Notes under the pieces: generated by a model
Database searches by the model: none
What the model was told of the DNA's origin: nothing
What the model saw: the letters and a program-made list of their open reading frames with translations, nothing else
Shown: positions 1 to 55,984 of the stretch, one piece after another
How the letters are laid out: every line of letters starts with the position of its first letter
How positions within the stretch are numbered: position 1 is the first letter of the stretch
Source: a virus
IMG/VR virus record: IMGVR_UViG_3300042945_001953
Location: 1-55,984 of that record
Strand: one strand, 5' to 3'
DNA: 55,984 bases
Translations under genes and position numbers: made by a program

Positions 1-461
1 ATTGCCAACAGCTCAGTTTCGAGACCTGTTAACGATAAACAGTATAACGTATGGCTTCCCTGCCACAAACCAAGGTAACTGCTGGAGCCGGACGTGTAGT
101 CACTACCAGCCGCGTCGCCGATACCTATTCGGTTCCATGACCAGTCGTTACGTTTAATAAGAACAGCCGGGCGCTTGTCTTCGTCGCTCGGCAGCCAGCG
201 CGTGATACTTTCGATTAAAATACCGCCGTCATTCAGTCCGTTTTCGTTCTGCTTCCACCCTCCAACCTCTAAAAATTTCTGCCGTAACAGTTCATCTTCG
301 ACGTTATTGGGATCCGTAAAGTGCTGAATAAGCAGTTGGCGCAGTAAACCGGTCATGACGTGCGGGCGGGTGCCGTACGAACACAGCGAGCTCACCTTCT
401 GAACACGGTTTTCCGGTTCTGGGGTTACCGGGCAGTCATTGCTCTGATTTTCGTGCGACAT
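1..461 (-). CDS. Putative virion/neck protein, C-terminus cut by the window edge
   Basis: An open frame starts at the ATG at 461 and runs off the left edge, giving the first 153 residues. It begins MSHENQSNDCPVTPEPENR and continues with a Leu/Gln-rich helix (GLLRQLLIQHF) and a Trp-rich stretch (NDWSWNRIGIGDAAG, then SYLGLWQGSHT) typical of beta-structured virion proteins. I do not recognise the family. It is the last gene of the head/neck block in transcription order and follows the Zn-ribbon virion protein, so a neck or tail-attachment role is inferred from position only. The ribosome binding site is weak (AGG about 11 nt upstream). Confidence 0.6.
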   Translation of the reverse strand, partial: MSHENQSNDCPVTPEPENRVQKVSSLCSYGTRPHVMTGLLRQLLIQHFTDPNNVEDELLRQKFLEVGGWKQNENGLNDGGILIESITRWLPSDEDKRPAVLIKRNDWSWNRIGIGDAAGSDYTSGSSSYLGLWQGSHTLYCLSLTGLETELLA

Positions 462-591
462 CTTTAAGGTACCTACGTAGCGAATCTGTTTTCGGTAATT
501 CGGGCGTAATTGATATTTGCGGTAGCGTCTTTAGTGGCTTAGCGCGCATCTCAATTTGGGCGTTAAGCCGCAATTTATCGGGCTGCATCAT
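436..591 (-). CDS. Small hypothetical protein, 51 aa, translationally coupled
   Basis: A short frame (starts MMQPDKLRLNAQIEMRAK, ends LRRYLKDVARKSEQ) exactly fills the gap between its two neighbours. Its ATG overlaps the TGA stop of the upstream gene as ATGA, and its end overlaps the start of the downstream gene by 26 nt in a different frame. This ATGA arrangement is the same as in many real gene pairs of this window, which is the main support. The peptide is basic and Pro/Leu-rich with no membrane segment. No independent Shine-Dalgarno is visible, so it would depend on coupling. It could also be chance. Confidence 0.4.
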   Translation of the reverse strand: MMQPDKLRLNAQIEMRAKPLKTLPQISITPELPKTDSLRRYLKDVARKSEQ

Positions 592-1814
592 ATATCCCAA
601 AATGTGTTAACTTGGCGGACGGGCCCAATGGGTGGTTTTGGCGCACATGACGATGACGACGAACTAGTGGGGTAGCACACAGGCTCTAAAACTTTAACTG
701 CCTTGGTGTCTGGCCCAAATTCGTTGAGCTTCTCGTATAGCAGCACGTAGTCGCCGGGGTCTAGCCTTAAGTTAGCGACCCAAGAGCCTGCAGCATCTGT
801 CGTTGTAGCGGCAACAGCTAAATGCCGCGGCGGGTAATCGGGGAAACCGCGGTCAGCGTCGGCTTTTTTAAATGCGTAAACCCGCGCGCCCGCAACTGGC
901 GTATTCAGCGATGTTAAATAACGTAAATCTAGCCCGTCGTAAGCTGGCCCCACGACCGCGCACCCGTCACCCACACTCGGCAGCGGAATCGCCGGGCCCG
1001 ATTCGGCTGACGATAGCGGTATGTAGTACACAACACTACTAAGCGGGATAAGCTCCATCTGCACTTCATATACGATTGGTAGCCCGCGTACAGCTGCGGC
1101 AGACTTAACAGCTTGCACTACCCACCGCTCGTCGCTCGTGCCGTTTACCCAGATATCGCGGTAATTCAGCGCCGGGAAGCCTATTACGCGCGCGGTAACT
1201 ACGGCGTTTTCTCTTGTTGTGCCGCGTAGGTTGGCGTCGCTGTTTTCGTCGATAGTCTGCAAGCTCAAGTCCCAGCACTGTAACGGTAAAGCAGGGTGGT
1301 AGCCGTTTTCAAGCGCTGTGCCGTAGCATACCGGGCAATCAGTGTCGCCAGACTCTTCAGTTAATTTGTCGCGGCAGCGGGGGCATGGCGCACCGTAACG
1401 GAACGCTTTAATTAAATAACCGCCGACAGCTAGTTTTCTACTTCGCAACTGCTCTTTGCGGATAATTTCTCGAGACAGCAGCCAATCTTGCTCTGACAGC
1501 TCGCCGGTGCTTGGCGAAGCCGGCGACACGTAATAACCGTTAGGTGTAGTAAGCGTTAATCGATAATGAGCTGTCCAAACAGTGCCGACGTTGTGGCGTT
1601 TATTGTCAAACGTATGATAGCCGTTAATTACCGGCGCCCCGAGATTGCGCCAGTCGTCGGCTTCTTGCAGCCCTGTACGGCCAACCTGCAGCTGGAATAC
1701 ATACGGACCCGGGTCATTAAACGTTGGCTCGAGCTGCCACCACACGCGCGTCGTCCCGTAAATCATGTGATCTACGGAAACACGTCGAAACGGGTATGTT
1801 TTCTGTAGTGACAT
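588..1814 (-). CDS. Virion neck/head-tail protein with zinc ribbon and C-terminal beta domain
   Basis: 408 residues. The middle (about residues 143-170) carries CPRC and CPVCYGT pairs separated by about 16 residues. Such a CxxC...CxxCYGT ribbon occurs in virion structural proteins of other tailed phages, from memory of the family. Residues about 305-365 (VAGARVYAF, then AAGSWVANLRLDPGDYVLLYE) look like a carboxypeptidase-regulatory/Ig-like beta sandwich. A run of seven serines follows a Cys-Tyr-Pro-Thr segment near the C-terminus. The N-terminal 130 residues are aromatic and beta-rich. The start ATG has GAGAA 6 nt upstream. It lies just downstream of a Rho-independent terminator, so it probably has its own promoter, although I see no recognisable consensus in the 39-nt gap. 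Confidence 0.7.
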   Translation of the reverse strand: MSLQKTYPFRRVSVDHMIYGTTRVWWQLEPTFNDPGPYVFQLQVGRTGLQEADDWRNLGAPVINGYHTFDNKRHNVGTVWTAHYRLTLTTPNGYYVSPASPSTGELSEQDWLLSREIIRKEQLRSRKLAVGGYLIKAFRYGAPCPRCRDKLTEESGDTDCPVCYGTALENGYHPALPLQCWDLSLQTIDENSDANLRGTTRENAVVTARVIGFPALNYRDIWVNGTSDERWVVQAVKSAAAVRGLPIVYEVQMELIPLSSVVYYIPLSSAESGPAIPLPSVGDGCAVVGPAYDGLDLRYLTSLNTPVAGARVYAFKKADADRGFPDYPPRHLAVAATTTDAAGSWVANLRLDPGDYVLLYEKLNEFGPDTKAVKVLEPVCYPTSSSSSSCAPKPPIGPVRQVNTFWDI

Positions 1815-1853
1815 AGTTATTCTCGCCCATTCATTATGGCTGCGCTGATAGCT

Positions 1854-1887
1854 AAAAAAAAGGGGCGCACGCGCTTACGGGCGCCCC
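1854..1887 (-). terminator. Rho-independent terminator
   Basis: Read on the minus strand, GGGGCGC (1887-1881) pairs with GCGCCCC (1868-1862) across a 12-nt loop and is followed at once by eight U residues (1861-1854). It begins 20 nt after the stop of the 1907..2341 gene. It is the clearest intrinsic terminator of the window and splits the structural block here. Confidence 0.85.
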
Positions 1888-1906
1888 AAATTAACCAGTG
1901 AAATTG

Positions 1907-2341
1907 TTACGAGGCCTGCAACGCGTCCTTGTTAGCGTCAATAGCGACCTCGGCAAGATACTTGTAATCCGCGTCAGCGAGAGACGCCTTGCACATGCTT
2001 AACGTAAACAAGTAACTATCAGCCGCCTCGAGCGCCGTGTCTTTCAGCTTGTCTACCGTTTCCGCACTCGCCGCGGTATCGTCGGGCAAATCACGGATAA
2101 ACGTGAGCAGCGCGGCAAACTTTGTATTAGCGCTGTTGCCCATATCCAGCAATATAGCCGCAATCATCCGGGCCAATTCTGAGTATGCCTTATCGGGCAG
2201 CTCGTCTCCAGAGCCACCGCGGGCGTGATGTAACGCGAGTAGCTCCTCGTATAAATTAAAACTTTCCGAATTCAGCCGATCGTGCTCACGCATTTTCACA
2301 ATCTGCGCGAGCGCCATGTCGACAGCGCTTGTTTTGATCAC
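1907..2341 (-). CDS. Hypothetical helical protein, 144 aa
   Basis: An all-helical, acidic protein with no recognised family (KTSAVDMALAQIVKMREHDR near the start, many Ala/Leu/Asp, no Cys cluster, no membrane segment). I set the start at the GTG at 2341 because a strong Shine-Dalgarno, ACGGAGGT, stands 5 nt before it. The frame is open further upstream to a TTG at 2365, but that start would put the ribosome site inside the coding sequence. It is followed by a strong terminator, so it ends a transcription unit of virion genes. A chaperone or assembly factor is possible but there is no direct evidence. Confidence 0.65.
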   Translation of the reverse strand: MIKTSAVDMALAQIVKMREHDRLNSESFNLYEELLALHHARGGSGDELPDKAYSELARMIAAILLDMGNSANTKFAALLTFIRDLPDDTAASAETVDKLKDTALEAADSYLFTLSMCKASLADADYKYLAEVAIDANKDALQAS

Positions 2342-2419
2342 CGATACCTCCGTTAAATCGGGCAAATAGTAGCAAACACCACTATTTAATATGCCGCATT
2401 TTTAACGGATTTTTAGCGC

Positions 2420-3427
2420 CTAGTACCGAGACCGAATACCGGACGAGTAAACGCCATATTGGTAGAGCGAGCCGACTTCGCCGTAGCCGCCCTCAAGGTT
2501 GAGCGAGGCTTTTTGCGCGCGCACCCACTCTCTGTACGCCTGCCACCGCATTTGGCCGGCACGCTCATAATTGGGCTCTTTGTTCTGGTCATCGAGCGCG
2601 ATACCTGCAGCCGAGTAGCTCAACTGGTTTCTACGGAACTGCTCAGCAACCATAAAGAACAGATTGGCGCAAATACCTTCAAGCCAGTGATACCTGTACG
2701 GGAAGTCTTGCGTTGTAAAAGTAGCGATCGGCGGGGGGATCTCGTTCCAGTATTGAATAGGCCGGGTAATAGCCAGCGCGATTTCCGCGTCGTCAAACAT
2801 CAGGTGGTCGAGCAAAAAGCTCTCGCCGGGCGCGCTATCTCGTAAATGCAATCGGATTTCTGCCATAGACGGCGGACCGCCCGGCGTAGAGTTACCGAAC
2901 GTACTCCGTGAAATAATCACTGAAAACGTGTTCGAAAAAATCATTTTCGACGACACGTTCGGATTTGATGTGTCTATCAGCGCCATTTCGCCGTAATACA
3001 CTCCCGGCAGTTGCGTCAGATTCGCGGTCATCGCCACTGTCACAATACCGGTAGCCGCTGTTTTTACAGTGGCGGGTACCTGCAGCGGACCGTAGTTGCC
3101 AATACCGAGCGCTACCTGTTCTTTTATCCGCATTACGATTTGAAACGGCCCGGACGACGTCGAATTATTCGTAAAACCCAATGACGTTAAATTAATTGGG
3201 GCGCCGTCTTTGTCGTGCAACTGCCACTCTATTGTCGTTGTCTGGCCCTGTGTGAGCGACACAGCCCGCATACGAGACAAAATAGGCTGACCGCTGACGG
3301 CAGATATTGGCGCGCTGATCACGCTCTGGCCGGCAAACGGCACAGCGGCTGGCGTCGGCGGCGTTCCGGTATCCGTATCGCAGCAAGGTTCTGGCGGCGG
3401 AGCATTCGGCGTAGCAATTACAACCAT
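2420..3427 (-). CDS. Virion structural protein with BppU-like N-terminal domain
   Basis: 335 residues. After a Pro-rich leader (NAPPPEPCCDTDTG) comes a beta-rich region (about 50-180: LTQGQTTTIEWQL, VYYGEMALID) resembling the N-terminal domain of baseplate/upper-collar BppU-type proteins. The second half holds LHLRDSAPGESFLLDHLMFDD and the stretch AITRPIQYWNEIPPPI, a pattern I have seen in neck or adaptor-like virion proteins of many phages. The C-terminal 60 residues are helical and aromatic. It lies among the capsid and neck genes, which fits a connector role. Precise placement (adaptor, collar or baseplate) is not decidable here. The start has only a weak GAG upstream. Confidence 0.6.
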   Translation of the reverse strand: MVVIATPNAPPPEPCCDTDTGTPPTPAAVPFAGQSVISAPISAVSGQPILSRMRAVSLTQGQTTTIEWQLHDKDGAPINLTSLGFTNNSTSSGPFQIVMRIKEQVALGIGNYGPLQVPATVKTAATGIVTVAMTANLTQLPGVYYGEMALIDTSNPNVSSKMIFSNTFSVIISRSTFGNSTPGGPPSMAEIRLHLRDSAPGESFLLDHLMFDDAEIALAITRPIQYWNEIPPPIATFTTQDFPYRYHWLEGICANLFFMVAEQFRRNQLSYSAAGIALDDQNKEPNYERAGQMRWQAYREWVRAQKASLNLEGGYGEVGSLYQYGVYSSGIRSRY

Positions 3428-3451
3428 GTTTTAGCTCGCTATGTAAAAGAT

Positions 3452-3479
3452 TAAGGGCTGGCCCGGAGGCCAGCCCTTA
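3452..3479 (-). terminator. Strong hairpin, probable terminator
   Basis: A perfect 12-bp inverted repeat (TAAGGGCTGGCC with its complement) closes a 4-nt loop, 30 nt after the stop of the 3510..3902 gene. The minus-strand tail is AATCTTTTAC, a poor U-tract, so termination may be partial or the hairpin may protect the upstream capsid-gene messages. Confidence 0.6.
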
Positions 3480-3509
3480 TCTTATCACGATGAATCGCGA
3501 TAATTAAAC

Positions 3510-3902
3510 TCAGGGGGCGCTAGAGCTGCTAGAGCTCGCTACGTCATTAGTGTTCAGGTCGCCCTCGATGAAGTCACCGCCGCCGGCAAACGACGGAACC
3601 GTTGTGCCCAGCTCATTGGTCGACGCCATACCAAGCTCGCGGGTGTTGCCACCAGTTTCGCTCAGCAAGTACACCGACGGAGACTTTACAATAGTCAGAG
3701 CGCCGTTAACAAGCGCCCGCTCAAGAGCAGCGAAACGCCGTGTGCTGCGTTCTGCGCCGAGAGCGCCGACAAGATCCCCACGAACCGAATAGGTTTCGTT
3801 GTTCGCGAGTCGCTTGCCGTGCTTACCAAGAAACCCGAACGTCTGGGTTGTCCCAGAAACGTTCTTTACAGTCGTATAGAGATCCGTTGTCGTGTTTGGC
3901 AT
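3510..3902 (-). CDS. Small virion-type protein with poly-Ser tail, 130 aa
   Basis: A beta-rich protein (TVKNVSGTTQTFGFLGKHG, ETYSVRGDL) of a type often found next to phage capsid genes. Residues 49-80 are basic and helical (RSTRRFAALERALVNGALT). It ends with Asn-Asp-Val-Ala and six serines before Ala-Pro, similar to the Ser run that ends the 588..1814 protein. A good ribosome site (TAGGAGC, 7 nt before ATG) suggests high expression. It could be a minor capsid, head-decoration or collar protein. No catalytic motif is seen. Confidence 0.6.
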   Translation of the reverse strand: MPNTTTDLYTTVKNVSGTTQTFGFLGKHGKRLANNETYSVRGDLVGALGAERSTRRFAALERALVNGALTIVKSPSVYLLSETGGNTRELGMASTNELGTTVPSFAGGGDFIEGDLNTNDVASSSSSSAP

Positions 3903-3920
3903 GAAAAGCTCCTAGATTAG

Positions 3921-4304
3921 TTAGCTAGCGTTTTGCAGCGCGATCGCCGCAGCGGCTTGCAGCTTCAACACCGCGTCGGCGATGTTGGGCTGAGCCGCAG
4001 CGACGTCCGCCGCTTGATTAAAAGCCGCAACCTTCTCAGACCCGGCCAAGCCAGCGGCGACAAGAACAGCGTCGAGCTGCTCGTTGGCGCTAGCCAGCTT
4101 TGAGGTCTGTACAGCGGCAGCCTTGTGCTGCTCGGCTGTATAGAGCACATGAAGCTTCTGGGCGGCCGACCACATTTCTGCGGCCTCGTCCTCATTGCGC
4201 GGCGAGATGCCGTGCGCTGAAAGCTTCTCGAAAAAGTACGGCGCGGCAAGTTCCGCCACGAGTGTGGCATAACCCTGCTCGGCCGCCTGCTTTACCTGAT
4301 CCAT
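3921..4304 (-). CDS. Hypothetical Ala-rich helical protein, 127 aa
   Basis: An almost wholly alpha-helical, Ala-rich protein (starts MDQVKQAAEQGYATLVAEL). It has no membrane segment and no Cys. It lies 31 nt after the capsid gene and starts with AAGGAGC 8 nt before the ATG. The position directly behind the capsid gene suggests a head-assembly or head-completion part, but the sequence alone does not show this. No family recognised. Confidence 0.6.
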   Translation of the reverse strand: MDQVKQAAEQGYATLVAELAAPYFFEKLSAHGISPRNEDEAAEMWSAAQKLHVLYTAEQHKAAAVQTSKLASANEQLDAVLVAAGLAGSEKVAAFNQAADVAAAQPNIADAVLKLQAAAAIALQNAS

Positions 4305-4335
4305 GTCTGTGCTCCTTGAAAGTTAAACGTTGTTA

Positions 4336-5262
4336 TCACTTGAAATCGACGCGGGCCAGACCGTTCGTATGGCCGAACGAGCCGCCTGTCGTCTCATAGG
4401 CAAAATACTCGAGCATGTAAGCTTCACGACGGATGTACATCGTGGTGGGCTCGAGCTCGTAGTTCTTGCCGATGAACTTGGGCGAGGCGAACATGAACAG
4501 GCTGTCCGTGGGGACAAGGCCCGTCTTGATCGTCACGATCCAGCGGCAATTCAGGAAGTTGGTTTCCGCCCAGCCGTTCTTGATGATGTCTTGCGAGAAG
4601 TCACCACCCATTTCGTCGCGACCGAACTTGAGGAGCTCCTTGATCGTGAGGTTATTCACGAGGCAAGTCTCAACCTCGAAGTGCGAAGCCGTACGCGGCA
4701 TGATCTTGAGGGCGTCAACCAGCGTTTCGCGGGTGATACCACCGTAGATCTCCTCGTATTGAACTTCGCCCGAGCCAACAGCCGGGGCGCCCGCAGTCGG
4801 GAGCACAGCGTTGATCGCGGCCATGAACTTTCCGTCTTCTTCGGCGAGCATGTCCTTGATCATGTTGTCCGACAGAACCTGCCGGATGTCCATGACGTAG
4901 GTGCGCAGTTCGTCGACGTCCTTCACAGCGCGGGGCGACACGATCCGGTCAAACATGACGCGGTAACGCGGGCCACGGATGTAAAAGTTAACGGGCAGCG
5001 TGGCAAACGGGATCGACACGGCAGCCGGGGAATCGGGTTCCTTATCGACAATCTTGACGGGCTTGTCAGTGTCAACCTGACGGTCGAGCTCGTCGTTGGT
5101 GATTGTCAGCGGCGGCATAATCCGCCGGTAGAACCCGTCTTCACGCATCTTGGTGCGCGTGAAGTCGTTAACCGCGTCGATGGCCTGCTTCTGCATGCCG
5201 GGAGTGTCGAGCTGCTCAAACAGTGTTTCGTTGAGCAGTTGGATTTCTGACTGTGTAGGCAT
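4336..5262 (-). CDS. Major capsid protein (HK97-type fold)
   Basis: 308 residues, the usual size for an HK97-type capsid subunit. It has an acidic N-terminal arm, then DFTRTKMREDGFYRRIMPP, a long helix region (DELRTYVMDIRQVLSDNMIKDM, the spine-helix type) and a C-terminal beta end YFAYETTGGSFGHTNGLARVDF; an ending like ARVDF is common in these capsid proteins. It is preceded by a very strong Shine-Dalgarno (ACACGGAGGT, about 6 nt from ATG), as expected for the most abundant virion protein. Upstream in the operon are scaffold-like and prohead protease genes, the classical order protease-scaffold-capsid. No N-terminal cleavage site can be assigned by eye. Confidence 0.85.
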   Translation of the reverse strand: MPTQSEIQLLNETLFEQLDTPGMQKQAIDAVNDFTRTKMREDGFYRRIMPPLTITNDELDRQVDTDKPVKIVDKEPDSPAAVSIPFATLPVNFYIRGPRYRVMFDRIVSPRAVKDVDELRTYVMDIRQVLSDNMIKDMLAEEDGKFMAAINAVLPTAGAPAVGSGEVQYEEIYGGITRETLVDALKIMPRTASHFEVETCLVNNLTIKELLKFGRDEMGGDFSQDIIKNGWAETNFLNCRWIVTIKTGLVPTDSLFMFASPKFIGKNYELEPTTMYIRREAYMLEYFAYETTGGSFGHTNGLARVDFK

Positions 5263-5299
5263 TTGGAACCTCCGTGTTCCTGATAGTTAAGGGTTAGTT

Positions 5300-5860
5300 T
5301 CAGCCGGGTACCGCGCCGGGAAGCCACACGCTCCAGAAGGAGAGCGTGCTGACGCCGTTGTGGTTGGTGTGTTTACCGCTGGACACCACACCGACCACCG
5401 GTGTGACAAACTGAGTGACGCTGGCGTTGGTCAGCACGCCACCGGTCGCGGCGTTGCCGGAGGCAGCACCGAGGGGGGCCGTGAGAAGATCGCCGGCAAC
5501 GTAAGACCGGTTTGAGACGAACTCTGTCGAGTCGATCTCGTAACCGCCTGTGGCCACTACGCCGGACAGCTTGCCGCTCGGCGAGATCGCCTGCTGCACA
5601 AACTTGCCCGAAGCTGTGGTGCCGTCGTTTGAAACGTCGGCATCGTTAGCGCCATTAAGCAGGAAGATAGCGACGTCAGTAGCGCGTACGCCGGGCAGAA
5701 AAACTTCTGCGCCGTTTACGTGCTCAAGGTGCACCACGCGGCCGCGCGGGAGGGTGTAGCCGACTGTACCCAGCTTGGCCGAGTAGTCGAGCGACGCCAT
5801 GTCGAACCAGCCCTTTTTGATATCAACGGCGTGTTCGAAGGGAAGATCGGGAGCTGCCAT
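5300..5860 (-). CDS. Putative capsid decoration protein, 186 aa
   Basis: A beta-rich, Gly/Thr/Val-rich protein without Cys or membrane segment (SLDYSAKLGTVGYTLPRGRVV, then FVTPVVGVVSSGKHTN). It lies 37 nt upstream of the capsid gene, where many phages carry a decoration or head-stabilising protein, and has the same ribosome site element ACACGGAGGT as the capsid gene. The residues 97-140 (GKLSGVVATGGYEIDSTEF) fit a barrel/sandwich fold. The role is inferred from context and composition. Confidence 0.6.
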   Translation of the reverse strand: MAAPDLPFEHAVDIKKGWFDMASLDYSAKLGTVGYTLPRGRVVHLEHVNGAEVFLPGVRATDVAIFLLNGANDADVSNDGTTASGKFVQQAISPSGKLSGVVATGGYEIDSTEFVSNRSYVAGDLLTAPLGAASGNAATGGVLTNASVTQFVTPVVGVVSSGKHTNHNGVSTLSFWSVWLPGAVPG

Positions 5861-5888
5861 AGTTAAGACCTCCGTGTCTTAGGGTTTA

Positions 5889-5905
5889 AAGTGCGCCACG
5901 CACTT
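5889..5905 (-). other. Intergenic 7-bp hairpin upstream of decoration and capsid genes
   Basis: AAGTGCG and CGCACTT form a perfect 7-bp stem with a 3-nt loop in the gap between 5926 and 5860. There is no U-tract on the minus side (TAAACCC follows), so it is more likely an mRNA stabiliser or processing site at the 5' side of the abundant decoration-capsid message than a terminator. Confidence 0.4.
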
Positions 5906-5925
5906 CGTAGTAAAGAATCTCTCAA

Positions 5926-6351
5926 TCAGTTTGTGGGCGGATTCAGCCCAAGGCCCGTGAACAACTTAATGTCCGAGGCCCGGAGCTTGCCGTCACGAGC
6001 GCCCACGTACGAGCTTGTGACGCTATTGTTCGGGTCGTATCCAGCCGTCTTCTGTGTCGTTGTCGGCGCGCCGATACGGGCCATCTCGGCCGCGTTGCGG
6101 TGTGACGCTAACTTCACAACAAGCTCGATCGCGCGGACCGGATCCTGCAGGGCAGCAGCCAGTGCTTCCTTCTGATGCGGCTCGATGCGCTCGTGTTCAA
6201 CACAAGCTTTCACAGCCTCCGGAATCAGAGAAGCAATCTTCTCGTGCTGCGACTCGCGAGTCTTGAGGACTTCGGCCGCTTTGCTCATCGCAACATCAGA
6301 AAAGCCGATGTAGTCGATGATCTTCTGGACTAAAACGTTCTTATCGGACAT
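5926..6351 (-). CDS. Hypothetical head-block protein, 141 aa
   Basis: The N-terminal 80 residues are helical (NVLVQKIIDYIGFSDVAMSK, then HEKIASLIPEAVKACVEHER), followed by a flexible, polar tail (GYDPNNSVTSSYVGARDGK). It starts after ACGGAGGT, the element shared with the capsid, decoration and other virion genes, so it is probably made in quantity with them. The family is not recognised. Its place between the scaffold-like protein and the decoration protein suggests a role in prohead assembly. No catalytic motif seen. Confidence 0.6.
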   Translation of the reverse strand: MSDKNVLVQKIIDYIGFSDVAMSKAAEVLKTRESQHEKIASLIPEAVKACVEHERIEPHQKEALAAALQDPVRAIELVVKLASHRNAAEMARIGAPTTTQKTAGYDPNNSVTSSYVGARDGKLRASDIKLFTGLGLNPPTN

Positions 6352-6369
6352 GGAAACCTCCGTTTAAAT

Positions 6370-7674
6370 TCAACGACTTGTGAGCTCGCGGACGTGGGCC
6401 TTCATAATGTCACGCAGTTGACGCGACCGCTTGGTGCGCGCCTCTTTGATCTGAAAACCACCGGCGCGCTTGAAATTAGCTACGGCGTTTCCAATCATTT
6501 GCAGCTCTCGCGCTGCGGCCATTTTCGGGGCACCGGCTTCTGGCGGCATGCCTTCTGGCGGCATCCCGCCCATTTCACCACCGCCGCCGGCTAAGCCAGC
6601 CATCAGCTCTTCAGGGGATATGCCCAGCTCTTGCAGCGCCATCGCCAGCTCTTGCAGGGCTTCTTCTTCGCTCGGCTCGCCGCCGGGAGCAGCGCCCATC
6701 TCACCACCGCCAGCTCCGCCCATCATATCTTCAACACTGGGCGCCCCGGCCATTTCACCGCCCATATCAGGAGCGGCTTCGCCAGACTGACTATCGCCTT
6801 CCGCGCTGTGGTCTTCACCTTCGGCGGCTTCTTCAGTCGGGTCGGCACCAGCCGTCTTCGCCGTGTAGAAACCGACGAACAGGTCGGCCATCTCGTCAGC
6901 TTCGCGCAGCGTGTTAGCGCACACGTCCCGGACACTGGCCTCAGCGGCTTGCTTGTCTAAACCAAGCGCAGCGGCGAGCTCGTAACCAGCGCTAAAGGCG
7001 GCTTCTTTGCCCTCACGAAGATTCTTAAGGTCTGAACCCTCAATATCGCCATCGCCGTCTACGTCCAGCTTGTGCTGGTCGCCTTTAAGCTCGCCCTTGG
7101 ACTTGTCTTTTTTTGCGTCGATCTTCTTCTGGATAAAGTCCGGCATACCAGCGGCCTTTTCTTCGACAGCCGAGGTGCCGAAGTTAATCAGGTCGGCAAG
7201 GATTTCGTTGCCGAGATCGCTGCACTTGGCGTGAGCCTGCTTGAACGTGACCGAGCTGTACTTCTCGCCGTCGTTGGCCTTGGCCGGATGCGTGGTGCCC
7301 GGATCGTCCTTCGTGCCCTTGTAATCTTTTTCAGCGGACGGGTCTTCGCCAGTCGCAGCGGCGTTGGTGCCGATGTTCAGCTGCACGTCGTCCTGCCGGC
7401 CTTCTTGCGAAAGCTCGGGGGTGTTGTCGACGGCAAGCGCGCCCTGCTGCTTCTTAACGTCGGCTTCGTATTCCGAAGCGCGCGAACCGGTCGTCGCCTT
7501 CTGCACATTGTTATCAACATGCGCGCTCGGGTGCGATGAAGCGCCCTGATAACCGCCCGGATCGGCGGGCACGGGGGACGCAGACTTTGCAGCCGCGACC
7601 TTTTCAGCATTCTGCGAAATTTCTTCAGCAAGCGCGTTCAGTTGCGCAAACAGTGAGCGAGGCGTCCGTGCCAT
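6370..7674 (-). CDS. Acidic scaffold-like protein with an EF-hand-type loop, 434 aa
   Basis: A long, very acidic and partly disordered protein, directly downstream of the prohead protease and upstream of the capsid gene, the usual place of a scaffold. Residues 1-40 are helical. Around residue 205 the stretch DVDGDGDIEGSDL matches a canonical calcium loop (D-x-D-x-D-G-x-I-x-x-x-[DE]). Residues 300-385 are Gly/Met/Pro/Glu-rich low complexity. The C-terminal 40 residues are basic and helical (TKRSRQLRDIMKAHVREL), like the capsid-binding tail of many scaffolds. A perfect AAGGAGAT ribosome site precedes the ATG. The scaffold role is inferred from position and composition. Confidence 0.6.
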   Translation of the reverse strand: MARTPRSLFAQLNALAEEISQNAEKVAAAKSASPVPADPGGYQGASSHPSAHVDNNVQKATTGSRASEYEADVKKQQGALAVDNTPELSQEGRQDDVQLNIGTNAAATGEDPSAEKDYKGTKDDPGTTHPAKANDGEKYSSVTFKQAHAKCSDLGNEILADLINFGTSAVEEKAAGMPDFIQKKIDAKKDKSKGELKGDQHKLDVDGDGDIEGSDLKNLREGKEAAFSAGYELAAALGLDKQAAEASVRDVCANTLREADEMADLFVGFYTAKTAGADPTEEAAEGEDHSAEGDSQSGEAAPDMGGEMAGAPSVEDMMGGAGGGEMGAAPGGEPSEEEALQELAMALQELGISPEELMAGLAGGGGEMGGMPPEGMPPEAGAPKMAAARELQMIGNAVANFKRAGGFQIKEARTKRSRQLRDIMKAHVRELTSR

Positions 7675-7713
7675 AGTTATCTCCTTTGTGCGCCAACATC
7701 GTGTCGGCGTTGT

Positions 7714-9189
7714 TTACATTACATAATTCTGCATAACACAATACGGTGCTGTCAACCCATCACCGTCATATTTTTTCATAAACTCGGCGTACGCTGCGAT
7801 TTTATACATAGCGTAGTGCCGCGCAAGACTAGTTGCAGCTGGATTATTAGTCGCAGCAGTTTTTGTTGTGTGTGTTGTTACCGTGGGTTGTTCGGATTGT
7901 GCCGTGCGAATTGCGGCTAAATAAGCGCGCTTTTCGGTGTTCTCCGGTAACGTGCTTCGCGTAGCGGCGACTTTCTCCGCCCAGATACGCGTATGCTGTG
8001 TTGCCGTATAAGCAGGATTATAAGCATTTTGTTCTAAAGTTGAAAGCAAATCCTGCTCTTCAGCAATTTTAGTAAACACACCCGGCAGTGCAGAACTAAC
8101 CGCCCGTACCAGTTCGGCCTCGGCGGACTTAACGGTGAGAGTTAAGAAGTCTTTAAGCGACAGGATTACGCCGGCGTCGGTTAACGCGCGAACAGCCTCG
8201 GCGATCTTGATATTGCCGAGCTCCTGCGCTGATAACGGTGGCTGAACTGCGCTTGATTCAGCTAAAGCAACATGCGTCCAAATACGCTCAGAGTGACTTA
8301 ATTGCTCGGCGGCTGAGAGCTTTTCCAGCGCAACAACCTGCGCGCGTACACGGTCAGATACGCCGCTATCGATACCAAAAGCAGACGGAGCTGAAACACC
8401 CATGCGCTCAGCCAGTTCTGCGCCTGACACAGTTTCGTGGCTAGCGGCCTTATCGAACGTACCGGAGATGTATGCGATACGATCAGCTGGGCGGAATACG
8501 TGAGAGATATCAAAAAACCGCGGATTCGGATTATCGGCATGAAGTACACTGCCGTCATGTGCAACCTTACCGAGATTGTGCTTTAAACCGCCAGCTTTGC
8601 AGTGACCGCCGTTGCTGGCGTCATCGCAATATTCGGCGCGGGTACGGGCTTTGTTACCGCAATGGCTGCAGACGTCAAACGGAATTGTGCACGCCATAGA
8701 AACGCCGATGTCGTCGCCATTAGCCAGCTTCTCGAGTTCTTTATCGGCAACAAGTCCGCCGTTACGCTCTGCGGCTTCTTTTGTAGCGTTCAGCGCGCAG
8801 AGTAGTTCAATGCGCTTCATCGGCTCGTGATACGCGGACGCTTTTACAAGACCGTAACTCTTGGCCGGGTTCTTGTTCAAATGGTCGCGATAAAATCGGG
8901 CGTGCTTTACAAACGTGTCATGATACTGTTCGCAGCAGGCGCGCTTGAAACCGTCACCGTTACGATTGGGGCCGTAATCTTCTGTAGCGCCAATCGCGAT
9001 AAGGTGCACAGGAACTTCATCTTTTGCGAATTTGATGTTGTGCAGTTTGCTGGCAAATTCAGCACCGGCGCGCTTAATTAAATCGGTCTTGTCGTTGCCG
9101 ATGATGCCGCGGCTCGAGACTTTGATAAGGGCGGCAACCGGTTCGCTGAAGTCTTGCGACTGCGGCTGAATGACTTTGATCATGCTCAT
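7714..9189 (-). CDS. Prohead maturation protease-like protein with zinc-finger insert
   Basis: 491 residues. The N-terminal 200 residues look like a phage prohead protease: NRNGDGF (75-81), a likely catalytic His103 in FYRDHLNK, GLVKASAYHEPMKRIELL (113-130), and a likely nucleophile Ser164 in GVSMAC. Just after this comes an insert with CSHC (174-177) and further Cys/His (YCDDASNGGHC), probably a zinc site. The remaining 290 residues are helical and Ala-rich and may act as a built-in scaffold domain. It is the first gene of the protease-scaffold-capsid order. AAAGGAA stands 6 nt before the ATG. Confidence 0.75.
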   Translation of the reverse strand: MSMIKVIQPQSQDFSEPVAALIKVSSRGIIGNDKTDLIKRAGAEFASKLHNIKFAKDEVPVHLIAIGATEDYGPNRNGDGFKRACCEQYHDTFVKHARFYRDHLNKNPAKSYGLVKASAYHEPMKRIELLCALNATKEAAERNGGLVADKELEKLANGDDIGVSMACTIPFDVCSHCGNKARTRAEYCDDASNGGHCKAGGLKHNLGKVAHDGSVLHADNPNPRFFDISHVFRPADRIAYISGTFDKAASHETVSGAELAERMGVSAPSAFGIDSGVSDRVRAQVVALEKLSAAEQLSHSERIWTHVALAESSAVQPPLSAQELGNIKIAEAVRALTDAGVILSLKDFLTLTVKSAEAELVRAVSSALPGVFTKIAEEQDLLSTLEQNAYNPAYTATQHTRIWAEKVAATRSTLPENTEKRAYLAAIRTAQSEQPTVTTHTTKTAATNNPAATSLARHYAMYKIAAYAEFMKKYDGDGLTAPYCVMQNYVM

Positions 9190-9200
9190 ACGCTATTCCT

Positions 9201-10196
9201 TTATTTTTGCTGCGGCGTAACGCCGCTGGTAATTGCGTTTTGCAGCGCACGAATAAGCAAATCAGTGCCCACGCCCCCGAGCAAGCCACCCGCGCCACGT
9301 GCTGCCCATCGTCGGCGACCACCGGCTCTGTTGTTGTTTAAATCTCCCAGCAACGTGTCTACAGCGGTTCCGCCAGTTGGCGGCTTCGCTGGCTTATAGC
9401 CTTTCCTGCCGGGAACACCTTGCGCTGGCGTGCCGCTATTCGCTGGCGTAACGTTCAATATGCGGCCCAAGGCGCGCCTCATGTTATTGCGGTCGGCTTC
9501 TGAGCTTAGACGGTTCGTGCTGAGTGAGCCGGTATCTGTAATTCTTGCCGCCGCGGGCGCGTCAGCTCGCGGCAGCGCGGCTGTGTACTTAGCCGGATCA
9601 CCGAAAAATTGTTTGAGGCCAGCTAGATACGGCGCATCTTTATATTTGCCCGGGTTCTTAGCGGCGTCAGCGATCAGCCGCTGAAGTTCGCCACCGCGCC
9701 CTAAATTTGGGAACACACGCTTCAGCAGACCGTTTGCGAATGTTGCGCCGCCTATCGCGCCGAGAGCGTCGGCCTTAGCCCGGACGGCGGTGAGCGGGTT
9801 GCCCGGCGTGTTCTTGTCGTAACGCTGCATAGGCGGCGGAATAGGCTTGCCGTCTGGCCCTCGGGCGATAGGCGGGTCTGCGGAGTTCACAGGCGCAAGG
9901 CCGGTCGCGGCGGCAAGACCGGGCGCGGAGTTTAGAAGCAACGCGCCACCCGCTGACCCGAGGCCGCCGGTTAATGCGCCGTAAAGCGCGTTGCGCATCT
10001 TGTTCTTTTTCTTTTCAGTGCCGAGATATCCGGCACCGCCGCCGCCAACTGCGCCAATAGCGCCAGCCAGTAACGGGTTGACAGCTTCTTTAACTAAGTT
10101 GTGCGCGGCGGCTTCTTTACGCAGCTCTGCTGTGTCGCCCGTGGCAGCGCACTTGGCAAACAGCTCAGAAAATTTTTCAGCTAACTGGTCGTGCAT
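9201..10196 (-). CDS. Glycine-zipper membrane-type protein, 331 aa
   Basis: No known family. Residues about 38-85 hold two Gly-rich hydrophobic segments (NPLLAGAIGAVGGGGAGYLG and ALYGALTGGLGSAGGALLL) separated by a short Lys-rich loop (EKKKNKMR), and a third one near the C-terminus (ARGAGGLLGGVGTDLLIRAL). The middle is soluble and Pro/Asn-rich. The same hairpin architecture recurs in at least six other genes of this window. It lies between the prohead protease and an Ala/Lys-rich protein and starts with AAGGAA. A virion protein that enters the host membrane at infection is possible; this is inference. Confidence 0.6.
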   Translation of the reverse strand: MHDQLAEKFSELFAKCAATGDTAELRKEAAAHNLVKEAVNPLLAGAIGAVGGGGAGYLGTEKKKNKMRNALYGALTGGLGSAGGALLLNSAPGLAAATGLAPVNSADPPIARGPDGKPIPPPMQRYDKNTPGNPLTAVRAKADALGAIGGATFANGLLKRVFPNLGRGGELQRLIADAAKNPGKYKDAPYLAGLKQFFGDPAKYTAALPRADAPAAARITDTGSLSTNRLSSEADRNNMRRALGRILNVTPANSGTPAQGVPGRKGYKPAKPPTGGTAVDTLLGDLNNNRAGGRRRWAARGAGGLLGGVGTDLLIRALQNAITSGVTPQQK

Positions 10197-10206
10197 GCTG
10201 TATTCC

Positions 10207-11535
10207 TTAAATTAAACCGCGCTCGGTTTCTTGTGTCTGCACAATTGCTTTCTGCTTTTCGGCGCGCAGCTTTTCCATATCCATCAGCTGCTTGATATCG
10301 AAGTCAGCGAGCTGGCCGGCTTCTAAGCGCTTGCGCAATAACGCCTGCACCGTTGCACCAGAGTCCATGAAGTTTGGCGCGACTTCGGCAAGCTCATTAA
10401 ACGCTGTAGCCACTTCGCGCGGATCGTGGCCGGAGATTACAGGGTCGTTTGTTACAAGGTCAGCTAGAACGCCTTGCGCGCGAATATTGCGCAGCTTTCG
10501 GTCGTGGTCAGGATCTGTGATGTCTTGAAAAGCTTCGCCGCGCATCTGGTCGGGCGATTTAACATAACTGCTACCACCCTCAAACATTGTCTGCCCAAGC
10601 ATACGCGTTGCCGACAGTGGGCCCGCCGGAAATGACGGCAACGCATCAGCTTTTTTTAATTCGAGTGACTCCTCGAGCGGGTTGTAAAGCACTGAACCGG
10701 TAATGGTGGCAGGCTCAGCCTTTTTGGCCGCCGCTGTCTTAACCGGTACGCGCTGCTGGGCCGCGTTATAGTCTTCAACTGCCGACAGAACGTTCTGCGC
10801 CAGTTCGCACGGCTCGCATTGGCCGAATACGTGCTTGCCGGTTGCAGCCTGCTTTTCGATATGCGGATAAACCGCCGCAACTTTTTTCAGCACGCTGACT
10901 GCCGCATCGCCGTGCCGTAAGCCGGTCTCGCGTACAGCGTCTTGAAACGCCATATTGCCGGGGCGCCGGAAATACTCGTGCAGCTGCTCCATGGCGCTGG
11001 CTGCTTTGCCGTACGCCGCAGTAGCTTGCCGCCGCAGCTCTTCTTCTGCGCGCTTGGTAGCGATTTTCTCGCTGTTAGCGCGCATGGCAGCCGCGTGCTC
11101 GTCACGTGGCGGCGGCGTCCATGTCTTTTCTGGAAGCGCCACAGTTGCCGAGGCCGCTTTCTGCATGCCGCCGTACCGGCGCGCAATAAAGTCGGTTGGC
11201 GGCACGGCGTATTCTGTCGAAACCGCAGCGGCTTTAACCATTTCTGCCGCTGTCTTAACTTCTTTTGGAAACAGCGCCTCGAGAATCGCGTCGCCGTCGG
11301 CCAGCTTGAAATCAGCCGACTTCTCGGTTGTCGACGCGCCCTTCTCGCGCTGCGTCGTGGTGCGGCCGGTGTTGTAGGCGTGCACCATCAGCTGCACGTG
11401 CCCCGCCGGCATGTTCTCATCCGACGCGATTTTTATGATCGCGGCGTTTGGCTCATCGCCAGCGTTAACACGCTCGGCGGCTTTTTCAATTGCCGTGAGC
11501 AGTTTCGCTTCTGCTTGTTTGCTTAATTGGCGCAT
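10207..11535 (-). CDS. Hypothetical Ala/Lys-rich helical protein, 442 aa
   Basis: Helical, with many short repeats of the type hydrophobic-x-K-x-A (MVKAA, MQKAA, IEKQA). A CEPCE-type Cys pair sits at about residue 240 (GQCEPCELAQN). There is no membrane segment. The C-terminal 120 residues are more globular (DPDHDRKLRNIRAQGVLADL). A GGGAGAA ribosome site precedes the ATG. Its place in the head block suggests an internal virion protein that may be cleaved by the prohead protease. I do not recognise a family. Confidence 0.55.
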   Translation of the reverse strand: MRQLSKQAEAKLLTAIEKAAERVNAGDEPNAAIIKIASDENMPAGHVQLMVHAYNTGRTTTQREKGASTTEKSADFKLADGDAILEALFPKEVKTAAEMVKAAAVSTEYAVPPTDFIARRYGGMQKAASATVALPEKTWTPPPRDEHAAAMRANSEKIATKRAEEELRRQATAAYGKAASAMEQLHEYFRRPGNMAFQDAVRETGLRHGDAAVSVLKKVAAVYPHIEKQAATGKHVFGQCEPCELAQNVLSAVEDYNAAQQRVPVKTAAAKKAEPATITGSVLYNPLEESLELKKADALPSFPAGPLSATRMLGQTMFEGGSSYVKSPDQMRGEAFQDITDPDHDRKLRNIRAQGVLADLVTNDPVISGHDPREVATAFNELAEVAPNFMDSGATVQALLRKRLEAGQLADFDIKQLMDMEKLRAEKQKAIVQTQETERGLI

Positions 11536-11538
11536 GCG

Positions 11539-12468
11539 TTATTCTCCCGGGAACCGTAAATTTTCTAGCGCGGGTTGATTCGTTAACTTGCCGCCGGCAG
11601 CCACAATCATTAATTCGTCACCACGTAATTCGGCGGCGCCATTATCAAAGGGTACCATTTTATCACCCTCGGAATCCAGTTTTGTGCCAATTTTGAACGG
11701 TAGCGACGAGAGCATCGTGCCGATATTTTGCACAATATTTGTACTGGCTTTACTAGCGTTTTCCGTAGTCCGTTCGATTTCCACGTATTTAACGTAGGCG
11801 TCTAGAAGCAGGAGCTGGGTATGCGTATTAATCGGTACGGTGAACGCAGCCACAGCCGCTTTGTGGCGCATCGAGTTAATAGCCGATTCTTGGAAAAAGG
11901 CTGAGACATCATCAGACTTTTCAGGCCGTTTGATATCCGTGAATTTGCTGATCATGGCGTCGAGCACGTGACCGCCGCCCTTGTAGCCGAACATTTTCCA
12001 GAGAAGGTCGTACTGGCGCTCGGTGAGGCCGCGCGTTACAGCGTCGGCCATAACGACGTTTACGACGTATTCTTGATGCGCCAGCTTTTCGCGAACGTCG
12101 AAGAAAACGGCTTCGTAGGCGCTGATCACGCCCGGCTCGCACCCGACCTTCTTAGCGATTTCCTCGTCTGTTTCGCCGGCAAGGATTCTGGCTTCAATTG
12201 CCCAGCGTGTCGGGGCTTTGTCATCGGCCCACATCGAGTGCGCCCAGAACAAGTCTTTATCCATCCTGACAAGCGAATAGATGTCGTTCGGGCGATTGGC
12301 TACAAGTGCGTGCCGGCGCTTTAACCGGCTAGCGCGCCGAATCCACGTAAAACCGGCGGAGCCGTCGATGGCCTTGGAGGCACGAGGCCCGCCGGTGTCT
12401 ATTTGCACAGCCCGGAGCCACCGCCAGTTTGGAGCACGCCGCGGGTTGTCTTTTAGCGCTTGAAGCAT
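11539..12468 (-). CDS. Protein with a helix-turn-helix, DNA-binding candidate, 309 aa
   Basis: The only clear motif is a helix-turn-helix at about residues 88-125: ARILAGETDEEIAKKVGCEP followed by VISAYEAVFFDV, a pattern like the HTH of sigma region 4 or of small terminase subunits. N-terminal to it lies a basic segment (RRASRLKRRHALVANRP). The C-terminal 100 residues are helical and then unstructured. I start it at the ATG at 12468; a TTG at 12483 is the only earlier start in frame. A small terminase, a transcription specificity factor for the phage polymerase, or a virion protein are all possible. Confidence 0.55.
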   Translation of the reverse strand: MLQALKDNPRRAPNWRWLRAVQIDTGGPRASKAIDGSAGFTWIRRASRLKRRHALVANRPNDIYSLVRMDKDLFWAHSMWADDKAPTRWAIEARILAGETDEEIAKKVGCEPGVISAYEAVFFDVREKLAHQEYVVNVVMADAVTRGLTERQYDLLWKMFGYKGGGHVLDAMISKFTDIKRPEKSDDVSAFFQESAINSMRHKAAVAAFTVPINTHTQLLLLDAYVKYVEIERTTENASKASTNIVQNIGTMLSSLPFKIGTKLDSEGDKMVPFDNGAAELRGDELMIVAAGGKLTNQPALENLRFPGE

Positions 12469-12483
12469 TGTATAACTGTGCAA

Positions 12484-12879
12484 TCACCGCAGCATTGGCG
12501 TTTCGACGGTTATCGAGAACACAAAATTTTTAGCGCCGGAACCCGCTGGCGTAATCTTTAAATACAGGTACCGCTTGCCGTTTGTTGGCGTACCGTCACG
12601 ATTCACGTAAGCCACGCTGAGGCTGTGGTTGTCAATCTTCGCCGCGGTTGGCAGCGTAATATCAAGAACGTGAAACGCCTCGGCCGGCAGTTCGCTGTTA
12701 GGCGCTGTAGCTTGATTGCTTGTGTATAACGCCGCGGCTGCCCCCGCATTCGCGCCACTAGTCTGCGACAAACTGTAGCCGCGAATAATCCCGCGGTGCG
12801 GTACATTAAGCGTCACCGTTGTTTCGCTGCCGCTCGTCGCCGAAAACGTTGTTTCGCCCGACCAAATAGTGCTAGCCAT
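12484..12879 (-). CDS. Small beta-sandwich virion-type protein, 131 aa
   Basis: Nearly all beta (TTFSATSGSETTVTLNVPHR, then KRYLYLKITPAGSGAKNFVF), Thr/Ser/Asn-rich, no Cys. This composition is typical of small virion proteins such as decoration, fibre-base or head-completion proteins. AGGTGA is the ribosome site. The next gene upstream, 12890..15286, ends 10 nt before it. There is no recognised family. Confidence 0.55.
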   Translation of the reverse strand: MASTIWSGETTFSATSGSETTVTLNVPHRGIIRGYSLSQTSGANAGAAAALYTSNQATAPNSELPAEAFHVLDITLPTAAKIDNHSLSVAYVNRDGTPTNGKRYLYLKITPAGSGAKNFVFSITVETPMLR

Positions 12880-12889
12880 GTTTCACCTA

Positions 12890-15286
12890 TTAAGAATTTG
12901 CGACAGCGCCAAGATCCACGTCTTGCGCCGCAGTATCCGGATACGGCTCGATAGTCTTCTGCTTGAGGAAGAGAATTACGTCGCCAAGCATCTCAAAAGC
13001 GTTGCGCAGCGAGTCTTCCAGTTCCGGCATATCCGACTTGCCGTAACGATCAGCAAACCGGTCACCGTGCCAGTAGAACATGAATAAAATGCGACCAAGC
13101 TTATCGAGTCCCTTAGTCAGCTCGCCCATGTAGCGGTCGACCAGCGAGTCGTCTCGGACGGCGCGGAGCATGCTGCCAATCATGGCGGTATCAAATACTT
13201 CGCGTTGACCGGAGTTAGCAGCGTCGAGCACGGACTGCAGATCTTTATCGCCCATCCGGCTCATCGGGGTCGAGTCGTACATCGGGTTCGGGTTATACAC
13301 CGAGCGGTCTGTCCGCATGGCGCTCATACCCGGAACCGGTACGCCTTGATCGATACCGAGCTGTGTCGGTGTCGTAGTGTTAAGCACCGTCTCGCCGCCC
13401 ATAACAGGCTCAGGCATCGACGGAGCACCGGGCGCATCATTAATCATCATCGGCGCGCCGTATGGCGCTGCGTACTTAACACGGCACTCAAAGCGCTTCT
13501 TTACTGACGCCTGCTTCAGCACTTCGCGGGCGGCGTCTTCACGCAAGCCGTGTGTGCCGACCAGCGCAATCAGCGCCTGCTTTTCGCTAATACGGTCGCC
13601 GTCATTAATTTCGATAGTCGAGCCGTTATGGCGCACGACCAATGCGGCAGTCTTGCCCATAAGCTCAAGCTGGGCGTCAGCCAAGCTTCCCGGCATTAAC
13701 GGCGGCTGCTTGCTTTCTCCGCAACCGCAGCTGTCCTGCCCTTCCGGCGAATCGGTATCATCTTCGCCCTTGCTGACCTTGAGCAACTTAAAGCCTGTCG
13801 GCACATAAACGTCGCCCACGCTAGCGCGCAGCTTTGAACCCTTCTTGCCGTTTAAGTGAATACGCACGCCGTCGCGGTATTTGTCGTAGTTCAGCGGATC
13901 TGTGTAGCAGCAGCCCGCAATGTCGCCGGGCATACGGTACTTGCAGTGATCTTCCATGTGAACTTCGTACACAGCCGTGTCTTGTCCGCTTGTGCCGTAC
14001 TCGCGCAAAACGCGGAAAGGTACAGTCGTGTCGCCGTTCTTGCTGATCGCCATGTATCGCGAAGATTTGCCAGATACACTGTTAGCCTCGGGCAGCGCGT
14101 CAAACCACTTGGTGAACTCGTCGCCCTCTACGCGCGATAACGCAAACACGTGATCCGCGCGGGTGTTCAGCCAGTCAGGCTGCCCGTCTACGCGGACGAC
14201 TGTTACCATCTTTTCGCGCTTGGTTGAGCCCTGCGGATAGACAGCCACGTAGCAACGCTCAACGTCACCCGGCTTGACGAGAATTTCGTACAGGCCGCTT
14301 TCGGTGGGGTTGAACAGCTTTTTTTCAACTTGAATGTTATACGGAATAGAGACGTTATCGCGGTCGCGCTGATCGAGAATAAGCACACCGTCACGGAGCA
14401 GCTTTTCCTGATCTTCTTCCGTCGTCTCTGGCGGGAGCTTTGTCTGCATTGTCACGCCGATCGTGATAATCTGCAGCCCTTTAACGGCCGGAGACACTGC
14501 CGGTGCGTCAGACAGCACGCTGGCAATCTTCGTAGCCGATTCACGCCGTGTCGCTTCGTCAATCGCTTCTTTAACGATGCTCAAGCCGTGGAACTGCTCC
14601 AGCGCTGACGCCAGTTGCGGGGCGTGCTGGCAGCTCTTGACCAGAAAGTCAATTGTGGTCAGCTTGGCTTCCTTCAAGAACTGCGCAAGATTTAACTGCT
14701 TGCCCATATCCTCGAGCGCGCGGGCTGTATTCATGGTGGCCGTCTTGGCAAGGGCCGGCATGACCGCTGTGACCATTTCCTTAAGCGTCGGCTTGGCCGA
14801 ACCGAACTTAGACGGCGAGCGGCTCATCTGAGTAAAGTCAGGCTGCCGCTGGCCTAATTGCGATAAGTTGCGATCTACATTTTGACCGAGAATGTTTGGC
14901 TTCCGGTTAACAAGATAGTTAATCCAGTTTTCCTTGAGCGGCACGAACATGTCCTGATTCTTGAGATACAGGAGTTCGTGGCCCTTCAGGTCGCCGTTTA
15001 AGAAGAACATCGGCGCGTACAACCACAGCGAGCCGACTTTAAACGCAAATACGCCGACAGCCTTCGTATTTTCAGCGTTCCGGTCGAGCAGCTGGAAGCC
15101 AATCTCGTGATCCATCAGGCCGGGAGCCTTGTCTTGCAGGTACGCGTGAGCGAGATTGCTGAAAGCCTGCTCAAACGGTACGTCGTCGCCCTTGCCGCCC
15201 AACGCCGCAGCTTTTACGCCATTGCGGGCGTAATTGCGCAGCTTGTCGATCTTATTGGACACATTTTTGCTGTAATTTGTAGCCAC
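12890..15286 (-). CDS. Large hypothetical virion-associated protein, 798 aa
   Basis: I place the start at the GTG at 15286 because GGAGGTGG lies 5 nt before it; the ATG four codons earlier would contain that site. The first 200 residues are conserved-looking (GVFAFKVGSLWLYAPMFFLN, then LKGHELLYLKNQDMF). Residues 280-540 are a soluble, mixed alpha/beta region with a Cys cluster (CCYTD, then DSCGCGE at about 560). The last 150 residues are helical (LDKLGRILFMFYWHGDRF). Several hydrophobic-x-K-x-A motifs (LAKTA, FLKEA, MGKTA, VLKQA) occur. It follows the C-terminal RNA polymerase gene and a long hairpin. No function can be assigned. Confidence 0.6.
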   Translation of the reverse strand: MATNYSKNVSNKIDKLRNYARNGVKAAALGGKGDDVPFEQAFSNLAHAYLQDKAPGLMDHEIGFQLLDRNAENTKAVGVFAFKVGSLWLYAPMFFLNGDLKGHELLYLKNQDMFVPLKENWINYLVNRKPNILGQNVDRNLSQLGQRQPDFTQMSRSPSKFGSAKPTLKEMVTAVMPALAKTATMNTARALEDMGKQLNLAQFLKEAKLTTIDFLVKSCQHAPQLASALEQFHGLSIVKEAIDEATRRESATKIASVLSDAPAVSPAVKGLQIITIGVTMQTKLPPETTEEDQEKLLRDGVLILDQRDRDNVSIPYNIQVEKKLFNPTESGLYEILVKPGDVERCYVAVYPQGSTKREKMVTVVRVDGQPDWLNTRADHVFALSRVEGDEFTKWFDALPEANSVSGKSSRYMAISKNGDTTVPFRVLREYGTSGQDTAVYEVHMEDHCKYRMPGDIAGCCYTDPLNYDKYRDGVRIHLNGKKGSKLRASVGDVYVPTGFKLLKVSKGEDDTDSPEGQDSCGCGESKQPPLMPGSLADAQLELMGKTAALVVRHNGSTIEINDGDRISEKQALIALVGTHGLREDAAREVLKQASVKKRFECRVKYAAPYGAPMMINDAPGAPSMPEPVMGGETVLNTTTPTQLGIDQGVPVPGMSAMRTDRSVYNPNPMYDSTPMSRMGDKDLQSVLDAANSGQREVFDTAMIGSMLRAVRDDSLVDRYMGELTKGLDKLGRILFMFYWHGDRFADRYGKSDMPELEDSLRNAFEMLGDVILFLKQKTIEPYPDTAAQDVDLGAVANS

Positions 15287-15305
15287 GGCCACCTCCATGC
15301 GGCTG

Positions 15306-15355
15306 ATTGGGCGAACACTATTCGGTAATGATAATTTACCTTGATTTCGCCCAAT
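15306..15355 (-). promoter_or_regulatory. Nested inverted repeat upstream of the 798-aa gene
   Basis: ATTGGGCGAA (15306-15315) and its exact complement (15346-15355) enclose a second inverted repeat GGTAA/TTACC (15324-15328 with 15336-15340). It fills the gap after the RNA polymerase C-terminal gene and ends 20 nt before the next start. No U-tract follows, so it is not an ordinary terminator. It may be an operator, an RNA regulatory hairpin or an attenuator. Confidence 0.45.
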
Positions 15356-15374
15356 AATCCACTGTTATTTGAAA

Positions 15375-17237
15375 TTACGGTTTCCAGCCACTTGTTGCGC
15401 CGCCTAAACCAAACGTTTCACCACGCGCTAACGTTGGTACAAAACTCGTACCGGCTGTATCGCTGACGCCGCCGCGATGAGTAGCGCCCAGCAGGCTTTT
15501 TTGTTGATAAGAGCCCAGCATGCGCGTCATCCAGTCAGGATCCGACGCGACATTCGCCATACCGCGCACCATTTCTGGCTCAAACGGTGGCGGCTCTTTA
15601 TGGGCCTCGATGTCCTTAACGCCATACTTGTTCAAATTGTCTACTACAGACTTACCAATCTTTGTACCGATTGAGTAATGCAGTGCTGGCTTTTCGAGGT
15701 AGTGCCCCATCATACCTTTTGGATTACCGCGTACGCTGCCCGTTCTAGGCTGCCATGTACGCTCAAGCGCAGAATACGGCACTACGTCATCGGGAACATA
15801 GTCGCCGTATTCGTCTGTAAGCCGCACGTGATTGATTAGCCCGCGGGATAAAAGCTCGATATTCCGCCGATGCGCCGTAATTCCGCTGTTCTGCATTACT
15901 TGCCGCATAGCTTGGACGAAATAACGCCGGCCCTCGCCGATGCCTTTGTGCTTTACGATCTCACCCGGACTTGGCATGCCAGCGGACACAACATCGCCAG
16001 CTTCTAGCGTGTCGCCCTTTTTAACGTTAATGGCGACATCTGTTGGTACGTAATGATCTACGCCATTAACGGTCACGTAATTGCCGCCTTGCGCAGCTGG
16101 GCGTATTTCTTGCACTGTGCCGTCAACAGTAGAGTGCGTAGCGCCGTTCGGGTACTTCTCGGGAACCTGTACAAGCGCGTTTAGCGCTTTAAAGCCAGCA
16201 ATAGATCCAGCTCCGCCAACGCCGCCAGAGTGCTTAGAGCTGATCTGCGCCTGCGTGACTGGTTCGGCGAGCGCTTGGGCCGCGGCAATTCCGACATAGT
16301 CGCCAATCGGCGGTAAACGATCTTTCTCGCGGTAACCTACGTCTTTAGCAAATACGCCGCCGTCATCTGGGCCGCCTACTGTCGGGCTGCGCACCAGTAT
16401 GTCGGATATGCCCATGTTTTTCAGGTCTTTGAGTATTTTCGGCGTCAGTATCGTATTCCGCTTATACGGCCCTACACCACGCGCCAGTAGCGCGCCTTCG
16501 TTATCAACGTCGTCAACGTCTGTAGGATACCCGCGACCTTCGTCTGGCACGTCGTCATCATCGTCTTTTGTGACGAGCAACCGATGGTTCATTTGCGTAA
16601 GCTGCTTTGCGAAAAAGCCAGCATCAGACGTCGCAGTCTTTAAATCGATTAGCCCCTTGCGCGTACCGAACGCTCCAGCGAAATACTCTACCGGACGCAG
16701 GCCCTGACTGTAGCTCCGCATCACAGGAATCGGGATCGGGTCGTTCTTGTGATCGACGTATTGCAGGTCTGCGCCAAGCAAGCTATTCAATTGGAATTTA
16801 TTGCCTTTAATGCCGGCTGACACTTGATGGAACAGCGGGTTGTCTTGCTCTTCAGCGTCTTTGTATACGCTGTCTACAAGTTCTTTTTGCGCTGTCGACG
16901 TCATCTCGAGAATTTTGAGATTACGCGCTTTATCAGATAGTGCGCGGTCGGCAAGGATGCCACGTAAGCGCTGTCTTACCTCGTGCTGCTTCTTAAGCGC
17001 GGATATCGTTGGTCTGATAGCGTCAAGACCGACGGATAACCCGTTTGTGGTGTATGACGTGTCACGCCCAACGTCTTGAAGCCGCTTTGTAATATCGCGG
17101 TACTTGTCCGGATACCGTTTTGCTATCTCCGTTGCCAGCGCCGTCATGTTCTTTTTTGTCAGAACGCGGTTGTAGTCTTGGAGATCAGCCGGTAAGGCGT
17201 CATTAATCAGTAATTGGCCCAGTGTTGTTTTAAGCAT
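15375..17237 (-). CDS. Phage RNA polymerase, C-terminal part of beta prime
   Basis: 620 residues equal to the second half of bacterial beta prime. It begins TTLGQLLINDALP, where E. coli has TTVGRAILWMIVPKGLP. Then come the secondary-channel region, the bridge helix (YFAGAFGTRKGLIDLKTATSDAGFF) and the trigger loop region (GIAAAQALAEPVTQAQ, then SSKHSGG) with the His of the loop kept but Met and Arg of the E. coli loop replaced by Ile and Ser. The C-terminal part keeps KKGDTLEAGDVVSAG and a helix like that preceding the E. coli C-terminus. Its ATG overlaps the stop of the upstream 80-residue gene (TAATG). The jaw insertion is short. The N-terminal half with the active-site Asp triad is in 18896..23347. 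Confidence 0.92.
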   Translation of the reverse strand: MLKTTLGQLLINDALPADLQDYNRVLTKKNMTALATEIAKRYPDKYRDITKRLQDVGRDTSYTTNGLSVGLDAIRPTISALKKQHEVRQRLRGILADRALSDKARNLKILEMTSTAQKELVDSVYKDAEEQDNPLFHQVSAGIKGNKFQLNSLLGADLQYVDHKNDPIPIPVMRSYSQGLRPVEYFAGAFGTRKGLIDLKTATSDAGFFAKQLTQMNHRLLVTKDDDDDVPDEGRGYPTDVDDVDNEGALLARGVGPYKRNTILTPKILKDLKNMGISDILVRSPTVGGPDDGGVFAKDVGYREKDRLPPIGDYVGIAAAQALAEPVTQAQISSKHSGGVGGAGSIAGFKALNALVQVPEKYPNGATHSTVDGTVQEIRPAAQGGNYVTVNGVDHYVPTDVAINVKKGDTLEAGDVVSAGMPSPGEIVKHKGIGEGRRYFVQAMRQVMQNSGITAHRRNIELLSRGLINHVRLTDEYGDYVPDDVVPYSALERTWQPRTGSVRGNPKGMMGHYLEKPALHYSIGTKIGKSVVDNLNKYGVKDIEAHKEPPPFEPEMVRGMANVASDPDWMTRMLGSYQQKSLLGATHRGGVSDTAGTSFVPTLARGETFGLGGATSGWKP

Positions 17238-17479
17238 TAGAACAACCTCGACATCTCTTCTACTGATTTTACCTTCACTTCACGCACAATCGTCGTTTTG
17301 TCGATTCCCAACGCTTTTACTAGTCCAGCAAAGTCTTTGTCGCCGGCTGTGGCTGTAACAATGCTGTGGTCGTCGCCTTCTACAGCCACGAAAATGATAT
17401 TGCCGGCGTTATCCTCAAGAATAACGCTGTGCGCGGCAGTTACCGTCGGCTGCAAGAAGTGCTGCGATTTAACGCGCAT
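17237..17479 (-). CDS. Small hypothetical protein coupled to the RNA polymerase gene, 80 aa
   Basis: A small alpha/beta protein (SVILEDNAGNIIFVAVEGDD, then KALGIDKTTIVREVKVKSV). It overlaps the upstream gene by 11 nt and the polymerase gene by 1 nt, so the three are probably co-translated. No motif is recognised and it does not look like an omega subunit (no clear omega helix pattern). It may be an accessory factor of the polymerase, judged only from its fixed place. Confidence 0.6.
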   Translation of the reverse strand: MRVKSQHFLQPTVTAAHSVILEDNAGNIIFVAVEGDDHSIVTATAGDKDFAGLVKALGIDKTTIVREVKVKSVEEMSRLF

Positions 17480-18215
17480 TTTGCGTCAGGCTCCGCAGTA
17501 ACGCCGAAGCGGCTCCGGCTGAAACTTGCAGATTAATTGGCTGCTCGGCTTCGTTGTTCGCGGGAACGGGGTCGCCGATATATGACGCAGCTTTCGGCGC
17601 GTCAGCGAGCTGCCACCACGCGGCCTTTGTTGGCGGAATAGGCGCTACGGCCCCGCCGGTTTGCGCCGGATCAGCCCCGGCGTAAACGTCTTGCGGTAAT
17701 TGAGCTGCAGCGGGGTCGCCAGCCGGGGCAGGGGCCGCGGGTGGTGCGCCGGTACCGCCGGGAAGCGCCTGTTCGGCTGGCGGTGCAGAGGTCGAGCCCG
17801 GTGGCAGCACGATGGCTTCGGGCGGGAGCTGCACACCCATTGCGTTCATGATCGCGGTAAGCTGCTGCTGCATGTTATACAGACGATAATCAATCATCTG
17901 CATCATTTGTTCAGGTTTCAGCTTCTGCTGCGCAGGCGCGGCCGGTGCGGCAGGCGCAGGCGCCGGTGCTGGCGCAGGAGCGCCCATGCCGCCGCCCATA
18001 GGCGGACCGGCGACGGCTGCCATAGCTGGGTCAACCGGGGGAGCGCCGGCCATTGCAGGATCTTGCGGCGGGGCTCCGCCCATAGCGGGATCTGCCGGCG
18101 GCATTCCAGCAGCGCCGGCAGCGGCGTTAGGATCAACGGCCGGGTTCATGACGACAGCCGACTTGCTAAAACGTTCTTTGGCGAGCCGCAGCAGCTCTGA
18201 ATTTACAATAGCCAT
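17469..18215 (-). CDS. Pro/Ala/Gly-rich low-complexity protein, 248 aa
   Basis: A short helical head (AIVNSELLRLAKERFSKSAV) is followed by three imperfect repeats of PP-[AQV]-DPAM-[AG] (about residues 38-70), a Pro-Ala stretch, a helix (LKPEQMMQMIDYRLYNMQQQ) and another Pro/Ala-rich tail. I use the ATG at 18215, 6 nt after GGAGG; a GTG one codon earlier is too close. The helix may be a coiled-coil or tetramerisation segment. Proteins of this composition in phages are often virion-associated, but here it lies between the two halves of the RNA polymerase. No function is assigned. Confidence 0.55.
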   Translation of the reverse strand: MAIVNSELLRLAKERFSKSAVVMNPAVDPNAAAGAAGMPPADPAMGGAPPQDPAMAGAPPVDPAMAAVAGPPMGGGMGAPAPAPAPAPAAPAAPAQQKLKPEQMMQMIDYRLYNMQQQLTAIMNAMGVQLPPEAIVLPPGSTSAPPAEQALPGGTGAPPAAPAPAGDPAAAQLPQDVYAGADPAQTGGAVAPIPPTKAAWWQLADAPKAASYIGDPVPANNEAEQPINLQVSAGAASALLRSLTQNAR

Positions 18216-18251
18216 CACTAACCTCCGTGTTTAATCGAACAGGCGTTTATT

Positions 18252-18881
18252 TTACGATTTTTTGATGCAGCACAGCCACGCTACCTGCGGAAATGCCGGA
18301 TAAAAATTTTCCAAATTTGCCGCGACAGTTACCTCTGCCGTGCTGGCGTCGTCAATTTCGTGCCAGTTCCAGATTTTATCTACGTACTCTGCGTGAAAGA
18401 CATCGCCATTTGGCGCGTAGTCGTGGGCCATAATGACGTCTTGCGGCTTGAGGTACGGCGCGAATAAGTTAAACTCGCGCACCTTGTTGCCGCCGTCACA
18501 AAGTAGCAACACGCGTCCGGGCTCTTGAATAGCCGACACCAGTGCGCGAATGTTTTCTGGCTGAAAAATATCACAAACACGCATGTCGATATTACGAGAA
18601 ACGAATCCAAAACGCTGGCTTAACTCGTCGCGCAAGCCTTCGTTTATCTCATACGTGACAAATTTTGCGCCGATACCGTCGCACAGATCTTTGAGCAACA
18701 ACGACAAGCCGCCGGATGACGTGCCAATTTCTACGACCAGTTTGAAATCAGAATTTGCAGCAAAAAAGTCCCGGAATACCGAGAACGCTTTTGGATTTTG
18801 CTGCGCGCGACAGTCTAAATAAACAAATCCGCCTTCGCGCCAGTCGGTGTCGGCTGGGATTGTGTGTACAAAATCTGTCAT
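18252..18881 (-). CDS. Class I SAM-dependent methyltransferase-like protein (CmcI type)
   Basis: 209 residues with a Rossmann core: motif I VVEIGTSSGGLSLLLKDL (about 49-66), motif II acidic FVTYEIN (around 75-81), and RVLLLCDGGNKVREFNLFAP with YLKPQDVIMAHDY in the second half. This is the pattern of CmcI/cephalosporin-hydroxylase-like methyltransferases that act on small molecules or sugars. GAGGAAC is a clear ribosome site. It sits between the two RNA polymerase genes. It could modify nucleic acid or glycans; the substrate is unknown. The related motif set also occurs in the 37607..39736 fusion. Confidence 0.7.
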   Translation of the reverse strand: MTDFVHTIPADTDWREGGFVYLDCRAQQNPKAFSVFRDFFAANSDFKLVVEIGTSSGGLSLLLKDLCDGIGAKFVTYEINEGLRDELSQRFGFVSRNIDMRVCDIFQPENIRALVSAIQEPGRVLLLCDGGNKVREFNLFAPYLKPQDVIMAHDYAPNGDVFHAEYVDKIWNWHEIDDASTAEVTVAANLENFYPAFPQVAWLCCIKKS

Positions 18882-18895
18882 ACGCGCGTTCCTCG

Positions 18896-21800
18896 TTAAC
18901 TAGTGTGCTCTACAATATGGACAGGCGTGTCGACTTCGATGTCGCCGCGCCGATAAGCCGCAATCGCATCTTTTTTGTTTCGAAACACTTTTGGCTGCGC
19001 CTTTTTATCCACGCGATTAGAAGCAACATACAGCCCAGACTGAAATTCCGCTACTGGCGTGTAATGTGCTTTAAACGTCGAGGCAGCAAACAGATTTTTG
19101 CTCGGCAACATCTTTACGATAGCTTCTTTTGCTGCTTCATCCGTGCTTGGGACGTGATATTGCATCGCGTCCCCGTCAAAGTCGGCTCCGAAACCTTTTG
19201 TTACGAGCGGGCTCACCTCCATAACCTTGTTTTTCGTTAATCGCGGGTAAAACGCCATCATACCATAGCGATGCAGCACCGGCGCTCTGTTAATTACAAT
19301 TGGCCGCGAGCTCATTTGCGTCTGTAGCTCCGCGTGGGCCTCTTTGTTCTTGCTTTCAAAGGCGTTTACAGCCTCCATGCGCGGCAGACCCCGGCGGACG
19401 AGACCCCGTACGATAAATGGCTTGTATATCTCCCACGCTTTCTCTTCCGGCAGCGCCACCTGATCCATATCAAGGTCAGGGTTCGGCGTAATTACAGCGC
19501 GGCCGACGAGATCCACCGTGCTGCTAAGCAGTTTTCGCTGTACGGTGCCGTACTTTGGCGAATTACCGAAGATTTGCGACAGGAAACCGCGCACACGCCG
19601 CTCAACGTTCTTGGCTTGCGTTGGATCGCCTAGACCTGTGACGCCCTTCATCGCGTCATATACACCCAAACGCGCGTCGCCTGTATCTTCAAGCACACCA
19701 GCCGACTCTTTTAGTGCGCCGTTAGCGTCGAGCAGCTCTTTGTACAGATAGTTTGCGTCAGCCACGAGCGGCATCTTCTTCTGCCCCATCGTCGACACAG
19801 GTCGAAACATAGGCGGAATAACCGGCATCTTGTTTAACATCCAGCTCTCTGGGTGTACGCCGGTTTTTTCTGCGCTTTTCAGGAACGCAAGCTTTCGCAC
19901 AGCTGCGTCGCGCAGAGTTTTACGGCCAGATTGGATGTCTTGGCGCGCCTGCTCAATCGCTTTTGGCAGATTGATCTTTTTAAGCGCGGCTGAAATAGCT
20001 TGTGGGCCAGTTGCGTCGTCTAGCTGCTCGCGGCCAGCCAGTACGTCCCGGAATTTCTTTTCTGTTAACCCGAGCACGCGACGAATCGGCTCTTCCATAA
20101 CAGGATTCGGCATCGGCTCAGCCAGCGTGATCTTCGACCAGCGATTTCCGTTGTGCCCGCCTGTGATGGTCTCGTCAAATAACCCGCCGGCTTTAGGCCG
20201 CATTCCGGCTTTCCAGTCAACCGTTTCGGCGTTCTTGAGCTCACGATCGCCCGCAAGTTGCTCGATGTCTTTGTCGGTCAGCGCCATGATGTGCGTTTTT
20301 GTGCCTTCGCGCACTGTGTTAATACCAGAGCCGCGCAGCTGCTCTACGAACTTAGTGTACACCTGCGGAATCCGCGGAAGCGGGGCAGAATAGCCAGCCA
20401 TGAACTGCGACCAGTATTCGGGGTTAGCCTGCCCGCGCACCATTTTGGCGTCGCGTATTACCTGCCCGGCGCCGTGCGATAATAACGCGCCAAGGTCGAG
20501 CGTTCCGATGCGCTTGGAGCCTGTCTCGCCGCCCTTTGCCGGAGCGCCTTCAGCCGTGTAGCCGCCGGTTGATCTACCTTGCGCTTTTGCTTCGGCTGTA
20601 TGGTGTAACTTCATGAAAAAGCGATTGCCGACAAGCACGTCTTTAATTTTGCGGCCTGTATCGGGGTCGGTTACGTTCTCAAGATCTTGCAGACCGTTTT
20701 TGCGTAACTCGCTTTTAGCGAATTCGATGAGATCCTGCTGGCTGTCGAAGTCTTTAATCTTGAAAGGCTGGCCTGTCTTCTCGGCGACTTTACCGAGAGC
20801 CGCTTCGATGAGCTGCGCAGGATTAATACGGCTCGCCAGACCGAGCGGACTGACCAGCACCTCAAGCGGGCGATTCTGGGCATCCTGCGGCATTTGATCG
20901 TCGGGGATAACAGCGGCAACAACGCCTTTATCGCCAAACCGACCGGTCAGCTTATCGCCGACTTCCATGCCGGCCTGATTTTTCACTACGACACTGAAGC
21001 CCTTTTTTGTGGGTGTGACGTCCGTGACGGTTCCGGGCGAGTGATGGTTCCAGACCACGCTGTCGTTAGAGAAGTTAGCCGATTTGCCGCGATAAACTTG
21101 GCCGTATGTTGTCTCGTTGGCTTTGCTGACAAGAATCAGCGGATCGCCGAACTTCACGGTGGCGCCCTTTTTAATTACGCCGTTGTCGTCGAAATTCTCG
21201 AGCGTTTTCTTGTCGTACTCTTGCGGGAATAAGCTGATGAATTTCTTTTTGTCGATGTGGTTGTTCTCGTCAGCTTCGGCTTCGTGCTGGTACATGTGTT
21301 CAGACGTCAGGCGCTTGGCCGCGGACTCTGAAATAACCACAGCATCGTCGTATACGTAACCTTTGAACGGCAAATAACCGACGCGCATATTCAAACCCAG
21401 CGCCGCGGTGCCGTTCTTGTCGGTAAAGTTTGAGGTGGCAAGAAGCTGGCCGGGCTTTACGACATCGCCGGGCTGGACGTTGGCTTTTTGCGTCCAGAAT
21501 GTTTTACGGTTAAATGGCGCGTCGTTGTACAGATCGATTACTTGCTTATTGCCGTCTTTATCGCGCAGCGTAATATCGTCGGGCGTTACTGCCACAACCT
21601 GCGCGTGCCCATCGGCGTACACGGCGCCCATGTTTTTACCCATGTCGTCTTCGTACGACTTACTCGAGTCTGTTGCGACGGCTGATTGAATAAGCGGGGC
21701 TTCAGCGCCAACGAGCGGGAGCGCCTGCGTAAACATGCGGCTACCCATGATCACGCGGTGGCCCTTCATGAACGCCTTCATCGGCACCATGTTTGAGAGC

Positions 21801-23347
21801 GACGACAGTGACGAGTCCATGTCAGGAACCATGTACTGCGCTTCTTCGCGCGGCACGTATTTCATCTTGCCGTTTACGATAGCGGCCACATTCGGCAGAT
21901 CGCTGTTATCTTCGCCGGGGAAAGCCAGCGGCACGTCAGCGATGTCCTGCGGCGACTTGTATTCCAGCTCGCCGGTCTTGAGGTTCTTCACCTTCATGTA
22001 GATTTTGCCGTCAGAGCCCTTTAAAGCTCCGCGGGCAAATCGCATATCGACGCCGACCTTGCCAGATTCCGGTGTTCTGAGGTAATCCACAAAACCGAAA
22101 TGGCTCGGTTGCACACTGCGGCTTTCAACTGGCACCGCGTCCAAGCTCCCGATACCGCCTTCGCCAAGTCGTGTGACGCGCGCTTGATGATCGAAAATTT
22201 CAGCCGGATTAATTTCCTCAAGGCTCGAGCCCAGCCCGCTTCCGACAAGCGCCGCAGTAATAGCTTTGTTAAATACGCCCGTCGGAACGTGGTCGAGTGT
22301 TTTCTTTGCCGTAGCCTTCCAAAGTAACTGCCGCAGCGTGTTGCGGTCTTTGGTAAACCGCTCGGCGATCAAATCCTCTGGCCCGAGGATATGCTGGAAC
22401 GCCATGCTGTCGCGGTCGTCTGGGTCTGATTCTTTGCGATTTACAGCAATCAGCTTTTTTGTGATCTTAAGAATAGCGTCAGGCGTGAGGTTCTTAATAG
22501 GCTCTCCCAGCGTGCGCTTTGTCACCTCCGGGTCCATCTCCATCCGACTAAACTCATCGAAGATAGCCTTCTGCTTGCCTTCCGCGTCGATACCGGGCAC
22601 TGGCTTGTAGACAAGTCGGCTGTATAGCTTATCGATAGTGCCGGCGTCGCCTTTTTCCATGTTTACAGCGGTAAGTTCGTTGCCCCACGCTTTGCGGATT
22701 TCTTGCTCCGGCACGCCCATAGCTTTAAGCATCGGCATAAGGGGGATCTGCGCCTGCCCGATATTGATCTTAAATACGCCGGTCTTGGGGTCGAGGAAGT
22801 AGCGGTGCATGCGGCCTTTACCCGGCAGCACATTCACATGCGCTTCGAGCTCGCCGTTGTCTTTCTCGCGGGTGTATACGCCAGCCCGCAACCGCATCTG
22901 GTGCGCCAGCGTGTACTCGACGCCGTTGTTTACGAACGTCCCGGCGTGCGTAAGGTATGGCACATTAGCGATAGTGGCCCGCTTCTGCGAGATAGGCTTG
23001 CCTGTTGCGTTATCTGTTAGCGTCCACGTTCCGCGGAGCTTTCTGGCTAAACTGCCGTGCGACAAAATCGCGGCTTTATGCTCGCGCTTTGAGAACGTCT
23101 CTGGGCCTTCGTAGCCGACGTCCTGCAGACTTAACGTATACAGATCGTTCTGGATCGGCTTGATATTCTGGGCTTCTCGTACAGCGCCGTTAAAGATGTT
23201 GTTGCGAATAGCGCTCGGCTCAAACGGCGCTACGGCAATGGCCGACTGCTGCGCTTGCTGGAACACGCCACCGCGAAGAGCGTTTACGTCACCGAATTCA
23301 CGAGTGCTTGGCGTCAGTATCGAGTTGGACGGATTTAAGTCTGGCAT
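18896..23347 (-). CDS. Phage RNA polymerase: beta fused to N-terminal beta prime
   Basis: 1483 residues. The beta part shows the lobe/protrusion (GTFVNNGVEYTLAHQMRLRAG), the fork (HFGFVDYLRTPESGKVGVD), the GSRMFTQALPLVGAEAPL segment, GLNMRVGYLPFKGYVYDDA and the switch/flap region GRFGDKGVVAAVIPDDQMP with PLEVLVSPLGLASRINPAQ. It continues without break into beta prime (PVIPPMFRPVS, RPIVINRAPVLHRYG) and ends about 90 residues after the catalytic loop ADFDGD (1388-1393, Asp triad at 1389, 1391, 1393). The zinc-binding domain at the N-terminus of beta prime, usual in bacteria, is absent. The E. coli site of the split lies just before TTVGRAIL. No alpha, omega or sigma gene is visible in the window. 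A GAGAAAG site precedes the ATG. Confidence 0.95.
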   Translation of the reverse strand: MPDLNPSNSILTPSTREFGDVNALRGGVFQQAQQSAIAVAPFEPSAIRNNIFNGAVREAQNIKPIQNDLYTLSLQDVGYEGPETFSKREHKAAILSHGSLARKLRGTWTLTDNATGKPISQKRATIANVPYLTHAGTFVNNGVEYTLAHQMRLRAGVYTREKDNGELEAHVNVLPGKGRMHRYFLDPKTGVFKINIGQAQIPLMPMLKAMGVPEQEIRKAWGNELTAVNMEKGDAGTIDKLYSRLVYKPVPGIDAEGKQKAIFDEFSRMEMDPEVTKRTLGEPIKNLTPDAILKITKKLIAVNRKESDPDDRDSMAFQHILGPEDLIAERFTKDRNTLRQLLWKATAKKTLDHVPTGVFNKAITAALVGSGLGSSLEEINPAEIFDHQARVTRLGEGGIGSLDAVPVESRSVQPSHFGFVDYLRTPESGKVGVDMRFARGALKGSDGKIYMKVKNLKTGELEYKSPQDIADVPLAFPGEDNSDLPNVAAIVNGKMKYVPREEAQYMVPDMDSSLSSLSNMVPMKAFMKGHRVIMGSRMFTQALPLVGAEAPLIQSAVATDSSKSYEDDMGKNMGAVYADGHAQVVAVTPDDITLRDKDGNKQVIDLYNDAPFNRKTFWTQKANVQPGDVVKPGQLLATSNFTDKNGTAALGLNMRVGYLPFKGYVYDDAVVISESAAKRLTSEHMYQHEAEADENNHIDKKKFISLFPQEYDKKTLENFDDNGVIKKGATVKFGDPLILVSKANETTYGQVYRGKSANFSNDSVVWNHHSPGTVTDVTPTKKGFSVVVKNQAGMEVGDKLTGRFGDKGVVAAVIPDDQMPQDAQNRPLEVLVSPLGLASRINPAQLIEAALGKVAEKTGQPFKIKDFDSQQDLIEFAKSELRKNGLQDLENVTDPDTGRKIKDVLVGNRFFMKLHHTAEAKAQGRSTGGYTAEGAPAKGGETGSKRIGTLDLGALLSHGAGQVIRDAKMVRGQANPEYWSQFMAGYSAPLPRIPQVYTKFVEQLRGSGINTVREGTKTHIMALTDKDIEQLAGDRELKNAETVDWKAGMRPKAGGLFDETITGGHNGNRWSKITLAEPMPNPVMEEPIRRVLGLTEKKFRDVLAGREQLDDATGPQAISAALKKINLPKAIEQARQDIQSGRKTLRDAAVRKLAFLKSAEKTGVHPESWMLNKMPVIPPMFRPVSTMGQKKMPLVADANYLYKELLDANGALKESAGVLEDTGDARLGVYDAMKGVTGLGDPTQAKNVERRVRGFLSQIFGNSPKYGTVQRKLLSSTVDLVGRAVITPNPDLDMDQVALPEEKAWEIYKPFIVRGLVRRGLPRMEAVNAFESKNKEAHAELQTQMSSRPIVINRAPVLHRYGMMAFYPRLTKNKVMEVSPLVTKGFGADFDGDAMQYHVPSTDEAAKEAIVKMLPSKNLFAASTFKAHYTPVAEFQSGLYVASNRVDKKAQPKVFRNKKDAIAAYRRGDIEVDTPVHIVEHTS

Positions 23348-23372
23348 AACACTTTCTCATATGCGGCTCAAA

Positions 23373-24230
23373 TCAGTCAGCAAGTTTCTTGATCGCAACC
23401 AGCTGCTCCGGGTCGATATAGAGCGGCGCGGCGCCCTCGATGCGCGCGCGCGACTTGCGCGCCTTTTCCAGCGCCTTGTCTTTGCTGCGAGCACGAGTCC
23501 AGTCGTACATCATTTTGCCGGAGAGCGCGCCAGTGCCGAGCGTTGTTGTTAAATACGCTTCCATGCCGCCCGGAACTGCGCGCAACGGATCGAACGCCTT
23601 ATTAGCTAGCCAGCCAAGCAACGAACCATCAGCTTGTTTTTCAGAAAAAGCGCTAAACGCAGCGTCGAACGCTGCAGCGTGTTTTTTACCCATCAACGCA
23701 CGCTGATACTCTTTTTTGGCCTCTTCTACCATGTCATCTTGCTCTTCTTTGCGCTTACGCGCCTCGATGCCGTTGATAAGCTGTGATCCGCCGTAAAGGC
23801 CAGTCATGGCGGCGCCGATAACTGCTGGCGTGTGCATGGCCGGATCGATGTAATTTACAGCCTTCCCGATGCCCTGCGTCGTATTGGCATAAAGCTGTCG
23901 AAGTGTGTCTACGAGCGACGCCGAAATTTTTTCAATTTTCTCGCTGTCGTCGATTGTTTTAGCCCCGGGGCCAAATTTTGTGTGTGTATTTTTTGGTTTA
24001 TTTGCGGACTGCATTAAGTGATACAGACGCGTCCCCGATAACCCCAAACCAAGGCCGCCAAGTGCGGCGTTAATTACGTTACTGCCGGTCACTTTATCGC
24101 GCGCGGCGTCAGCTACAGCTTTAGCGGCTGCGGCGGTGGCGGCGGAACTGGCGGCGTTAGCTGGGTCAAATACGTTCCAAAGCGGCGTCAGAACGTGTTC
24201 GTATATGTCGTTGCTTTGTTTTTGCGTCAT
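23373..24230 (-). CDS. Glycine-rich membrane-type protein, 285 aa
   Basis: No family recognised. Two hydrophobic Gly/Ala-rich segments (VINAALGGLGLGLSGTRLY at about 50-68, and PAVIGAAMTGLYGGSQLI at about 134-151) are followed by a charged helix (ARKRKEEQDDMVEEAKKEYQ), and a third segment with TTTLGTGALSGKMMYD. The C-terminal end is basic. Its ATG overlaps the stop of the upstream gene as ATGA. It is part of the recurring glycine-zipper membrane family of this window. A virion membrane protein is possible. Confidence 0.6.
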   Translation of the reverse strand: MTQKQSNDIYEHVLTPLWNVFDPANAASSAATAAAAKAVADAARDKVTGSNVINAALGGLGLGLSGTRLYHLMQSANKPKNTHTKFGPGAKTIDDSEKIEKISASLVDTLRQLYANTTQGIGKAVNYIDPAMHTPAVIGAAMTGLYGGSQLINGIEARKRKEEQDDMVEEAKKEYQRALMGKKHAAAFDAAFSAFSEKQADGSLLGWLANKAFDPLRAVPGGMEAYLTTTLGTGALSGKMMYDWTRARSKDKALEKARKSRARIEGAAPLYIDPEQLVAIKKLAD

Positions 24231-24580
24231 GATTTAGCCTTTGGCGGAAGCATGCCATAAACCTGCGCCCACTCCAACCAGACGCGAAAATGCTTGCGTT
24301 CATCGTCCCAGTTGTCGTTCCGGCGCTGCTGTAGGTACCAACCATTGATTATTTTATCGTTTACGTCGTCAAATTCCGCCTTCTGCTCAGCGTCCCACAA
24401 CTCGAACATCTTGCTCTTGAAATCCAGCCTAATGTCGAGGTTTTCGAGTTCTTCTTTTTTTAGGTCTGGCGGAAGCGCGTCTCCGCGCACGGGAAACCCG
24501 TCCATGGTGCCCGGCCAGTGCAGGCGGTCATTGCCGTGCGCTGAACCGCCGCGTTCGCCAAAATACTTTTTAATGCTCAC
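24227..24580 (-). CDS. Hypothetical soluble phage protein, 117 aa
   Basis: Helical, Trp-rich and charged (starts MSIKKYFGERGGSAHGNDR; core FELWDAEQKAEFDDVNDK then INGWYLQQRRND and FRVWLEWAQVYGMLP). It is linked by 4-nt ATGA overlaps to both the downstream membrane protein and the upstream one, so all three are one translational unit. No catalytic motif is seen. I do not recognise the family, though proteins of this size and Trp pattern are seen in other large phages. Confidence 0.6.
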   Translation of the reverse strand: MSIKKYFGERGGSAHGNDRLHWPGTMDGFPVRGDALPPDLKKEELENLDIRLDFKSKMFELWDAEQKAEFDDVNDKIINGWYLQQRRNDNWDDERKHFRVWLEWAQVYGMLPPKAKS

Positions 24581-24984
24581 GCGTCAGTGTGTCCTAATCG
24601 GTACTGCCGCAGCTTTTTGCGGTTTTTCGCTTTCTCCGCGTAAAGCTTATATGTCGTAGCCAGCTCCTGCGCTTTCAGTTCGTCATCGTCGACGCGCGGC
24701 TCGACCATCTTTGCCGCACCGTAGCCGAGCGCCCCGCCCACGCCGCCTGCGGCAAGAATGGGTGTCGCGTAAATCCCCGCAAGCCCGGCTAATGTGTTTT
24801 TTGCGCCGGCGCTAAGCAAACCGCTGAGGCCGCCGCTGAGATCGATCGGTGACCAATCAAACGCCTGCTTGTTAAATTCGGCGATTTTTTCGAGCCGCGC
24901 CTCAAGCTCGGCGCCAGCTAATTTTTCTTCGGCGCATCGGGCTAAAAACCCGAGCTTAAACGCTTCCTGAGCTGTAATTTCCAT
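24577..24984 (-). CDS. Small glycine-zipper membrane protein, 135 aa
   Basis: The N-terminal 45 residues are helical (MEITAQEAFKLGFLARCAEE). Residues about 62-95 are a Gly/Ala-rich hydrophobic hairpin (GLAGIYATPILAAGGVGG, then LGYGAAKMVEP). The C-terminus is a basic helix (ATTYKLYAEKAKNRKKLRQY). The ATG follows directly after the TAA of the upstream gene, with GGGAGAG as ribosome site. Predicted to be membrane-inserted. No enzyme motif; family not recognised. Confidence 0.6.
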   Translation of the reverse strand: MEITAQEAFKLGFLARCAEEKLAGAELEARLEKIAEFNKQAFDWSPIDLSGGLSGLLSAGAKNTLAGLAGIYATPILAAGGVGGALGYGAAKMVEPRVDDDELKAQELATTYKLYAEKAKNRKKLRQYRLGHTDA

Positions 24985-25485
24985 TTAAAACTCTCCCGGG
25001 AGAATAAGCTTCTTTTTACCAGATTGCCCCGGGGAAACGGAAAAGTCAGGTTTAACATGTTTGCCAGTGTCTTTACCAAGCGGTAATGCTCCCGGCGTAG
25101 CTGTATTGAAATTCGCGGCGTTGGCCATCGATAATATGCTCTTACGATTTGGCCGGTGCCGCGCAAACCACGCATCGACTGTCGGGTCGGTGCGGTCGCC
25201 CTGCTCTTTGGCCTCTACAGCGGCGGCGATCATCATGTCGACGCCTTCTTGCAGATCCATGCGGTCTTGAGACATCCACTTACGGTCAGGATTCTCGGCC
25301 ATCATGGTGCGGAGCCGCTGGGCCTCGCGGCCGAGCGCTTGCGCCCGCTCAAGAAACTCGCGGCGCGTTAATACGAAGAACTCACCGGTATCTTCGTCGT
25401 GCAGACAGACAAATCCGTTCTGCGCGTAAAACTTCAAGCCACGATACGTATAACACTTACCGATCACATCCTTGCGATCTGCCAT
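24985..25485 (-). CDS. Hypothetical soluble protein, 166 aa
   Basis: I start it at the ATG at 25485 (MADRKDVIGKCYTYRG), because GAGAG lies just before it and the frame's earlier start at 25530 would overlap the upstream gene by 37 nt. The first 45 residues are a small beta domain (YTYRGLKFYAQNGFVCLHDE), then a helical part (RREFLERAQALGREAQRLR) and an unstructured C-terminal third ending KKKLILPGEF. No family is recognised. It opens the run of genes that leads into the RNA polymerase. Confidence 0.6.
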   Translation of the reverse strand: MADRKDVIGKCYTYRGLKFYAQNGFVCLHDEDTGEFFVLTRREFLERAQALGREAQRLRTMMAENPDRKWMSQDRMDLQEGVDMMIAAAVEAKEQGDRTDPTVDAWFARHRPNRKSILSMANAANFNTATPGALPLGKDTGKHVKPDFSVSPGQSGKKKLILPGEF

Positions 25486-25493
25486 GATAACTC

Positions 25494-25886
25494 TCAGCTG
25501 TGTGACATTTGATAAACCCACGGCGGGCACTTACCGTTCGGGCAGTTTTTACCGACAGGCTGGCTGGGGCTACGGGGCGGAAAACCGACCTCTGGTTTCG
25601 GCGGTACGATTAACGGCAGCGTGGGCCTTGCCGGCGCTGTAATAGGCTGACAAGTCGGGCACTTCGTCCAATGTATGCCGTCCCCTGTTTTTACCTTACC
25701 TGTGCCGTTACAGGTAGGGCAATTTTTCGGATCAACAGGATTTGGCTTTACTGGTGCCGTCGCAGGAATAAGAGAAGCGTAAGCAGCCTCTGCCGCCACC
25801 ACACCGATATAGTCTTTTTGAGGTGTTGTGACATGCGTAGAGCCCCAGCCGAAAAATGCAGCTATAAATAAAAGCCACTTGTACAT
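25494..25886 (-). CDS. Secreted Pro-rich protein with DnaJ-type zinc ribbon, 130 aa
   Basis: A short N-terminal hydrophobic segment (MYKWLLFIAAFFGWG) looks like a signal peptide or anchor. After residue 55 two CxxC pairs (CPTCNGTGKVKTGDGIHWTK, then CPTC) form the DnaJ-like CxxCxGxG zinc ribbon. A third Cys pair (CPNGKC) lies near the C-terminus. The rest is Pro-rich. Together this suggests a periplasmic or membrane-anchored adaptor. It follows the papain-like protease gene and has AAGGAG before the ATG. The function is unknown. Confidence 0.6.
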   Translation of the reverse strand: MYKWLLFIAAFFGWGSTHVTTPQKDYIGVVAAEAAYASLIPATAPVKPNPVDPKNCPTCNGTGKVKTGDGIHWTKCPTCQPITAPARPTLPLIVPPKPEVGFPPRSPSQPVGKNCPNGKCPPWVYQMSHS

Positions 25887-25895
25887 GAGTACTCC

Positions 25896-26921
25896 TTAAA
25901 TGTTTCCACGCGCGCCGTAGCTTTTCAGCTTCTTTGGCGGCCAGCCGTTTGCGCCAGACAGCGCGATCATATCCCTGTTTTTGATATCAGACCATTTAGC
26001 CCAGAACGAACCAATCGGGATGTCAACGAATGTGCCGAAGATACGACGCCCGCCGTCATTCCAATTTCCCCAGCTGTTCGCAACTAAAATTAAAGGCTCG
26101 CCGTACAGCTTGATAATCTCAGGCCGGTCGTCCACCGCGATATACGCGAGCGCGTGCGCCCACCCGCCCTGTCTTTTACTTACACCATTAATATCGCGCG
26201 TATTTGAAAAACCTTCGCCACCGCAGCTACTCACGCCATAACCATTCGCCAGCATGTCTCGCAGCTGCTCGTACGTATCGAGCACCGTTGCTGTGCGCAT
26301 TAAATGCGGCGCGCCAATCTTTCGCCACGACTCAGGCGGCGTACGCGAACCGTAAATACCGGCATTACGCGCGCTGTAGCTTGTGAAGTCTACATTGATC
26401 TCGTCGTACTTCTTGCGCAACCACATTCCGCTGTCTTTGATAACGACACCGGCGGCTTCGGAGCAAAACCAGCCGTCCCCGCCGTGCCGGCGCCAATTGT
26501 AAATCGCTTCCGTGCTGAGAACGCCGTTTAGCCGCGCTGTGTCGCTGACTTCGGGTGCGCCTTCTAACTTACCGCTTGCCTCGTCGGGGGTACCACTCGT
26601 TATGTCACAACACATGGTTGTTAAACAGGCGTTCCGTGTCGACCATGAGACACAGTCTCCACGGCCCTGCGCTCCGCCCGGTAACGAGTCCGGGTAAAGC
26701 TTGAGGATCTCCAGAAAGGGCAAACTAAGCTTGCCCTTCCCGGAGTCCTCTAAACCATAAGCAGAACAAGCCATGGCGCCTTGCGGCAAACCGCCCGCTG
26801 CAGCAATATCGGCCTGCAGGCGCGCAGTCGCGTCGGGATCGCATATGGCGCCGACAAAGCCACTTTCGTAAGCTTTTACGACGTCATATACGTTGTCGAA
26901 AAAGAGTTCGTTGTCAGCCAT
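25896..26921 (-). CDS. Papain-like (C1-fold) cysteine protease homologue, 341 aa
   Basis: The catalytic triad order of the papain family is visible: Cys90 in QGRGDCVSWS, His256 in GGWAHALAYIAVDD and Asn282 in VANSWGNWNDGG, where NSWG is the family signature. It has no signal peptide and no prodomain of the cathepsin type; the first 80 residues are unrelated. In a phage such an enzyme could cleave peptidoglycan cross-links, host envelope proteins or virion proteins. The genes around it (secreted zinc-ribbon protein, matrixin, holin-like protein) suggest a lysis or entry block. AAGGAAC precedes the ATG. Confidence 0.7.
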   Translation of the reverse strand: MADNELFFDNVYDVVKAYESGFVGAICDPDATARLQADIAAAGGLPQGAMACSAYGLEDSGKGKLSLPFLEILKLYPDSLPGGAQGRGDCVSWSTRNACLTTMCCDITSGTPDEASGKLEGAPEVSDTARLNGVLSTEAIYNWRRHGGDGWFCSEAAGVVIKDSGMWLRKKYDEINVDFTSYSARNAGIYGSRTPPESWRKIGAPHLMRTATVLDTYEQLRDMLANGYGVSSCGGEGFSNTRDINGVSKRQGGWAHALAYIAVDDRPEIIKLYGEPLILVANSWGNWNDGGRRIFGTFVDIPIGSFWAKWSDIKNRDMIALSGANGWPPKKLKSYGARGNI

Positions 26922-26940
26922 GGCGCGTTCCTTTTAAATA

Positions 26941-27408
26941 TCAGCCAACATTTTCTGCGTCGTCGACCGCTGGCGTTTCTGCCTTTTCGCTGACGAGCGT
27001 AACGCCTAAACCGCCCGGCTGGGACGGGGGCAGCGTGTCGGCAGCTACGAACTCAACAACAGCCGGCACAGACTTGTTGCCAGCATCGTCAACGTCGACG
27101 AGTGTGAGCACTACAGTGGAGTCCTGCGGCACAGTAAGCAGACCAAAATCAACAGAAGAACCGGGGAAGCTACGCTCGCTCGGCTCTTCGCCGCCCACCA
27201 CGACCGTCAGTACGCGCGAAACAACGTCACCGTCAACAACCGGACCAGCCGAAATCGTATAAGTCAAAGAGTCAGCCATAAAAGAAGCTCCTATTTGTCG
27301 GTAAAAAAGTGTCGGCGTTGTAATGCTTTTGGCGGCATCCAACGCGTAAAAAAACAATATCCACGCAACTATCGACCCGAGCACCAGTAAGAACATAAGA
27401 GGGGGCAT
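26941..27408 (-). CDS. Beta-domain protein with possible N-terminal membrane anchor and two starts
   Basis: The long form (155 aa) starts at 27408, where ATG overlaps the upstream stop (TAATG), and begins with a good membrane helix (LMFLLVLGSIVAWILFFYAL). A second ATG in the same frame at 27279 (MADSLTYTISAG, 112 aa) has a much stronger ribosome site, AGGAGC 6-8 nt upstream. The common part is beta-rich with Val/Asp/Ser (VVVGGEEPSERSFPGSSVDF), a fibronectin-like pattern. Both forms may be made, one membrane-bound and one soluble. No family is recognised. Confidence 0.55.
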   Translation of the reverse strand: MPPLMFLLVLGSIVAWILFFYALDAAKSITTPTLFYRQIGASFMADSLTYTISAGPVVDGDVVSRVLTVVVGGEEPSERSFPGSSVDFGLLTVPQDSTVVLTLVDVDDAGNKSVPAVVEFVAADTLPPSQPGGLGVTLVSEKAETPAVDDAENVG

Positions 27409-27854
27409 TAGCGTGTCGCCGAGTTAGCAATGATTTCACAAGCAGTCACGAGCTTTTTTTGCGTATCAGGGTTGTTCGGCATTACGTCTGTGCCTACCGT
27501 CTTTAAAAACACAGTTTCGATTGCGTCGTCCAGACCCTTATACTTGCCGGGCGTATCGATCGCCAACTGCAACGTGCTTGCTTGCAGCTCAGCCCACTGC
27601 TCTGTCGTTGTGATGCGCTTGCCGGAGTCGCGGGCAAGCACTACACCTAACGCAGAGTAAACACCGTTAATACGCGCCAAGTCTTCAGGCGTAGCGGGCT
27701 CGAGGATTTCAAGCAGCGTCTTGTCGGTTACTTTTGGCGTGCCGGGAACAGCGGCCGGCTTTGGCGAAGAAAAACCGTTAGGGAACAACAGCGACACCGC
27801 GAGCATGGCGCCGGCTAACCACAAGATAACAGCATTACCGCTTTTGTAGTTCAT
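27408..27854 (-). CDS. Membrane-anchored hypothetical protein, 148 aa
   Basis: I use the ATG at 27854, which overlaps the upstream stop as ATGA and has AAAGGTG 6 nt upstream; the frame is open before it but without a good start. Residues 1-30 (NYKSGNAVILWLAGAMLAVS) form a single membrane helix or uncleaved signal. The rest is soluble and helical (TLLEILEPATPEDLARINGV). It is one of three short membrane proteins in a row between the metalloprotease and the papain-like protease. The family is unknown; a spanin-like role is conceivable but there is no lipobox. Confidence 0.6.
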   Translation of the reverse strand: MNYKSGNAVILWLAGAMLAVSLLFPNGFSSPKPAAVPGTPKVTDKTLLEILEPATPEDLARINGVYSALGVVLARDSGKRITTTEQWAELQASTLQLAIDTPGKYKGLDDAIETVFLKTVGTDVMPNNPDTQKKLVTACEIIANSATR

Positions 27855-28138
27855 ACAACACCTTTTGATGGTTGCTGAAACTCGACAATGACGCGCAGCA
27901 ATACGGTGCACGCGTCTACGCCTTCTTTGCATTCCTCAGCCGCGAGCCGGTCGCGGAGCTGCGTCACAGCCACAATGTCGTTCACCAGACTGACGGCAAT
28001 TGACGGCTGTACGACAGGTACGTCGCTGGTCTGCTTCGGGGCCGTGATAGCCCGAACGCCAGCAAAAACTTTAGCGCGGTAAACAAACAAACAAGCGGCA
28101 GCGAAAAGAGCCGCGCAAATTAACTGAAACTCTGTCAT
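27851..28138 (-). CDS. Small single-pass membrane protein, 95 aa
   Basis: An N-terminal membrane helix (TEFQLICAALFAAACLFVYR) is followed by a short soluble part with two Cys (EECKEGVDACTVLLRVIVEF). GGAGAAATC is a good ribosome site. It is coupled by ATGA to the next gene. Size and topology resemble inner-membrane accessory lysis proteins, but there is no sequence-level proof. Confidence 0.6.
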   Translation of the reverse strand: MTEFQLICAALFAAACLFVYRAKVFAGVRAITAPKQTSDVPVVQPSIAVSLVNDIVAVTQLRDRLAAEECKEGVDACTVLLRVIVEFQQPSKGVV

Positions 28139-28173
28139 GATTTCTCCAATACGTTTAAGGTACTGTTATTTTA

Positions 28174-28983
28174 TCAGAATTGCGGAACAAGCATGTACGG
28201 TTTGCCGTTAATCATAATTGTGCCCATAACTTGCAGAGCGTCAACCTGCTTCTTCTGTGATGCGCGCTTCCGCTTGCCGTAAAGCTTAACCATCTCTTCT
28301 ATGTCGCCCTTTTGTGGTGTGCGGCAATTAGGATCATAATACGGCGCCATTAAATTGCCCTTGCTCAAATGCGCAAGCCCAAGCGCGTGCCCGAGCTCGT
28401 GGCAGATAACGGCAACAGCCATGTCGAACGACCAATCTTCAGCTTCGTCAAACATTTGATCGAGCTGTACGTTAGCCGCAACGCCGCACGGCAGCTCGCT
28501 CCACGCCAACGTACCGCCGCGATCGTCTAGATTAACTGCACGACCTTTACCGGAACGGGCCAAAATATTCGCGTTTGATGGACCGTCTACACGAACAGGC
28601 TCGATGTCGCAAACCGCCGACCACTGCGCAAACGCCGTGTCATAGGCCAGCTGTGTCTGCTGCGCCGTAATACCCGGAAGCGTTAATTCCGCGTAATACG
28701 TAATGTTCTTCATCGGCCATTTACAAACATCGCCAGCGCCTGTGATATTGAAATCAGGCAAACCGCAGCGATGCCGCGACATCACATGCGCTGTACGCAT
28801 GCCAACGAATCCAGTCGGCTCGAGGCCGTTAAACTTCTGGTATTCGCGAACAGCGGCTTCTAATGCTTTGCCGCTTGTCTTCTTCGCGGTAGCCCACGGC
28901 TGCGCGCCAAAATAACCGTACGCGTGCAGCTTCTTCAGTATCTCGTGAGTAGAAATTACGTTTTTATCGGTTTGTTTAGCCAT
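28174..28983 (-). CDS. Matrixin-type zinc metalloprotease with PG-binding domain and cysteine switch
   Basis: 269 residues. Residues 10-65 are a peptidoglycan-binding_1-type domain (EILKKLHAYGYFGAQPWATA, then YQKFNGLEPTGFVGMRTAHV). HRCGLPDF at 71-78 matches the cysteine-switch propeptide motif of matrix metalloproteases (PRCGxPD), with Cys73 able to hold the zinc. The catalytic zinc site is HELGHALGLAH (His195, Glu196, His199, His205) followed by Met212 of the Met-turn. There is no signal peptide. Substrates could be envelope or S-layer proteins of the host. CAAGGAGG is a strong ribosome site. The same domain order occurs in animal and some bacterial matrixins. Confidence 0.85.
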   Translation of the reverse strand: MAKQTDKNVISTHEILKKLHAYGYFGAQPWATAKKTSGKALEAAVREYQKFNGLEPTGFVGMRTAHVMSRHRCGLPDFNITGAGDVCKWPMKNITYYAELTLPGITAQQTQLAYDTAFAQWSAVCDIEPVRVDGPSNANILARSGKGRAVNLDDRGGTLAWSELPCGVAANVQLDQMFDEAEDWSFDMAVAVICHELGHALGLAHLSKGNLMAPYYDPNCRTPQKGDIEEMVKLYGKRKRASQKKQVDALQVMGTIMINGKPYMLVPQF

Positions 28984-29009
28984 CGTACGCCTCCTTGCGT
29001 ATGTCCGCG

Positions 29010-29414
29010 CTATTTTTGCTGCGCGGCTAACTCCATTATTTCCTGTATTTCTGTGTCGTCAGCCCGCTCGGCAACATCGACTAACGCGGCATACAGAATA
29101 TTCTCTGCGCACTCTTCGCTGTCGCCGTGGCACTGTGTTTCCCACATTTCGTCTAATTTTTTACGCAACCGGCGCGTTCGCAGTGGCGAGAGGGCACGCG
29201 CGTTGCGTATGTCGTTAACAATCTTGTCAGGGTGCCGCCGTTTCTGACAAATTGCGATTACCTGAACAATAATCGAGATAATCATGATTATTGTAAATGG
29301 ATCGAACCGAGCGGACGCCCCAGCGCGAAAAGAGACTTCACTTAAGAGCGTCTCCCTTGCTCGCCGTAACGCCGCGCTCGATTCGATCCGATTTTGTAGT
29401 TCTTTGTCTGTCAT
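29010..29414 (-). CDS. Small single-pass membrane protein, 134 aa
   Basis: A charged N-terminal helix (RIESSAALRRARETLLSE) precedes one membrane helix at about residues 38-56 (DPFTIIMIISIIVQVIAIC), then a basic segment (QKRRHPDKIVNDIRNARALS) and an acidic C-terminal helix. The ATG overlaps the stop of the holin-like gene as ATGA, so the two are co-translated. The pairing suggests a lysis regulator or antiholin, but the sequence has no recognised family. Confidence 0.6.
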   Translation of the reverse strand: MTDKELQNRIESSAALRRARETLLSEVSFRAGASARFDPFTIIMIISIIVQVIAICQKRRHPDKIVNDIRNARALSPLRTRRLRKKLDEMWETQCHGDSEECAENILYAALVDVAERADDTEIQEIMELAAQQK

Positions 29415-29779
29415 CGCTTACTCGTACTGCGCCCCGCGTGCATGCGTTCGATGGCGATGGCCTCTGCGTAACGGTACTGCGCGGAAATCTGCTCAGTCTT
29501 TACTGCAGCCCGACCGGCCAGATACTTCCAGACAACTAAGCCGTTTACGCTAATCACGCTGACGGCAGTAAGAATAGCTGTAGTCGCCTTTGTCAGCTCC
29601 TGCGCGCTATTGCCGTCAAGCAAGCCAACGACAGTAGCCGCCGTGATCAAATTAACCGTAACCGTGCCGACCAGCGATACAAATTCAGGCGTGAGCCATT
29701 CTTTGACTGCGCCGTTTTCGTCTGCCGCGCCAAATACACGCAGCTCTTCAACAACTTTTGTGTTAACAGGTTTAACCAT
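29411..29779 (-). CDS. Holin-like protein with two membrane helices, 122 aa
   Basis: Two hydrophobic segments in a hairpin (FVSLVGTVTVNLITAATVVG at about 33-52, and LTAVSVISVNGLVVWKYLAG at about 70-89) are linked by a short polar turn (LLDGNSAQELTK), and the C-terminus is charged. This topology and size match two-helix phage holins. A strong TAGGAGG site precedes the ATG, with a small hairpin just upstream. The metalloprotease and papain-like genes lie downstream, which fits a lysis block. It could also be a small pore or entry protein. Confidence 0.6.
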   Translation of the reverse strand: MVKPVNTKVVEELRVFGAADENGAVKEWLTPEFVSLVGTVTVNLITAATVVGLLDGNSAQELTKATTAILTAVSVISVNGLVVWKYLAGRAAVKTEQISAQYRYAEAIAIERMHAGRSTSKR

Positions 29780-29795
29780 ACAAGCCTCCTAGATG

Positions 29796-29813
29796 TGGCG
29801 CGATATTGCGCCA
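29796..29813 (-). other. 6-bp hairpin just upstream of the holin-like gene
   Basis: TGGCGC and GCGCCA enclose a 6-nt loop directly before the ribosome site of the holin-like gene. No U-tract follows on the minus side. It could modulate translation of the holin-like protein, as in some phages where lysis timing is set by mRNA structure, but this is inference. Confidence 0.35.
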
Positions 29814-29838
29814 AAATAACTAACCCCACAACTTTAAA

Positions 29839-30870
29839 CTAACGCTGCCCGAAAAGCGGCGGAATAACTGTGTGTAGCATCCCGCCCCATAGGCCAATGT
29901 CTTGAATTTTTTCTTGCGCTGGCTGACTTAGGCCGGCAAGCGCGCCAAGCGTCCTACCCGCAATATTTGCGGTGACCATGCCGACACCAGCTGACGCCAG
30001 TCCGTTAATCACGGTCGCTGGGCTAATAATCGGCGAGCGGGCCTGTGACGCAATACCCGACATAATCCCAGTCGTGGCTGCGGCAATTTGCGGAGACGTG
30101 TGCCTATCAACCATTCCTGTCTGATCGTAGCCCGTTCGCGCGTCGGCCCAAACTGCGCGGTTAAACGCGTCTACTTTGATAACCGGGGCGCCGAGCCCTG
30201 TCATATTTTGGCGGTTTATATCCGGGAAAAAGGCGCTAGCCTTTTTTCCGGCCATATTTTGCGGAATTGGCGTGAGATTACTCGTCAACCACGAGCGCCA
30301 AAAGCCCTGATCAAGCTTATTTGCCGTAGTGCCGGCCTCGAGCGCGCCTATGCCGGCTCCGCCCAGTAAACCCAGCGTGCCAAGCGTCCGGCGTAACGTG
30401 CCTTGCTCTAGCATACGCTCGGGGATAACTTGTTCCGCGAGTGCGCCGGCGCCGTAACCTAAACCGCCAAGGGCAAGACCAGATACAACAGCGTGCGATA
30501 ACGGCGTAGGACCGCCAAGCGCACTATTTGCTGCGCCCCAAGCGTCACCGATACCGCGCAGGATCGGCCCAGCTATTTTGACCAGTACGCCAGTTGTCGG
30601 CGCGGCTGTAGAAAACACAATGTCGCACGCGGCCCCAAGCTTTTCAGCGTACGCTTTCTTCATGTACGCAGACTGTTCCTGCCGCGTATGCACAATAATG
30701 CGCTGCGCGGTAGGATGCCAGCTAACAGTCGCAAGCGGGAGCAGACCAAGCGCGCTAGCCGCCTTGTTGTGCGCAGCGCGTAAAGCTAGCGCGGCGGGCA
30801 GAAGAGCTTCTACGCAAAGCGGCACTTGCTGCCACTCTTCCAGCGCAAATTGTTGGGCGTTTGCTGTCAT
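29839..30870 (-). CDS. Glycine-zipper membrane protein, 343 aa
   Basis: The N-terminal 85 residues are soluble and helical. Residues 125-165 hold a first Gly-rich hydrophobic pair (VVSGLALGGLGYGAGALAEQ, then LGTLGLLGGAGIGALEAG), and the C-terminal 80 residues contain another (INGLASAGVGMVTANIAG, then LGALAGLSQP). The segment between is polar (IPQNMAGKKASAFFPDINRQ). No clear ribosome site precedes its ATG. Similar architecture is seen in 9201..10196, 23373..24230, 24577..24984, 46643..47245 and 53636..54961. A virion or membrane-targeting role is inferred from the pattern. Confidence 0.6.
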   Translation of the reverse strand: MTANAQQFALEEWQQVPLCVEALLPAALALRAAHNKAASALGLLPLATVSWHPTAQRIIVHTRQEQSAYMKKAYAEKLGAACDIVFSTAAPTTGVLVKIAGPILRGIGDAWGAANSALGGPTPLSHAVVSGLALGGLGYGAGALAEQVIPERMLEQGTLRRTLGTLGLLGGAGIGALEAGTTANKLDQGFWRSWLTSNLTPIPQNMAGKKASAFFPDINRQNMTGLGAPVIKVDAFNRAVWADARTGYDQTGMVDRHTSPQIAAATTGIMSGIASQARSPIISPATVINGLASAGVGMVTANIAGRTLGALAGLSQPAQEKIQDIGLWGGMLHTVIPPLFGQR

Positions 30871-30899
30871 ACACGTATTGTACAGAGTTTTGAGGCATT

Positions 30900-31196
30900 T
30901 TAACGCAGCATACCAAAAATCGCGTTAACTATTGCGTATGTCATGTACAGCCAAAACGTTACGCCAATTACCCAGCCGATCTTACGTAAAGGTAATTTGA
31001 AAAATTCCGTGCGAAGCTGCTGAAACGGGATATTACGCAAAATAGCCAGCGCGCGGATGTAGTTAATCAGCTGAATGTTGCTGGGTGTAACAACTGGCGG
31101 CTCTGGAGTGACTGGAGCCGGTTCCGGTGCGGGAGCCGGCTCTGGTTGCGGCTCGACTCTCTTTGGATACAGCCAGTTGCGCACTCTGTTAAACAT
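30900..31196 (-). CDS. C-terminally anchored membrane protein with Pro-Glu linker, 98 aa
   Basis: I start at the ATG at 31196, which overlaps the last 8 nt of the upstream gene; the longer frame begins at a TTG inside that gene. A basic N-terminus (FNRVRNWLYPKRVEP) is followed by a Pro/Glu/Ala linker (PAPAPEPAPVTPEPP), a helical segment (LINYIRALAILRNIPF) and a C-terminal membrane helix (GWVIGVTFWLYMTYAIVNAI). The Pro-rich spacer resembles TonB- or spanin-like periplasm-spanning arms, though orientation here is not clear. No family recognised. Confidence 0.55.
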   Translation of the reverse strand: MFNRVRNWLYPKRVEPQPEPAPAPEPAPVTPEPPVVTPSNIQLINYIRALAILRNIPFQQLRTEFFKLPLRKIGWVIGVTFWLYMTYAIVNAIFGMLR

Positions 31197-33498
31197 TTTT
31201 CGATAGCGCGTTAAGCACGCCGTCTCCACGTTCGTGAATAAGCTGCGTGGCAAAATCTTGTTTCGGGTACTGTCCCCGCGCGATCGCCAGATACTTCTGC
31301 TCGCGATGGCCGGGTATTAACGTATCACGCCATGACTCTGTATTGCGGTCGAGCGCGGCCTGATTGTCACCACGGTCTTTCACTTTACGGACGTGCGCCA
31401 TGACGTTCCCCAACAGCGACTGGTTCTGGTCGTACTGGATGGGCGTCTGCGTCAAATGCCTGAAATACGGATTAGACGCAGCCTTGGATTGAACTGGCAC
31501 AACAGTCGGGATAATCAGCGGGTCGGCGTGGAACTTGAACTTGGTAGGGGCGTGCGTAATTCCCATGTGATACGGCTCTGGATCGTCTACCACCCACTCG
31601 TGCGGCGCCTCGGCCATGAGCTTCTTCAGAATCTGGTTCTTCTGGTCGTAGCGCTTATTGTCAGAATGCTCTTTGGCTTCGCGCAGCTTACGAATAATAG
31701 CCGGCATAGCGGCTTTTTCGCTCAGCTTTTCTTTTTCGTAGTACCCGGGGTCTTTTTGCAGATGATCCTTGGCAATTTCTTTGGCGACTTGATCATTGCT
31801 GGTATGTTCGTGCTCATCTGCGGCTCCTGCGGCAAGGTCTTTTGGGGAAAACTTACTATCGGGAATGTTGTCGGCTTTACCGCCCGGGAGAAGGTCGGCG
31901 GCGGTCTTCTTAGCGGCGTTAGCAATAATGTGATTAAGCGCAGCTATACGCGCGGTAGCAATAGCGGGCGCGTTGTATTTTTTCACACGCTGCATAATCG
32001 CCAAAGCTTCGGTCGGATCGTAGTAGCCGCGATCTTTGGCAGCCCAAAAATCGAGATTTTTGCCTTGAGCGTGATTAACAATGTCGGCGGCAATAAAATG
32101 CGTCCGAGAACCAGCAAAATTGCCGCGCCCTTTTTTGGCTTTTTCAGCGCGCATCTTTGCAGTCCAAGGAAAATCAACAGGCGCCACGGGAAGCACACGC
32201 GCGTTGGTAGCCTTAATGCCAGTTTCTTCCTCTAACTCGCGCAAAGCGGCCGTAGCTGGATCCTCGCCCGGGTCAATACCGCCACCGGGCAGCGCGAAAG
32301 ATCCGTCGTTGTCCCACTTGCCGCCATAGAGTTTGCCTGTGATTGGGTCGCGGGCATAAACCTCAGCGCGTTCGCGCCACGGTAATTTTTCTGCCGCTTT
32401 TTTAAGCACAGGCGCAAGCAATTTCTTAATGTCCGGCCCAATGTAGTCATCGCCCTCGGGAACGCCGTGCGCCAGCGTGATAATCGGATCAGATCCTACA
32501 GTGGCTTTAAAATTACCGGGTTTTAGTTTGTGCTTAGCCAGTTCAAGATAGTGCTCATGCGGGTTATTTGGATCAGTGCCTAATGCGCGAAACGCAGTTG
32601 GTTTGATCTTTACCCCAAGCTCTTCAAACATCTCGCGGGCGGCTGTTTGCGCAGGCGTTTCACCAGCTTCGACACCGCCGCCAATAAACCTCCGCTTGCC
32701 GAGGTTTTGCGGCCACTTCGGGTTGTTAAGTGTTTCGAGCAAGTACTTGCCCTTATACGGGAGTACCACGCGTACACGCTGTTGGACCGCGTCGGCATTC
32801 GCAGCCTTTTCTCCCGCGCAGCATGATTTTTTGCAGACGCAATTAGGCGGGCAGGTGCAACGGCCGGAGCAATTGCACTCATACGTTGTTTCGGCGTCTG
32901 CGGCGGCTTTCAGCTCACCGCGGCCGGCGGCAGTGTCAAACTTGCTGACGGTGTTGTCACGCAGGACGTTTCTACGCCGGACAGCTACGGTAATGTGGAA
33001 CGGGTGGTCGCCATTGGGCAGCGCAGACAAGCCGTAGCTCTTGCGCAGTGCCGACAACTCTGGGCTTGAGATTTGAATAACCCAGAGCTTGCTCACGCCG
33101 TCGATGTTGTTGGGTGTGATCTCTTTAATCGGGCCTAGAGCGTACTTAAAAGAATGCCCGCGCTCGTTAATCTTACCGGGGCCGATCCGCTCGACCTCTT
33201 CGGCTGTCATGGCCGAAATATGCGCGTTTAAAAGCTCTTTGTCTACGTTGGGCACATTCAGCGTGCCCGCCAGCGGCAGCTCAGCCCCGGCATGCGACAT
33301 GGCGTCAAATACGCCGCGCACAAGGGCGTTCGGCACTGACAAGAGCAGCCAGCCGCTTTTGGCCAGATAGAGCCGGCCAGAGAGATGATATTCAGTGCCG
33401 GCTGTTTTAGCCGACTTTGAGAGCCAGCCGTGCGCGTTGCCAATGGTGTAAAACGGCGACGCCTGCGTTGACTGGTATAAGACAGACAATCCGTCCAT
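31189..33498 (-). CDS. 2H-phosphoesterase-like / double Nudix hydrolase fusion, 769 aa
   Basis: A multidomain enzyme. Residues 25-175 carry two HxS/T signatures (His93-Ile-Ser95 and His168-Ile-Thr170), the pattern of the 2H phosphoesterase superfamily. A Cys-rich segment follows (208-227, at least eight Cys), a likely metal site. Two full Nudix boxes come next: G274-x5-E280-x7-R288-E-x2-E-E-L-G (GVEAGETPAQTAAREMFEEL) and G406-x5-E412-x7-R420 (GIDPGEDPATAALRELEEET). The C-terminal 250 residues have EWVVDDPEPYHMGITHAPTK and FKFHADPLIIPT. Such enzymes act on nucleoside diphosphate derivatives, caps or ADP-ribose products. Two Nudix domains plus a 2H domain could form a nucleotide-ester clearing pathway. 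Substrates are unknown. Confidence 0.75.
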   Translation of the reverse strand: MDGLSVLYQSTQASPFYTIGNAHGWLSKSAKTAGTEYHLSGRLYLAKSGWLLLSVPNALVRGVFDAMSHAGAELPLAGTLNVPNVDKELLNAHISAMTAEEVERIGPGKINERGHSFKYALGPIKEITPNNIDGVSKLWVIQISSPELSALRKSYGLSALPNGDHPFHITVAVRRRNVLRDNTVSKFDTAAGRGELKAAADAETTYECNCSGRCTCPPNCVCKKSCCAGEKAANADAVQQRVRVVLPYKGKYLLETLNNPKWPQNLGKRRFIGGGVEAGETPAQTAAREMFEELGVKIKPTAFRALGTDPNNPHEHYLELAKHKLKPGNFKATVGSDPIITLAHGVPEGDDYIGPDIKKLLAPVLKKAAEKLPWRERAEVYARDPITGKLYGGKWDNDGSFALPGGGIDPGEDPATAALRELEEETGIKATNARVLPVAPVDFPWTAKMRAEKAKKGRGNFAGSRTHFIAADIVNHAQGKNLDFWAAKDRGYYDPTEALAIMQRVKKYNAPAIATARIAALNHIIANAAKKTAADLLPGGKADNIPDSKFSPKDLAAGAADEHEHTSNDQVAKEIAKDHLQKDPGYYEKEKLSEKAAMPAIIRKLREAKEHSDNKRYDQKNQILKKLMAEAPHEWVVDDPEPYHMGITHAPTKFKFHADPLIIPTVVPVQSKAASNPYFRHLTQTPIQYDQNQSLLGNVMAHVRKVKDRGDNQAALDRNTESWRDTLIPGHREQKYLAIARGQYPKQDFATQLIHERGDGVLNALSKNV

Positions 33499-33518
33499 AG
33501 TCGGCCTTGTGTGCAGGA

Positions 33519-33680
33519 TTAGCGAGGCCGAGCTTGGATGTCAGGGATTCTGACCGCGGTCGGCTCTCGCTGCTGCACATGCTCCGCGGCGGCTTTAGCT
33601 GAAATCAGCAGCAGTCCAGCGCAAACCATCATCGCCATGGCCGCAGCTACGCTCAGGTCTTTACGAATTTCCTGTGTCAT
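33519..33680 (-). CDS. Small membrane peptide, 53 aa, overlapping the holin-like gene
   Basis: MTQEIRKDLSVAAAMAMMVC begins a short frame whose only strong feature is one membrane helix (AAMAMMVCAGLLLISAKAAA) followed by a polar tail (VQQREPTAVRIPD). It overlaps the end of the 33661..34020 gene by 20 nt, in another frame, with AGTCCAGAAG upstream as a weak ribosome site, so it is likely translated by coupling. Length and topology suit a lysis accessory (antiholin or spanin subunit). The call rests on position and hydrophobicity. Confidence 0.5.
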   Translation of the reverse strand: MTQEIRKDLSVAAAMAMMVCAGLLLISAKAAAEHVQQREPTAVRIPDIQARPR

Positions 33681-34020
33681 CTTCTGGACTCCCGTGGTCG
33701 TCGCGTTCGTGGGTAATGATGACTTTTATGCCTGCTCCGGCTAACAGAGATATTAACAAATCGGTGAGCGTCGAACCACCCATGCCGGCCAGCACGCAAA
33801 TTCCTATTAATCCGTGAACGTTTTCAGCTTTTCGGTAATTTTGGTACCAAATTAACGCTATAGCCAGCCCCAGAAAGCCGGCGTTCAGCATTGCACTAAT
33901 TATAGCTACATAGGAGACCTTTTTCCGCGAAAACCGCAGAAGCGTAGCCAGTCCGGCAAATGACGATACCCCGAAAGCACTGGCAAACACAGTTAACGAA
34001 TGCATATATTCGTCGAGCAT
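33661..34020 (-). CDS. Holin-like three-helix membrane protein, 119 aa
   Basis: Three hydrophobic helices: SLTVFASAFGVSSFAGLATL (about 8-27), SYVAIISAMLNAGFLGLAIA (about 36-55) and LIGICVLAGMGGSTLTDLLI (about 71-90), with a charged C-terminus (HERDDHGSPEDDTGNS). This resembles the LydA/superfamily-III holin pattern, from memory. AAGGTGG stands just before the ATG. Just upstream lies the structured noncoding RNA. The window would then hold two holin-like proteins; one may be an antiholin. Confidence 0.6.
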   Translation of the reverse strand: MLDEYMHSLTVFASAFGVSSFAGLATLLRFSRKKVSYVAIISAMLNAGFLGLAIALIWYQNYRKAENVHGLIGICVLAGMGGSTLTDLLISLLAGAGIKVIITHERDDHGSPEDDTGNS

Positions 34021-34043
34021 GTTGCCACCTTCAGTTAAAACAA

Positions 34044-34273
34044 GTTAAGTGTTGTGCGCTCCTGTGATCCCCTCCACAGGTCCGAACCCCGGCGAACCGG
34101 GGCAAAGCAATGACTTTCTAAGGCGTATAACTCAACCTCGTGCGGCATTCATCGCTCCACCTACCGTGTACACGGCCGTAGCCTGACCACGGACTCCCGC
34201 TAAACACGTCACATCCCTGCTCTGTATTTAGCCCTAACCAGTCGGCCACCACGACTAACGCACAACACTTAAC
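34044..34273 (-). ncRNA. Highly structured noncoding RNA, about 230 nt
   Basis: A perfect 15-bp inverted repeat closes the region (34044-34058 with 34259-34273; after a bulge 4 more bp at 34038-34041 and 34275-34278). Inside, read on the minus strand, stand five to six hairpins: 34256-34240 (5 bp), 34231-34200 (9 bp), 34192-34176 (6 bp), 34175-34164 (palindrome), 34102-34087 (6 bp, UUCG loop) and 34080-34061 (6 bp). In two stems the pairing needs G-U on the minus strand but would be A-C on the plus strand, which fixes the strand. The 286-nt gap has no gene. Loops of two hairpins hold AGGGAU and GGGGAU. No match to tRNA, tmRNA, RNase P or 6S was seen by eye. Confidence 0.65.
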
Positions 34274-34306
34274 AGTTTATCAGCGTTGAAACACAACCCG
34301 AAATGC

Positions 34307-35311
34307 CTACAGGATCTTAGCCGCGATTAAACAACCGCGCGCTACGGCGTGTAACGGGTCAGCGGCATGTCTGACTTCTTTAATCTCGAGCGGAAAATCG
34401 GCTTCTGCCAGCTTCTTGGCAAATAAGTCGACAAACCCGGCCGCTTTACTCGTACCGCCCGCTACCGCAATTGGCAGCGGATTCTTGAACTTCGGCAGGA
34501 GCTTGTGGCCCGTGAGCGCAGCCGCCAGCTGTTTTGCCGTGTAATCGATCAGGCGCTCGTAATAAGCAGATACGGCACCCAGAATCGGACTTTCGTTCGG
34601 CTCGCCCACAACGAACGTGCCGTGTTCCTTTTCAGCCTGCACAACCGAGTCTGGCTCGGCTGTTGCGACGGCGGCCATGCGATCCACCCAGTCACCTGAC
34701 TTAGTTGTGGAGAACATAACAGTCGGCTCGCCATTGAGCATGACGCAGCAATTCACCATACCCGCGCCCCACGAAAGAGCGATGCCGGTGTAATCGTCGT
34801 TCTCGAATTCGGAGTAGCACAGCGCTTCAGCTTCATTGATAGCCTTTGGGCTATAGCCGACCTCGCTTAAGATAGCCTTTACTATATCTTCGTGGTAACC
34901 GACGTCGAAGTCCTCGTCTTCTTGATCGACAGGCTGCGCCGGGATACAGAACACGATCTTTTCGCCCGGTTCGCTAGCTTGGCCAGAGACTTCCTTGAGG
35001 ATATAGGCCAAAATACGTTTGGCGTCTTTTTCCTTGGGGCTGACGACACCGCGGTACATCGGGCGCTTGGCAGACTCGTTGCGCTCCACGGCTTTTTCAA
35101 TAGCATCTTGACCGAGCAGGATAAAGCTGCCGTCTTCGTCTTTTACAACGACCCGGCCCGCTAGACCTTTCTCGATCATCTTGGCGGCGACGGGCGTGGT
35201 CGGCTTAATAACGTAAAACGCGTCACGGAAGTCTTTGTATTCGACCGTGCCGGATTCGCCGTCTTTGGCAAGAACCACGAATGATGTACCAACGTCTAGA
35301 CCTTTAGCCAT
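34307..35311 (-). CDS. Actin/Hsp70-fold ATPase-like protein, 334 aa
   Basis: Motifs of the actin-Hsp70 fold in order: phosphate 1 GLDVGTSFVVLA (Asp6), connect 1 INEAEALCYSEF (about 158-169), phosphate 2 ALSWGAGMVNCCV (about 178-190), adenosine IAVAGGTSKAAGFVDLF near residue 280. The usual Asp of phosphate 2 is Ser180, and the following Thr pair is Met-Val, so hydrolysis may be altered. Length suits MreB/ParM-like proteins. The next gene upstream is a small membrane-anchored protein, 2 nt away, so the pair may form a membrane-tethered filament or a regulatory complex. A related actin-like family occurs in bacteria, from memory. Confidence 0.75.
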   Translation of the reverse strand: MAKGLDVGTSFVVLAKDGESGTVEYKDFRDAFYVIKPTTPVAAKMIEKGLAGRVVVKDEDGSFILLGQDAIEKAVERNESAKRPMYRGVVSPKEKDAKRILAYILKEVSGQASEPGEKIVFCIPAQPVDQEDEDFDVGYHEDIVKAILSEVGYSPKAINEAEALCYSEFENDDYTGIALSWGAGMVNCCVMLNGEPTVMFSTTKSGDWVDRMAAVATAEPDSVVQAEKEHGTFVVGEPNESPILGAVSAYYERLIDYTAKQLAAALTGHKLLPKFKNPLPIAVAGGTSKAAGFVDLFAKKLAEADFPLEIKEVRHAADPLHAVARGCLIAAKIL

Positions 35312-35313
35312 TA

Positions 35314-35667
35314 TTATTTGCCTTTCAGTTGCGCGAGCCGTGAAACCGATGCCTGAATATCATCATCGGTCGTGACGGTTTTGCCAATAGCTGTCTCATT
35401 GGATTTGGTCAAGCTGTCTGTCTTGACGGGCGCTACAAATTTACTGTCGTTAATCTCGACCTTATTCGCGGCTTTCGGCTTATCCTCGGCGGCGACTTTC
35501 CGAAAAAAGTCTTTTGGCTTCTCAGCGACAATGTCCGATATCTGCGACGCAAACAGATTTACTGTCCGATATATAAGGTCTAAGCGGCCCGCGATGTAAC
35601 CGATCGCGTAGCCAAAGCACAGTAAGAACAACGCCGTAGCGTATGCGTAATAAATTCCGTCTATCAT
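35314..35667 (-). CDS. Membrane-anchored partner of the actin-like protein, 117 aa
   Basis: An N-terminal membrane helix (YATALFLLCFGYAIGYIAGR, about residues 9-28) is followed by an amphipathic region (LDLIYRTVNLFASQISDIVA) and a charged, disordered tail (PKAANKVEINDSKFVAPVKT, ending SRLAQLKGK). TAGGTAGGT is a good ribosome site. It lies only 2 nt upstream of the actin-like gene and is almost certainly co-expressed. The tail may bind the ATPase and the helix may hold it at the membrane. The function is inferred from the pairing alone. Confidence 0.65.
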   Translation of the reverse strand: MIDGIYYAYATALFLLCFGYAIGYIAGRLDLIYRTVNLFASQISDIVAEKPKDFFRKVAAEDKPKAANKVEINDSKFVAPVKTDSLTKSNETAIGKTVTTDDDIQASVSRLAQLKGK

Positions 35668-35682
35668 GAGACCTACCTAAGT

Positions 35683-36099
35683 CTAGTAATTTAATCGCCG
35701 CGTCGCTCGCGGGCATACTAAATTATCATCTAAAACGGGCAGCGTCTCAAATACGCAAAACTGCCCCTCAAACGCCCTGAACGCTGCCGTATCAGCGGCG
35801 CCTATTCCTTCTGGTAGGTCGTCTATCCAGACATCTACGCTATAACCGCGTGCTCGAGCTGCGGCCCGCTTTGGTTCGTGGTTGCAGAAAATACACCGGG
35901 TAAGCAGGCTAAACGCGTACGGGCCGAATACGCGGCCTAATTCAGCACGGCTTCTTGCGCTGTCTGTGCGGCCTGTTACGCACAGCACACGATGGCCGCG
36001 TGCAACAGCGTCAATTACGACGCCGCGCCAAAAATCGATATCGCCGGTAAACGTGCGATCAAAGTCGAGCGCAATGGTCAGGCGACGGTACGGGTTCAC
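35683..36099 (-). CDS. HAD-type phosphatase, polynucleotide kinase 3'-phosphatase-like, 138 aa
   Basis: A HAD core: motif I DFDRT (Asp12, Asp14) right after the start, motif II-like VLCVTGRTDSARS and the C-terminal acidic WIDDLPEG motif. The enzyme probably removes phosphate from a small substrate or from nucleic acid 3' ends. I use the GTG at 36099, which overlaps the upstream stop as GTGA; other in-frame GTG codons lie up to 36132. The protein is shorter than a full kinase-phosphatase, with no P-loop kinase domain. Confidence is good for the fold, not for the substrate. Confidence 0.65.
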   Translation of the reverse strand: MNPYRRLTIALDFDRTFTGDIDFWRGVVIDAVARGHRVLCVTGRTDSARSRAELGRVFGPYAFSLLTRCIFCNHEPKRAAARARGYSVDVWIDDLPEGIGAADTAAFRAFEGQFCVFETLPVLDDNLVCPRATRRLNY

Positions 36100-36569
36100 G
36101 GTGTTTTGAGTACCCACCACGCATCTGCCCACTTGCTGTCGGGCGATAAGCTCAGCTTGTACCGGTTTAGATCAATCTCGCCCGCTGGCATAATGTAAAA
36201 ATGTCCGTATTTGATATTCGCAAATATGAACACGTCTACTTCGCCGGCCTCGTACCCGCGTGCCGGCGACGACATGTACGTGCCATTGCGCACATGTCCG
36301 ACTTTGTTCCGCTTAACGGAAAACGCTGTAGAGCTGTTTTTTGTTTGCCCGTCCAGTTGCGTAGCTTTTATTTGCGCGCGTTTGAGCAAACTGCCGTACG
36401 CCGTAACGATGTCGAAACCGATGTCGATCATTGGCGTGCACGGTAGTATTTTGTGCAATAACAACTGCGCATTTACTAACGCCACGCCGGCTGCGCCAAT
36501 AGCCTGCGCCGTCGGCCATCGCATTTTTTCTTCGTACGACTGCACGCGTTTCGCATCGTCCGTCGTCAT
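36096..36569 (-). CDS. PD-(D/E)XK nuclease-like protein, 157 aa
   Basis: The core fits the PD-(D/E)XK_5 type: a helix with GAAGVALVNAQLLLHKI, then PMIDIGFDIVTAYGSLLKRA with QIKATQL, where the D-x-G-x-D and Q-x-K residues would bind metal. A second block has DVFIFANIKYGHFYIMPAG. The protein is as short as such enzymes in phages and as some Holliday-junction or intron-type nucleases. AGGAACC precedes the ATG. It is coupled to the HAD gene by a GTGA overlap; the pair might mend or process nucleic acid ends. Confidence 0.6.
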   Translation of the reverse strand: MTTDDAKRVQSYEEKMRWPTAQAIGAAGVALVNAQLLLHKILPCTPMIDIGFDIVTAYGSLLKRAQIKATQLDGQTKNSSTAFSVKRNKVGHVRNGTYMSSPARGYEAGEVDVFIFANIKYGHFYIMPAGEIDLNRYKLSLSPDSKWADAWWVLKTP

Positions 36570-36611
36570 TAAGTTGGTTCCTGCATCCGTGCCAGAGCCA
36601 ATTGTTGAAAT

Positions 36612-37589
36612 TTAGTTCTTTGGTGTGTAGTCCAAATTTCTCATGTAGCGGTCAATTAACTTGGCTACATCATCCACCTCGATCATGGCCATGCACTGCG
36701 GCACCCACTGCCCGTCTTCCATCATTATTGGTGCTACGCATAAGCTGTTGTTTTTACTGTCGCCGTCCTCAAGCGGCACCACACGACTTTTCCAGCAGCC
36801 GCCCTTGTCGCAACATTTCAGCATCCCGCAAGTGTGCAGATAATGGTGGTTCGGGCCTTCTTCCCAGTGCGGCGCTTCGCGCCCGCCGGCGATAGTGATA
36901 TTAGCCCTGCTGGCTCGTCCGAAACGCGGATGCGCTGGTACGGCATACGCTAAATGCATCGGGAAGCTGACACCGGAGATCACGCCAAACGCGTTATATA
37001 CCAACCGAATGAGCTGGCGCGTGTCGGTCTTGCCAACCATGTTAATCAGATTAGCGCCAGTCAGCTGCGGGTGGGTGTGTTCGGACGCGCCTACTTGAAC
37101 AAACCACACATCAGGGAAACGATTTACGAGCTCCTGATATCTCGCAAAAGACCACGTCTTAGCCGTGAAGTCAGATTTGTGACCAGCGTTAAGCGCCCAA
37201 TACGGCACGTCACGACCCAGAATCTCGTGCACGCCGGATATCCAGCCCTGCTCCGCTTCGCTAACCGGGATAACACCCGCGAAATTCGTCGGCTTAATCG
37301 GCCGTCCCAGCTTTTCAGCTAAGTAGGCCGTAAACGCCGTGGAGAATCTATACGGTTTATTATTGCTTTCGTGTATGTGCGGATATTCCATCTGGATAGT
37401 TTGCACATCTGGCGCGTTATCCGGAATTTTCGTAATCAGCGGGTTTTCCTCGAAAAGAGCCCGCACAGTCACGCGCACGTCTGTCAGATACTCTCCCGGA
37501 TATGTTTCATGCAGACTTGTGAGCGCGTACAGCATCATCACAAGATCGCCGGGGCTTTGATGATTCGTCAGAATAAGCTTCTGTGCCAA
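36612..37589 (-). CDS. GT9-type (ADP-heptose-transferase-like) glycosyltransferase, 325 aa
   Basis: GT-B fold of family GT9: NHQSPGDLVMMLYALTSLHE in the N-terminal lobe, WALNAGHKSDFTAKTWSFAR with YQELVNRFPDVWFVQVGA and GVISGVSFPMHLAYAVPAH in the second lobe. The start codon is TTG, 8 nt after AAGGAGC. A Cys-rich stretch (TCGMLKCCDKGGCW) near residue 250 is unusual for GT9 and may bind a metal. Together with the next gene it forms a sugar-transfer set that may modify virion or host envelope glycans. Confidence 0.7.
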   Translation of the reverse strand: MAQKLILTNHQSPGDLVMMLYALTSLHETYPGEYLTDVRVTVRALFEENPLITKIPDNAPDVQTIQMEYPHIHESNNKPYRFSTAFTAYLAEKLGRPIKPTNFAGVIPVSEAEQGWISGVHEILGRDVPYWALNAGHKSDFTAKTWSFARYQELVNRFPDVWFVQVGASEHTHPQLTGANLINMVGKTDTRQLIRLVYNAFGVISGVSFPMHLAYAVPAHPRFGRASRANITIAGGREAPHWEEGPNHHYLHTCGMLKCCDKGGCWKSRVVPLEDGDSKNNSLCVAPIMMEDGQWVPQCMAMIEVDDVAKLIDRYMRNLDYTPKN

Positions 37590-37606
37590 AACGCTGCTCC
37601 TTGCGC

Positions 37607-39736
37607 CTACAGACCGTATTTCGCTTTGTACGCGTCAACACGCGGTTGCATGCCCGGCAGCACTAATTCTGGCTTTCCGTGCCACGCTACAATATGCGGT
37701 GCCGTAGAGCTATACTCTGGCGCCCATTCAACATTGTTCCACTCGTGCCCGACGATGTGCGCTAACGCCGGCTGCGCGTTTAGCAATTTGTTAAAAGCGT
37801 GCTGATCGCCCCACGGGTGTCCTTCGTCGTCGGTTTGACCCCATCGCGACAACGGCGTCACTGCCGCGCCGCCAATGTTGCGCACAAATAACACGCCGGC
37901 GTTTACGTGATTGTAGTAATGATCGCCGGGGTGCGGCCTGTCACCGTGAAATGTTGCGGCAAACACAGCACGCGGGTGCGCGTTAGCCCATACGTCCAAT
38001 AACGGCGTGTCACCGAGCCACAGCGCGTCCGTATCAAGCCAACAAATGAAGTCATAACCGCGCGCAGCGTAATCCGCAAGCATGCGGTGCTTTTCCCAAT
38101 ACGCGTGACGCCCAGATTTAGCTTCGCGCTCGACGACGTAGTCATAGCCGTATTTGCGGCAGGCGTGCGCGTGCAACGGCGCCGCGCAATCTAAAAAGGC
38201 AGACGCACCGCCATTAGCAAACTGCAGTACCGCAACTTTCGGCGGCTTAATCGCCGGAGCGTCGCCACGCCAAACGACAAGCAGACCCCGGTCGCACGCT
38301 TCGTCTGGGGTTGTCGAAACGTTAAACAGCTGCACAGCGTATTTTTTCTTGCTCTCTTCGTAGATCTGACGCAAATTCGGCGTGGCGCTGTATGTTACGT
38401 CGTGAAAAAATACGCAACCGCCCGGTTTGGCTAGCTGTACGGTCTTTTCCCACCACTGTTGCGCGTGATTATGATCAGCGTCGGATACGATTAAATCGTA
38501 TGCCGGGGCGGCGTTGCGCACAAACTCTTCTTCTGCTGCTGTGATAACTGTTAAACGCTCTTGCTCGAACGCCGTAATGGCTGGGCAAACGCCGGAGAAA
38601 TCAAGCCAGTTATCGACCACCGTGAGTTGGCCGCGCGTATTTTTCGCCATCGCATCAAGCAATGCAGTTGCCGTGGCACCAGTGCCCAATCCAATTTCAA
38701 GTAAATTAGCCGGCTTCAAAGCCCGAACGATTCCGTATATGTGCTCAATATGACACTTATCAATGCCGATGTTACTGGGTAGCCCGGTATCAATTGGCAT
38801 CGGCCCCGGTAATTTTGGCTGCAGCGCCGTTATGGCTTGCCGTGTTTCGGGTGAGGTTTCGCGGATCAAATACTCGGCTAAGAATTGATTACACACCTCC
38901 GGCACATGCTCGAACTCCGTGTTTGGGCGTGTGTCCCATTTAACGCCGTGATGAAACAGCATACGGCCCGCTTCATCTTTCTGGTGAAACAACGGCCACG
39001 GTGCGGAGCTAGGATGCGGAATCATCCCGTACTCTGTGCCAAGTGCGCGCCAAGCAAGCCGAAAAGTGTCTTTGTCGCCGTGTATGTGTAGATACCAGAA
39101 CGCGCTTTCCTCGTTAAACGCGTTGGCAAGTACAAGCTCGCGCCAACAGCGATGACGATCAACGACAATCTGCCCGCTTTCAAACTCGGCTTCGTCGCGA
39201 TAAGGGATACCGGTCATTCCCCATATGTGAAAATCGGCCGGCCAGCGGCCGCGATCGGGCCAAAAAAGCGCGCCGTGTTGCGCGTACAACGGCGAATCAA
39301 AAAGAGTTTCGATGTTTTGCAGTGGTAGGTTATCTGCATCCAGCAGGATAAACTCACGCCACGGGCAGTGCAGCATAGCGTACGCTTTTACTTCCCAACC
39401 GTTTAACCGCTTGTGCGGATGTGTCTGCTGCATTACGCGAGCGTCGACAAACTCGACGTCAAGTGGCGTGAACATCTCAGCCATTTTTTGCGGCACTTCT
39501 TGCGGCCCAAGATGCCATATCTGCACTGGCAGTCTAGTGCCAAGATGCCGCAAGAGGTTGACGGTGATCCACGCGGAAGTCAGATACCGACCGCCGGCGC
39601 AGATAACAATACCGCGACCTGTAAGATTATCAGGAGGCGCACACTGCCGTGCCGCATTCACGGCAGTGTGTACCCACTCTGACGAATTAGCCGTATCAAG
39701 CTGAGGGAGCAGTTGCGTTAAAAAATTGCCCGCCAT
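37607..39736 (-). CDS. Trifunctional glycosyltransferase-methyltransferase-glycosyltransferase, 709 aa
   Basis: Three domains in one chain. Residues 40-280: GT-A glycosyltransferase (GIVICAGGRYLTSAWITVNL; DxD in ILLDADNLP, Asp133 and Asp135), of the MNN1/mannosyl type. Residues 330-490: class I SAM methyltransferase (LLEIGLGTGATATALLDAM, then YDLIVSDADHN and GGCVFFHDV). Residues 500-709: a second GT-A domain (FICWLDTDALW, Asp568 and Asp570) of the galactosyl/mannosyl type. AGGAG precedes the ATG. A single protein could add a sugar, methylate it and add another. No signal peptide is present, so it acts in the cytoplasm. Acceptors may be virion proteins, DNA or host surface glycans. Confidence 0.75.
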   Translation of the reverse strand: MAGNFLTQLLPQLDTANSSEWVHTAVNAARQCAPPDNLTGRGIVICAGGRYLTSAWITVNLLRHLGTRLPVQIWHLGPQEVPQKMAEMFTPLDVEFVDARVMQQTHPHKRLNGWEVKAYAMLHCPWREFILLDADNLPLQNIETLFDSPLYAQHGALFWPDRGRWPADFHIWGMTGIPYRDEAEFESGQIVVDRHRCWRELVLANAFNEESAFWYLHIHGDKDTFRLAWRALGTEYGMIPHPSSAPWPLFHQKDEAGRMLFHHGVKWDTRPNTEFEHVPEVCNQFLAEYLIRETSPETRQAITALQPKLPGPMPIDTGLPSNIGIDKCHIEHIYGIVRALKPANLLEIGLGTGATATALLDAMAKNTRGQLTVVDNWLDFSGVCPAITAFEQERLTVITAAEEEFVRNAAPAYDLIVSDADHNHAQQWWEKTVQLAKPGGCVFFHDVTYSATPNLRQIYEESKKKYAVQLFNVSTTPDEACDRGLLVVWRGDAPAIKPPKVAVLQFANGGASAFLDCAAPLHAHACRKYGYDYVVEREAKSGRHAYWEKHRMLADYAARGYDFICWLDTDALWLGDTPLLDVWANAHPRAVFAATFHGDRPHPGDHYYNHVNAGVLFVRNIGGAAVTPLSRWGQTDDEGHPWGDQHAFNKLLNAQPALAHIVGHEWNNVEWAPEYSSTAPHIVAWHGKPELVLPGMQPRVDAYKAKYGL

Positions 39737-39780
39737 ATCGACTCCTGTACTGCGGATAACTTACGACTTACTGTAGCCGA

Positions 39781-40116
39781 TCACACCGTATCCGGGTCAA
39801 TATTCGTCAGCGAAGCACTCGAGAAGATACGCACGATGTACTGCTCGCCGTTGACGGGGCTGCTGTCCTTAGTGGCCAACACAGTCGTCTTCGTGATTTC
39901 CATAGCACGCGCTACCGTAACGCCCTGCGCGGCGTTCGCCTTCTGCAGCAGCGCAAGCACAAATGCTTCCGGCTTTGCGGTTTCCGGCGTATTAAAGTTG
40001 CTACCTACGCCAAGTTCAGACGGCTTGAACGTAATAGTTGCGGTAGCGCCCGTGCCAGTTAACGAAGCGGACGCGCCAAATATTGTTGTTAGAGATGTAA
40101 GATAGTCCATTGCCAT
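39781..40116 (-). CDS. Small beta/alpha hypothetical protein with strong RBS, 111 aa
   Basis: Starts MAMDYLTSLTTIFGASASLT, rich in Thr/Ser, with TITFKPSELGVGSNFNTPET and a helix EAFVLALLQKANAAQGVTVA, then QYIVRIFSSASLT. AAGGAGTTTAACT before the ATG is one of the best ribosome sites of the window, so it is likely abundant. It could be a virion protein (decoration or fibre-base) but no family is recognised. It follows the tRNA gene and precedes the glycosyltransferase fusion. Confidence 0.55.
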   Translation of the reverse strand: MAMDYLTSLTTIFGASASLTGTGATATITFKPSELGVGSNFNTPETAKPEAFVLALLQKANAAQGVTVARAMEITKTTVLATKDSSPVNGEQYIVRIFSSASLTNIDPDTV

Positions 40117-40186
40117 AGTTAAACTCCTTGAAATGAGGTCTTACTAGATTATATTATGCCACAAATACACGCAAGATCAGTTCATA

Positions 40187-40273
40187 CGGACGGGGAGGGA
40201 TTCGAACCCCCGGAGCCCGTTAGGGCTCGCCGGTTTTCAAGACCAGTGCATTAAACCGCTCTGCCACCCGTCC
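40187..40273 (-). tRNA. tRNA-Ser(UGA): tRNA-Ser, anticodon UGA
   Basis: Folded by eye on the minus strand: acceptor GGACGGG (40273-40267) pairs with CCCGUCC (40194-40188), discriminator G at 40187; anticodon arm CUGGU-CUUGAAA-ACCGG gives UGA; the long variable arm GAGCCC-UAAC-GGGCUC marks a class II tRNA; T arm GGGGG-UUCGAAU-CCCUC. No CCA is encoded. All arms fit the serine type. It may supply UCA/UCG codons for the phage. Confidence 0.95.
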
Positions 40274-40277
40274 AAAA

Positions 40278-40484
40278 TTAAAGCTGCCGCGTTTTAATTA
40301 GCTGCTCAAATATGTTGAAAACACGCTGTAACCGGCGGTCGTGCAGTTCTTTTACGCCGATCAACGCGTTTAATAGCGCGTCGTCGCCGCTTTCTGCGCC
40401 GCTAGCAATTAACTCAAGATCGTCTGATGTGTTCCAGCAAGCCGTAATGGCTTCTTCAAGCTCAAACCGCGTAGGGTTGTCCAT
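40278..40484 (-). CDS. Small conserved phage-type protein, 68 aa
   Basis: An acidic helical protein (TRFELEEAITACWNTSDDLE, then ALLNALIGVKELHDRRLQRV) ending FEQLIKTRQL. I recall very similar small proteins in many tailed phages, all of unknown role. AAGGAAC precedes the ATG. It lies just 4 nt upstream of the tRNA, so the two are likely on one transcript and the tRNA must be cut free. No catalytic residues are visible. Confidence 0.65.
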   Translation of the reverse strand: MDNPTRFELEEAITACWNTSDDLELIASGAESGDDALLNALIGVKELHDRRLQRVFNIFEQLIKTRQL

Positions 40485-40497
40485 TGAGCGCTGTTCC

Positions 40498-40938
40498 TTA
40501 TTTCAGAAGTTGCCTTAAGTGATCCAGATCTTCACGGCTGTCCTTGATCTGCTCCTCGAGAAATATCTCAAGCCATTTTAAGTCGACAGCGTCGTCCGAA
40601 GAGTGGCAGATTACCGTAGAAAGCTGCGCAATTCTCTGCACGTAATTTTTAACGACTTCAGCTTCCATAATCGCGGCGTAGCTTAACAAATCACGCGCGT
40701 CGGTGAGCTTTGGGAAGTCGTTGCTCTCGGTCGTGGCAGAAATACCCAGTCCGATGATTAAGTCGGAGAACTGGCTTACGTGATGCAACTCACTTTTAGC
40801 CTGTTCAAGAAAAAACTCTTTGTACTCATGCGCATGCAGTCCTGTGGCCGCACTAGCCGCATACAGGTAGAAGCGCATGTGCTTCCACTCGTTCTTGAGA
40901 TCTTCGTTGAGTAGGGGAACAAAGTCGGCTAGTTGCAT
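40498..40938 (-). CDS. Ferritin-like four-helix protein, 146 aa
   Basis: The four-helix pattern of the ferritin-like superfamily: helix A DLKNEWKHMRFYLYAASAAT (Glu17), helix B YKEFFLEQAKSELHHVSQF with an ExxH motif (Glu50, His53), helix C AAIMEAEVVKNYVQRI (Glu94) and helix D FLEEQIKDSREDLDHLRQ. These residues could bind two iron ions, but helix D has no clean ExxH, so the site may be incomplete. Similar short proteins are common in tailed phages. It may bind iron, act as an oxidoreductase, or only keep the fold. TGAGGGTC is the ribosome site. Confidence 0.65.
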   Translation of the reverse strand: MQLADFVPLLNEDLKNEWKHMRFYLYAASAATGLHAHEYKEFFLEQAKSELHHVSQFSDLIIGLGISATTESNDFPKLTDARDLLSYAAIMEAEVVKNYVQRIAQLSTVICHSSDDAVDLKWLEIFLEEQIKDSREDLDHLRQLLK

Positions 40939-40945
40939 ATGACCC

Positions 40946-41581
40946 TCAATGAGTTAATTCAGCGAAACGGGGAATAGACCGCGATCGCACGGGCTTAAAT
41001 GGTGTCAGTATTGTATATGGTACGTTCCAGCAATCACCTCTGAAATGGAAAGGTTTGCGCGGCGAGCTTGTAACATCAAATTCGCCTTTTGCTGCAAATT
41101 TAGCGTATCGTTCAAATTCTTCTCTTGAAATGTAACCGACTAAGTGCACAAAGCGACGATCGTGACTTGAAGAAGCAAAACTGTAGAAGTCGCACTGCTG
41201 ACGTTTGTTAGCGGCGGTTACTGAGGCTAGATAATGCTCCAACGGCGGATCGTCTCGCTCCTTACCTTTGGTGTCAGTTGACTGATCAGTGGCATTACTT
41301 ATCATGTCGCAATTAATGGTTTCCTGATGCGTTGTTGGCCACCTGTAGCCCTTTGCATTGACGATCGGCAAAACATTATTAAACACAACTGTTTCGTTCA
41401 AAAAATAATCAAACTGCACAATCTCGCATAGCGCTCCAACAAAATGACCCTTACCGTCGCGCAGCGAGTCGCGCGGTGCGGCCATGCCGCGATCTGCATA
41501 GACCTGCAGATAAGCTTGTTGACGCTCATACGCACGTTTGTATTGATCTGCCGTTACAGGGATTTTAATAGGTGCAAACAC
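40946..41581 (-). CDS. PD-(D/E)XK-like nuclease candidate, 211 aa
   Basis: I start at the GTG at 41581 because GGAGGAG lies about 8 nt before it; the frame is open further to an ATG at 41605 that would include that site. GHFVGALCEIVQFDYFL (helix with Glu) is followed by a block with NCDMISNATDQSTDTKGKER, where D-x-K may be a metal-binding signature, and by FYSFASSSHDRRFVHLVGYI. This order is that of small PD-(D/E)XK endonucleases. It is more distant than 36096..36569. Substrate unknown. It sits between PhoH and the ferritin-like gene. Confidence 0.5.
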   Translation of the reverse strand: MFAPIKIPVTADQYKRAYERQQAYLQVYADRGMAAPRDSLRDGKGHFVGALCEIVQFDYFLNETVVFNNVLPIVNAKGYRWPTTHQETINCDMISNATDQSTDTKGKERDDPPLEHYLASVTAANKRQQCDFYSFASSSHDRRFVHLVGYISREEFERYAKFAAKGEFDVTSSPRKPFHFRGDCWNVPYTILTPFKPVRSRSIPRFAELTH

Positions 41582-41647
41582 TATACGCACTCCTCCACGC
41601 GTCATTGCGTCGAGGGAGTCTACAAGCCGATGCCGTATCTGGCAATA

Positions 41648-42373
41648 CTACAGCTTGCGCAAAATTGCAGCGACAAGCTTGTGGCGAACGACGTCTTGCG
41701 GCTCGAATTCGTACACGCCGATTCCGGGTGTCTTATCCAGCCTTTCAACAACTTCCGACAGCGCGCAGTAATTATCTCGAGCGTGTTCGTAGAGGTCGCT
41801 TTGGCTCGGGTCGCCGGTCACGATGACTTTGGTATTCTGCCCAAACCGCGTAAGAAACAGCTTGAGCTGCGTATAGGTCGCGTTCTGCGCTTCGTCGAAA
41901 ATGCAAATAGAGTCGTTGAAGGTACGGCCACGCATGTAACACAGCGGGGCAAGCACTACCGCCTTGTTGATGATCTCACGCTTAGCGCTTTGTTTGCCAA
42001 GCATCAGCTCCATGGTGTCGTACAGCGGCTGCATGTACGGATTGACCTTCTCGCCAAACGTGCCGGGGAGAAAGCCAAGTTTCTCGCCGGCCTCGACGAT
42101 AGGCCGCGTGAGGACGATCTTTTCGACCTGCTTGGTCAGCACTTGGTTAATTGCGTACGCCATTGCCAAGAATGTTTTGCCTGAACCAGCGGCGCCAAGC
42201 AGAAACGTCATATCGTGTTCGGCAATAAGCTGCAGCGCGGTCTTCTGTGCTTCTGTGCGCGGATTAAACTCTACAGGCGCGTAAATATTCGTCTCTTGTT
42301 TGTCTTTGCGCTCCTGCTTGCGCTCTTGTCGCCGGGCGGATTTGTTGGCTACGCGGCGTGTCTTTTTTGCCAT
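41648..42373 (-). CDS. phoH: PhoH-family P-loop ATPase, 241 aa
   Basis: PhoH proteins are P-loop ATPases linked to RNA handling and are common in phages. A basic tail (residues 1-28, KTRRVANKSARRQERKQERK) precedes the ATPase. Walker A is GAAGSGKT (60-67), Walker B CIFDEAQNA with Asp160 and Glu161, then GQNTKVIVTGDPSQSDL (sensor region). The family role in phages is not settled. AAGGACG precedes the ATG. Confidence 0.9.
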   Translation of the reverse strand: MAKKTRRVANKSARRQERKQERKDKQETNIYAPVEFNPRTEAQKTALQLIAEHDMTFLLGAAGSGKTFLAMAYAINQVLTKQVEKIVLTRPIVEAGEKLGFLPGTFGEKVNPYMQPLYDTMELMLGKQSAKREIINKAVVLAPLCYMRGRTFNDSICIFDEAQNATYTQLKLFLTRFGQNTKVIVTGDPSQSDLYEHARDNYCALSEVVERLDKTPGIGVYEFEPQDVVRHKLVAAILRKL

Positions 42374-42398
42374 GAGACGTCCTTGTCTGTGAGTAATA

Positions 42399-45300
42399 TC
42401 AACGAGGTAAACCGACGCCCTTCGATGAAAATACAGATGGCTGGTACTTCCCGTTTGCGCCGATAGACGATACGGGCGGGCTTGCTGGGCCGGTAGAGGT
42501 AGTCTGCGGCGGGCTGAACGGAATCATGCTTGGCCGACCGTCAGGCCTACGAGGAGGTGGCTGAACGGGGGCTGGTGGCGTCGCAGCTTGTGGTCGGGGC
42601 GTTGGAGGCGAAGCTGCTGAGGCGGCTGGGGCAGCTGGAGCCGAAACTACCGGTCGCGGGGGAGGCGGCACTCCTGCTGGTGCTGCCGCAGGCATACCCG
42701 GAAAATTAGCCAACCCGCGGTGATCGCCGCGGCTGCCGACAACGCGGTGAAGATTATCGCGCAAATCTGGGCTGAGACCGTGTGTTTTCAAAAGCGACAT
42801 AGTAGCACCGCGTGCTTTAACTGGGTCGCTGAGGTCTGTTTTTTTGTACCGCGGATGCGTCTGCAACAACGGCGCAACTCCGGCTGTCATTTCTGGCGTC
42901 CACGCGCCGTTTAAACCCACCGGTGCCGGCGCTTCACGCCTACCAATTACAAACGAACCGCCGCGGTCGGCTGCTTTTTTCTCTGTCTTCTTTTTTGTTT
43001 TGCCCTTTGGTCGGCATGAGTTGTTGCTGTATGGCTTTTTGCCCGGTACAGGCTCATAGCCAGCCCAGCAACGGGCGGCTTTACGCATGCGGTCAACAAT
43101 AACAGAGGCTTTTTTTATACCCGCCAACGCTCGGTGCGCTTTTTGAATCTTGTCGCCGTATAACACTGGCCCCACGCTGCGCTCGAGCGGGCCGAGAGCG
43201 TTCCAATTTGGATTAGCTAGTGTTTTAAGCAATGCTTGTTGCTGCTCTGGCGCTAACCCAAGATACAACTGCTGCATTGTTTCTTCTGGCAAATCCAATA
43301 ACGGCAAGCCGTCTTTTGGATTTTTGGTCATGTTTTCAAAAAAAGCATTTGGGTTTTGTTGCACTTTTGTCACAAGTTCGGCTTGTGCGGCGGGTAAACC
43401 TGCAGTTTGCACACCGGGTTTAGTGCCAGCGGGCGCGGGCGCGTCAGACAACTGCGACTGCGGCGCGGCTGGCGGGCCAGCTGCTGCGTTTGCTGGTGGC
43501 GTAATTTGCGGCTGCTGCTGCATTTTTTCTGCTTCGGCTGCGTACGTCGTGCCCGGGTCAGCAGCCGGTGCTGGTGTTGCGGCCGGGTCTGCGCCGCCGA
43601 GCATCGTGTGCAACCCTGACATCACAGTATTGCCGAGTCCAGATGTGAATTGCTGCGCGTCTGCGCCAAACATACCGCCCGCTGCGCCAGCAAAACCAAG
43701 ACCTAAACCGCCTAGAACTAAACCCAGCCCACTACCGCCGAGTAAACCAACCATGGCCATCGGCACACCGAACGCGAGCGCCATTTGCCCCATCGTGCCC
43801 ATATTGTTCCACATGTCAGTAGCGCCGGCGACTATCTGACCAAACATGTCTGGATTTTGTGCCGCTTCAGGCTGCTGCGCTAACTGTTGCTGTACAAGGT
43901 CATTAAACGCAGCAGTTTGCTTATCCGCAAACGGTTTGGCTTCTGGAGAGTTTGGATCTTTTTGCCATGCTTCCGCAGCCGATTTAAGTTCAGGCGATAT
44001 GCTGGCCTTATTTGTCTCAACCCATTTCTTAGCGTAATCGGTGCGCGCCGCTTCTTTTTGTTCCCGCGTCGCTTTTGGATCGTTAAGTACCGTTTCATAC
44101 GGCTTGTGGTCGACAGCTTGGGCTGGTTGCTGTGTTGATTGCTGTGCTTGTTGTTGGGCTGGTTGCTGCGCTGCTTGCTGTGTTTGCGGCGCAGTCTGTC
44201 CTGCCGCGTCCGTCGGTCCTTGCGGCGGAGCCGCGCCCCAAGCAGCAGGATTCGCGCCAGCGGCAGCAGCGCCGGTCGGCGCAGCCGGTTGCTGCTCTTT
44301 TTCGTACAGATCTTGAAACTGCAGCTGCTGCTGTTCCGTTAAATTATCAAAGTCAGCGGCGGTTTGAATATTGTTGTCCGTAAGAAATTTTTCCATTTCA
44401 GGGCTGAACCCGCCGCCCGCGTCGGCCGCTTGAGTTGCCGGTGTTTCCGGTACCTGCGTCTGCGCTACCGCGTTCTCAGTCGGCGCCAGCAACTGCCCCG
44501 GAAATAAAGCGACATTATCCGCGTAGTTTGTACCGCGTATCTGATCGAGCGGACGCACGATACCTTCACGCACAACCTGCGTACCCATCGCTACCGGAGC
44601 CTGCCACTTGCCAGATAAACCAGTGACGTTACCGTACGTATTTGCAACTGCGCCAATACCGCGCGCAATAGGCTGCGCGGCGTTCGGGAGCATTGTGGCA
44701 GCGGCGCCAGCCGTTCCCGCGGCGATCCGCCCAGCGGCCGAACCGGGAAGCATGTAAGCGCCAGTGCCGACCGCCATATCAGACGCGCCGTTAGCTATGT
44801 CGTGCGCAGTCTGCATCGAGGGACTTAATTCAGCGCGCTGTTGCGTGCGCATATCCGCCACAGCTGTCGGGGCTTCGCGGACGCCGACATATTGGCCGAA
44901 ACTGTTTGCCATGTCGCTGGCGCCGGCAACTGTAGCGTCATTAAATGGTTTAGCAATACTGTCAAAAAACTGCGCGCTATTGTCGGCCAGTCCTGCCGCG
45001 TCCATTCCGCGTGCGCCCAACTGTGCCGCCCCAACCGTTGCGCTGCCTACGGCGCCCACGCCGAAATTAGCCATACCGCGACCAAAGTTATAAATACCGC
45101 CCGCCATATTGCCGACACCTTGCCGCAAACCAGAGCCAAAAGCCGGCAACAGCGCCGTGTCTGTGGTTGAAGCTGGGACGCCCCTTGCCGCTGGCGGCTG
45201 CGGCCCTTGCGCCGGAGCCGCGCCGTATGCCGCGGGATCTTGACCGGGGCCGGGAATACCCGTACCCATTGGCCCCTGCGCCGGAGCCGCGCCGTATGCG

Positions 45301-46112
45301 GCAGGATTTACGCCAGCAGCGTTAACAGCTTTTGAAACTAAGCCAGCTGCGTCAGGGAGGCCGGCTCCGCCGCCGCCCGGACCGTATGCGTACGTAGATG
45401 GCTTATTATCAAGGCCCGAATTACCGGGTCTACCAACCGGAAGCATAGAGCCGACGTAGTCGCCAACAGCGTTACCAGCTTGTACGCGAGCATTGTTAAT
45501 CTGCGTACCAACTTGCTTAACGTCAGAACCCATTTGATTCAATGTGCCACGCATTTCATCAGCCATCGACATGGGCTTATTGCCAACGCCAGAATTACCC
45601 GGCCTGCCAACCGGAAGCATAGAACCGACGTAATTACCGACAGCGTTACCAGCTTGTACGCGAGCGTTATTCAGCTGCGTGCCAAATTGCTTTACGTCAG
45701 AACCCATTTGCTTAATGTCAGCACGCGTTGTGTCAACTATTGACATAGGCTTATTATCAAGGCCCGAATTACCGGGTCTACCAACCGGAAGCATAGAGCC
45801 GACGTAGTCCCCAAACCGGGAAGAAGCGCCGTGAATCTTCGCGCCAATTTGTTTGGTTTTGTCGTAAATAGCGGCGCGGGCCTGTGCGTCGCCCGGGCCT
45901 TGTTTGTCAAACGCCCAACGGCCAGACTGCCCGCCTGTGGTTTTACCCATCTGGGCAATTGGCTTAATTGGTGGAACGACCTTTTCAGCCGTATTAGGCT
46001 TTACGGGTTGCGGCGGTACAGGTTGCGCGAGCGGGCCGTCAACGGCAAACTTGATAATTTGACGAACGCGCTCACGTTCAAGGATGGCCAGCGCTATCGG
46101 CGTTTTCTTCAT
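42399..46112 (-). CDS. Giant low-complexity protein with 58-aa repeats and membrane segment, 1237 aa
   Basis: The N-terminal 250 residues hold 2.4 copies of a 58-residue repeat (YVGSMLPVGRPGNSG, then NKPMS and MGSDVKQFGTQLNNARVQAG). Then come Pro/Gly/Ala-rich parts with repeats of PAAYGAAPAQGP, Gln-rich stretches (about 640-690), a strongly hydrophobic Gly-rich segment at about 775-825 (MALAFGVPMAMVGLLGGSGL), and at about 1012 CWAGYEPVPGKKPYSNNSC followed by a Lys-rich tail (PKGKTKKKTEKKAADRG). The end is Pro-rich. Such proteins may be tape-measure-like or internal head proteins; the Cys motif is known to me from phage and giant-virus proteins. AAGGACG is the ribosome site. Its start overlaps the cupin gene by 35 nt. 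Confidence 0.55.
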   Translation of the reverse strand: MKKTPIALAILERERVRQIIKFAVDGPLAQPVPPQPVKPNTAEKVVPPIKPIAQMGKTTGGQSGRWAFDKQGPGDAQARAAIYDKTKQIGAKIHGASSRFGDYVGSMLPVGRPGNSGLDNKPMSIVDTTRADIKQMGSDVKQFGTQLNNARVQAGNAVGNYVGSMLPVGRPGNSGVGNKPMSMADEMRGTLNQMGSDVKQVGTQINNARVQAGNAVGDYVGSMLPVGRPGNSGLDNKPSTYAYGPGGGGAGLPDAAGLVSKAVNAAGVNPAAYGAAPAQGPMGTGIPGPGQDPAAYGAAPAQGPQPPAARGVPASTTDTALLPAFGSGLRQGVGNMAGGIYNFGRGMANFGVGAVGSATVGAAQLGARGMDAAGLADNSAQFFDSIAKPFNDATVAGASDMANSFGQYVGVREAPTAVADMRTQQRAELSPSMQTAHDIANGASDMAVGTGAYMLPGSAAGRIAAGTAGAAATMLPNAAQPIARGIGAVANTYGNVTGLSGKWQAPVAMGTQVVREGIVRPLDQIRGTNYADNVALFPGQLLAPTENAVAQTQVPETPATQAADAGGGFSPEMEKFLTDNNIQTAADFDNLTEQQQLQFQDLYEKEQQPAAPTGAAAAGANPAAWGAAPPQGPTDAAGQTAPQTQQAAQQPAQQQAQQSTQQPAQAVDHKPYETVLNDPKATREQKEAARTDYAKKWVETNKASISPELKSAAEAWQKDPNSPEAKPFADKQTAAFNDLVQQQLAQQPEAAQNPDMFGQIVAGATDMWNNMGTMGQMALAFGVPMAMVGLLGGSGLGLVLGGLGLGFAGAAGGMFGADAQQFTSGLGNTVMSGLHTMLGGADPAATPAPAADPGTTYAAEAEKMQQQPQITPPANAAAGPPAAPQSQLSDAPAPAGTKPGVQTAGLPAAQAELVTKVQQNPNAFFENMTKNPKDGLPLLDLPEETMQQLYLGLAPEQQQALLKTLANPNWNALGPLERSVGPVLYGDKIQKAHRALAGIKKASVIVDRMRKAARCWAGYEPVPGKKPYSNNSCRPKGKTKKKTEKKAADRGGSFVIGRREAPAPVGLNGAWTPEMTAGVAPLLQTHPRYKKTDLSDPVKARGATMSLLKTHGLSPDLRDNLHRVVGSRGDHRGLANFPGMPAAAPAGVPPPPRPVVSAPAAPAASAASPPTPRPQAATPPAPVQPPPRRPDGRPSMIPFSPPQTTSTGPASPPVSSIGANGKYQPSVFSSKGVGLPR
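45400..45808 (-). repeat. Tandem repeat, 174-nt period (58 codons), about 2.4 copies
   Basis: Copies begin at 45400, 45574 and 45748, exactly 174 nt apart, inside the 1237-residue gene. The first and third copies share about 57 identical nucleotides (for example ggcttattatcaaggcccga), while the middle copy differs at many silent and coding sites. This suggests recent duplication or conversion between the outer copies. Confidence 0.9.
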
Positions 46113-46503
46113 TGTCGTCGTCCTTGACTTTGTCTCCGAGCCTCACGACGTCCTTGTCTGAGTGGTGTGTGCTAAATTCAAACAGCATGGATTCTTCAAT
46201 GCCTTTGAATTTATGCCACATGCCCGGCGGAATGTGAAATGCCATATCGGGCGTCATGGTCAACGTCGCGGCGAAACTCGGGTCTTCGTCCCAGCCGTAC
46301 GTGAGCAGCACTTTACCCGACTCGAGATACATTACCTCGTCTTTGATTTTGTGATAGTGAAAGCTGCACTCTTTGCCTTTTTCGATAAACAGCTTTTTAC
46401 CGCAGTACCGCCCGTTCCAGATCCAGTCCTCGTGGCCCCAAGACTTCTCAACATAAACGCGCTGTTCGGCGTTGATCACAAATTTCTTGGCAGGCGTAGC
46501 CAC
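46078..46503 (-). CDS. Cupin-domain protein, 141 aa
   Basis: A cupin fold: motif 1 CSFHYHKIKDEVMYLESGKV with two His and a Glu, and motif 2 PGMWHKFKGIEES. The pattern is that of sugar-phosphate isomerase/epimerase-type cupins (mannose-6-phosphate isomerase type II). The start is GTG, after GAGGTGA. It could make or modify a sugar used by the glycosyltransferases of the window. The end overlaps the next gene by 35 nt. Substrate unknown. Confidence 0.75.
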   Translation of the reverse strand: MATPAKKFVINAEQRVYVEKSWGHEDWIWNGRYCGKKLFIEKGKECSFHYHKIKDEVMYLESGKVLLTYGWDEDPSFAATLTMTPDMAFHIPPGMWHKFKGIEESMLFEFSTHHSDKDVVRLGDKVKDDDNEENADSAGHP

Positions 46504-46584
46504 GATTCACCTCATAAAGACAGTGTTAGTATACAAGATAGCTAGCAACGTATTACAGCACGGATGCGCGCGGCTGAAAAGAGA

Positions 46585-46616
46585 AAAAGCCGCAGAATGT
46601 TAGTTCTGCGGCTTTT
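46585..46616 (-). terminator. Rho-independent terminator, probably bidirectional
   Basis: AAAAGCCGCAGAA and TTCTGCGGCTTTT (13 bp) enclose a 6-nt loop. U-rich tails stand on both sides. On the minus strand it is 27 nt after the stop of 46643..47245, so it ends that transcript. The plus-strand side is also U-rich (TTTCTTTTGGTTTTTT). Confidence 0.85.
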
Positions 46617-46642
46617 CTTTTGGTTTTTTAGCGCTGCGCTAA

Positions 46643-47245
46643 TTAACTGGTCCGCGCGCGGCGGCTAAGGGCCTCAATAAGCTGCGGGCCATATACGCCA
46701 GCAGCGCCGCCTAAACCCGCGCCAGCTAAACCAGCCAGCCACGGAGTGCCCTGAGCTTCTTCGTCGTCTTTCTTGGAGCGCAACAAGTTTACAAGCGCCA
46801 TAGCGCCAGCGCCGCCAAGCGCTGCCCCGCCTGCACCGTAGCCGAGAGTCTTAAGATCCAATCCCAATCCTTCCGCCAACTCCGACGCCGGCGTGGCGGC
46901 ATCGACAACACGCTTCTTGCCAGACTCGAAAGTCGAATTGGCGTCAGCCAAAATGCCCTCGCGGTGTTGCTTGATACCGCTGCGGCCCGGAATAGTCACC
47001 GACGGCTCTCCCTTCAAATCGCGTATTAAACGCGAATCAGCAAATGCAGGAAGCTTGCCGGCGTCAGTTGTTTCGGCCGCGGGCGCTGTCAGCTCGCGCT
47101 CACGCAACGGGCGGCCAAAAGGGCCGGTATCGGTGTTAATAAGCTTTTCGCCCGCTGCGCCCATGCTGAGATCGGGCGCGCCCATTGTCGAATTTGCCAG
47201 CTTCTTCGTGAACCGGCGTAGAACATTGACGTCGAGGTAGCTCAT
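46643..47245 (-). CDS. Glycine-zipper membrane-type protein, 200 aa
   Basis: A soluble N-terminal part with SMGAAGEKLINTDTGPFGRP and a charged middle. From about residue 130 a membrane hairpin (GYGAGGAALGGAGAMALVNL, then LAGLAGAGLGGAAGVYGPQL) with a basic turn (LLRSKKDDEE) between. It belongs to the same architecture as 9201..10196 and others. GGAG precedes the ATG. It ends a transcription unit at the terminator just downstream. No family recognised. Confidence 0.6.
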   Translation of the reverse strand: MSYLDVNVLRRFTKKLANSTMGAPDLSMGAAGEKLINTDTGPFGRPLRERELTAPAAETTDAGKLPAFADSRLIRDLKGEPSVTIPGRSGIKQHREGILADANSTFESGKKRVVDAATPASELAEGLGLDLKTLGYGAGGAALGGAGAMALVNLLRSKKDDEEAQGTPWLAGLAGAGLGGAAGVYGPQLIEALSRRARTS

Positions 47246-47297
47246 GAAATAACTCCATAATGTACGAGGGGGTAGCCGTAATTTTAACGATTTGCAC

Positions 47298-47576
47298 TTA
47301 TAGCGGCAACTCAGCTATGCCGCACATAAGTAAACCAATCCATGTCCCAAATCCCATGCCCAGCACGACGCCCATTTGACACAGCCATTTCCGGGACTGT
47401 GTAGGCTGCTCGGTCAGCAAAATCAGGTTAGCGCCGCGGGTCAGCGCTATCAGCATGGCCATCATTACAGCCATCTGCACGTTTTTGTCGGCAATTGCCC
47501 GTGTATACAGAACAATCACGATGTCGGCCGCCGTGGTAATAGCAAACGCCGCAAAAATAGCGCGCCACAAAGTCAC
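47298..47576 (-). CDS. Three-helix small membrane protein, 92 aa
   Basis: Hydrophobic segments AIFAAFAITTAADIVIVLYT, MAVMMAMLIALTRGANLILL and MGVVLGMGFGTWIGLLMCGI. The start is GTG, about 9 nt after GGGAG. It has the size of a holin or small channel, but the helices are longer and the ends less charged than in typical holins. It lies between the dioxygenase and the membrane protein 46643..47245. No family recognised. Confidence 0.6.
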   Translation of the reverse strand: MTLWRAIFAAFAITTAADIVIVLYTRAIADKNVQMAVMMAMLIALTRGANLILLTEQPTQSRKWLCQMGVVLGMGFGTWIGLLMCGIAELPL

Positions 47577-47579
47577 GGC

Positions 47580-48113
47580 TTAGCACTCCCGGCCTCTGAA
47601 AACAATCGAGTATCTCGTTGATTCTACCGGCAAAATAGCGTGGTGCCAGTCGGTTCTAATAACGTCCCGCATCTGCACAAGACTACGCGGCGGCAGCCCT
47701 ACTTCAAATTTATCGTCGCCGTGAGTAAACAGCATTACAGCCGGGCTCAATAAACTCAGTACGGTAATAACTGGACCGGCTTCCCGCGCGTCAATGTGCG
47801 GATGAATTTGCTGCCCGGCTAAATACTCGTTTACGGTCACGGCATCTGGCTGACCGGCTATAAGCTGCTGGGCAATAAGCTTGTTAATCGCCGGGGCGAA
47901 GTAGTCTGGGATAACATTTGAAACAAGATTGTCTTTGTAGATATCGCCGTCGCCAAAACGATGGATGCTGTTACGGTGTTTTGCCGACACCATGCCAAGA
48001 GACGGCCGGTACGTACTAGCAATACCGTCAACCAGCTGCTTCTCTTCTTCAAGAGAAATAAAGTCCGGCAGCAGTGTTAGCCCAAGCTTTTGCCAGTCGG
48101 CTATTGTTTGCAT
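47580..48113 (-). CDS. AlkB-like Fe(II)/2-oxoglutarate dioxygenase, 177 aa
   Basis: The double-stranded beta-helix core has a likely HxD motif (His106-Ile-Asp108 in QQIHPHIDAREAGPV), a distal His in DWHHAI (157/158) and an Arg in RYSIVFR for 2-oxoglutarate. This is the AlkB pattern. AlkB enzymes remove alkyl groups from DNA or RNA; a phage copy could repair its own nucleic acid or act on a modified base. The coding end overlaps the next gene upstream by 13 nt, with no separate ribosome site, so it is translated by coupling. Confidence 0.8.
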   Translation of the reverse strand: MQTIADWQKLGLTLLPDFISLEEEKQLVDGIASTYRPSLGMVSAKHRNSIHRFGDGDIYKDNLVSNVIPDYFAPAINKLIAQQLIAGQPDAVTVNEYLAGQQIHPHIDAREAGPVITVLSLLSPAVMLFTHGDDKFEVGLPPRSLVQMRDVIRTDWHHAILPVESTRYSIVFRGREC

Positions 48114-48448
48114 TTTCGTTTCAACATCGTTTTGTGATAATCATGCGCCATCTTGCGTACATCTTTATTGTAACAATGATAGTTCATGAAATGACCAAAC
48201 ACGATGTGACACGGAGATCCGCACAACGTAATTAAATTTTGCGGATCACATTCCAACACAGGCGATAAACTCACAGGAATAATGTGGTGGACTTCCAAGT
48301 TGGCTGTTCGGCCGCAGGCAACACACGCCGGCTCTTTCAATAAGTGCTCAGCCCGCACAGCCCGCCACTGGCTTGCCCGCTGCCGCATATCCAGAATGTG
48401 CCTAGGGCGCATCCAGAACGGCAGCAGACTGTATAGAAAAGCAAGCAT
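48101..48448 (-). CDS. HNH endonuclease, 115 aa
   Basis: The HNH core with a zinc ribbon is complete: CVAC (42-45), EVHHIIPVS (His54 and His55), NLITLCGSPCHIVFGH (Asn71, Cys76, Cys80, His81, His86). A short hydrophobic N-terminus (MLAFLYSLLPFW) may be an artefact of the start; a Met at residue 13 is an alternative start. HNH proteins in phages are often homing endonucleases or nicking enzymes near the terminase. Here it overlaps the AlkB-like gene. Cleavage target unknown. Confidence 0.85.
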   Translation of the reverse strand: MLAFLYSLLPFWMRPRHILDMRQRASQWRAVRAEHLLKEPACVACGRTANLEVHHIIPVSLSPVLECDPQNLITLCGSPCHIVFGHFMNYHCYNKDVRKMAHDYHKTMLKRKCKQ

Positions 48449-48458
48449 GGCTGAAATC

Positions 48459-48686
48459 TCATGTCGTGCATTGTCCGCCGTCGCAGCATGTTTCGTTAAT
48501 CGTGTGACACTCTCTGCAAATTAGCTTTCCGCGTATCTCTTGCAGCTCGCCCTGACACACGAAACAGACAGGCTGAATTTGTTTACTGCCGCCTACGTGT
48601 CTTGGGATATACGGGCAGTTTCGGCATTTACTTCCGCAACACCGACCGTGTGCCAACAACCTCTCCCGCGATAAAGGCTGGCTCAT
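48459..48686 (-). CDS. Cys-rich zinc-ribbon protein, DUF5522-like, 75 aa
   Basis: The N-terminal third has LLAHGRCCGSKCRNCPYIPR, which matches the CC...CRNCPY signature I associate with DUF5522, from memory. The C-terminal half has two more Cys pairs (CFVCQGELQ and LICRECHTINETCC), a small ribbon. With so many Cys it probably binds zinc or an iron-sulphur site. It overlaps the membrane protein upstream by ATGA. No enzyme role can be named. Confidence 0.6.
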   Translation of the reverse strand: MSQPLSRERLLAHGRCCGSKCRNCPYIPRHVGGSKQIQPVCFVCQGELQEIRGKLICRECHTINETCCDGGQCTT

Positions 48687-48931
48687 TTCTTTAATTTGAC
48701 AATAATGTACGTGCCGAGAAACGCACCAGCGGCCAAAAACGCTATGTACGCCACATTGCGCGAATACGTGATAACGCCATACGCCGCCAGACTGTACAGC
48801 AGTGAACTCGCGACGGCTGCCTGCATTTCTTGCCGTTTACCGACCGCGATGATGTACCACGCGTACAATACATCAATCAAGACGTACGTTATGAAAATCA
48901 AACCGGCTGTGTACCAACTGAAGTCTGTCAT
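48683..48931 (-). CDS. Small membrane protein, three helices, 82 aa
   Basis: TM segments: TAGLIFITYVLIDVLYAWYI, ASSLLYSLAAYGVITYSRN and YIAFLAAGAFLGTYIIVKLK. It is linked by ATGA to both neighbours, so the metalloprotease-like, membrane and zinc-ribbon genes are one unit. Small membrane proteins of this shape occur in many phages, from memory; role unknown. Confidence 0.65.
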   Translation of the reverse strand: MTDFSWYTAGLIFITYVLIDVLYAWYIIAVGKRQEMQAAVASSLLYSLAAYGVITYSRNVAYIAFLAAGAFLGTYIIVKLKK

Positions 48932-49278
48932 AACACCACCGCAGCGAAGTTACGCTCATACGCGGAATAGACTTCGCTGTACGCCACGCCCCACGCAGCG
49001 TCGTGGGCGAGCTTGTTAAACACTTCGTCTGTGGGCGCCGTATCCAGCATGTGGTTCCACGCGCGAGCATGCGCCCACTCGTGGATCAACACGTCGATTG
49101 CGCGGGCAGGGTCTAAGTTCTTATCAATTTCGATAGCAAACGTTTTGCCGTGCTTCCAGCAACGCCCCTCAAGATGCTTCCCCAGACGAATGCGCCGTAC
49201 AGAAATAGGGAAAGCGGGCGGTACGTGTTTCTTGAGCGTGCGGATCAACGCCTGATAATTCTTGAAATTGGTTGCCAT
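48928..49278 (-). CDS. Small zincin-like protein (SprT/Wss-type HExxH), 116 aa
   Basis: One clear zinc site: DVLIHEWAHARAW (His66, Glu67, His70). The preceding part (FPISVRRIRLGKHLEGRCWK) has a beta hairpin. The protein is too short for a full metalloprotease with a long tail; it fits the small zincin family that occurs in many phages, of unknown target. A third zinc ligand may be Asp79 or Glu85 in the downstream part. AAAGGAG precedes the ATG. Confidence 0.6.
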   Translation of the reverse strand: MATNFKNYQALIRTLKKHVPPAFPISVRRIRLGKHLEGRCWKHGKTFAIEIDKNLDPARAIDVLIHEWAHARAWNHMLDTAPTDEVFNKLAHDAAWGVAYSEVYSAYERNFAAVVL

Positions 49279-49332
49279 TCCTTGGCTCCTTTAAGGCGTC
49301 CTGCCGTAATGAGTGAAGTGCCAGCATAGCCA

Positions 49333-52300
49333 TTAGTCCGCGTCCGGGCCATACTCAGAACCGAAGAAGAAATCTCGAATTTTCTCGTACGTGCTACGCG
49401 AATCATCCGGGTCGTCTTTAAATTCTTTCTCAGCTTTAATCTTGTGTTTCTTGGGCGACAGATACTGCTGATACGCCAACCCCGGAATTGGCGTGCCTAC
49501 GTACATACGCGGCGCACGCTTACCGAACGTAAAGCTCGTTCCGGGGATGAGTTTCTTTACAGTTAAACTAGGTCCGCCAAGACTTAAATTCACAGCAAGG
49601 TTTTCAGTCATCGGAAACCGTTTGTACCAGCGAAACGCGGCCTCTTTGCCGAAGTCGGCCAGTTCTAGATTCACGCTGCCGCACTTGCAGTTCCATTTGC
49701 GCAGTGATTTGTTAATACGCGAATCCGGATCTGATTTGGCTTTGCTGCCCGTGTTCTTACTCTTCATTCCGCACATACGCGAGCAGAAAGAATTCTGCCG
49801 CTTCGCACGGTCGCCCTTCGGGTTAGACTCCGTCACGGGAGCTTTTAAGTTTCCGCCCGTAGATCTGTTGTAGCTCGCGCGGCCTTTGGCGTTTAAACCG
49901 CCTTCTTCGTTTTTACCGGCGCTACGCTGCCACGCTGGACTAGAGCCCGCAGCCTTGCCGAACGCAGTTAAATCCGCGTTTGTCTTGCTCATAAAACCGT
50001 TGTTCCACATATCCATACCCATACCAACAAGCGTGCCAACTTGACTTGGATCGCGCCCCGGGCCAGCAAAACTTAACGCCGGTACGTCATAGCCCGTCAT
50101 AGTTTTTACACCAGCTCGTATGGTGTCTTCCGGTGTTTTGACGCCGGCGATCACCTTAATCGGCGCGGGGGTTAGCTCAGCTTTGCTAGACATTAACGAC
50201 GCAGGCATTGGCCCGGGTTTAAGCGATTTTGGCGAAGTTGGAGGCGGGACTTTGCCGGCGAGATAAGTAAACTTGCCTGACCGCGCAAATCCGGGAGAAG
50301 GCGTAGTAGGAGCCGCAGGCGGTTTAGGTGTGGCTGGGGTAGGCGGCTGTACAGCTCCCATACTTTGCGCCGCTGTCTTCTTCTGCGTGCCGACTTCTCT
50401 GAGTAATTGCCGAAAGCGTTCGTTAAGCACTTCTTTCTCCTTCGATAACCGCTCGAGAATTTCGTCGCCGGTTCGTTCGCGGCGGTAGCCCATGAGCTTG
50501 CCAATAAAGCTCGGCTCTTCTGACTTTGATATAAACCGCTGCACAGCTACGTTCTTGAGCTCTTCAGGCAGGTCGTCGTGGCTGTCAAAGCGCAAACCAC
50601 GGCCCTGAGCTTGCTGTGTCCGGCTTTCGTGCCAGTGCGGGTCTAAGAGCTGGATAAGGTTCGTGCCCTTGGTCGACAGACCTTCAGCGCCAGCAGGGCC
50701 AATTAAAAGCGCGCGCAGCTTGCCCTCGTTGTAATCTTTCAGGGCCTGCTGGCGGATCTTTGTGGGTACGCCGCCGTGGAACATGCCGTGCGGGATGTTG
50801 TACTTATTCAACGCGGCAGCATAGGGCTCTAAGCCAGCGCCAATATGGTTTGAATAAATAATTGCTTTCCTGCGCGGGTCTGAATCAAGTGTTTCCCGCA
50901 GGCGCTTGTACGCTTCTTGTAATTTCCCAGATTGCTGGAACGCCTTGAACGTGTCCTTGTCAGCCCGGAATGGCAGCGGCGACACTGAGTTCTGCCGCAG
51001 TCCCGTCAAGAAGCTATTGAGTTTCGAGAGCTCGTCTTTGCTCAGCGGAAACTCTTTGTCCAGCTTCCAGAGAAAGCCCGGTGGAATTTTGGTACGCAGG
51101 GCTTTCTGAATTTTTTGCTGCGTGCCCGAGAGCGGAACGGTAATCTTCTCTTCGTTAACGTTCACGCCTTCGGGGGTCTTGCTTGGTTGATAGTCCACGT
51201 GGCCGGTAAGCGTCTGCTTTAGCTCGCGCTCGTTTTTAATGACAGGGCGCACGCCGGGCTTCACGCCAGCCAAAAAGTTAATAATACCGGGGTGGACAGT
51301 CTTGTAGCCGACGTACCTGCGCTCGAACTCTTGCGGCGAGATGTTCTTCCTAGCTACGAGAGAGATTAAGTTAGCCAAGTCACTAGGAGAATTAGTGATA
51401 GGCGAACCAGTGAGCAGCAGTAATCTCTTGGCGTTCTCAGCTACTCCCTTTGCTGCTTGAGCTGCAGAACCGCCCGGATTACGCAGCCTGTGCGCTTCGT
51501 CCATGATCACAGTCTGCGGCTGGTTGGTGAACTTCTTGCCCAGCCCAAGCCCCGTGTAAGACATAATCTCCGGCTTGCTGCCCGTGGTAAACTTCTCTAC
51601 TTCTTTTTGGAAGTTCCCCTTTAAGCTAGCCGGCGCAACGATGCCGTAGTCGTCGTTGTACTTTTGCTTGGCGGCTTCGGCAGCAGCGAGGGCCGAGAGC
51701 GATTTACCAGAACCGAGCCCGTGATAAACAATCATCCGCGGATTATCGTCATCTACGGTGTCTTGGATTCTCTGCTGGTGCTCTTGCAGCTGGACTTCGG
51801 GAAGCAGCGCGGATTGTTTGGCTAACGGTATTTTTAATGGCAACGTCATTTTGAATAACGACGGATTAGCGCCAAGTCCCTGTGATGCCGCTGCTTGCCG
51901 TGCCACAAGGTCCGAAAAGCGAAAATCGAGAACACCCTTCGAATTCATCCGCACGCCGCTGCCATACGACACACCACGACCTTGCCGCATAAGGCTTTTC
52001 CATACACGCTGCGCGGCATCTGATACTTCTGTGTCGCTTGAAATTCGTCCTCCGGGTACTTGGCGAGCCAACTCCATGTACATTTTTTTGCCGAGACCCA
52101 TTCCGCGGAACTTATCTGATAATTCCGAACGCACAATTTGCGTACGGCCAAATGGATCCACAGTTGTCTTCATAAGGCCAGCAGGCGTTTTACCAACAAA
52201 CGCGCGGTACATACCAGACGTTACACTGTCAGGCACGAGCTTGAAAAGCGCGCGTAATCTTGAGGCACTTTTTTCGTTTGCTAAATCCGCCTGATTTTGG

Positions 52301-52767
52301 TCGGTTTCGGCCTGCTTGGCCCGCTCTTGAATAAACTGCTGCATGGCTTTGTTCTTGTACGCGTCCAGCATTTCGGTCGTTGCTGGGGCTTGCTCAGGCG
52401 CGACGAGCTTACTGGGGTCGATTCCCCAGTTCCGCAGCGCCCAGCCCCTTCTTGGCGTTGGCTTTTTAGTGAATGGCCCGCCGTGACGTGACTTAAAGTT
52501 CAACCAGCGCTTCATCTGGCGCTCGTCTTCTTCGGGGATCCTTCTCCCAGACGCGTAGCGCTTGTACCACTGCGCCCAGCCCTTCGGGTCGTGCTCGGAG
52601 ACCCATTCGGGCTTCCATTCGCCCAAGCTGGCTAAACGCGGGCCTTGGCCACGATACAGGGCGTCGTAAACACCCAAGTGCTCGAGCTGCTCCGGCGTAT
52701 AGTCTGGCTGAAAACGCCCGGCTAAGTCAGCTGCCGGATTTTCAGGTTGCTCGGGGCTGTCGGGCAT
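49333..52767 (-). CDS. GNAT acetyltransferase / SNF2-type helicase / DUF6321 / DUF4236 fusion, 1144 aa
   Basis: A four-module protein. Residues about 180-275: GNAT-type acetyltransferase with KFRGMGLGKKMYMELARQVP as acetyl-CoA motif. Residues 320-760: SNF2-family ATPase with Walker A GLGSGKS (about 350), DEAH box VIMDEAHRL (about 418), GSPITNSPSDLANL and, in the second lobe, IIYSNHIGAGLEPYA and QAQGRGLRFD. Residues about 940-1020: SPAWQRSAGKNEEGGLNAKG with RQNSFCSRMCGMK, the DUF6321 signature. Residues about 1043-1100: the DUF4236-type GPSLTVKKLIPGTSFTFGKR. The lower-complexity linkers carry K-x-A motifs (FGKEA, FGKAA, LAKQS), possible cleavage sites. This is probably a DNA-remodelling or packaging-related factor. 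Confidence 0.7.
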   Translation of the reverse strand: MPDSPEQPENPAADLAGRFQPDYTPEQLEHLGVYDALYRGQGPRLASLGEWKPEWVSEHDPKGWAQWYKRYASGRRIPEEDERQMKRWLNFKSRHGGPFTKKPTPRRGWALRNWGIDPSKLVAPEQAPATTEMLDAYKNKAMQQFIQERAKQAETDQNQADLANEKSASRLRALFKLVPDSVTSGMYRAFVGKTPAGLMKTTVDPFGRTQIVRSELSDKFRGMGLGKKMYMELARQVPGGRISSDTEVSDAAQRVWKSLMRQGRGVSYGSGVRMNSKGVLDFRFSDLVARQAAASQGLGANPSLFKMTLPLKIPLAKQSALLPEVQLQEHQQRIQDTVDDDNPRMIVYHGLGSGKSLSALAAAEAAKQKYNDDYGIVAPASLKGNFQKEVEKFTTGSKPEIMSYTGLGLGKKFTNQPQTVIMDEAHRLRNPGGSAAQAAKGVAENAKRLLLLTGSPITNSPSDLANLISLVARKNISPQEFERRYVGYKTVHPGIINFLAGVKPGVRPVIKNERELKQTLTGHVDYQPSKTPEGVNVNEEKITVPLSGTQQKIQKALRTKIPPGFLWKLDKEFPLSKDELSKLNSFLTGLRQNSVSPLPFRADKDTFKAFQQSGKLQEAYKRLRETLDSDPRRKAIIYSNHIGAGLEPYAAALNKYNIPHGMFHGGVPTKIRQQALKDYNEGKLRALLIGPAGAEGLSTKGTNLIQLLDPHWHESRTQQAQGRGLRFDSHDDLPEELKNVAVQRFISKSEEPSFIGKLMGYRRERTGDEILERLSKEKEVLNERFRQLLREVGTQKKTAAQSMGAVQPPTPATPKPPAAPTTPSPGFARSGKFTYLAGKVPPPTSPKSLKPGPMPASLMSSKAELTPAPIKVIAGVKTPEDTIRAGVKTMTGYDVPALSFAGPGRDPSQVGTLVGMGMDMWNNGFMSKTNADLTAFGKAAGSSPAWQRSAGKNEEGGLNAKGRASYNRSTGGNLKAPVTESNPKGDRAKRQNSFCSRMCGMKSKNTGSKAKSDPDSRINKSLRKWNCKCGSVNLELADFGKEAAFRWYKRFPMTENLAVNLSLGGPSLTVKKLIPGTSFTFGKRAPRMYVGTPIPGLAYQQYLSPKKHKIKAEKEFKDDPDDSRSTYEKIRDFFFGSEYGPDAD

Positions 52768-52769
52768 TG

Positions 52770-53567
52770 TTATTTCTCACGGGCAGCTTCGTACTTCTTG
52801 ATCTCCGATTCTACCCAATCCGTGTATAAACTCACACGTGTATGCGCGGATTCGTCTGTATAAGTCCCGTCTGGCTTGCCGTCCTTGGCCATCAAAAACG
52901 AGTGAATTCCGGCTAATTTGTTCCCTATAAATAAGCCGCCGCCTGAATCGCCCGGTGTAATTAAGAACTCCATTACTGTTTTTTTGTACATGCTGGGATC
53001 GCACACCAAGACAGACCGCTCTAGGCTCGAGACGGTATTACTTCCAGCCCTGCGCTTACCGTCTGACGCGACCATGCCCGTGTGAAACGTGCCCTGAAAG
53101 CCAAAACCGGCGATCGTAGCTTGCTTGCCCAGCTCGTCAGAGTCTGTGTATAGCGCCGGGTAAAATTCTAATCCTAGGTCGCTCTTGGAATACCCGAGCG
53201 CGATGTCGTAATACCCGTTCCTGCCGTCGTCGAACTCGGGGTGGCTAATCACGTGGCTGAGCGGATACTCAACTGGATCTGCGTCATCGCTCAAAATAGT
53301 GGGGTCAGCCACGTTATTTACAACATGCGCAGCCGTGACAATCCAGTGCGGCTGAATCATAACAGCCGAACCATACCATGTAACAACGCGCATAGGGTCA
53401 GCCGGATTGGGCTCGCGCGACCGAATTCTTCGCACAAATGGAAACTTCTTGCCAAACTCGACGTACGTTTCGTCGGGCGTTTCGGGGTCGCGGGTGCCGG
53501 CTGATAAAACACCAGCGAGCAGAAAAAAGAAGACTAGTGTTAACAGAGTAATTTTGACGTATCGCAT
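52770..53567 (-). CDS. Secreted trypsin-like (S1) serine protease, 265 aa
   Basis: A signal peptide (YVKITLLTLVFFFLLAGVLS, cleavage near AGT) precedes a chymotrypsin-fold domain. The catalytic triad is readable: His81 in TAAHVV, Asp121 in YYDIALGY and Ser208 in PGDSGGGLFIG. The spacing is normal. No propeptide of the trypsinogen type is obvious, and the domain starts soon after the signal. AAGGAGG is a strong ribosome site. Together with the matrixin and papain-like genes this makes three unrelated protease folds outside the head-assembly one. Confidence 0.85.
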   Translation of the reverse strand: MRYVKITLLTLVFFFLLAGVLSAGTRDPETPDETYVEFGKKFPFVRRIRSREPNPADPMRVVTWYGSAVMIQPHWIVTAAHVVNNVADPTILSDDADPVEYPLSHVISHPEFDDGRNGYYDIALGYSKSDLGLEFYPALYTDSDELGKQATIAGFGFQGTFHTGMVASDGKRRAGSNTVSSLERSVLVCDPSMYKKTVMEFLITPGDSGGGLFIGNKLAGIHSFLMAKDGKPDGTYTDESAHTRVSLYTDWVESEIKKYEAAREK

Positions 53568-53635
53568 GGCGCCTCCTTGCGACGATGCGGAATGTTTATT
53601 TAATAGCCCGGCTCCGCTCTACGTATTGAGATAAT

Positions 53636-54961
53636 TTACTTCGCATGTCCTGCCATCGATTGCAGTTCTTGCTGCGATATGTGCGGAGTGGCAGGCTGAC
53701 CGGACTCACGTAAAAGTTGCATGTCATATTGCTGACCGTTGGGCGTCAGAGAAAACGCCTGACTCACCCACGGATGCTTCTCAGCTAAGAACTTATCCCA
53801 GAACATGCGCCCCATCAGGCTTTGCATGAATCCGGCGTTGGTCTGCCCGGCGTTGTAACCGTCTTCACTCGCGCTTGGTTCGCTCCACCAACTTGGGCGC
53901 AGGACGTCCATATTGGTGACGGCCTGACGCGCTGCTGCTAAGTCGCGCTTGCTCGGCGTCATGTCGTAGCGGTCGAGCGTGCGGCCTTTGTAGCTGTAAC
54001 CATACGGCTTAATATTCACCTGCTGGCCGCCGACGAGAGAATCGCTGCCTAGTACACCGGTATCTATAAACTCGCGCTTGCCGCTCTCAGTCGGAATACT
54101 TTTTCCGGGGTTTACGAGCATACCCGACGGATCACGGATAGTGCGGCCTACTGGAAGCATAAGTTGCCGGACATGCTTTTCGTAGCCCGGGTTCTTCTCG
54201 TTAAGCGAATAATAATCCGGGCCTTGGCTACCCTTATTTTTTTGCCAGTAGTCTTTTATCGGATCAGTGCTGTGAACGCCGTGCTCGATTCTGCCAAGCT
54301 CTCTGCGCGCGCCGACAATATTGTCTAACACGCCCGCGGACTCTGGCTTATCTAAACCAGTGTCTGTGAGAATCTTTTTGAGCACAGCCGGGTCGTAGCT
54401 GGGTTTGTCTAACACACCAGCGTCCCAAACATGTTTTAGGCTTCTCGGCGTCAGCTGTTTTAATTTATCGCTGGCGTCATAACCAATTGGCACGATCGAG
54501 TTTGACGCGTATCGCCGAAACCTGTCACCGGCTATGTTCGCCCCACCAGCGCCAATAGCCGCGCCTGTCAGCACTCTTTTCAACGCAGTGCTTAATCGGC
54601 TTTTGCCCTCGGGCTTTTTTGCCAGCGCGTCATAGAGTAAACCAGCGCCGCCGCCTAGCGCTCCGCCCAAGAGCATGTCTTTAGGATGAAACCCGGGGAG
54701 CTGCGCTTTGATGTCCTGCCAGCTAGCTTGTTTTTTCTTCTGCGCTTCTTGCTGGTCTTGCAGATATCGCCGGTACATCATGACTAGCCCAAGCCCGCCG
54801 ATACCCAATGCGGGCACAGCAGCTGCAAGCACGCCACCGGCGCTATCTGAGCCGTGGCCGTACGTGTTCGCAAATCCCGGCTCAGTGTTTTTGATAGCGG
54901 GATTATTGCGGGCGATTTCAGCTGCTGTGTCTACAGAAATAGGCGGAATCGGGGTGCTCAT
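53636..54961 (-). CDS. Glycine-zipper membrane-type protein, 441 aa
   Basis: Residues about 40-60 (GGVLAAAVPALGIGGLGLVM) and about 95-145 (MLLGGALGGGAGLLYDALAK, then LTGAAIGAGGANIAGDRF) are Gly-rich hydrophobic segments flanked by basic loops (MYRRYLQDQQEAQKKKQ). The long C-terminal part is soluble, with LTPRSLKHVWDAGVLDKPSY and PSASEDGYNAGQTNAG, of unknown fold. AAAGGG precedes the ATG. It is the largest member of the recurring glycine-zipper set. No catalytic motif is seen. Confidence 0.6.
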   Translation of the reverse strand: MSTPIPPISVDTAAEIARNNPAIKNTEPGFANTYGHGSDSAGGVLAAAVPALGIGGLGLVMMYRRYLQDQQEAQKKKQASWQDIKAQLPGFHPKDMLLGGALGGGAGLLYDALAKKPEGKSRLSTALKRVLTGAAIGAGGANIAGDRFRRYASNSIVPIGYDASDKLKQLTPRSLKHVWDAGVLDKPSYDPAVLKKILTDTGLDKPESAGVLDNIVGARRELGRIEHGVHSTDPIKDYWQKNKGSQGPDYYSLNEKNPGYEKHVRQLMLPVGRTIRDPSGMLVNPGKSIPTESGKREFIDTGVLGSDSLVGGQQVNIKPYGYSYKGRTLDRYDMTPSKRDLAAARQAVTNMDVLRPSWWSEPSASEDGYNAGQTNAGFMQSLMGRMFWDKFLAEKHPWVSQAFSLTPNGQQYDMQLLRESGQPATPHISQQELQSMAGHAK

Positions 54962-54995
54962 GGCGCGGCCCTTTTACGTACGACGAGAGTTTGAT

Positions 54996-55984
54996 TTATT
55001 CTTCGTCGTCGTCCCGCTTCTTCTTTTTTGGCTGATTCATGTGATACAAAAGCGCAGCCAAGCCGGCGGCGCCCAGACCAGCGCCAATTGGATACTTATT
55101 CCTGTCTAAAAAGCCCATCGCATCGCCGAACATGTCGGACCCTTCAGGCTTAGCAGTAGGAGCTGCTTTATCGCCGAATGGATCTTCGCCGCGCGCTAAC
55201 GAGCTCTGGTTGGGCGCTGCTTTAGCCAAAGGTTCGCTGTTGAGATACTTCGGGTTTGTCACGCCAGCAATCATCTGCTCGTACTTGTCGTCAAAACCCG
55301 GAGCAGCTGGGCCTTGTATCGGACCAGCCGGGGCGGGCTTAGCTGCAGACGCGGGCTGCTTGCCAAGCGGATCGACGCGTTGCGACAGTAAGCTTGTTAT
55401 TGGTTTTGCTGGTGTTGCTGTGGCTGCAGGGCTTGGAATAGCCGGTTTTGCCGGCGGGGCAAACTGTGGGCCAGACGAATCAAAATTTACGTTAGGCGTT
55501 CCGAGCACTGCGCCAAAACCGCCGTGTCCCCTAACAGGTGCGGTGACGGGTGCCGGAGGCTTCGGGCGCATATCTGGGCTAGGGAATTTTGCGGCTTGTT
55601 GCGCGCCAAACGCTGCAACAGCTCCGGGCACGCCAGCGTCTACGTTCTCCGTGGCGTAACGCGGATTGGGCAATGACTTAATCGGTGGCAGCATGTTCCG
55701 ACTGGCCTGAAACATACTTTCACTCGCGGCCGGCCCAGTTGGAGTTGGTTGCATCATCGCTTGCTGGTCTGCTGGGCTCAAGCTGTTGAATAAGCTATCG
55801 CCAAGTGCATCCGCCACTTTCATGCCGAACGCATACGCGCTCTTGGCGCCCTCTTCAGGTTGCTTAGCCTTGGCTTCGCTGTGCTCTGTCTCTGTCACGG
55901 GAGGCTTGCCAATTTCAACTGACTTTTGGCTCGCGTCTGTGACAGCCGGGCTTGCGCTGGTGTAGGGCTTCTTATTGGTCGGGC
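54996..55984 (-). CDS. Pro/Ala-rich protein with C-terminal membrane segment, N-terminus cut by the window edge
   Basis: The frame stays open through the right edge. In the window, a GTG at 55898 could be a start but has no ribosome site, and the residues before it look coding, so the protein probably begins outside the window. There is a helix (SAYAFGMKVADALGDSLFNS), a long Pro/Ala-rich disordered stretch, and a C-terminal Gly/Ala-rich hydrophobic segment (YPIGAGLGAAGLAALLYHMN) ending in Lys/Arg and acidic residues. This is again the glycine-zipper type. Function unknown. Confidence 0.55.
   Translation of the reverse strand, partial: PTNKKPYTSASPAVTDASQKSVEIGKPPVTETEHSEAKAKQPEEGAKSAYAFGMKVADALGDSLFNSLSPADQQAMMQPTPTGPAASESMFQASRNMLPPIKSLPNPRYATENVDAGVPGAVAAFGAQQAAKFPSPDMRPKPPAPVTAPVRGHGGFGAVLGTPNVNFDSSGPQFAPPAKPAIPSPAATATPAKPITSLLSQRVDPLGKQPASAAKPAPAGPIQGPAAPGFDDKYEQMIAGVTNPKYLNSEPLAKAAPNQSSLARGEDPFGDKAAPTAKPEGSDMFGDAMGFLDRNKYPIGAGLGAAGLAALLYHMNQPKKKKRDDDEE

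What the first reader, a model, noticed from the sequence alone, without database searches (positions are those of the whole stretch)
15375..23347. Split and fused multisubunit RNA polymerase encoded by a phage
Seen: 18896..23347 reads beta motifs, then beta prime motifs up to ADFDGD, in one chain; 15375..17237 reads the remainder of beta prime starting at the E. coli TTVGRAIL position. Known: cellular RNAP has separate beta and beta prime; the giant phages phiKZ and AR9 split both subunits; Helicobacter fuses whole beta and beta prime. The arrangement here (beta with half of beta prime, then the other half) is different. No alpha, omega or sigma gene was found. A deep-branching Caudovirales polymerase has been reported (Weinheimer and Aylward 2020, from memory), which this may extend.
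Basis: partly seen in the sequence, partly recalled or inferred. Interest (0 to 1): 0.85.

Follow-up and report, generated by a model that had tools for sequence, protein, structure and literature searches.

The report
Fused-and-split phage RNA polymerase with sigma
A large family of tailed phages encodes an RNA polymerase in which one bacterial subunit and half of the other are joined in a single protein and the remaining half is a second protein; together with a dedicated sigma-like factor it appears to be packed into the virus particle and carried into the bacterium.

Summary
On the minus strand, 23347-18896 encodes 1483 aa: whole RNAP beta fused to beta' through and past ADFDGD. 17237-15375 encodes 620 aa, the rest of beta' from the TTVGRAIL position; nothing of beta' is visibly missing at the split. 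It is neither an assembly error nor a one-off: of 104 distinct relatives in IMG/VR loci, 103 have beta and beta'N in one ORF (the other runs off a contig end); none has beta'C there. Isolated Salmonella phage Arash and Vibrio phage D69 share the split point at 31-33% identity. Two things change the reading. (1) The lineage has a sigma: a divergent sigma-70-like family in 30 of 30 large records examined; the 56-kb window lacks it. Alpha and omega families: 0 of 30. (2) In published virion proteomics of Arash the fused protein is the most-detected protein; beta'C and this sigma are present too. The window enzyme has no cysteine in 2103 residues, a trait reported for N4-type injected RNAPs (phiKZ's virion RNAP has cysteines). 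Best explanation: an injected, alpha/omega-less, sigma-dependent virion RNAP. New variant; I found no description of the architecture. mReC membership unproven.

The parts
18896..23347 (-). Fused RNAP subunit beta-beta'N, 1483 aa: beta about residues 1-1012 (23347-20312), then beta' N-terminal half about 1013-1483 with catalytic ADFDGD (residues 1388-1393, 19169-19186); beta motif GRFGDKG residues 802-808 (20924-20944). No cysteine; beta' zinc ribbon 1 absent.
15375..17237 (-). RNAP beta'C, 620 aa, from the TTVGRAIL-equivalent (MLKTTLGQ) to the beta' C-terminus; AAQALAEPVTQ (trigger-loop region) at 319; its ATG overlaps the stop of the upstream ORF (TAATG). No cysteine.
17237..17479 (-). 80-aa conserved protein between the two RNAP genes, function unknown, no Pfam hit, no cysteine; tblastn homologue in nearly all close relatives, and in one (L091) of the 48-61% group
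17469..18218 (-). 249-aa Pro/Ala-rich conserved protein with a central KPEQMMQMxDYRLYNMQQQLTAIMNA block; no Pfam hit; no cysteine in the window copy
18252..18881 (-). 209-aa methyltransferase-like ORF (Methyltransf_24 E 0.002, below cut-off); among the relatives found only in the 100%-identical L002
12890..15298 (-). 802-aa protein directly downstream of beta'C, homologue of Arash virion protein gp218 (profile E 1.6e-16; gp218 1149 spectra in virions)
7714..9189 (-). 491-aa homologue of Arash virion protein gp222 (37% over 248 aa, E 7e-35)
49333..52767 (-). 1144-aa SWI2/SNF2-type helicase; residues 322-789 match Arash helicase gp217 (33%, E 2e-64), which lies beside beta'C in Arash and is in its virion (1148 spectra)

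Best explanation
It is a virion-packaged, injected multisubunit RNA polymerase made of two chains (beta-beta'N and beta'C) plus a lineage-specific sigma-like factor, without alpha or omega. The fused chain brings both catalytic double-psi barrels together in one polypeptide and so replaces the alpha-driven beta/beta' assembly; beta'C docks on it to complete bridge helix, trigger loop and clamp. The complex is made late, loaded into the head among other virion proteins, passed through the tail largely unfolded (no zinc ribbons, no cysteines) and refolds in the host, where the co-packaged sigma directs it to phage early promoters independently of host RNAP. Shown: architecture, homology, conservation, absence of alpha/omega families in relatives, sigma co-occurrence, cysteine absence, presence of the Arash homologues in virion preparations (published). 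Inferred: activity, assembly without alpha, sigma pairing, ejection, early transcription.
For: Architecture and homology. Catalytic Asp triad kept; layout in 103 of 104 distinct relatives. Phage clade apart from 21 bacteria, FastTree support 1.0. Alpha PF01000 and PF01193 0 of 30, omega PF01192 0 of 30, positive controls ringing. Sigma-like family: 30 of 30 records that I chose for size, one strong match each (70; the 11 profile rows come from 11 of these records, so 19 are independent); best PDB profile match SigA E 9.6e-15; by tblastn it hits 4 of 50,697 phage records (three weakly, E 3e-4), the same 4 whose fused protein matches over at least 80% of the query. Virion: in Arash, Gp206 3516 spectra (most of all), Gp216 1210, Gp010 (the family sigma; identity checked) 467, Gp217 1148, Gp218 1149; Gp196, the other annotated sigma, does not occur in the main text by that name. 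Homologues of three Arash virion proteins lie around the window's RNAP genes. Cysteine: 0 in 2103 aa against 9.4 per 1000 in the other 51 window proteins examined; 68 of 75 and 81 of 97 distinct relatives have none; sigma family 0 in 4541 aa. Papers (passages) say N4-like virion RNAPs lack cysteine and link this to injection.
Against: No biochemistry here. Virion proteomics is from Arash, 32% identical; its authors note that abundant enzymes may simply still be present in purified particles. Three phiKZ virion RNAP genes do have cysteines (13 in 2390 aa; 132), so cysteine absence is not required of virion RNAPs. Arash beta'C keeps four cysteines (a zinc site) and gp206 one. Sigma pairing rests on co-occurrence and co-packaging; the sigma gene is not beside the RNAP genes and could instead serve host RNAP. 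The sigma is not in the window, so for this phage it is inferred from relatives.
Confidence: 0.68

Rival explanations
1. It is a non-virion RNAP made during infection for middle/late genes (like phiKZ nvRNAP or AR9 nvRNAP); its detection in Arash particles is carry-over.
For: Arash authors raise carry-over themselves. Other phage multisubunit RNAPs (YerA41, Carin-5, RHph_Y65) sit beside replication and nucleotide genes. phiKZ virion RNAP genes are not cysteine-free, so the cysteine argument is not universal.
Against: Gp206 is the single most-detected protein in Arash particles, above the major capsid protein, and Gp216 and Gp10 are found too; homologues of Arash virion proteins surround the window's RNAP genes; cysteine loss in all three proteins.
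Confidence: 0.2
2. The sigma-like protein works with host RNAP, and the phage RNAP recognises promoters by itself or through another protein (as AR9 gp226 or phiKZ gp68 do).
For: Non-adjacent gene; some relatives also carry other sigma-70-type proteins (7 of 30 over the PF04542 cut-off).
Against: 30 of 30 co-occurrence; in 50,697 phage records it is found only with the fused RNAP; co-packaged in Arash while the other sigma is not named in the main text; like the RNAP it has no cysteine, whereas five other sigma-type proteins of these phages have 1-3 each.
Confidence: 0.2
3. Assembly or frameshift artefact, or a decaying gene.
For: None beyond the unusual layout.
Against: Same layout in 103 of 104 distinct relatives from many metagenomes and in deposited isolate genomes; 83% mean column identity in close relatives and intact catalytic motifs.
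Confidence: 0.01
4. It is simply a member of the mReC lineage of Weinheimer and Aylward 2020, whose fused/split layout went unmentioned (not exclusive of the best explanation).
For: Fused-and-split relatives occur in IMG datasets 3300017987, 3300017960, 3300017991 and 3300017992, numbered next to their reference dataset 3300017989; that these are sibling samples is my inference from the numbers. 16 of 75 distinct fused proteins have N before ADFDGD, as their filter wants. A scan for beta' with the bacterial zinc ribbon 1 in viral contigs found only 4 loci.
Against: Their named contigs were not found here; the window has GADFDGD; their MCP family PF07068 0 of 30 (no positive control rang) and TerL PF03237 2 of 30, one over the cut-off. 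Lowered from 0.6 on checking, because the sibling-sample argument is inference.
Confidence: 0.5

Closest known systems
Salmonella phage Arash RNAP (gp206, gp216, sigma gp10; OQ632216, PMC10585845) and Vibrio phages D69, D181, D148
   Same: Same fusion and, in Arash and D69, same split point; same sigma family; no alpha or omega family in Arash, D69, D181; homologous virion genes nearby (Arash)
   Different: 31-33% (beta-beta'N) and about 25-27% (beta'C) identical; DYDGD motif; beta'C keeps a 4-Cys zinc site; annotated only as 'beta' and 'beta'' or hypothetical; no mention of fusion in the Arash paper's main text (term search). In D181, and by its hit row D148, the fused gene is interrupted with a homing endonuclease gene in the gap.
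mReC RNAP (Weinheimer and Aylward 2020, PMC7481178)
   Same: Phage beta and beta' recognisable by cellular profiles; clade apart from bacteria; metagenomic phages
   Different: Paper does not mention fusion or split of its own enzymes (terms searched); marker genes mostly not recovered here; identity unproven
phiKZ/AR9 vRNAP and nvRNAP (PMC7598289, PMC13282480, passages)
   Same: No alpha or omega; beta' split after the catalytic barrel; vRNAP in virion; a Swi2/Snf2 helicase linked to RNAP genes is reported for that group (PMC7824862)
   Different: Beta also split, beta and beta' not fused, 4-5 polypeptides, no sigma recognisable by sequence; three phiKZ vRNAP genes contain cysteines
Cyanobacterial RNAP (gamma / beta')
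   Same: Beta' split just after the catalytic domain
   Different: Beta separate; alpha and omega present (recalled); split about 20 residues further down by extrapolation of the alignment
Helicobacter/Wolbachia fused beta-beta' (recalled); crAss-like RNAP
   Same: Beta joined to beta'
   Different: Whole beta' in the fusion, no second chain (recalled); crAss enzyme too diverged for cellular profiles (PMC7481178)
YerA41, Carin-5 and Rhizobium RHph_Y65 phage RNAPs
   Same: Phage multisubunit RNAP; YerA41 beta' split
   Different: Beta and beta' separate in YerA41 and Carin-5, beta' whole in Carin-5 and RHph_Y65, no beta found in RHph_Y65 by PF00562; YerA41 split about 50 residues further down; 4-16 cysteines per protein
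N4-type virion RNAP
   Same: Injected RNAP reported to lack cysteine (PMC2784036, PMC3915230, PMC3715699, passages)
   Different: Single-subunit T7-like enzyme, unrelated fold

Membership tests
Double-psi-barrel multisubunit RNAP (beta/beta') | Both catalytic double-psi barrels with D-x-D-x-D and basic residues | tested here: met
   ADFDGD at residue 1388, GRFGDKG at 802; Pfam Rpb2_6 and Rpb1_2
Double-psi-barrel multisubunit RNAP (beta/beta') | Predicted fold of the beta part and of beta'C resembles RNAP | tested here: met
   AlphaFold beta'C pLDDT 86, PDB beta' E 4.5e-29; fused residues 560-1483 pLDDT 76, best 50 PDB rows all beta chains, E 3.6e-32; the beta'N half rests on sequence
Cellular bacterial RNAP core | Alpha and omega subunits | tested here: not met
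   PF01000, PF01193, PF01192 each 0 of 30 large relatives; controls rang in 13, 13 and 14 of 14
Cellular bacterial RNAP core | Beta and beta' as two separate chains | tested here: not met
   of 66 bacterial rpoBC loci none in one ORF
phiKZ/AR9 RNAP group | Beta split into two or more chains | tested here: not met
   Beta whole in the window. A few relatives (e.g. L106, L108) break beta at an intein-like cut
phiKZ/AR9 RNAP group | Beta' split after the catalytic barrel | tested here: met
   Split between RpoC ~568 and 572; comparison from PMC7598289
mReC (2020) | NADxDGD motif in beta' | tested here: not met
   Window GADFDGD; among 75 distinct relatives G 53, N 16, A 2, no match to the pattern 4
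mReC (2020) | RNAP clade distinct from cells | tested here: inconclusive
   Apart from 21 bacteria; no archaea, eukaryotes or mReC references in the tree
mReC (2020) | MCP PF07068 / TerL PF03237 where detected | tested here: inconclusive
   0 of 30 (no positive control rang) and 2 of 30, one over the cut-off
mReC (2020) | Identity or clustering with the named reference contigs | not testable with these tools
   No contig of 3300017989 or 3300000786 among the loci listed by seven scans; supplements not readable
Sigma-70 family (the companion protein) | Regions 2-4 homology | tested here: met
   Profile covers SigA chain 8h3v_G 191-378, E 9.6e-15
Virion RNAP | Present in mature particles | not testable with these tools
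   Only by homology with Arash proteomics

The most novel reading that the evidence does not exclude
A three-chain RNA polymerase holoenzyme (beta-beta'N, beta'C, own sigma), without alpha, omega, zinc or cysteine, is carried in the capsid of a widespread family of large phages (records of 180-235 kb) and injected: to my knowledge the first injected multisubunit RNAP with a sigma-70-like factor recognisable by sequence, and an unusually economical sigma-dependent multisubunit RNAP.
Probability: 0.5. Interest if true: 0.88.

Novelty: new variant of a known kind. Interest (0 to 1): 0.74.

Why it matters
It offers a natural alpha-free, zinc-free version of the cellular RNA polymerase that still aligns readily with bacterial RpoB/RpoC, so it can test how beta and beta' assemble without alpha, what sigma needs from core, and how a very large enzyme is threaded through a phage tail and refolds. 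An isolated phage (Arash) with published virion proteomics makes these questions testable at once. It also bears on whether phage RNAPs descend from fused, split or separate ancestors.

Tried and rejected
Rejected: artefact (recurrence); 'no sigma' for the lineage; the 209-aa methyltransferase as part of the enzyme (only the window and L002); insertion of that gene as the cause of the split (relatives without it have the same split).

Led nowhere: finding the W&A reference contigs in seven viral scans. One search listed 46 loci and four; the other five were capped at 80, so most relatives were not listed (e.g. 488 confirmed, 80 kept) and the most distant or unfused relatives may be missing. 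PF07068 rang in no control (71). Pfam did not recognise the L030 insert (108); the inteins are called from sequence signature only. Paper searches (no paper), 90 and 94 and the citing list 89 gave no description of the layout; of the 10 papers listed in 89 I opened W&A itself and PMC7598289, PMC12153180 and PMC10159854, the other six not. Subscription papers and supplements were not readable. Promoter motifs were not attempted. One viral scan and one genome search were left unused.

Against my reading and kept: phiKZ virion RNAP cysteines (132); Arash zinc site and single gp206 cysteine (119); carry-over caveat of the Arash authors (56).

Rows dropped before counts: tree, 80 bacterial loci -> 66 with both genes -> 41 after redundancy -> 21 where the TT-GR motif was found; phage side 282 loci with both full-length HSPs -> 39 after redundancy, plus window, Arash and D69 = 42 (87). 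One search used loci L001-L440 and counts a protein as fused if any part of beta residues 481-1015 shares the beta'N ORF, so relatives with beta cut at ~942 (e.g. L106, L108) count as fused. Cysteine counts use distinct full-length HSP sequences without large inserts (120). The 30 large records were chosen by me for size; other large contigs were found and not searched.


Full report
OBSERVATION. The minus strand encodes a 1483-aa ORF at 23347-18896 and a 620-aa ORF at 17237-15375. phmmer against PDB chains aligns the first with bacterial RpoB (best E 9e-69; one cyanobacterial chain, 8gzg_C, over query 108-1012) and, from query ~1086 to 1478, with beta' (6wvj_D, to residue 539). The second aligns with beta' from about residue 577 (8i23_D, Clostridium) or 658 (8dy7_D) toward the C-terminus. 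Pfam agrees. Against Salmonella RpoC the first chain ends opposite ~568, the second begins at TTVGR, residue 572. The beta/beta' junction is tight: beta ends near ...QLRGSGINTVREG (RpoB ...EIRSLGINIELEDE), and the beta' part reaches GGLFD about 40 residues later. Structure prediction of residues 560-1483 (36 sequences, pLDDT 76) finds RpoB chains (E 3.6e-32; the 50 rows shown are all beta chains, so the beta'N half is supported by sequence only), and of beta'C (45 sequences, pLDDT 86) finds beta' chains (E 4.5e-29).

CONSERVATION. A scan of IMG/VR with the window protein gave 46 loci at 69-100% identity. Nearly all loci long enough to show it have the order beta-beta'N, 249-aa Pro/Ala-rich protein, 80-aa protein, beta'C, 802-aa protein; the 209-aa methyltransferase-like ORF is only in the window and L002. 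Wider scans with alignments (each capped at 80 loci) reach about 37-40% identity to the window. Over L001-L440 there are 104 distinct beta'N catalytic segments: 103 share an ORF with beta; the one exception runs off a contig end; 0 share an ORF with beta'C, in the 90 whose loci contain beta'C. A motif count over 360 loci (many from the same contigs) gave the same picture: 325 ORFs with ADFDGD, 0 with the beta'C motif, 290 with the beta motif; of the other 35 those looked at were motif variants, truncated loci or ORFs broken in beta.

ISOLATES. In 50,697 phage records the fused protein covers at least 80% of the query in 4: Salmonella phage Arash and Vibrio phages D69, D181, D148 (31-32%). Arash gp206 (1525 aa) ends at the same point as the window protein and gp216 (606 aa) starts at the same point; so do the D69 proteins. 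In D181 the fused gene is broken, with a homing endonuclease gene in the gap.

SIGMA, ALPHA, OMEGA. In 27 large IMG/VR records (186-235 kb) plus Arash, D69 and D181, alpha (PF01000, PF01193) and omega (PF01192) gave 0 of 30 each, with controls ringing. PF04545 gave hits in 24 of 30, 5 over its cut-off; extracting the hits showed one recurrent 234-284-aa family, including Arash gp10. Its profile matches SigA structures over regions 2-4 (E 9.6e-15) and finds one strong member in each of 30 records (the 11 profile rows come from 11 of those records; D69 and D181 each show one further weak match). By tblastn it hits 4 of 50,697 phage records, the same four, three of them weakly (E 3e-4). The window itself has none; in records G010 and G011 the gene lies about 34 kb downstream of the fused gene, so a 56-kb fragment can miss it. 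Other sigma-type proteins occur in 7 of 30 over the PF04542 cut-off.

VIRION. The Arash paper (passages; abstract and section list) reports LC-MS of particles: Gp206 3516 spectra, the most of any protein, MCP 1333, Gp216 1210, Gp218 1149, Gp217 1148, sigma Gp10 467. Its authors suggest early transcription or carry-over, and call Gp206 'beta'. The other Arash sigma, Gp196, does not appear in the main text by that name. Window proteins at 12890-15298, 7714-9189 and 49333-52767 are homologues of Gp218, Gp222 and Gp217.

CYSTEINE AND ZINC. The window's two RNAP chains have no cysteine (2103 aa); the other 51 proteins examined have 9.4 per 1000 aa, so a Poisson chance of none is ~3e-9. 68 of 75 distinct fused proteins and 81 of 97 distinct beta'C have none; bacterial RpoB and RpoC average 6.8 and 11.5 (66 loci). 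The beta' N-terminal zinc-ribbon motif is absent in 75 of 75; a second-site motif is present in 13 of 97 beta'C and the four cysteines in Arash and D69. The sigma family has 0 cysteines in 17 proteins, 4541 aa, whereas five other sigma-type proteins of these phages have 1-3 each. Three papers (passages) say that N4-like virion RNAPs lack cysteine and link this to injection. Control against: three phiKZ virion RNAP genes have 13 cysteines in 2390 aa, four non-virion ones 18 in 1887 (these are not all subunits; virion or non-virion from the record's 'structural head protein' notes and from recall). So the signature supports, but does not prove, ejection.

EVOLUTION. A FastTree of beta+beta'N+beta'C for 42 phages and 21 bacteria puts the phages in one clade (local support 1.0; beta alone 0.965, beta'C alone 1.0), with Arash/D69 as the sister of the rest. 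Fusion and split therefore predate the Arash divergence. Other isolate phages show different states: Carin-5 separate whole beta and beta', YerA41 beta' split but beta separate, RHph_Y65 whole beta' and no beta found by PF00562. The split after the catalytic barrel recurs in phiKZ/AR9 and cyanobacteria (PMC7598289, passages).

LITERATURE. W&A 2020 (part 1 of the text, sections 7, 12 and 13, and passages) does not mention fusion or split of its own enzymes: 'split' does not occur, 'fused' and 'fusion' occur once each, for crAssphage. Of 11 library papers holding its title phrase (10 listed) I also saw passages in PMC7598289, PMC12153180 and PMC10159854; the last speaks of a gene for 'beta and beta prime', rooted at the base of that clade, without describing architecture. 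The 2026 review PMC13282480 (passages) says jumbo-phage RNAPs lack homologues of alpha, sigma and omega. PMC11835377, PMC9123017 and PMC7824862 were seen as passages. I found no description of this architecture in searches, within this library only.

MECHANISM. Shown: sequence, layout, conservation, missing alpha/omega families, sigma co-occurrence, cysteine loss, published virion presence for Arash. Inferred: that one chain carrying both barrels removes the need for alpha, that sigma and core work together, that the enzyme is ejected and transcribes early genes. Verdict: a real, widespread architecture that I found described nowhere in the library; new variant of phage multisubunit RNAP.

Noticed in passing
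L030, L032, L033, L034, L039 (inside beta, after RTPE before S428): In-frame ~340-aa intein-like insert (starts C, ends N before S, LLGWYLGEG block) in beta; L123 has one at the same site, and L065 one in beta'C at AAQAL|S. Inserts at other beta sites in L102, L111, L115 were not examined closely.
   Followed up: partly
L106 8001-14665 and L108 8001-13155: Beta is cut into two ORFs at residue ~942 with intein-like N and C halves at the cut ends and, in L106, an unrelated 637-aa ORF between them: looks like a split intein reassembling an RNA polymerase subunit by trans-splicing. L186 breaks at the same place but was not checked.
   Followed up: partly
L126, L127, L129-L132, L134, L139, L141, L185 (beta'C ORFs): Beta'C carries 448-771-aa C-terminal extensions. 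Of the 8 scanned with Pfam, L126 has a P-loop AAA/kinase-like domain and DUF5661, L139 a LigD phosphoesterase plus ATP-dependent DNA ligase domain; no family over its cut-off in the other 6.
   Followed up: partly
window 31189-33498: 769-aa protein with 2H phosphoesterase and NUDIX domains and a sub-threshold DUF5661 match; DUF5661 recurs in the L126 RNAP extension.
   Followed up: no
window 37607-39736; 28174-28983; 52770-53567; 40186-40274: Mannosyltransferase-methyltransferase fusion; matrixin-type metalloprotease with peptidoglycan-binding domain; trypsin-like protease; one tRNA-Ser(tga).
   Followed up: no
PHROGs phrog_24349 and phrog_25354: Listed as unknown function but match the window's beta (E 1e-65) and beta' parts (E 3e-53 and 4e-31); they look like RNAP subunits.
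   Followed up: no
L594 (YerA41) 4847-10911; L595 (Carin-5) 4083-10908: Two further phage multisubunit RNAP layouts: beta' split with separate beta, and whole beta' plus beta preceded by an annotated sigma gene that does not match the sigma family found here.
   Followed up: partly
window 17237-18218: Two small conserved genes between the RNAP genes (249 aa Pro/Ala-rich, 80 aa), without cysteine in the window; may be accessory or co-packaged proteins.
   Followed up: partly
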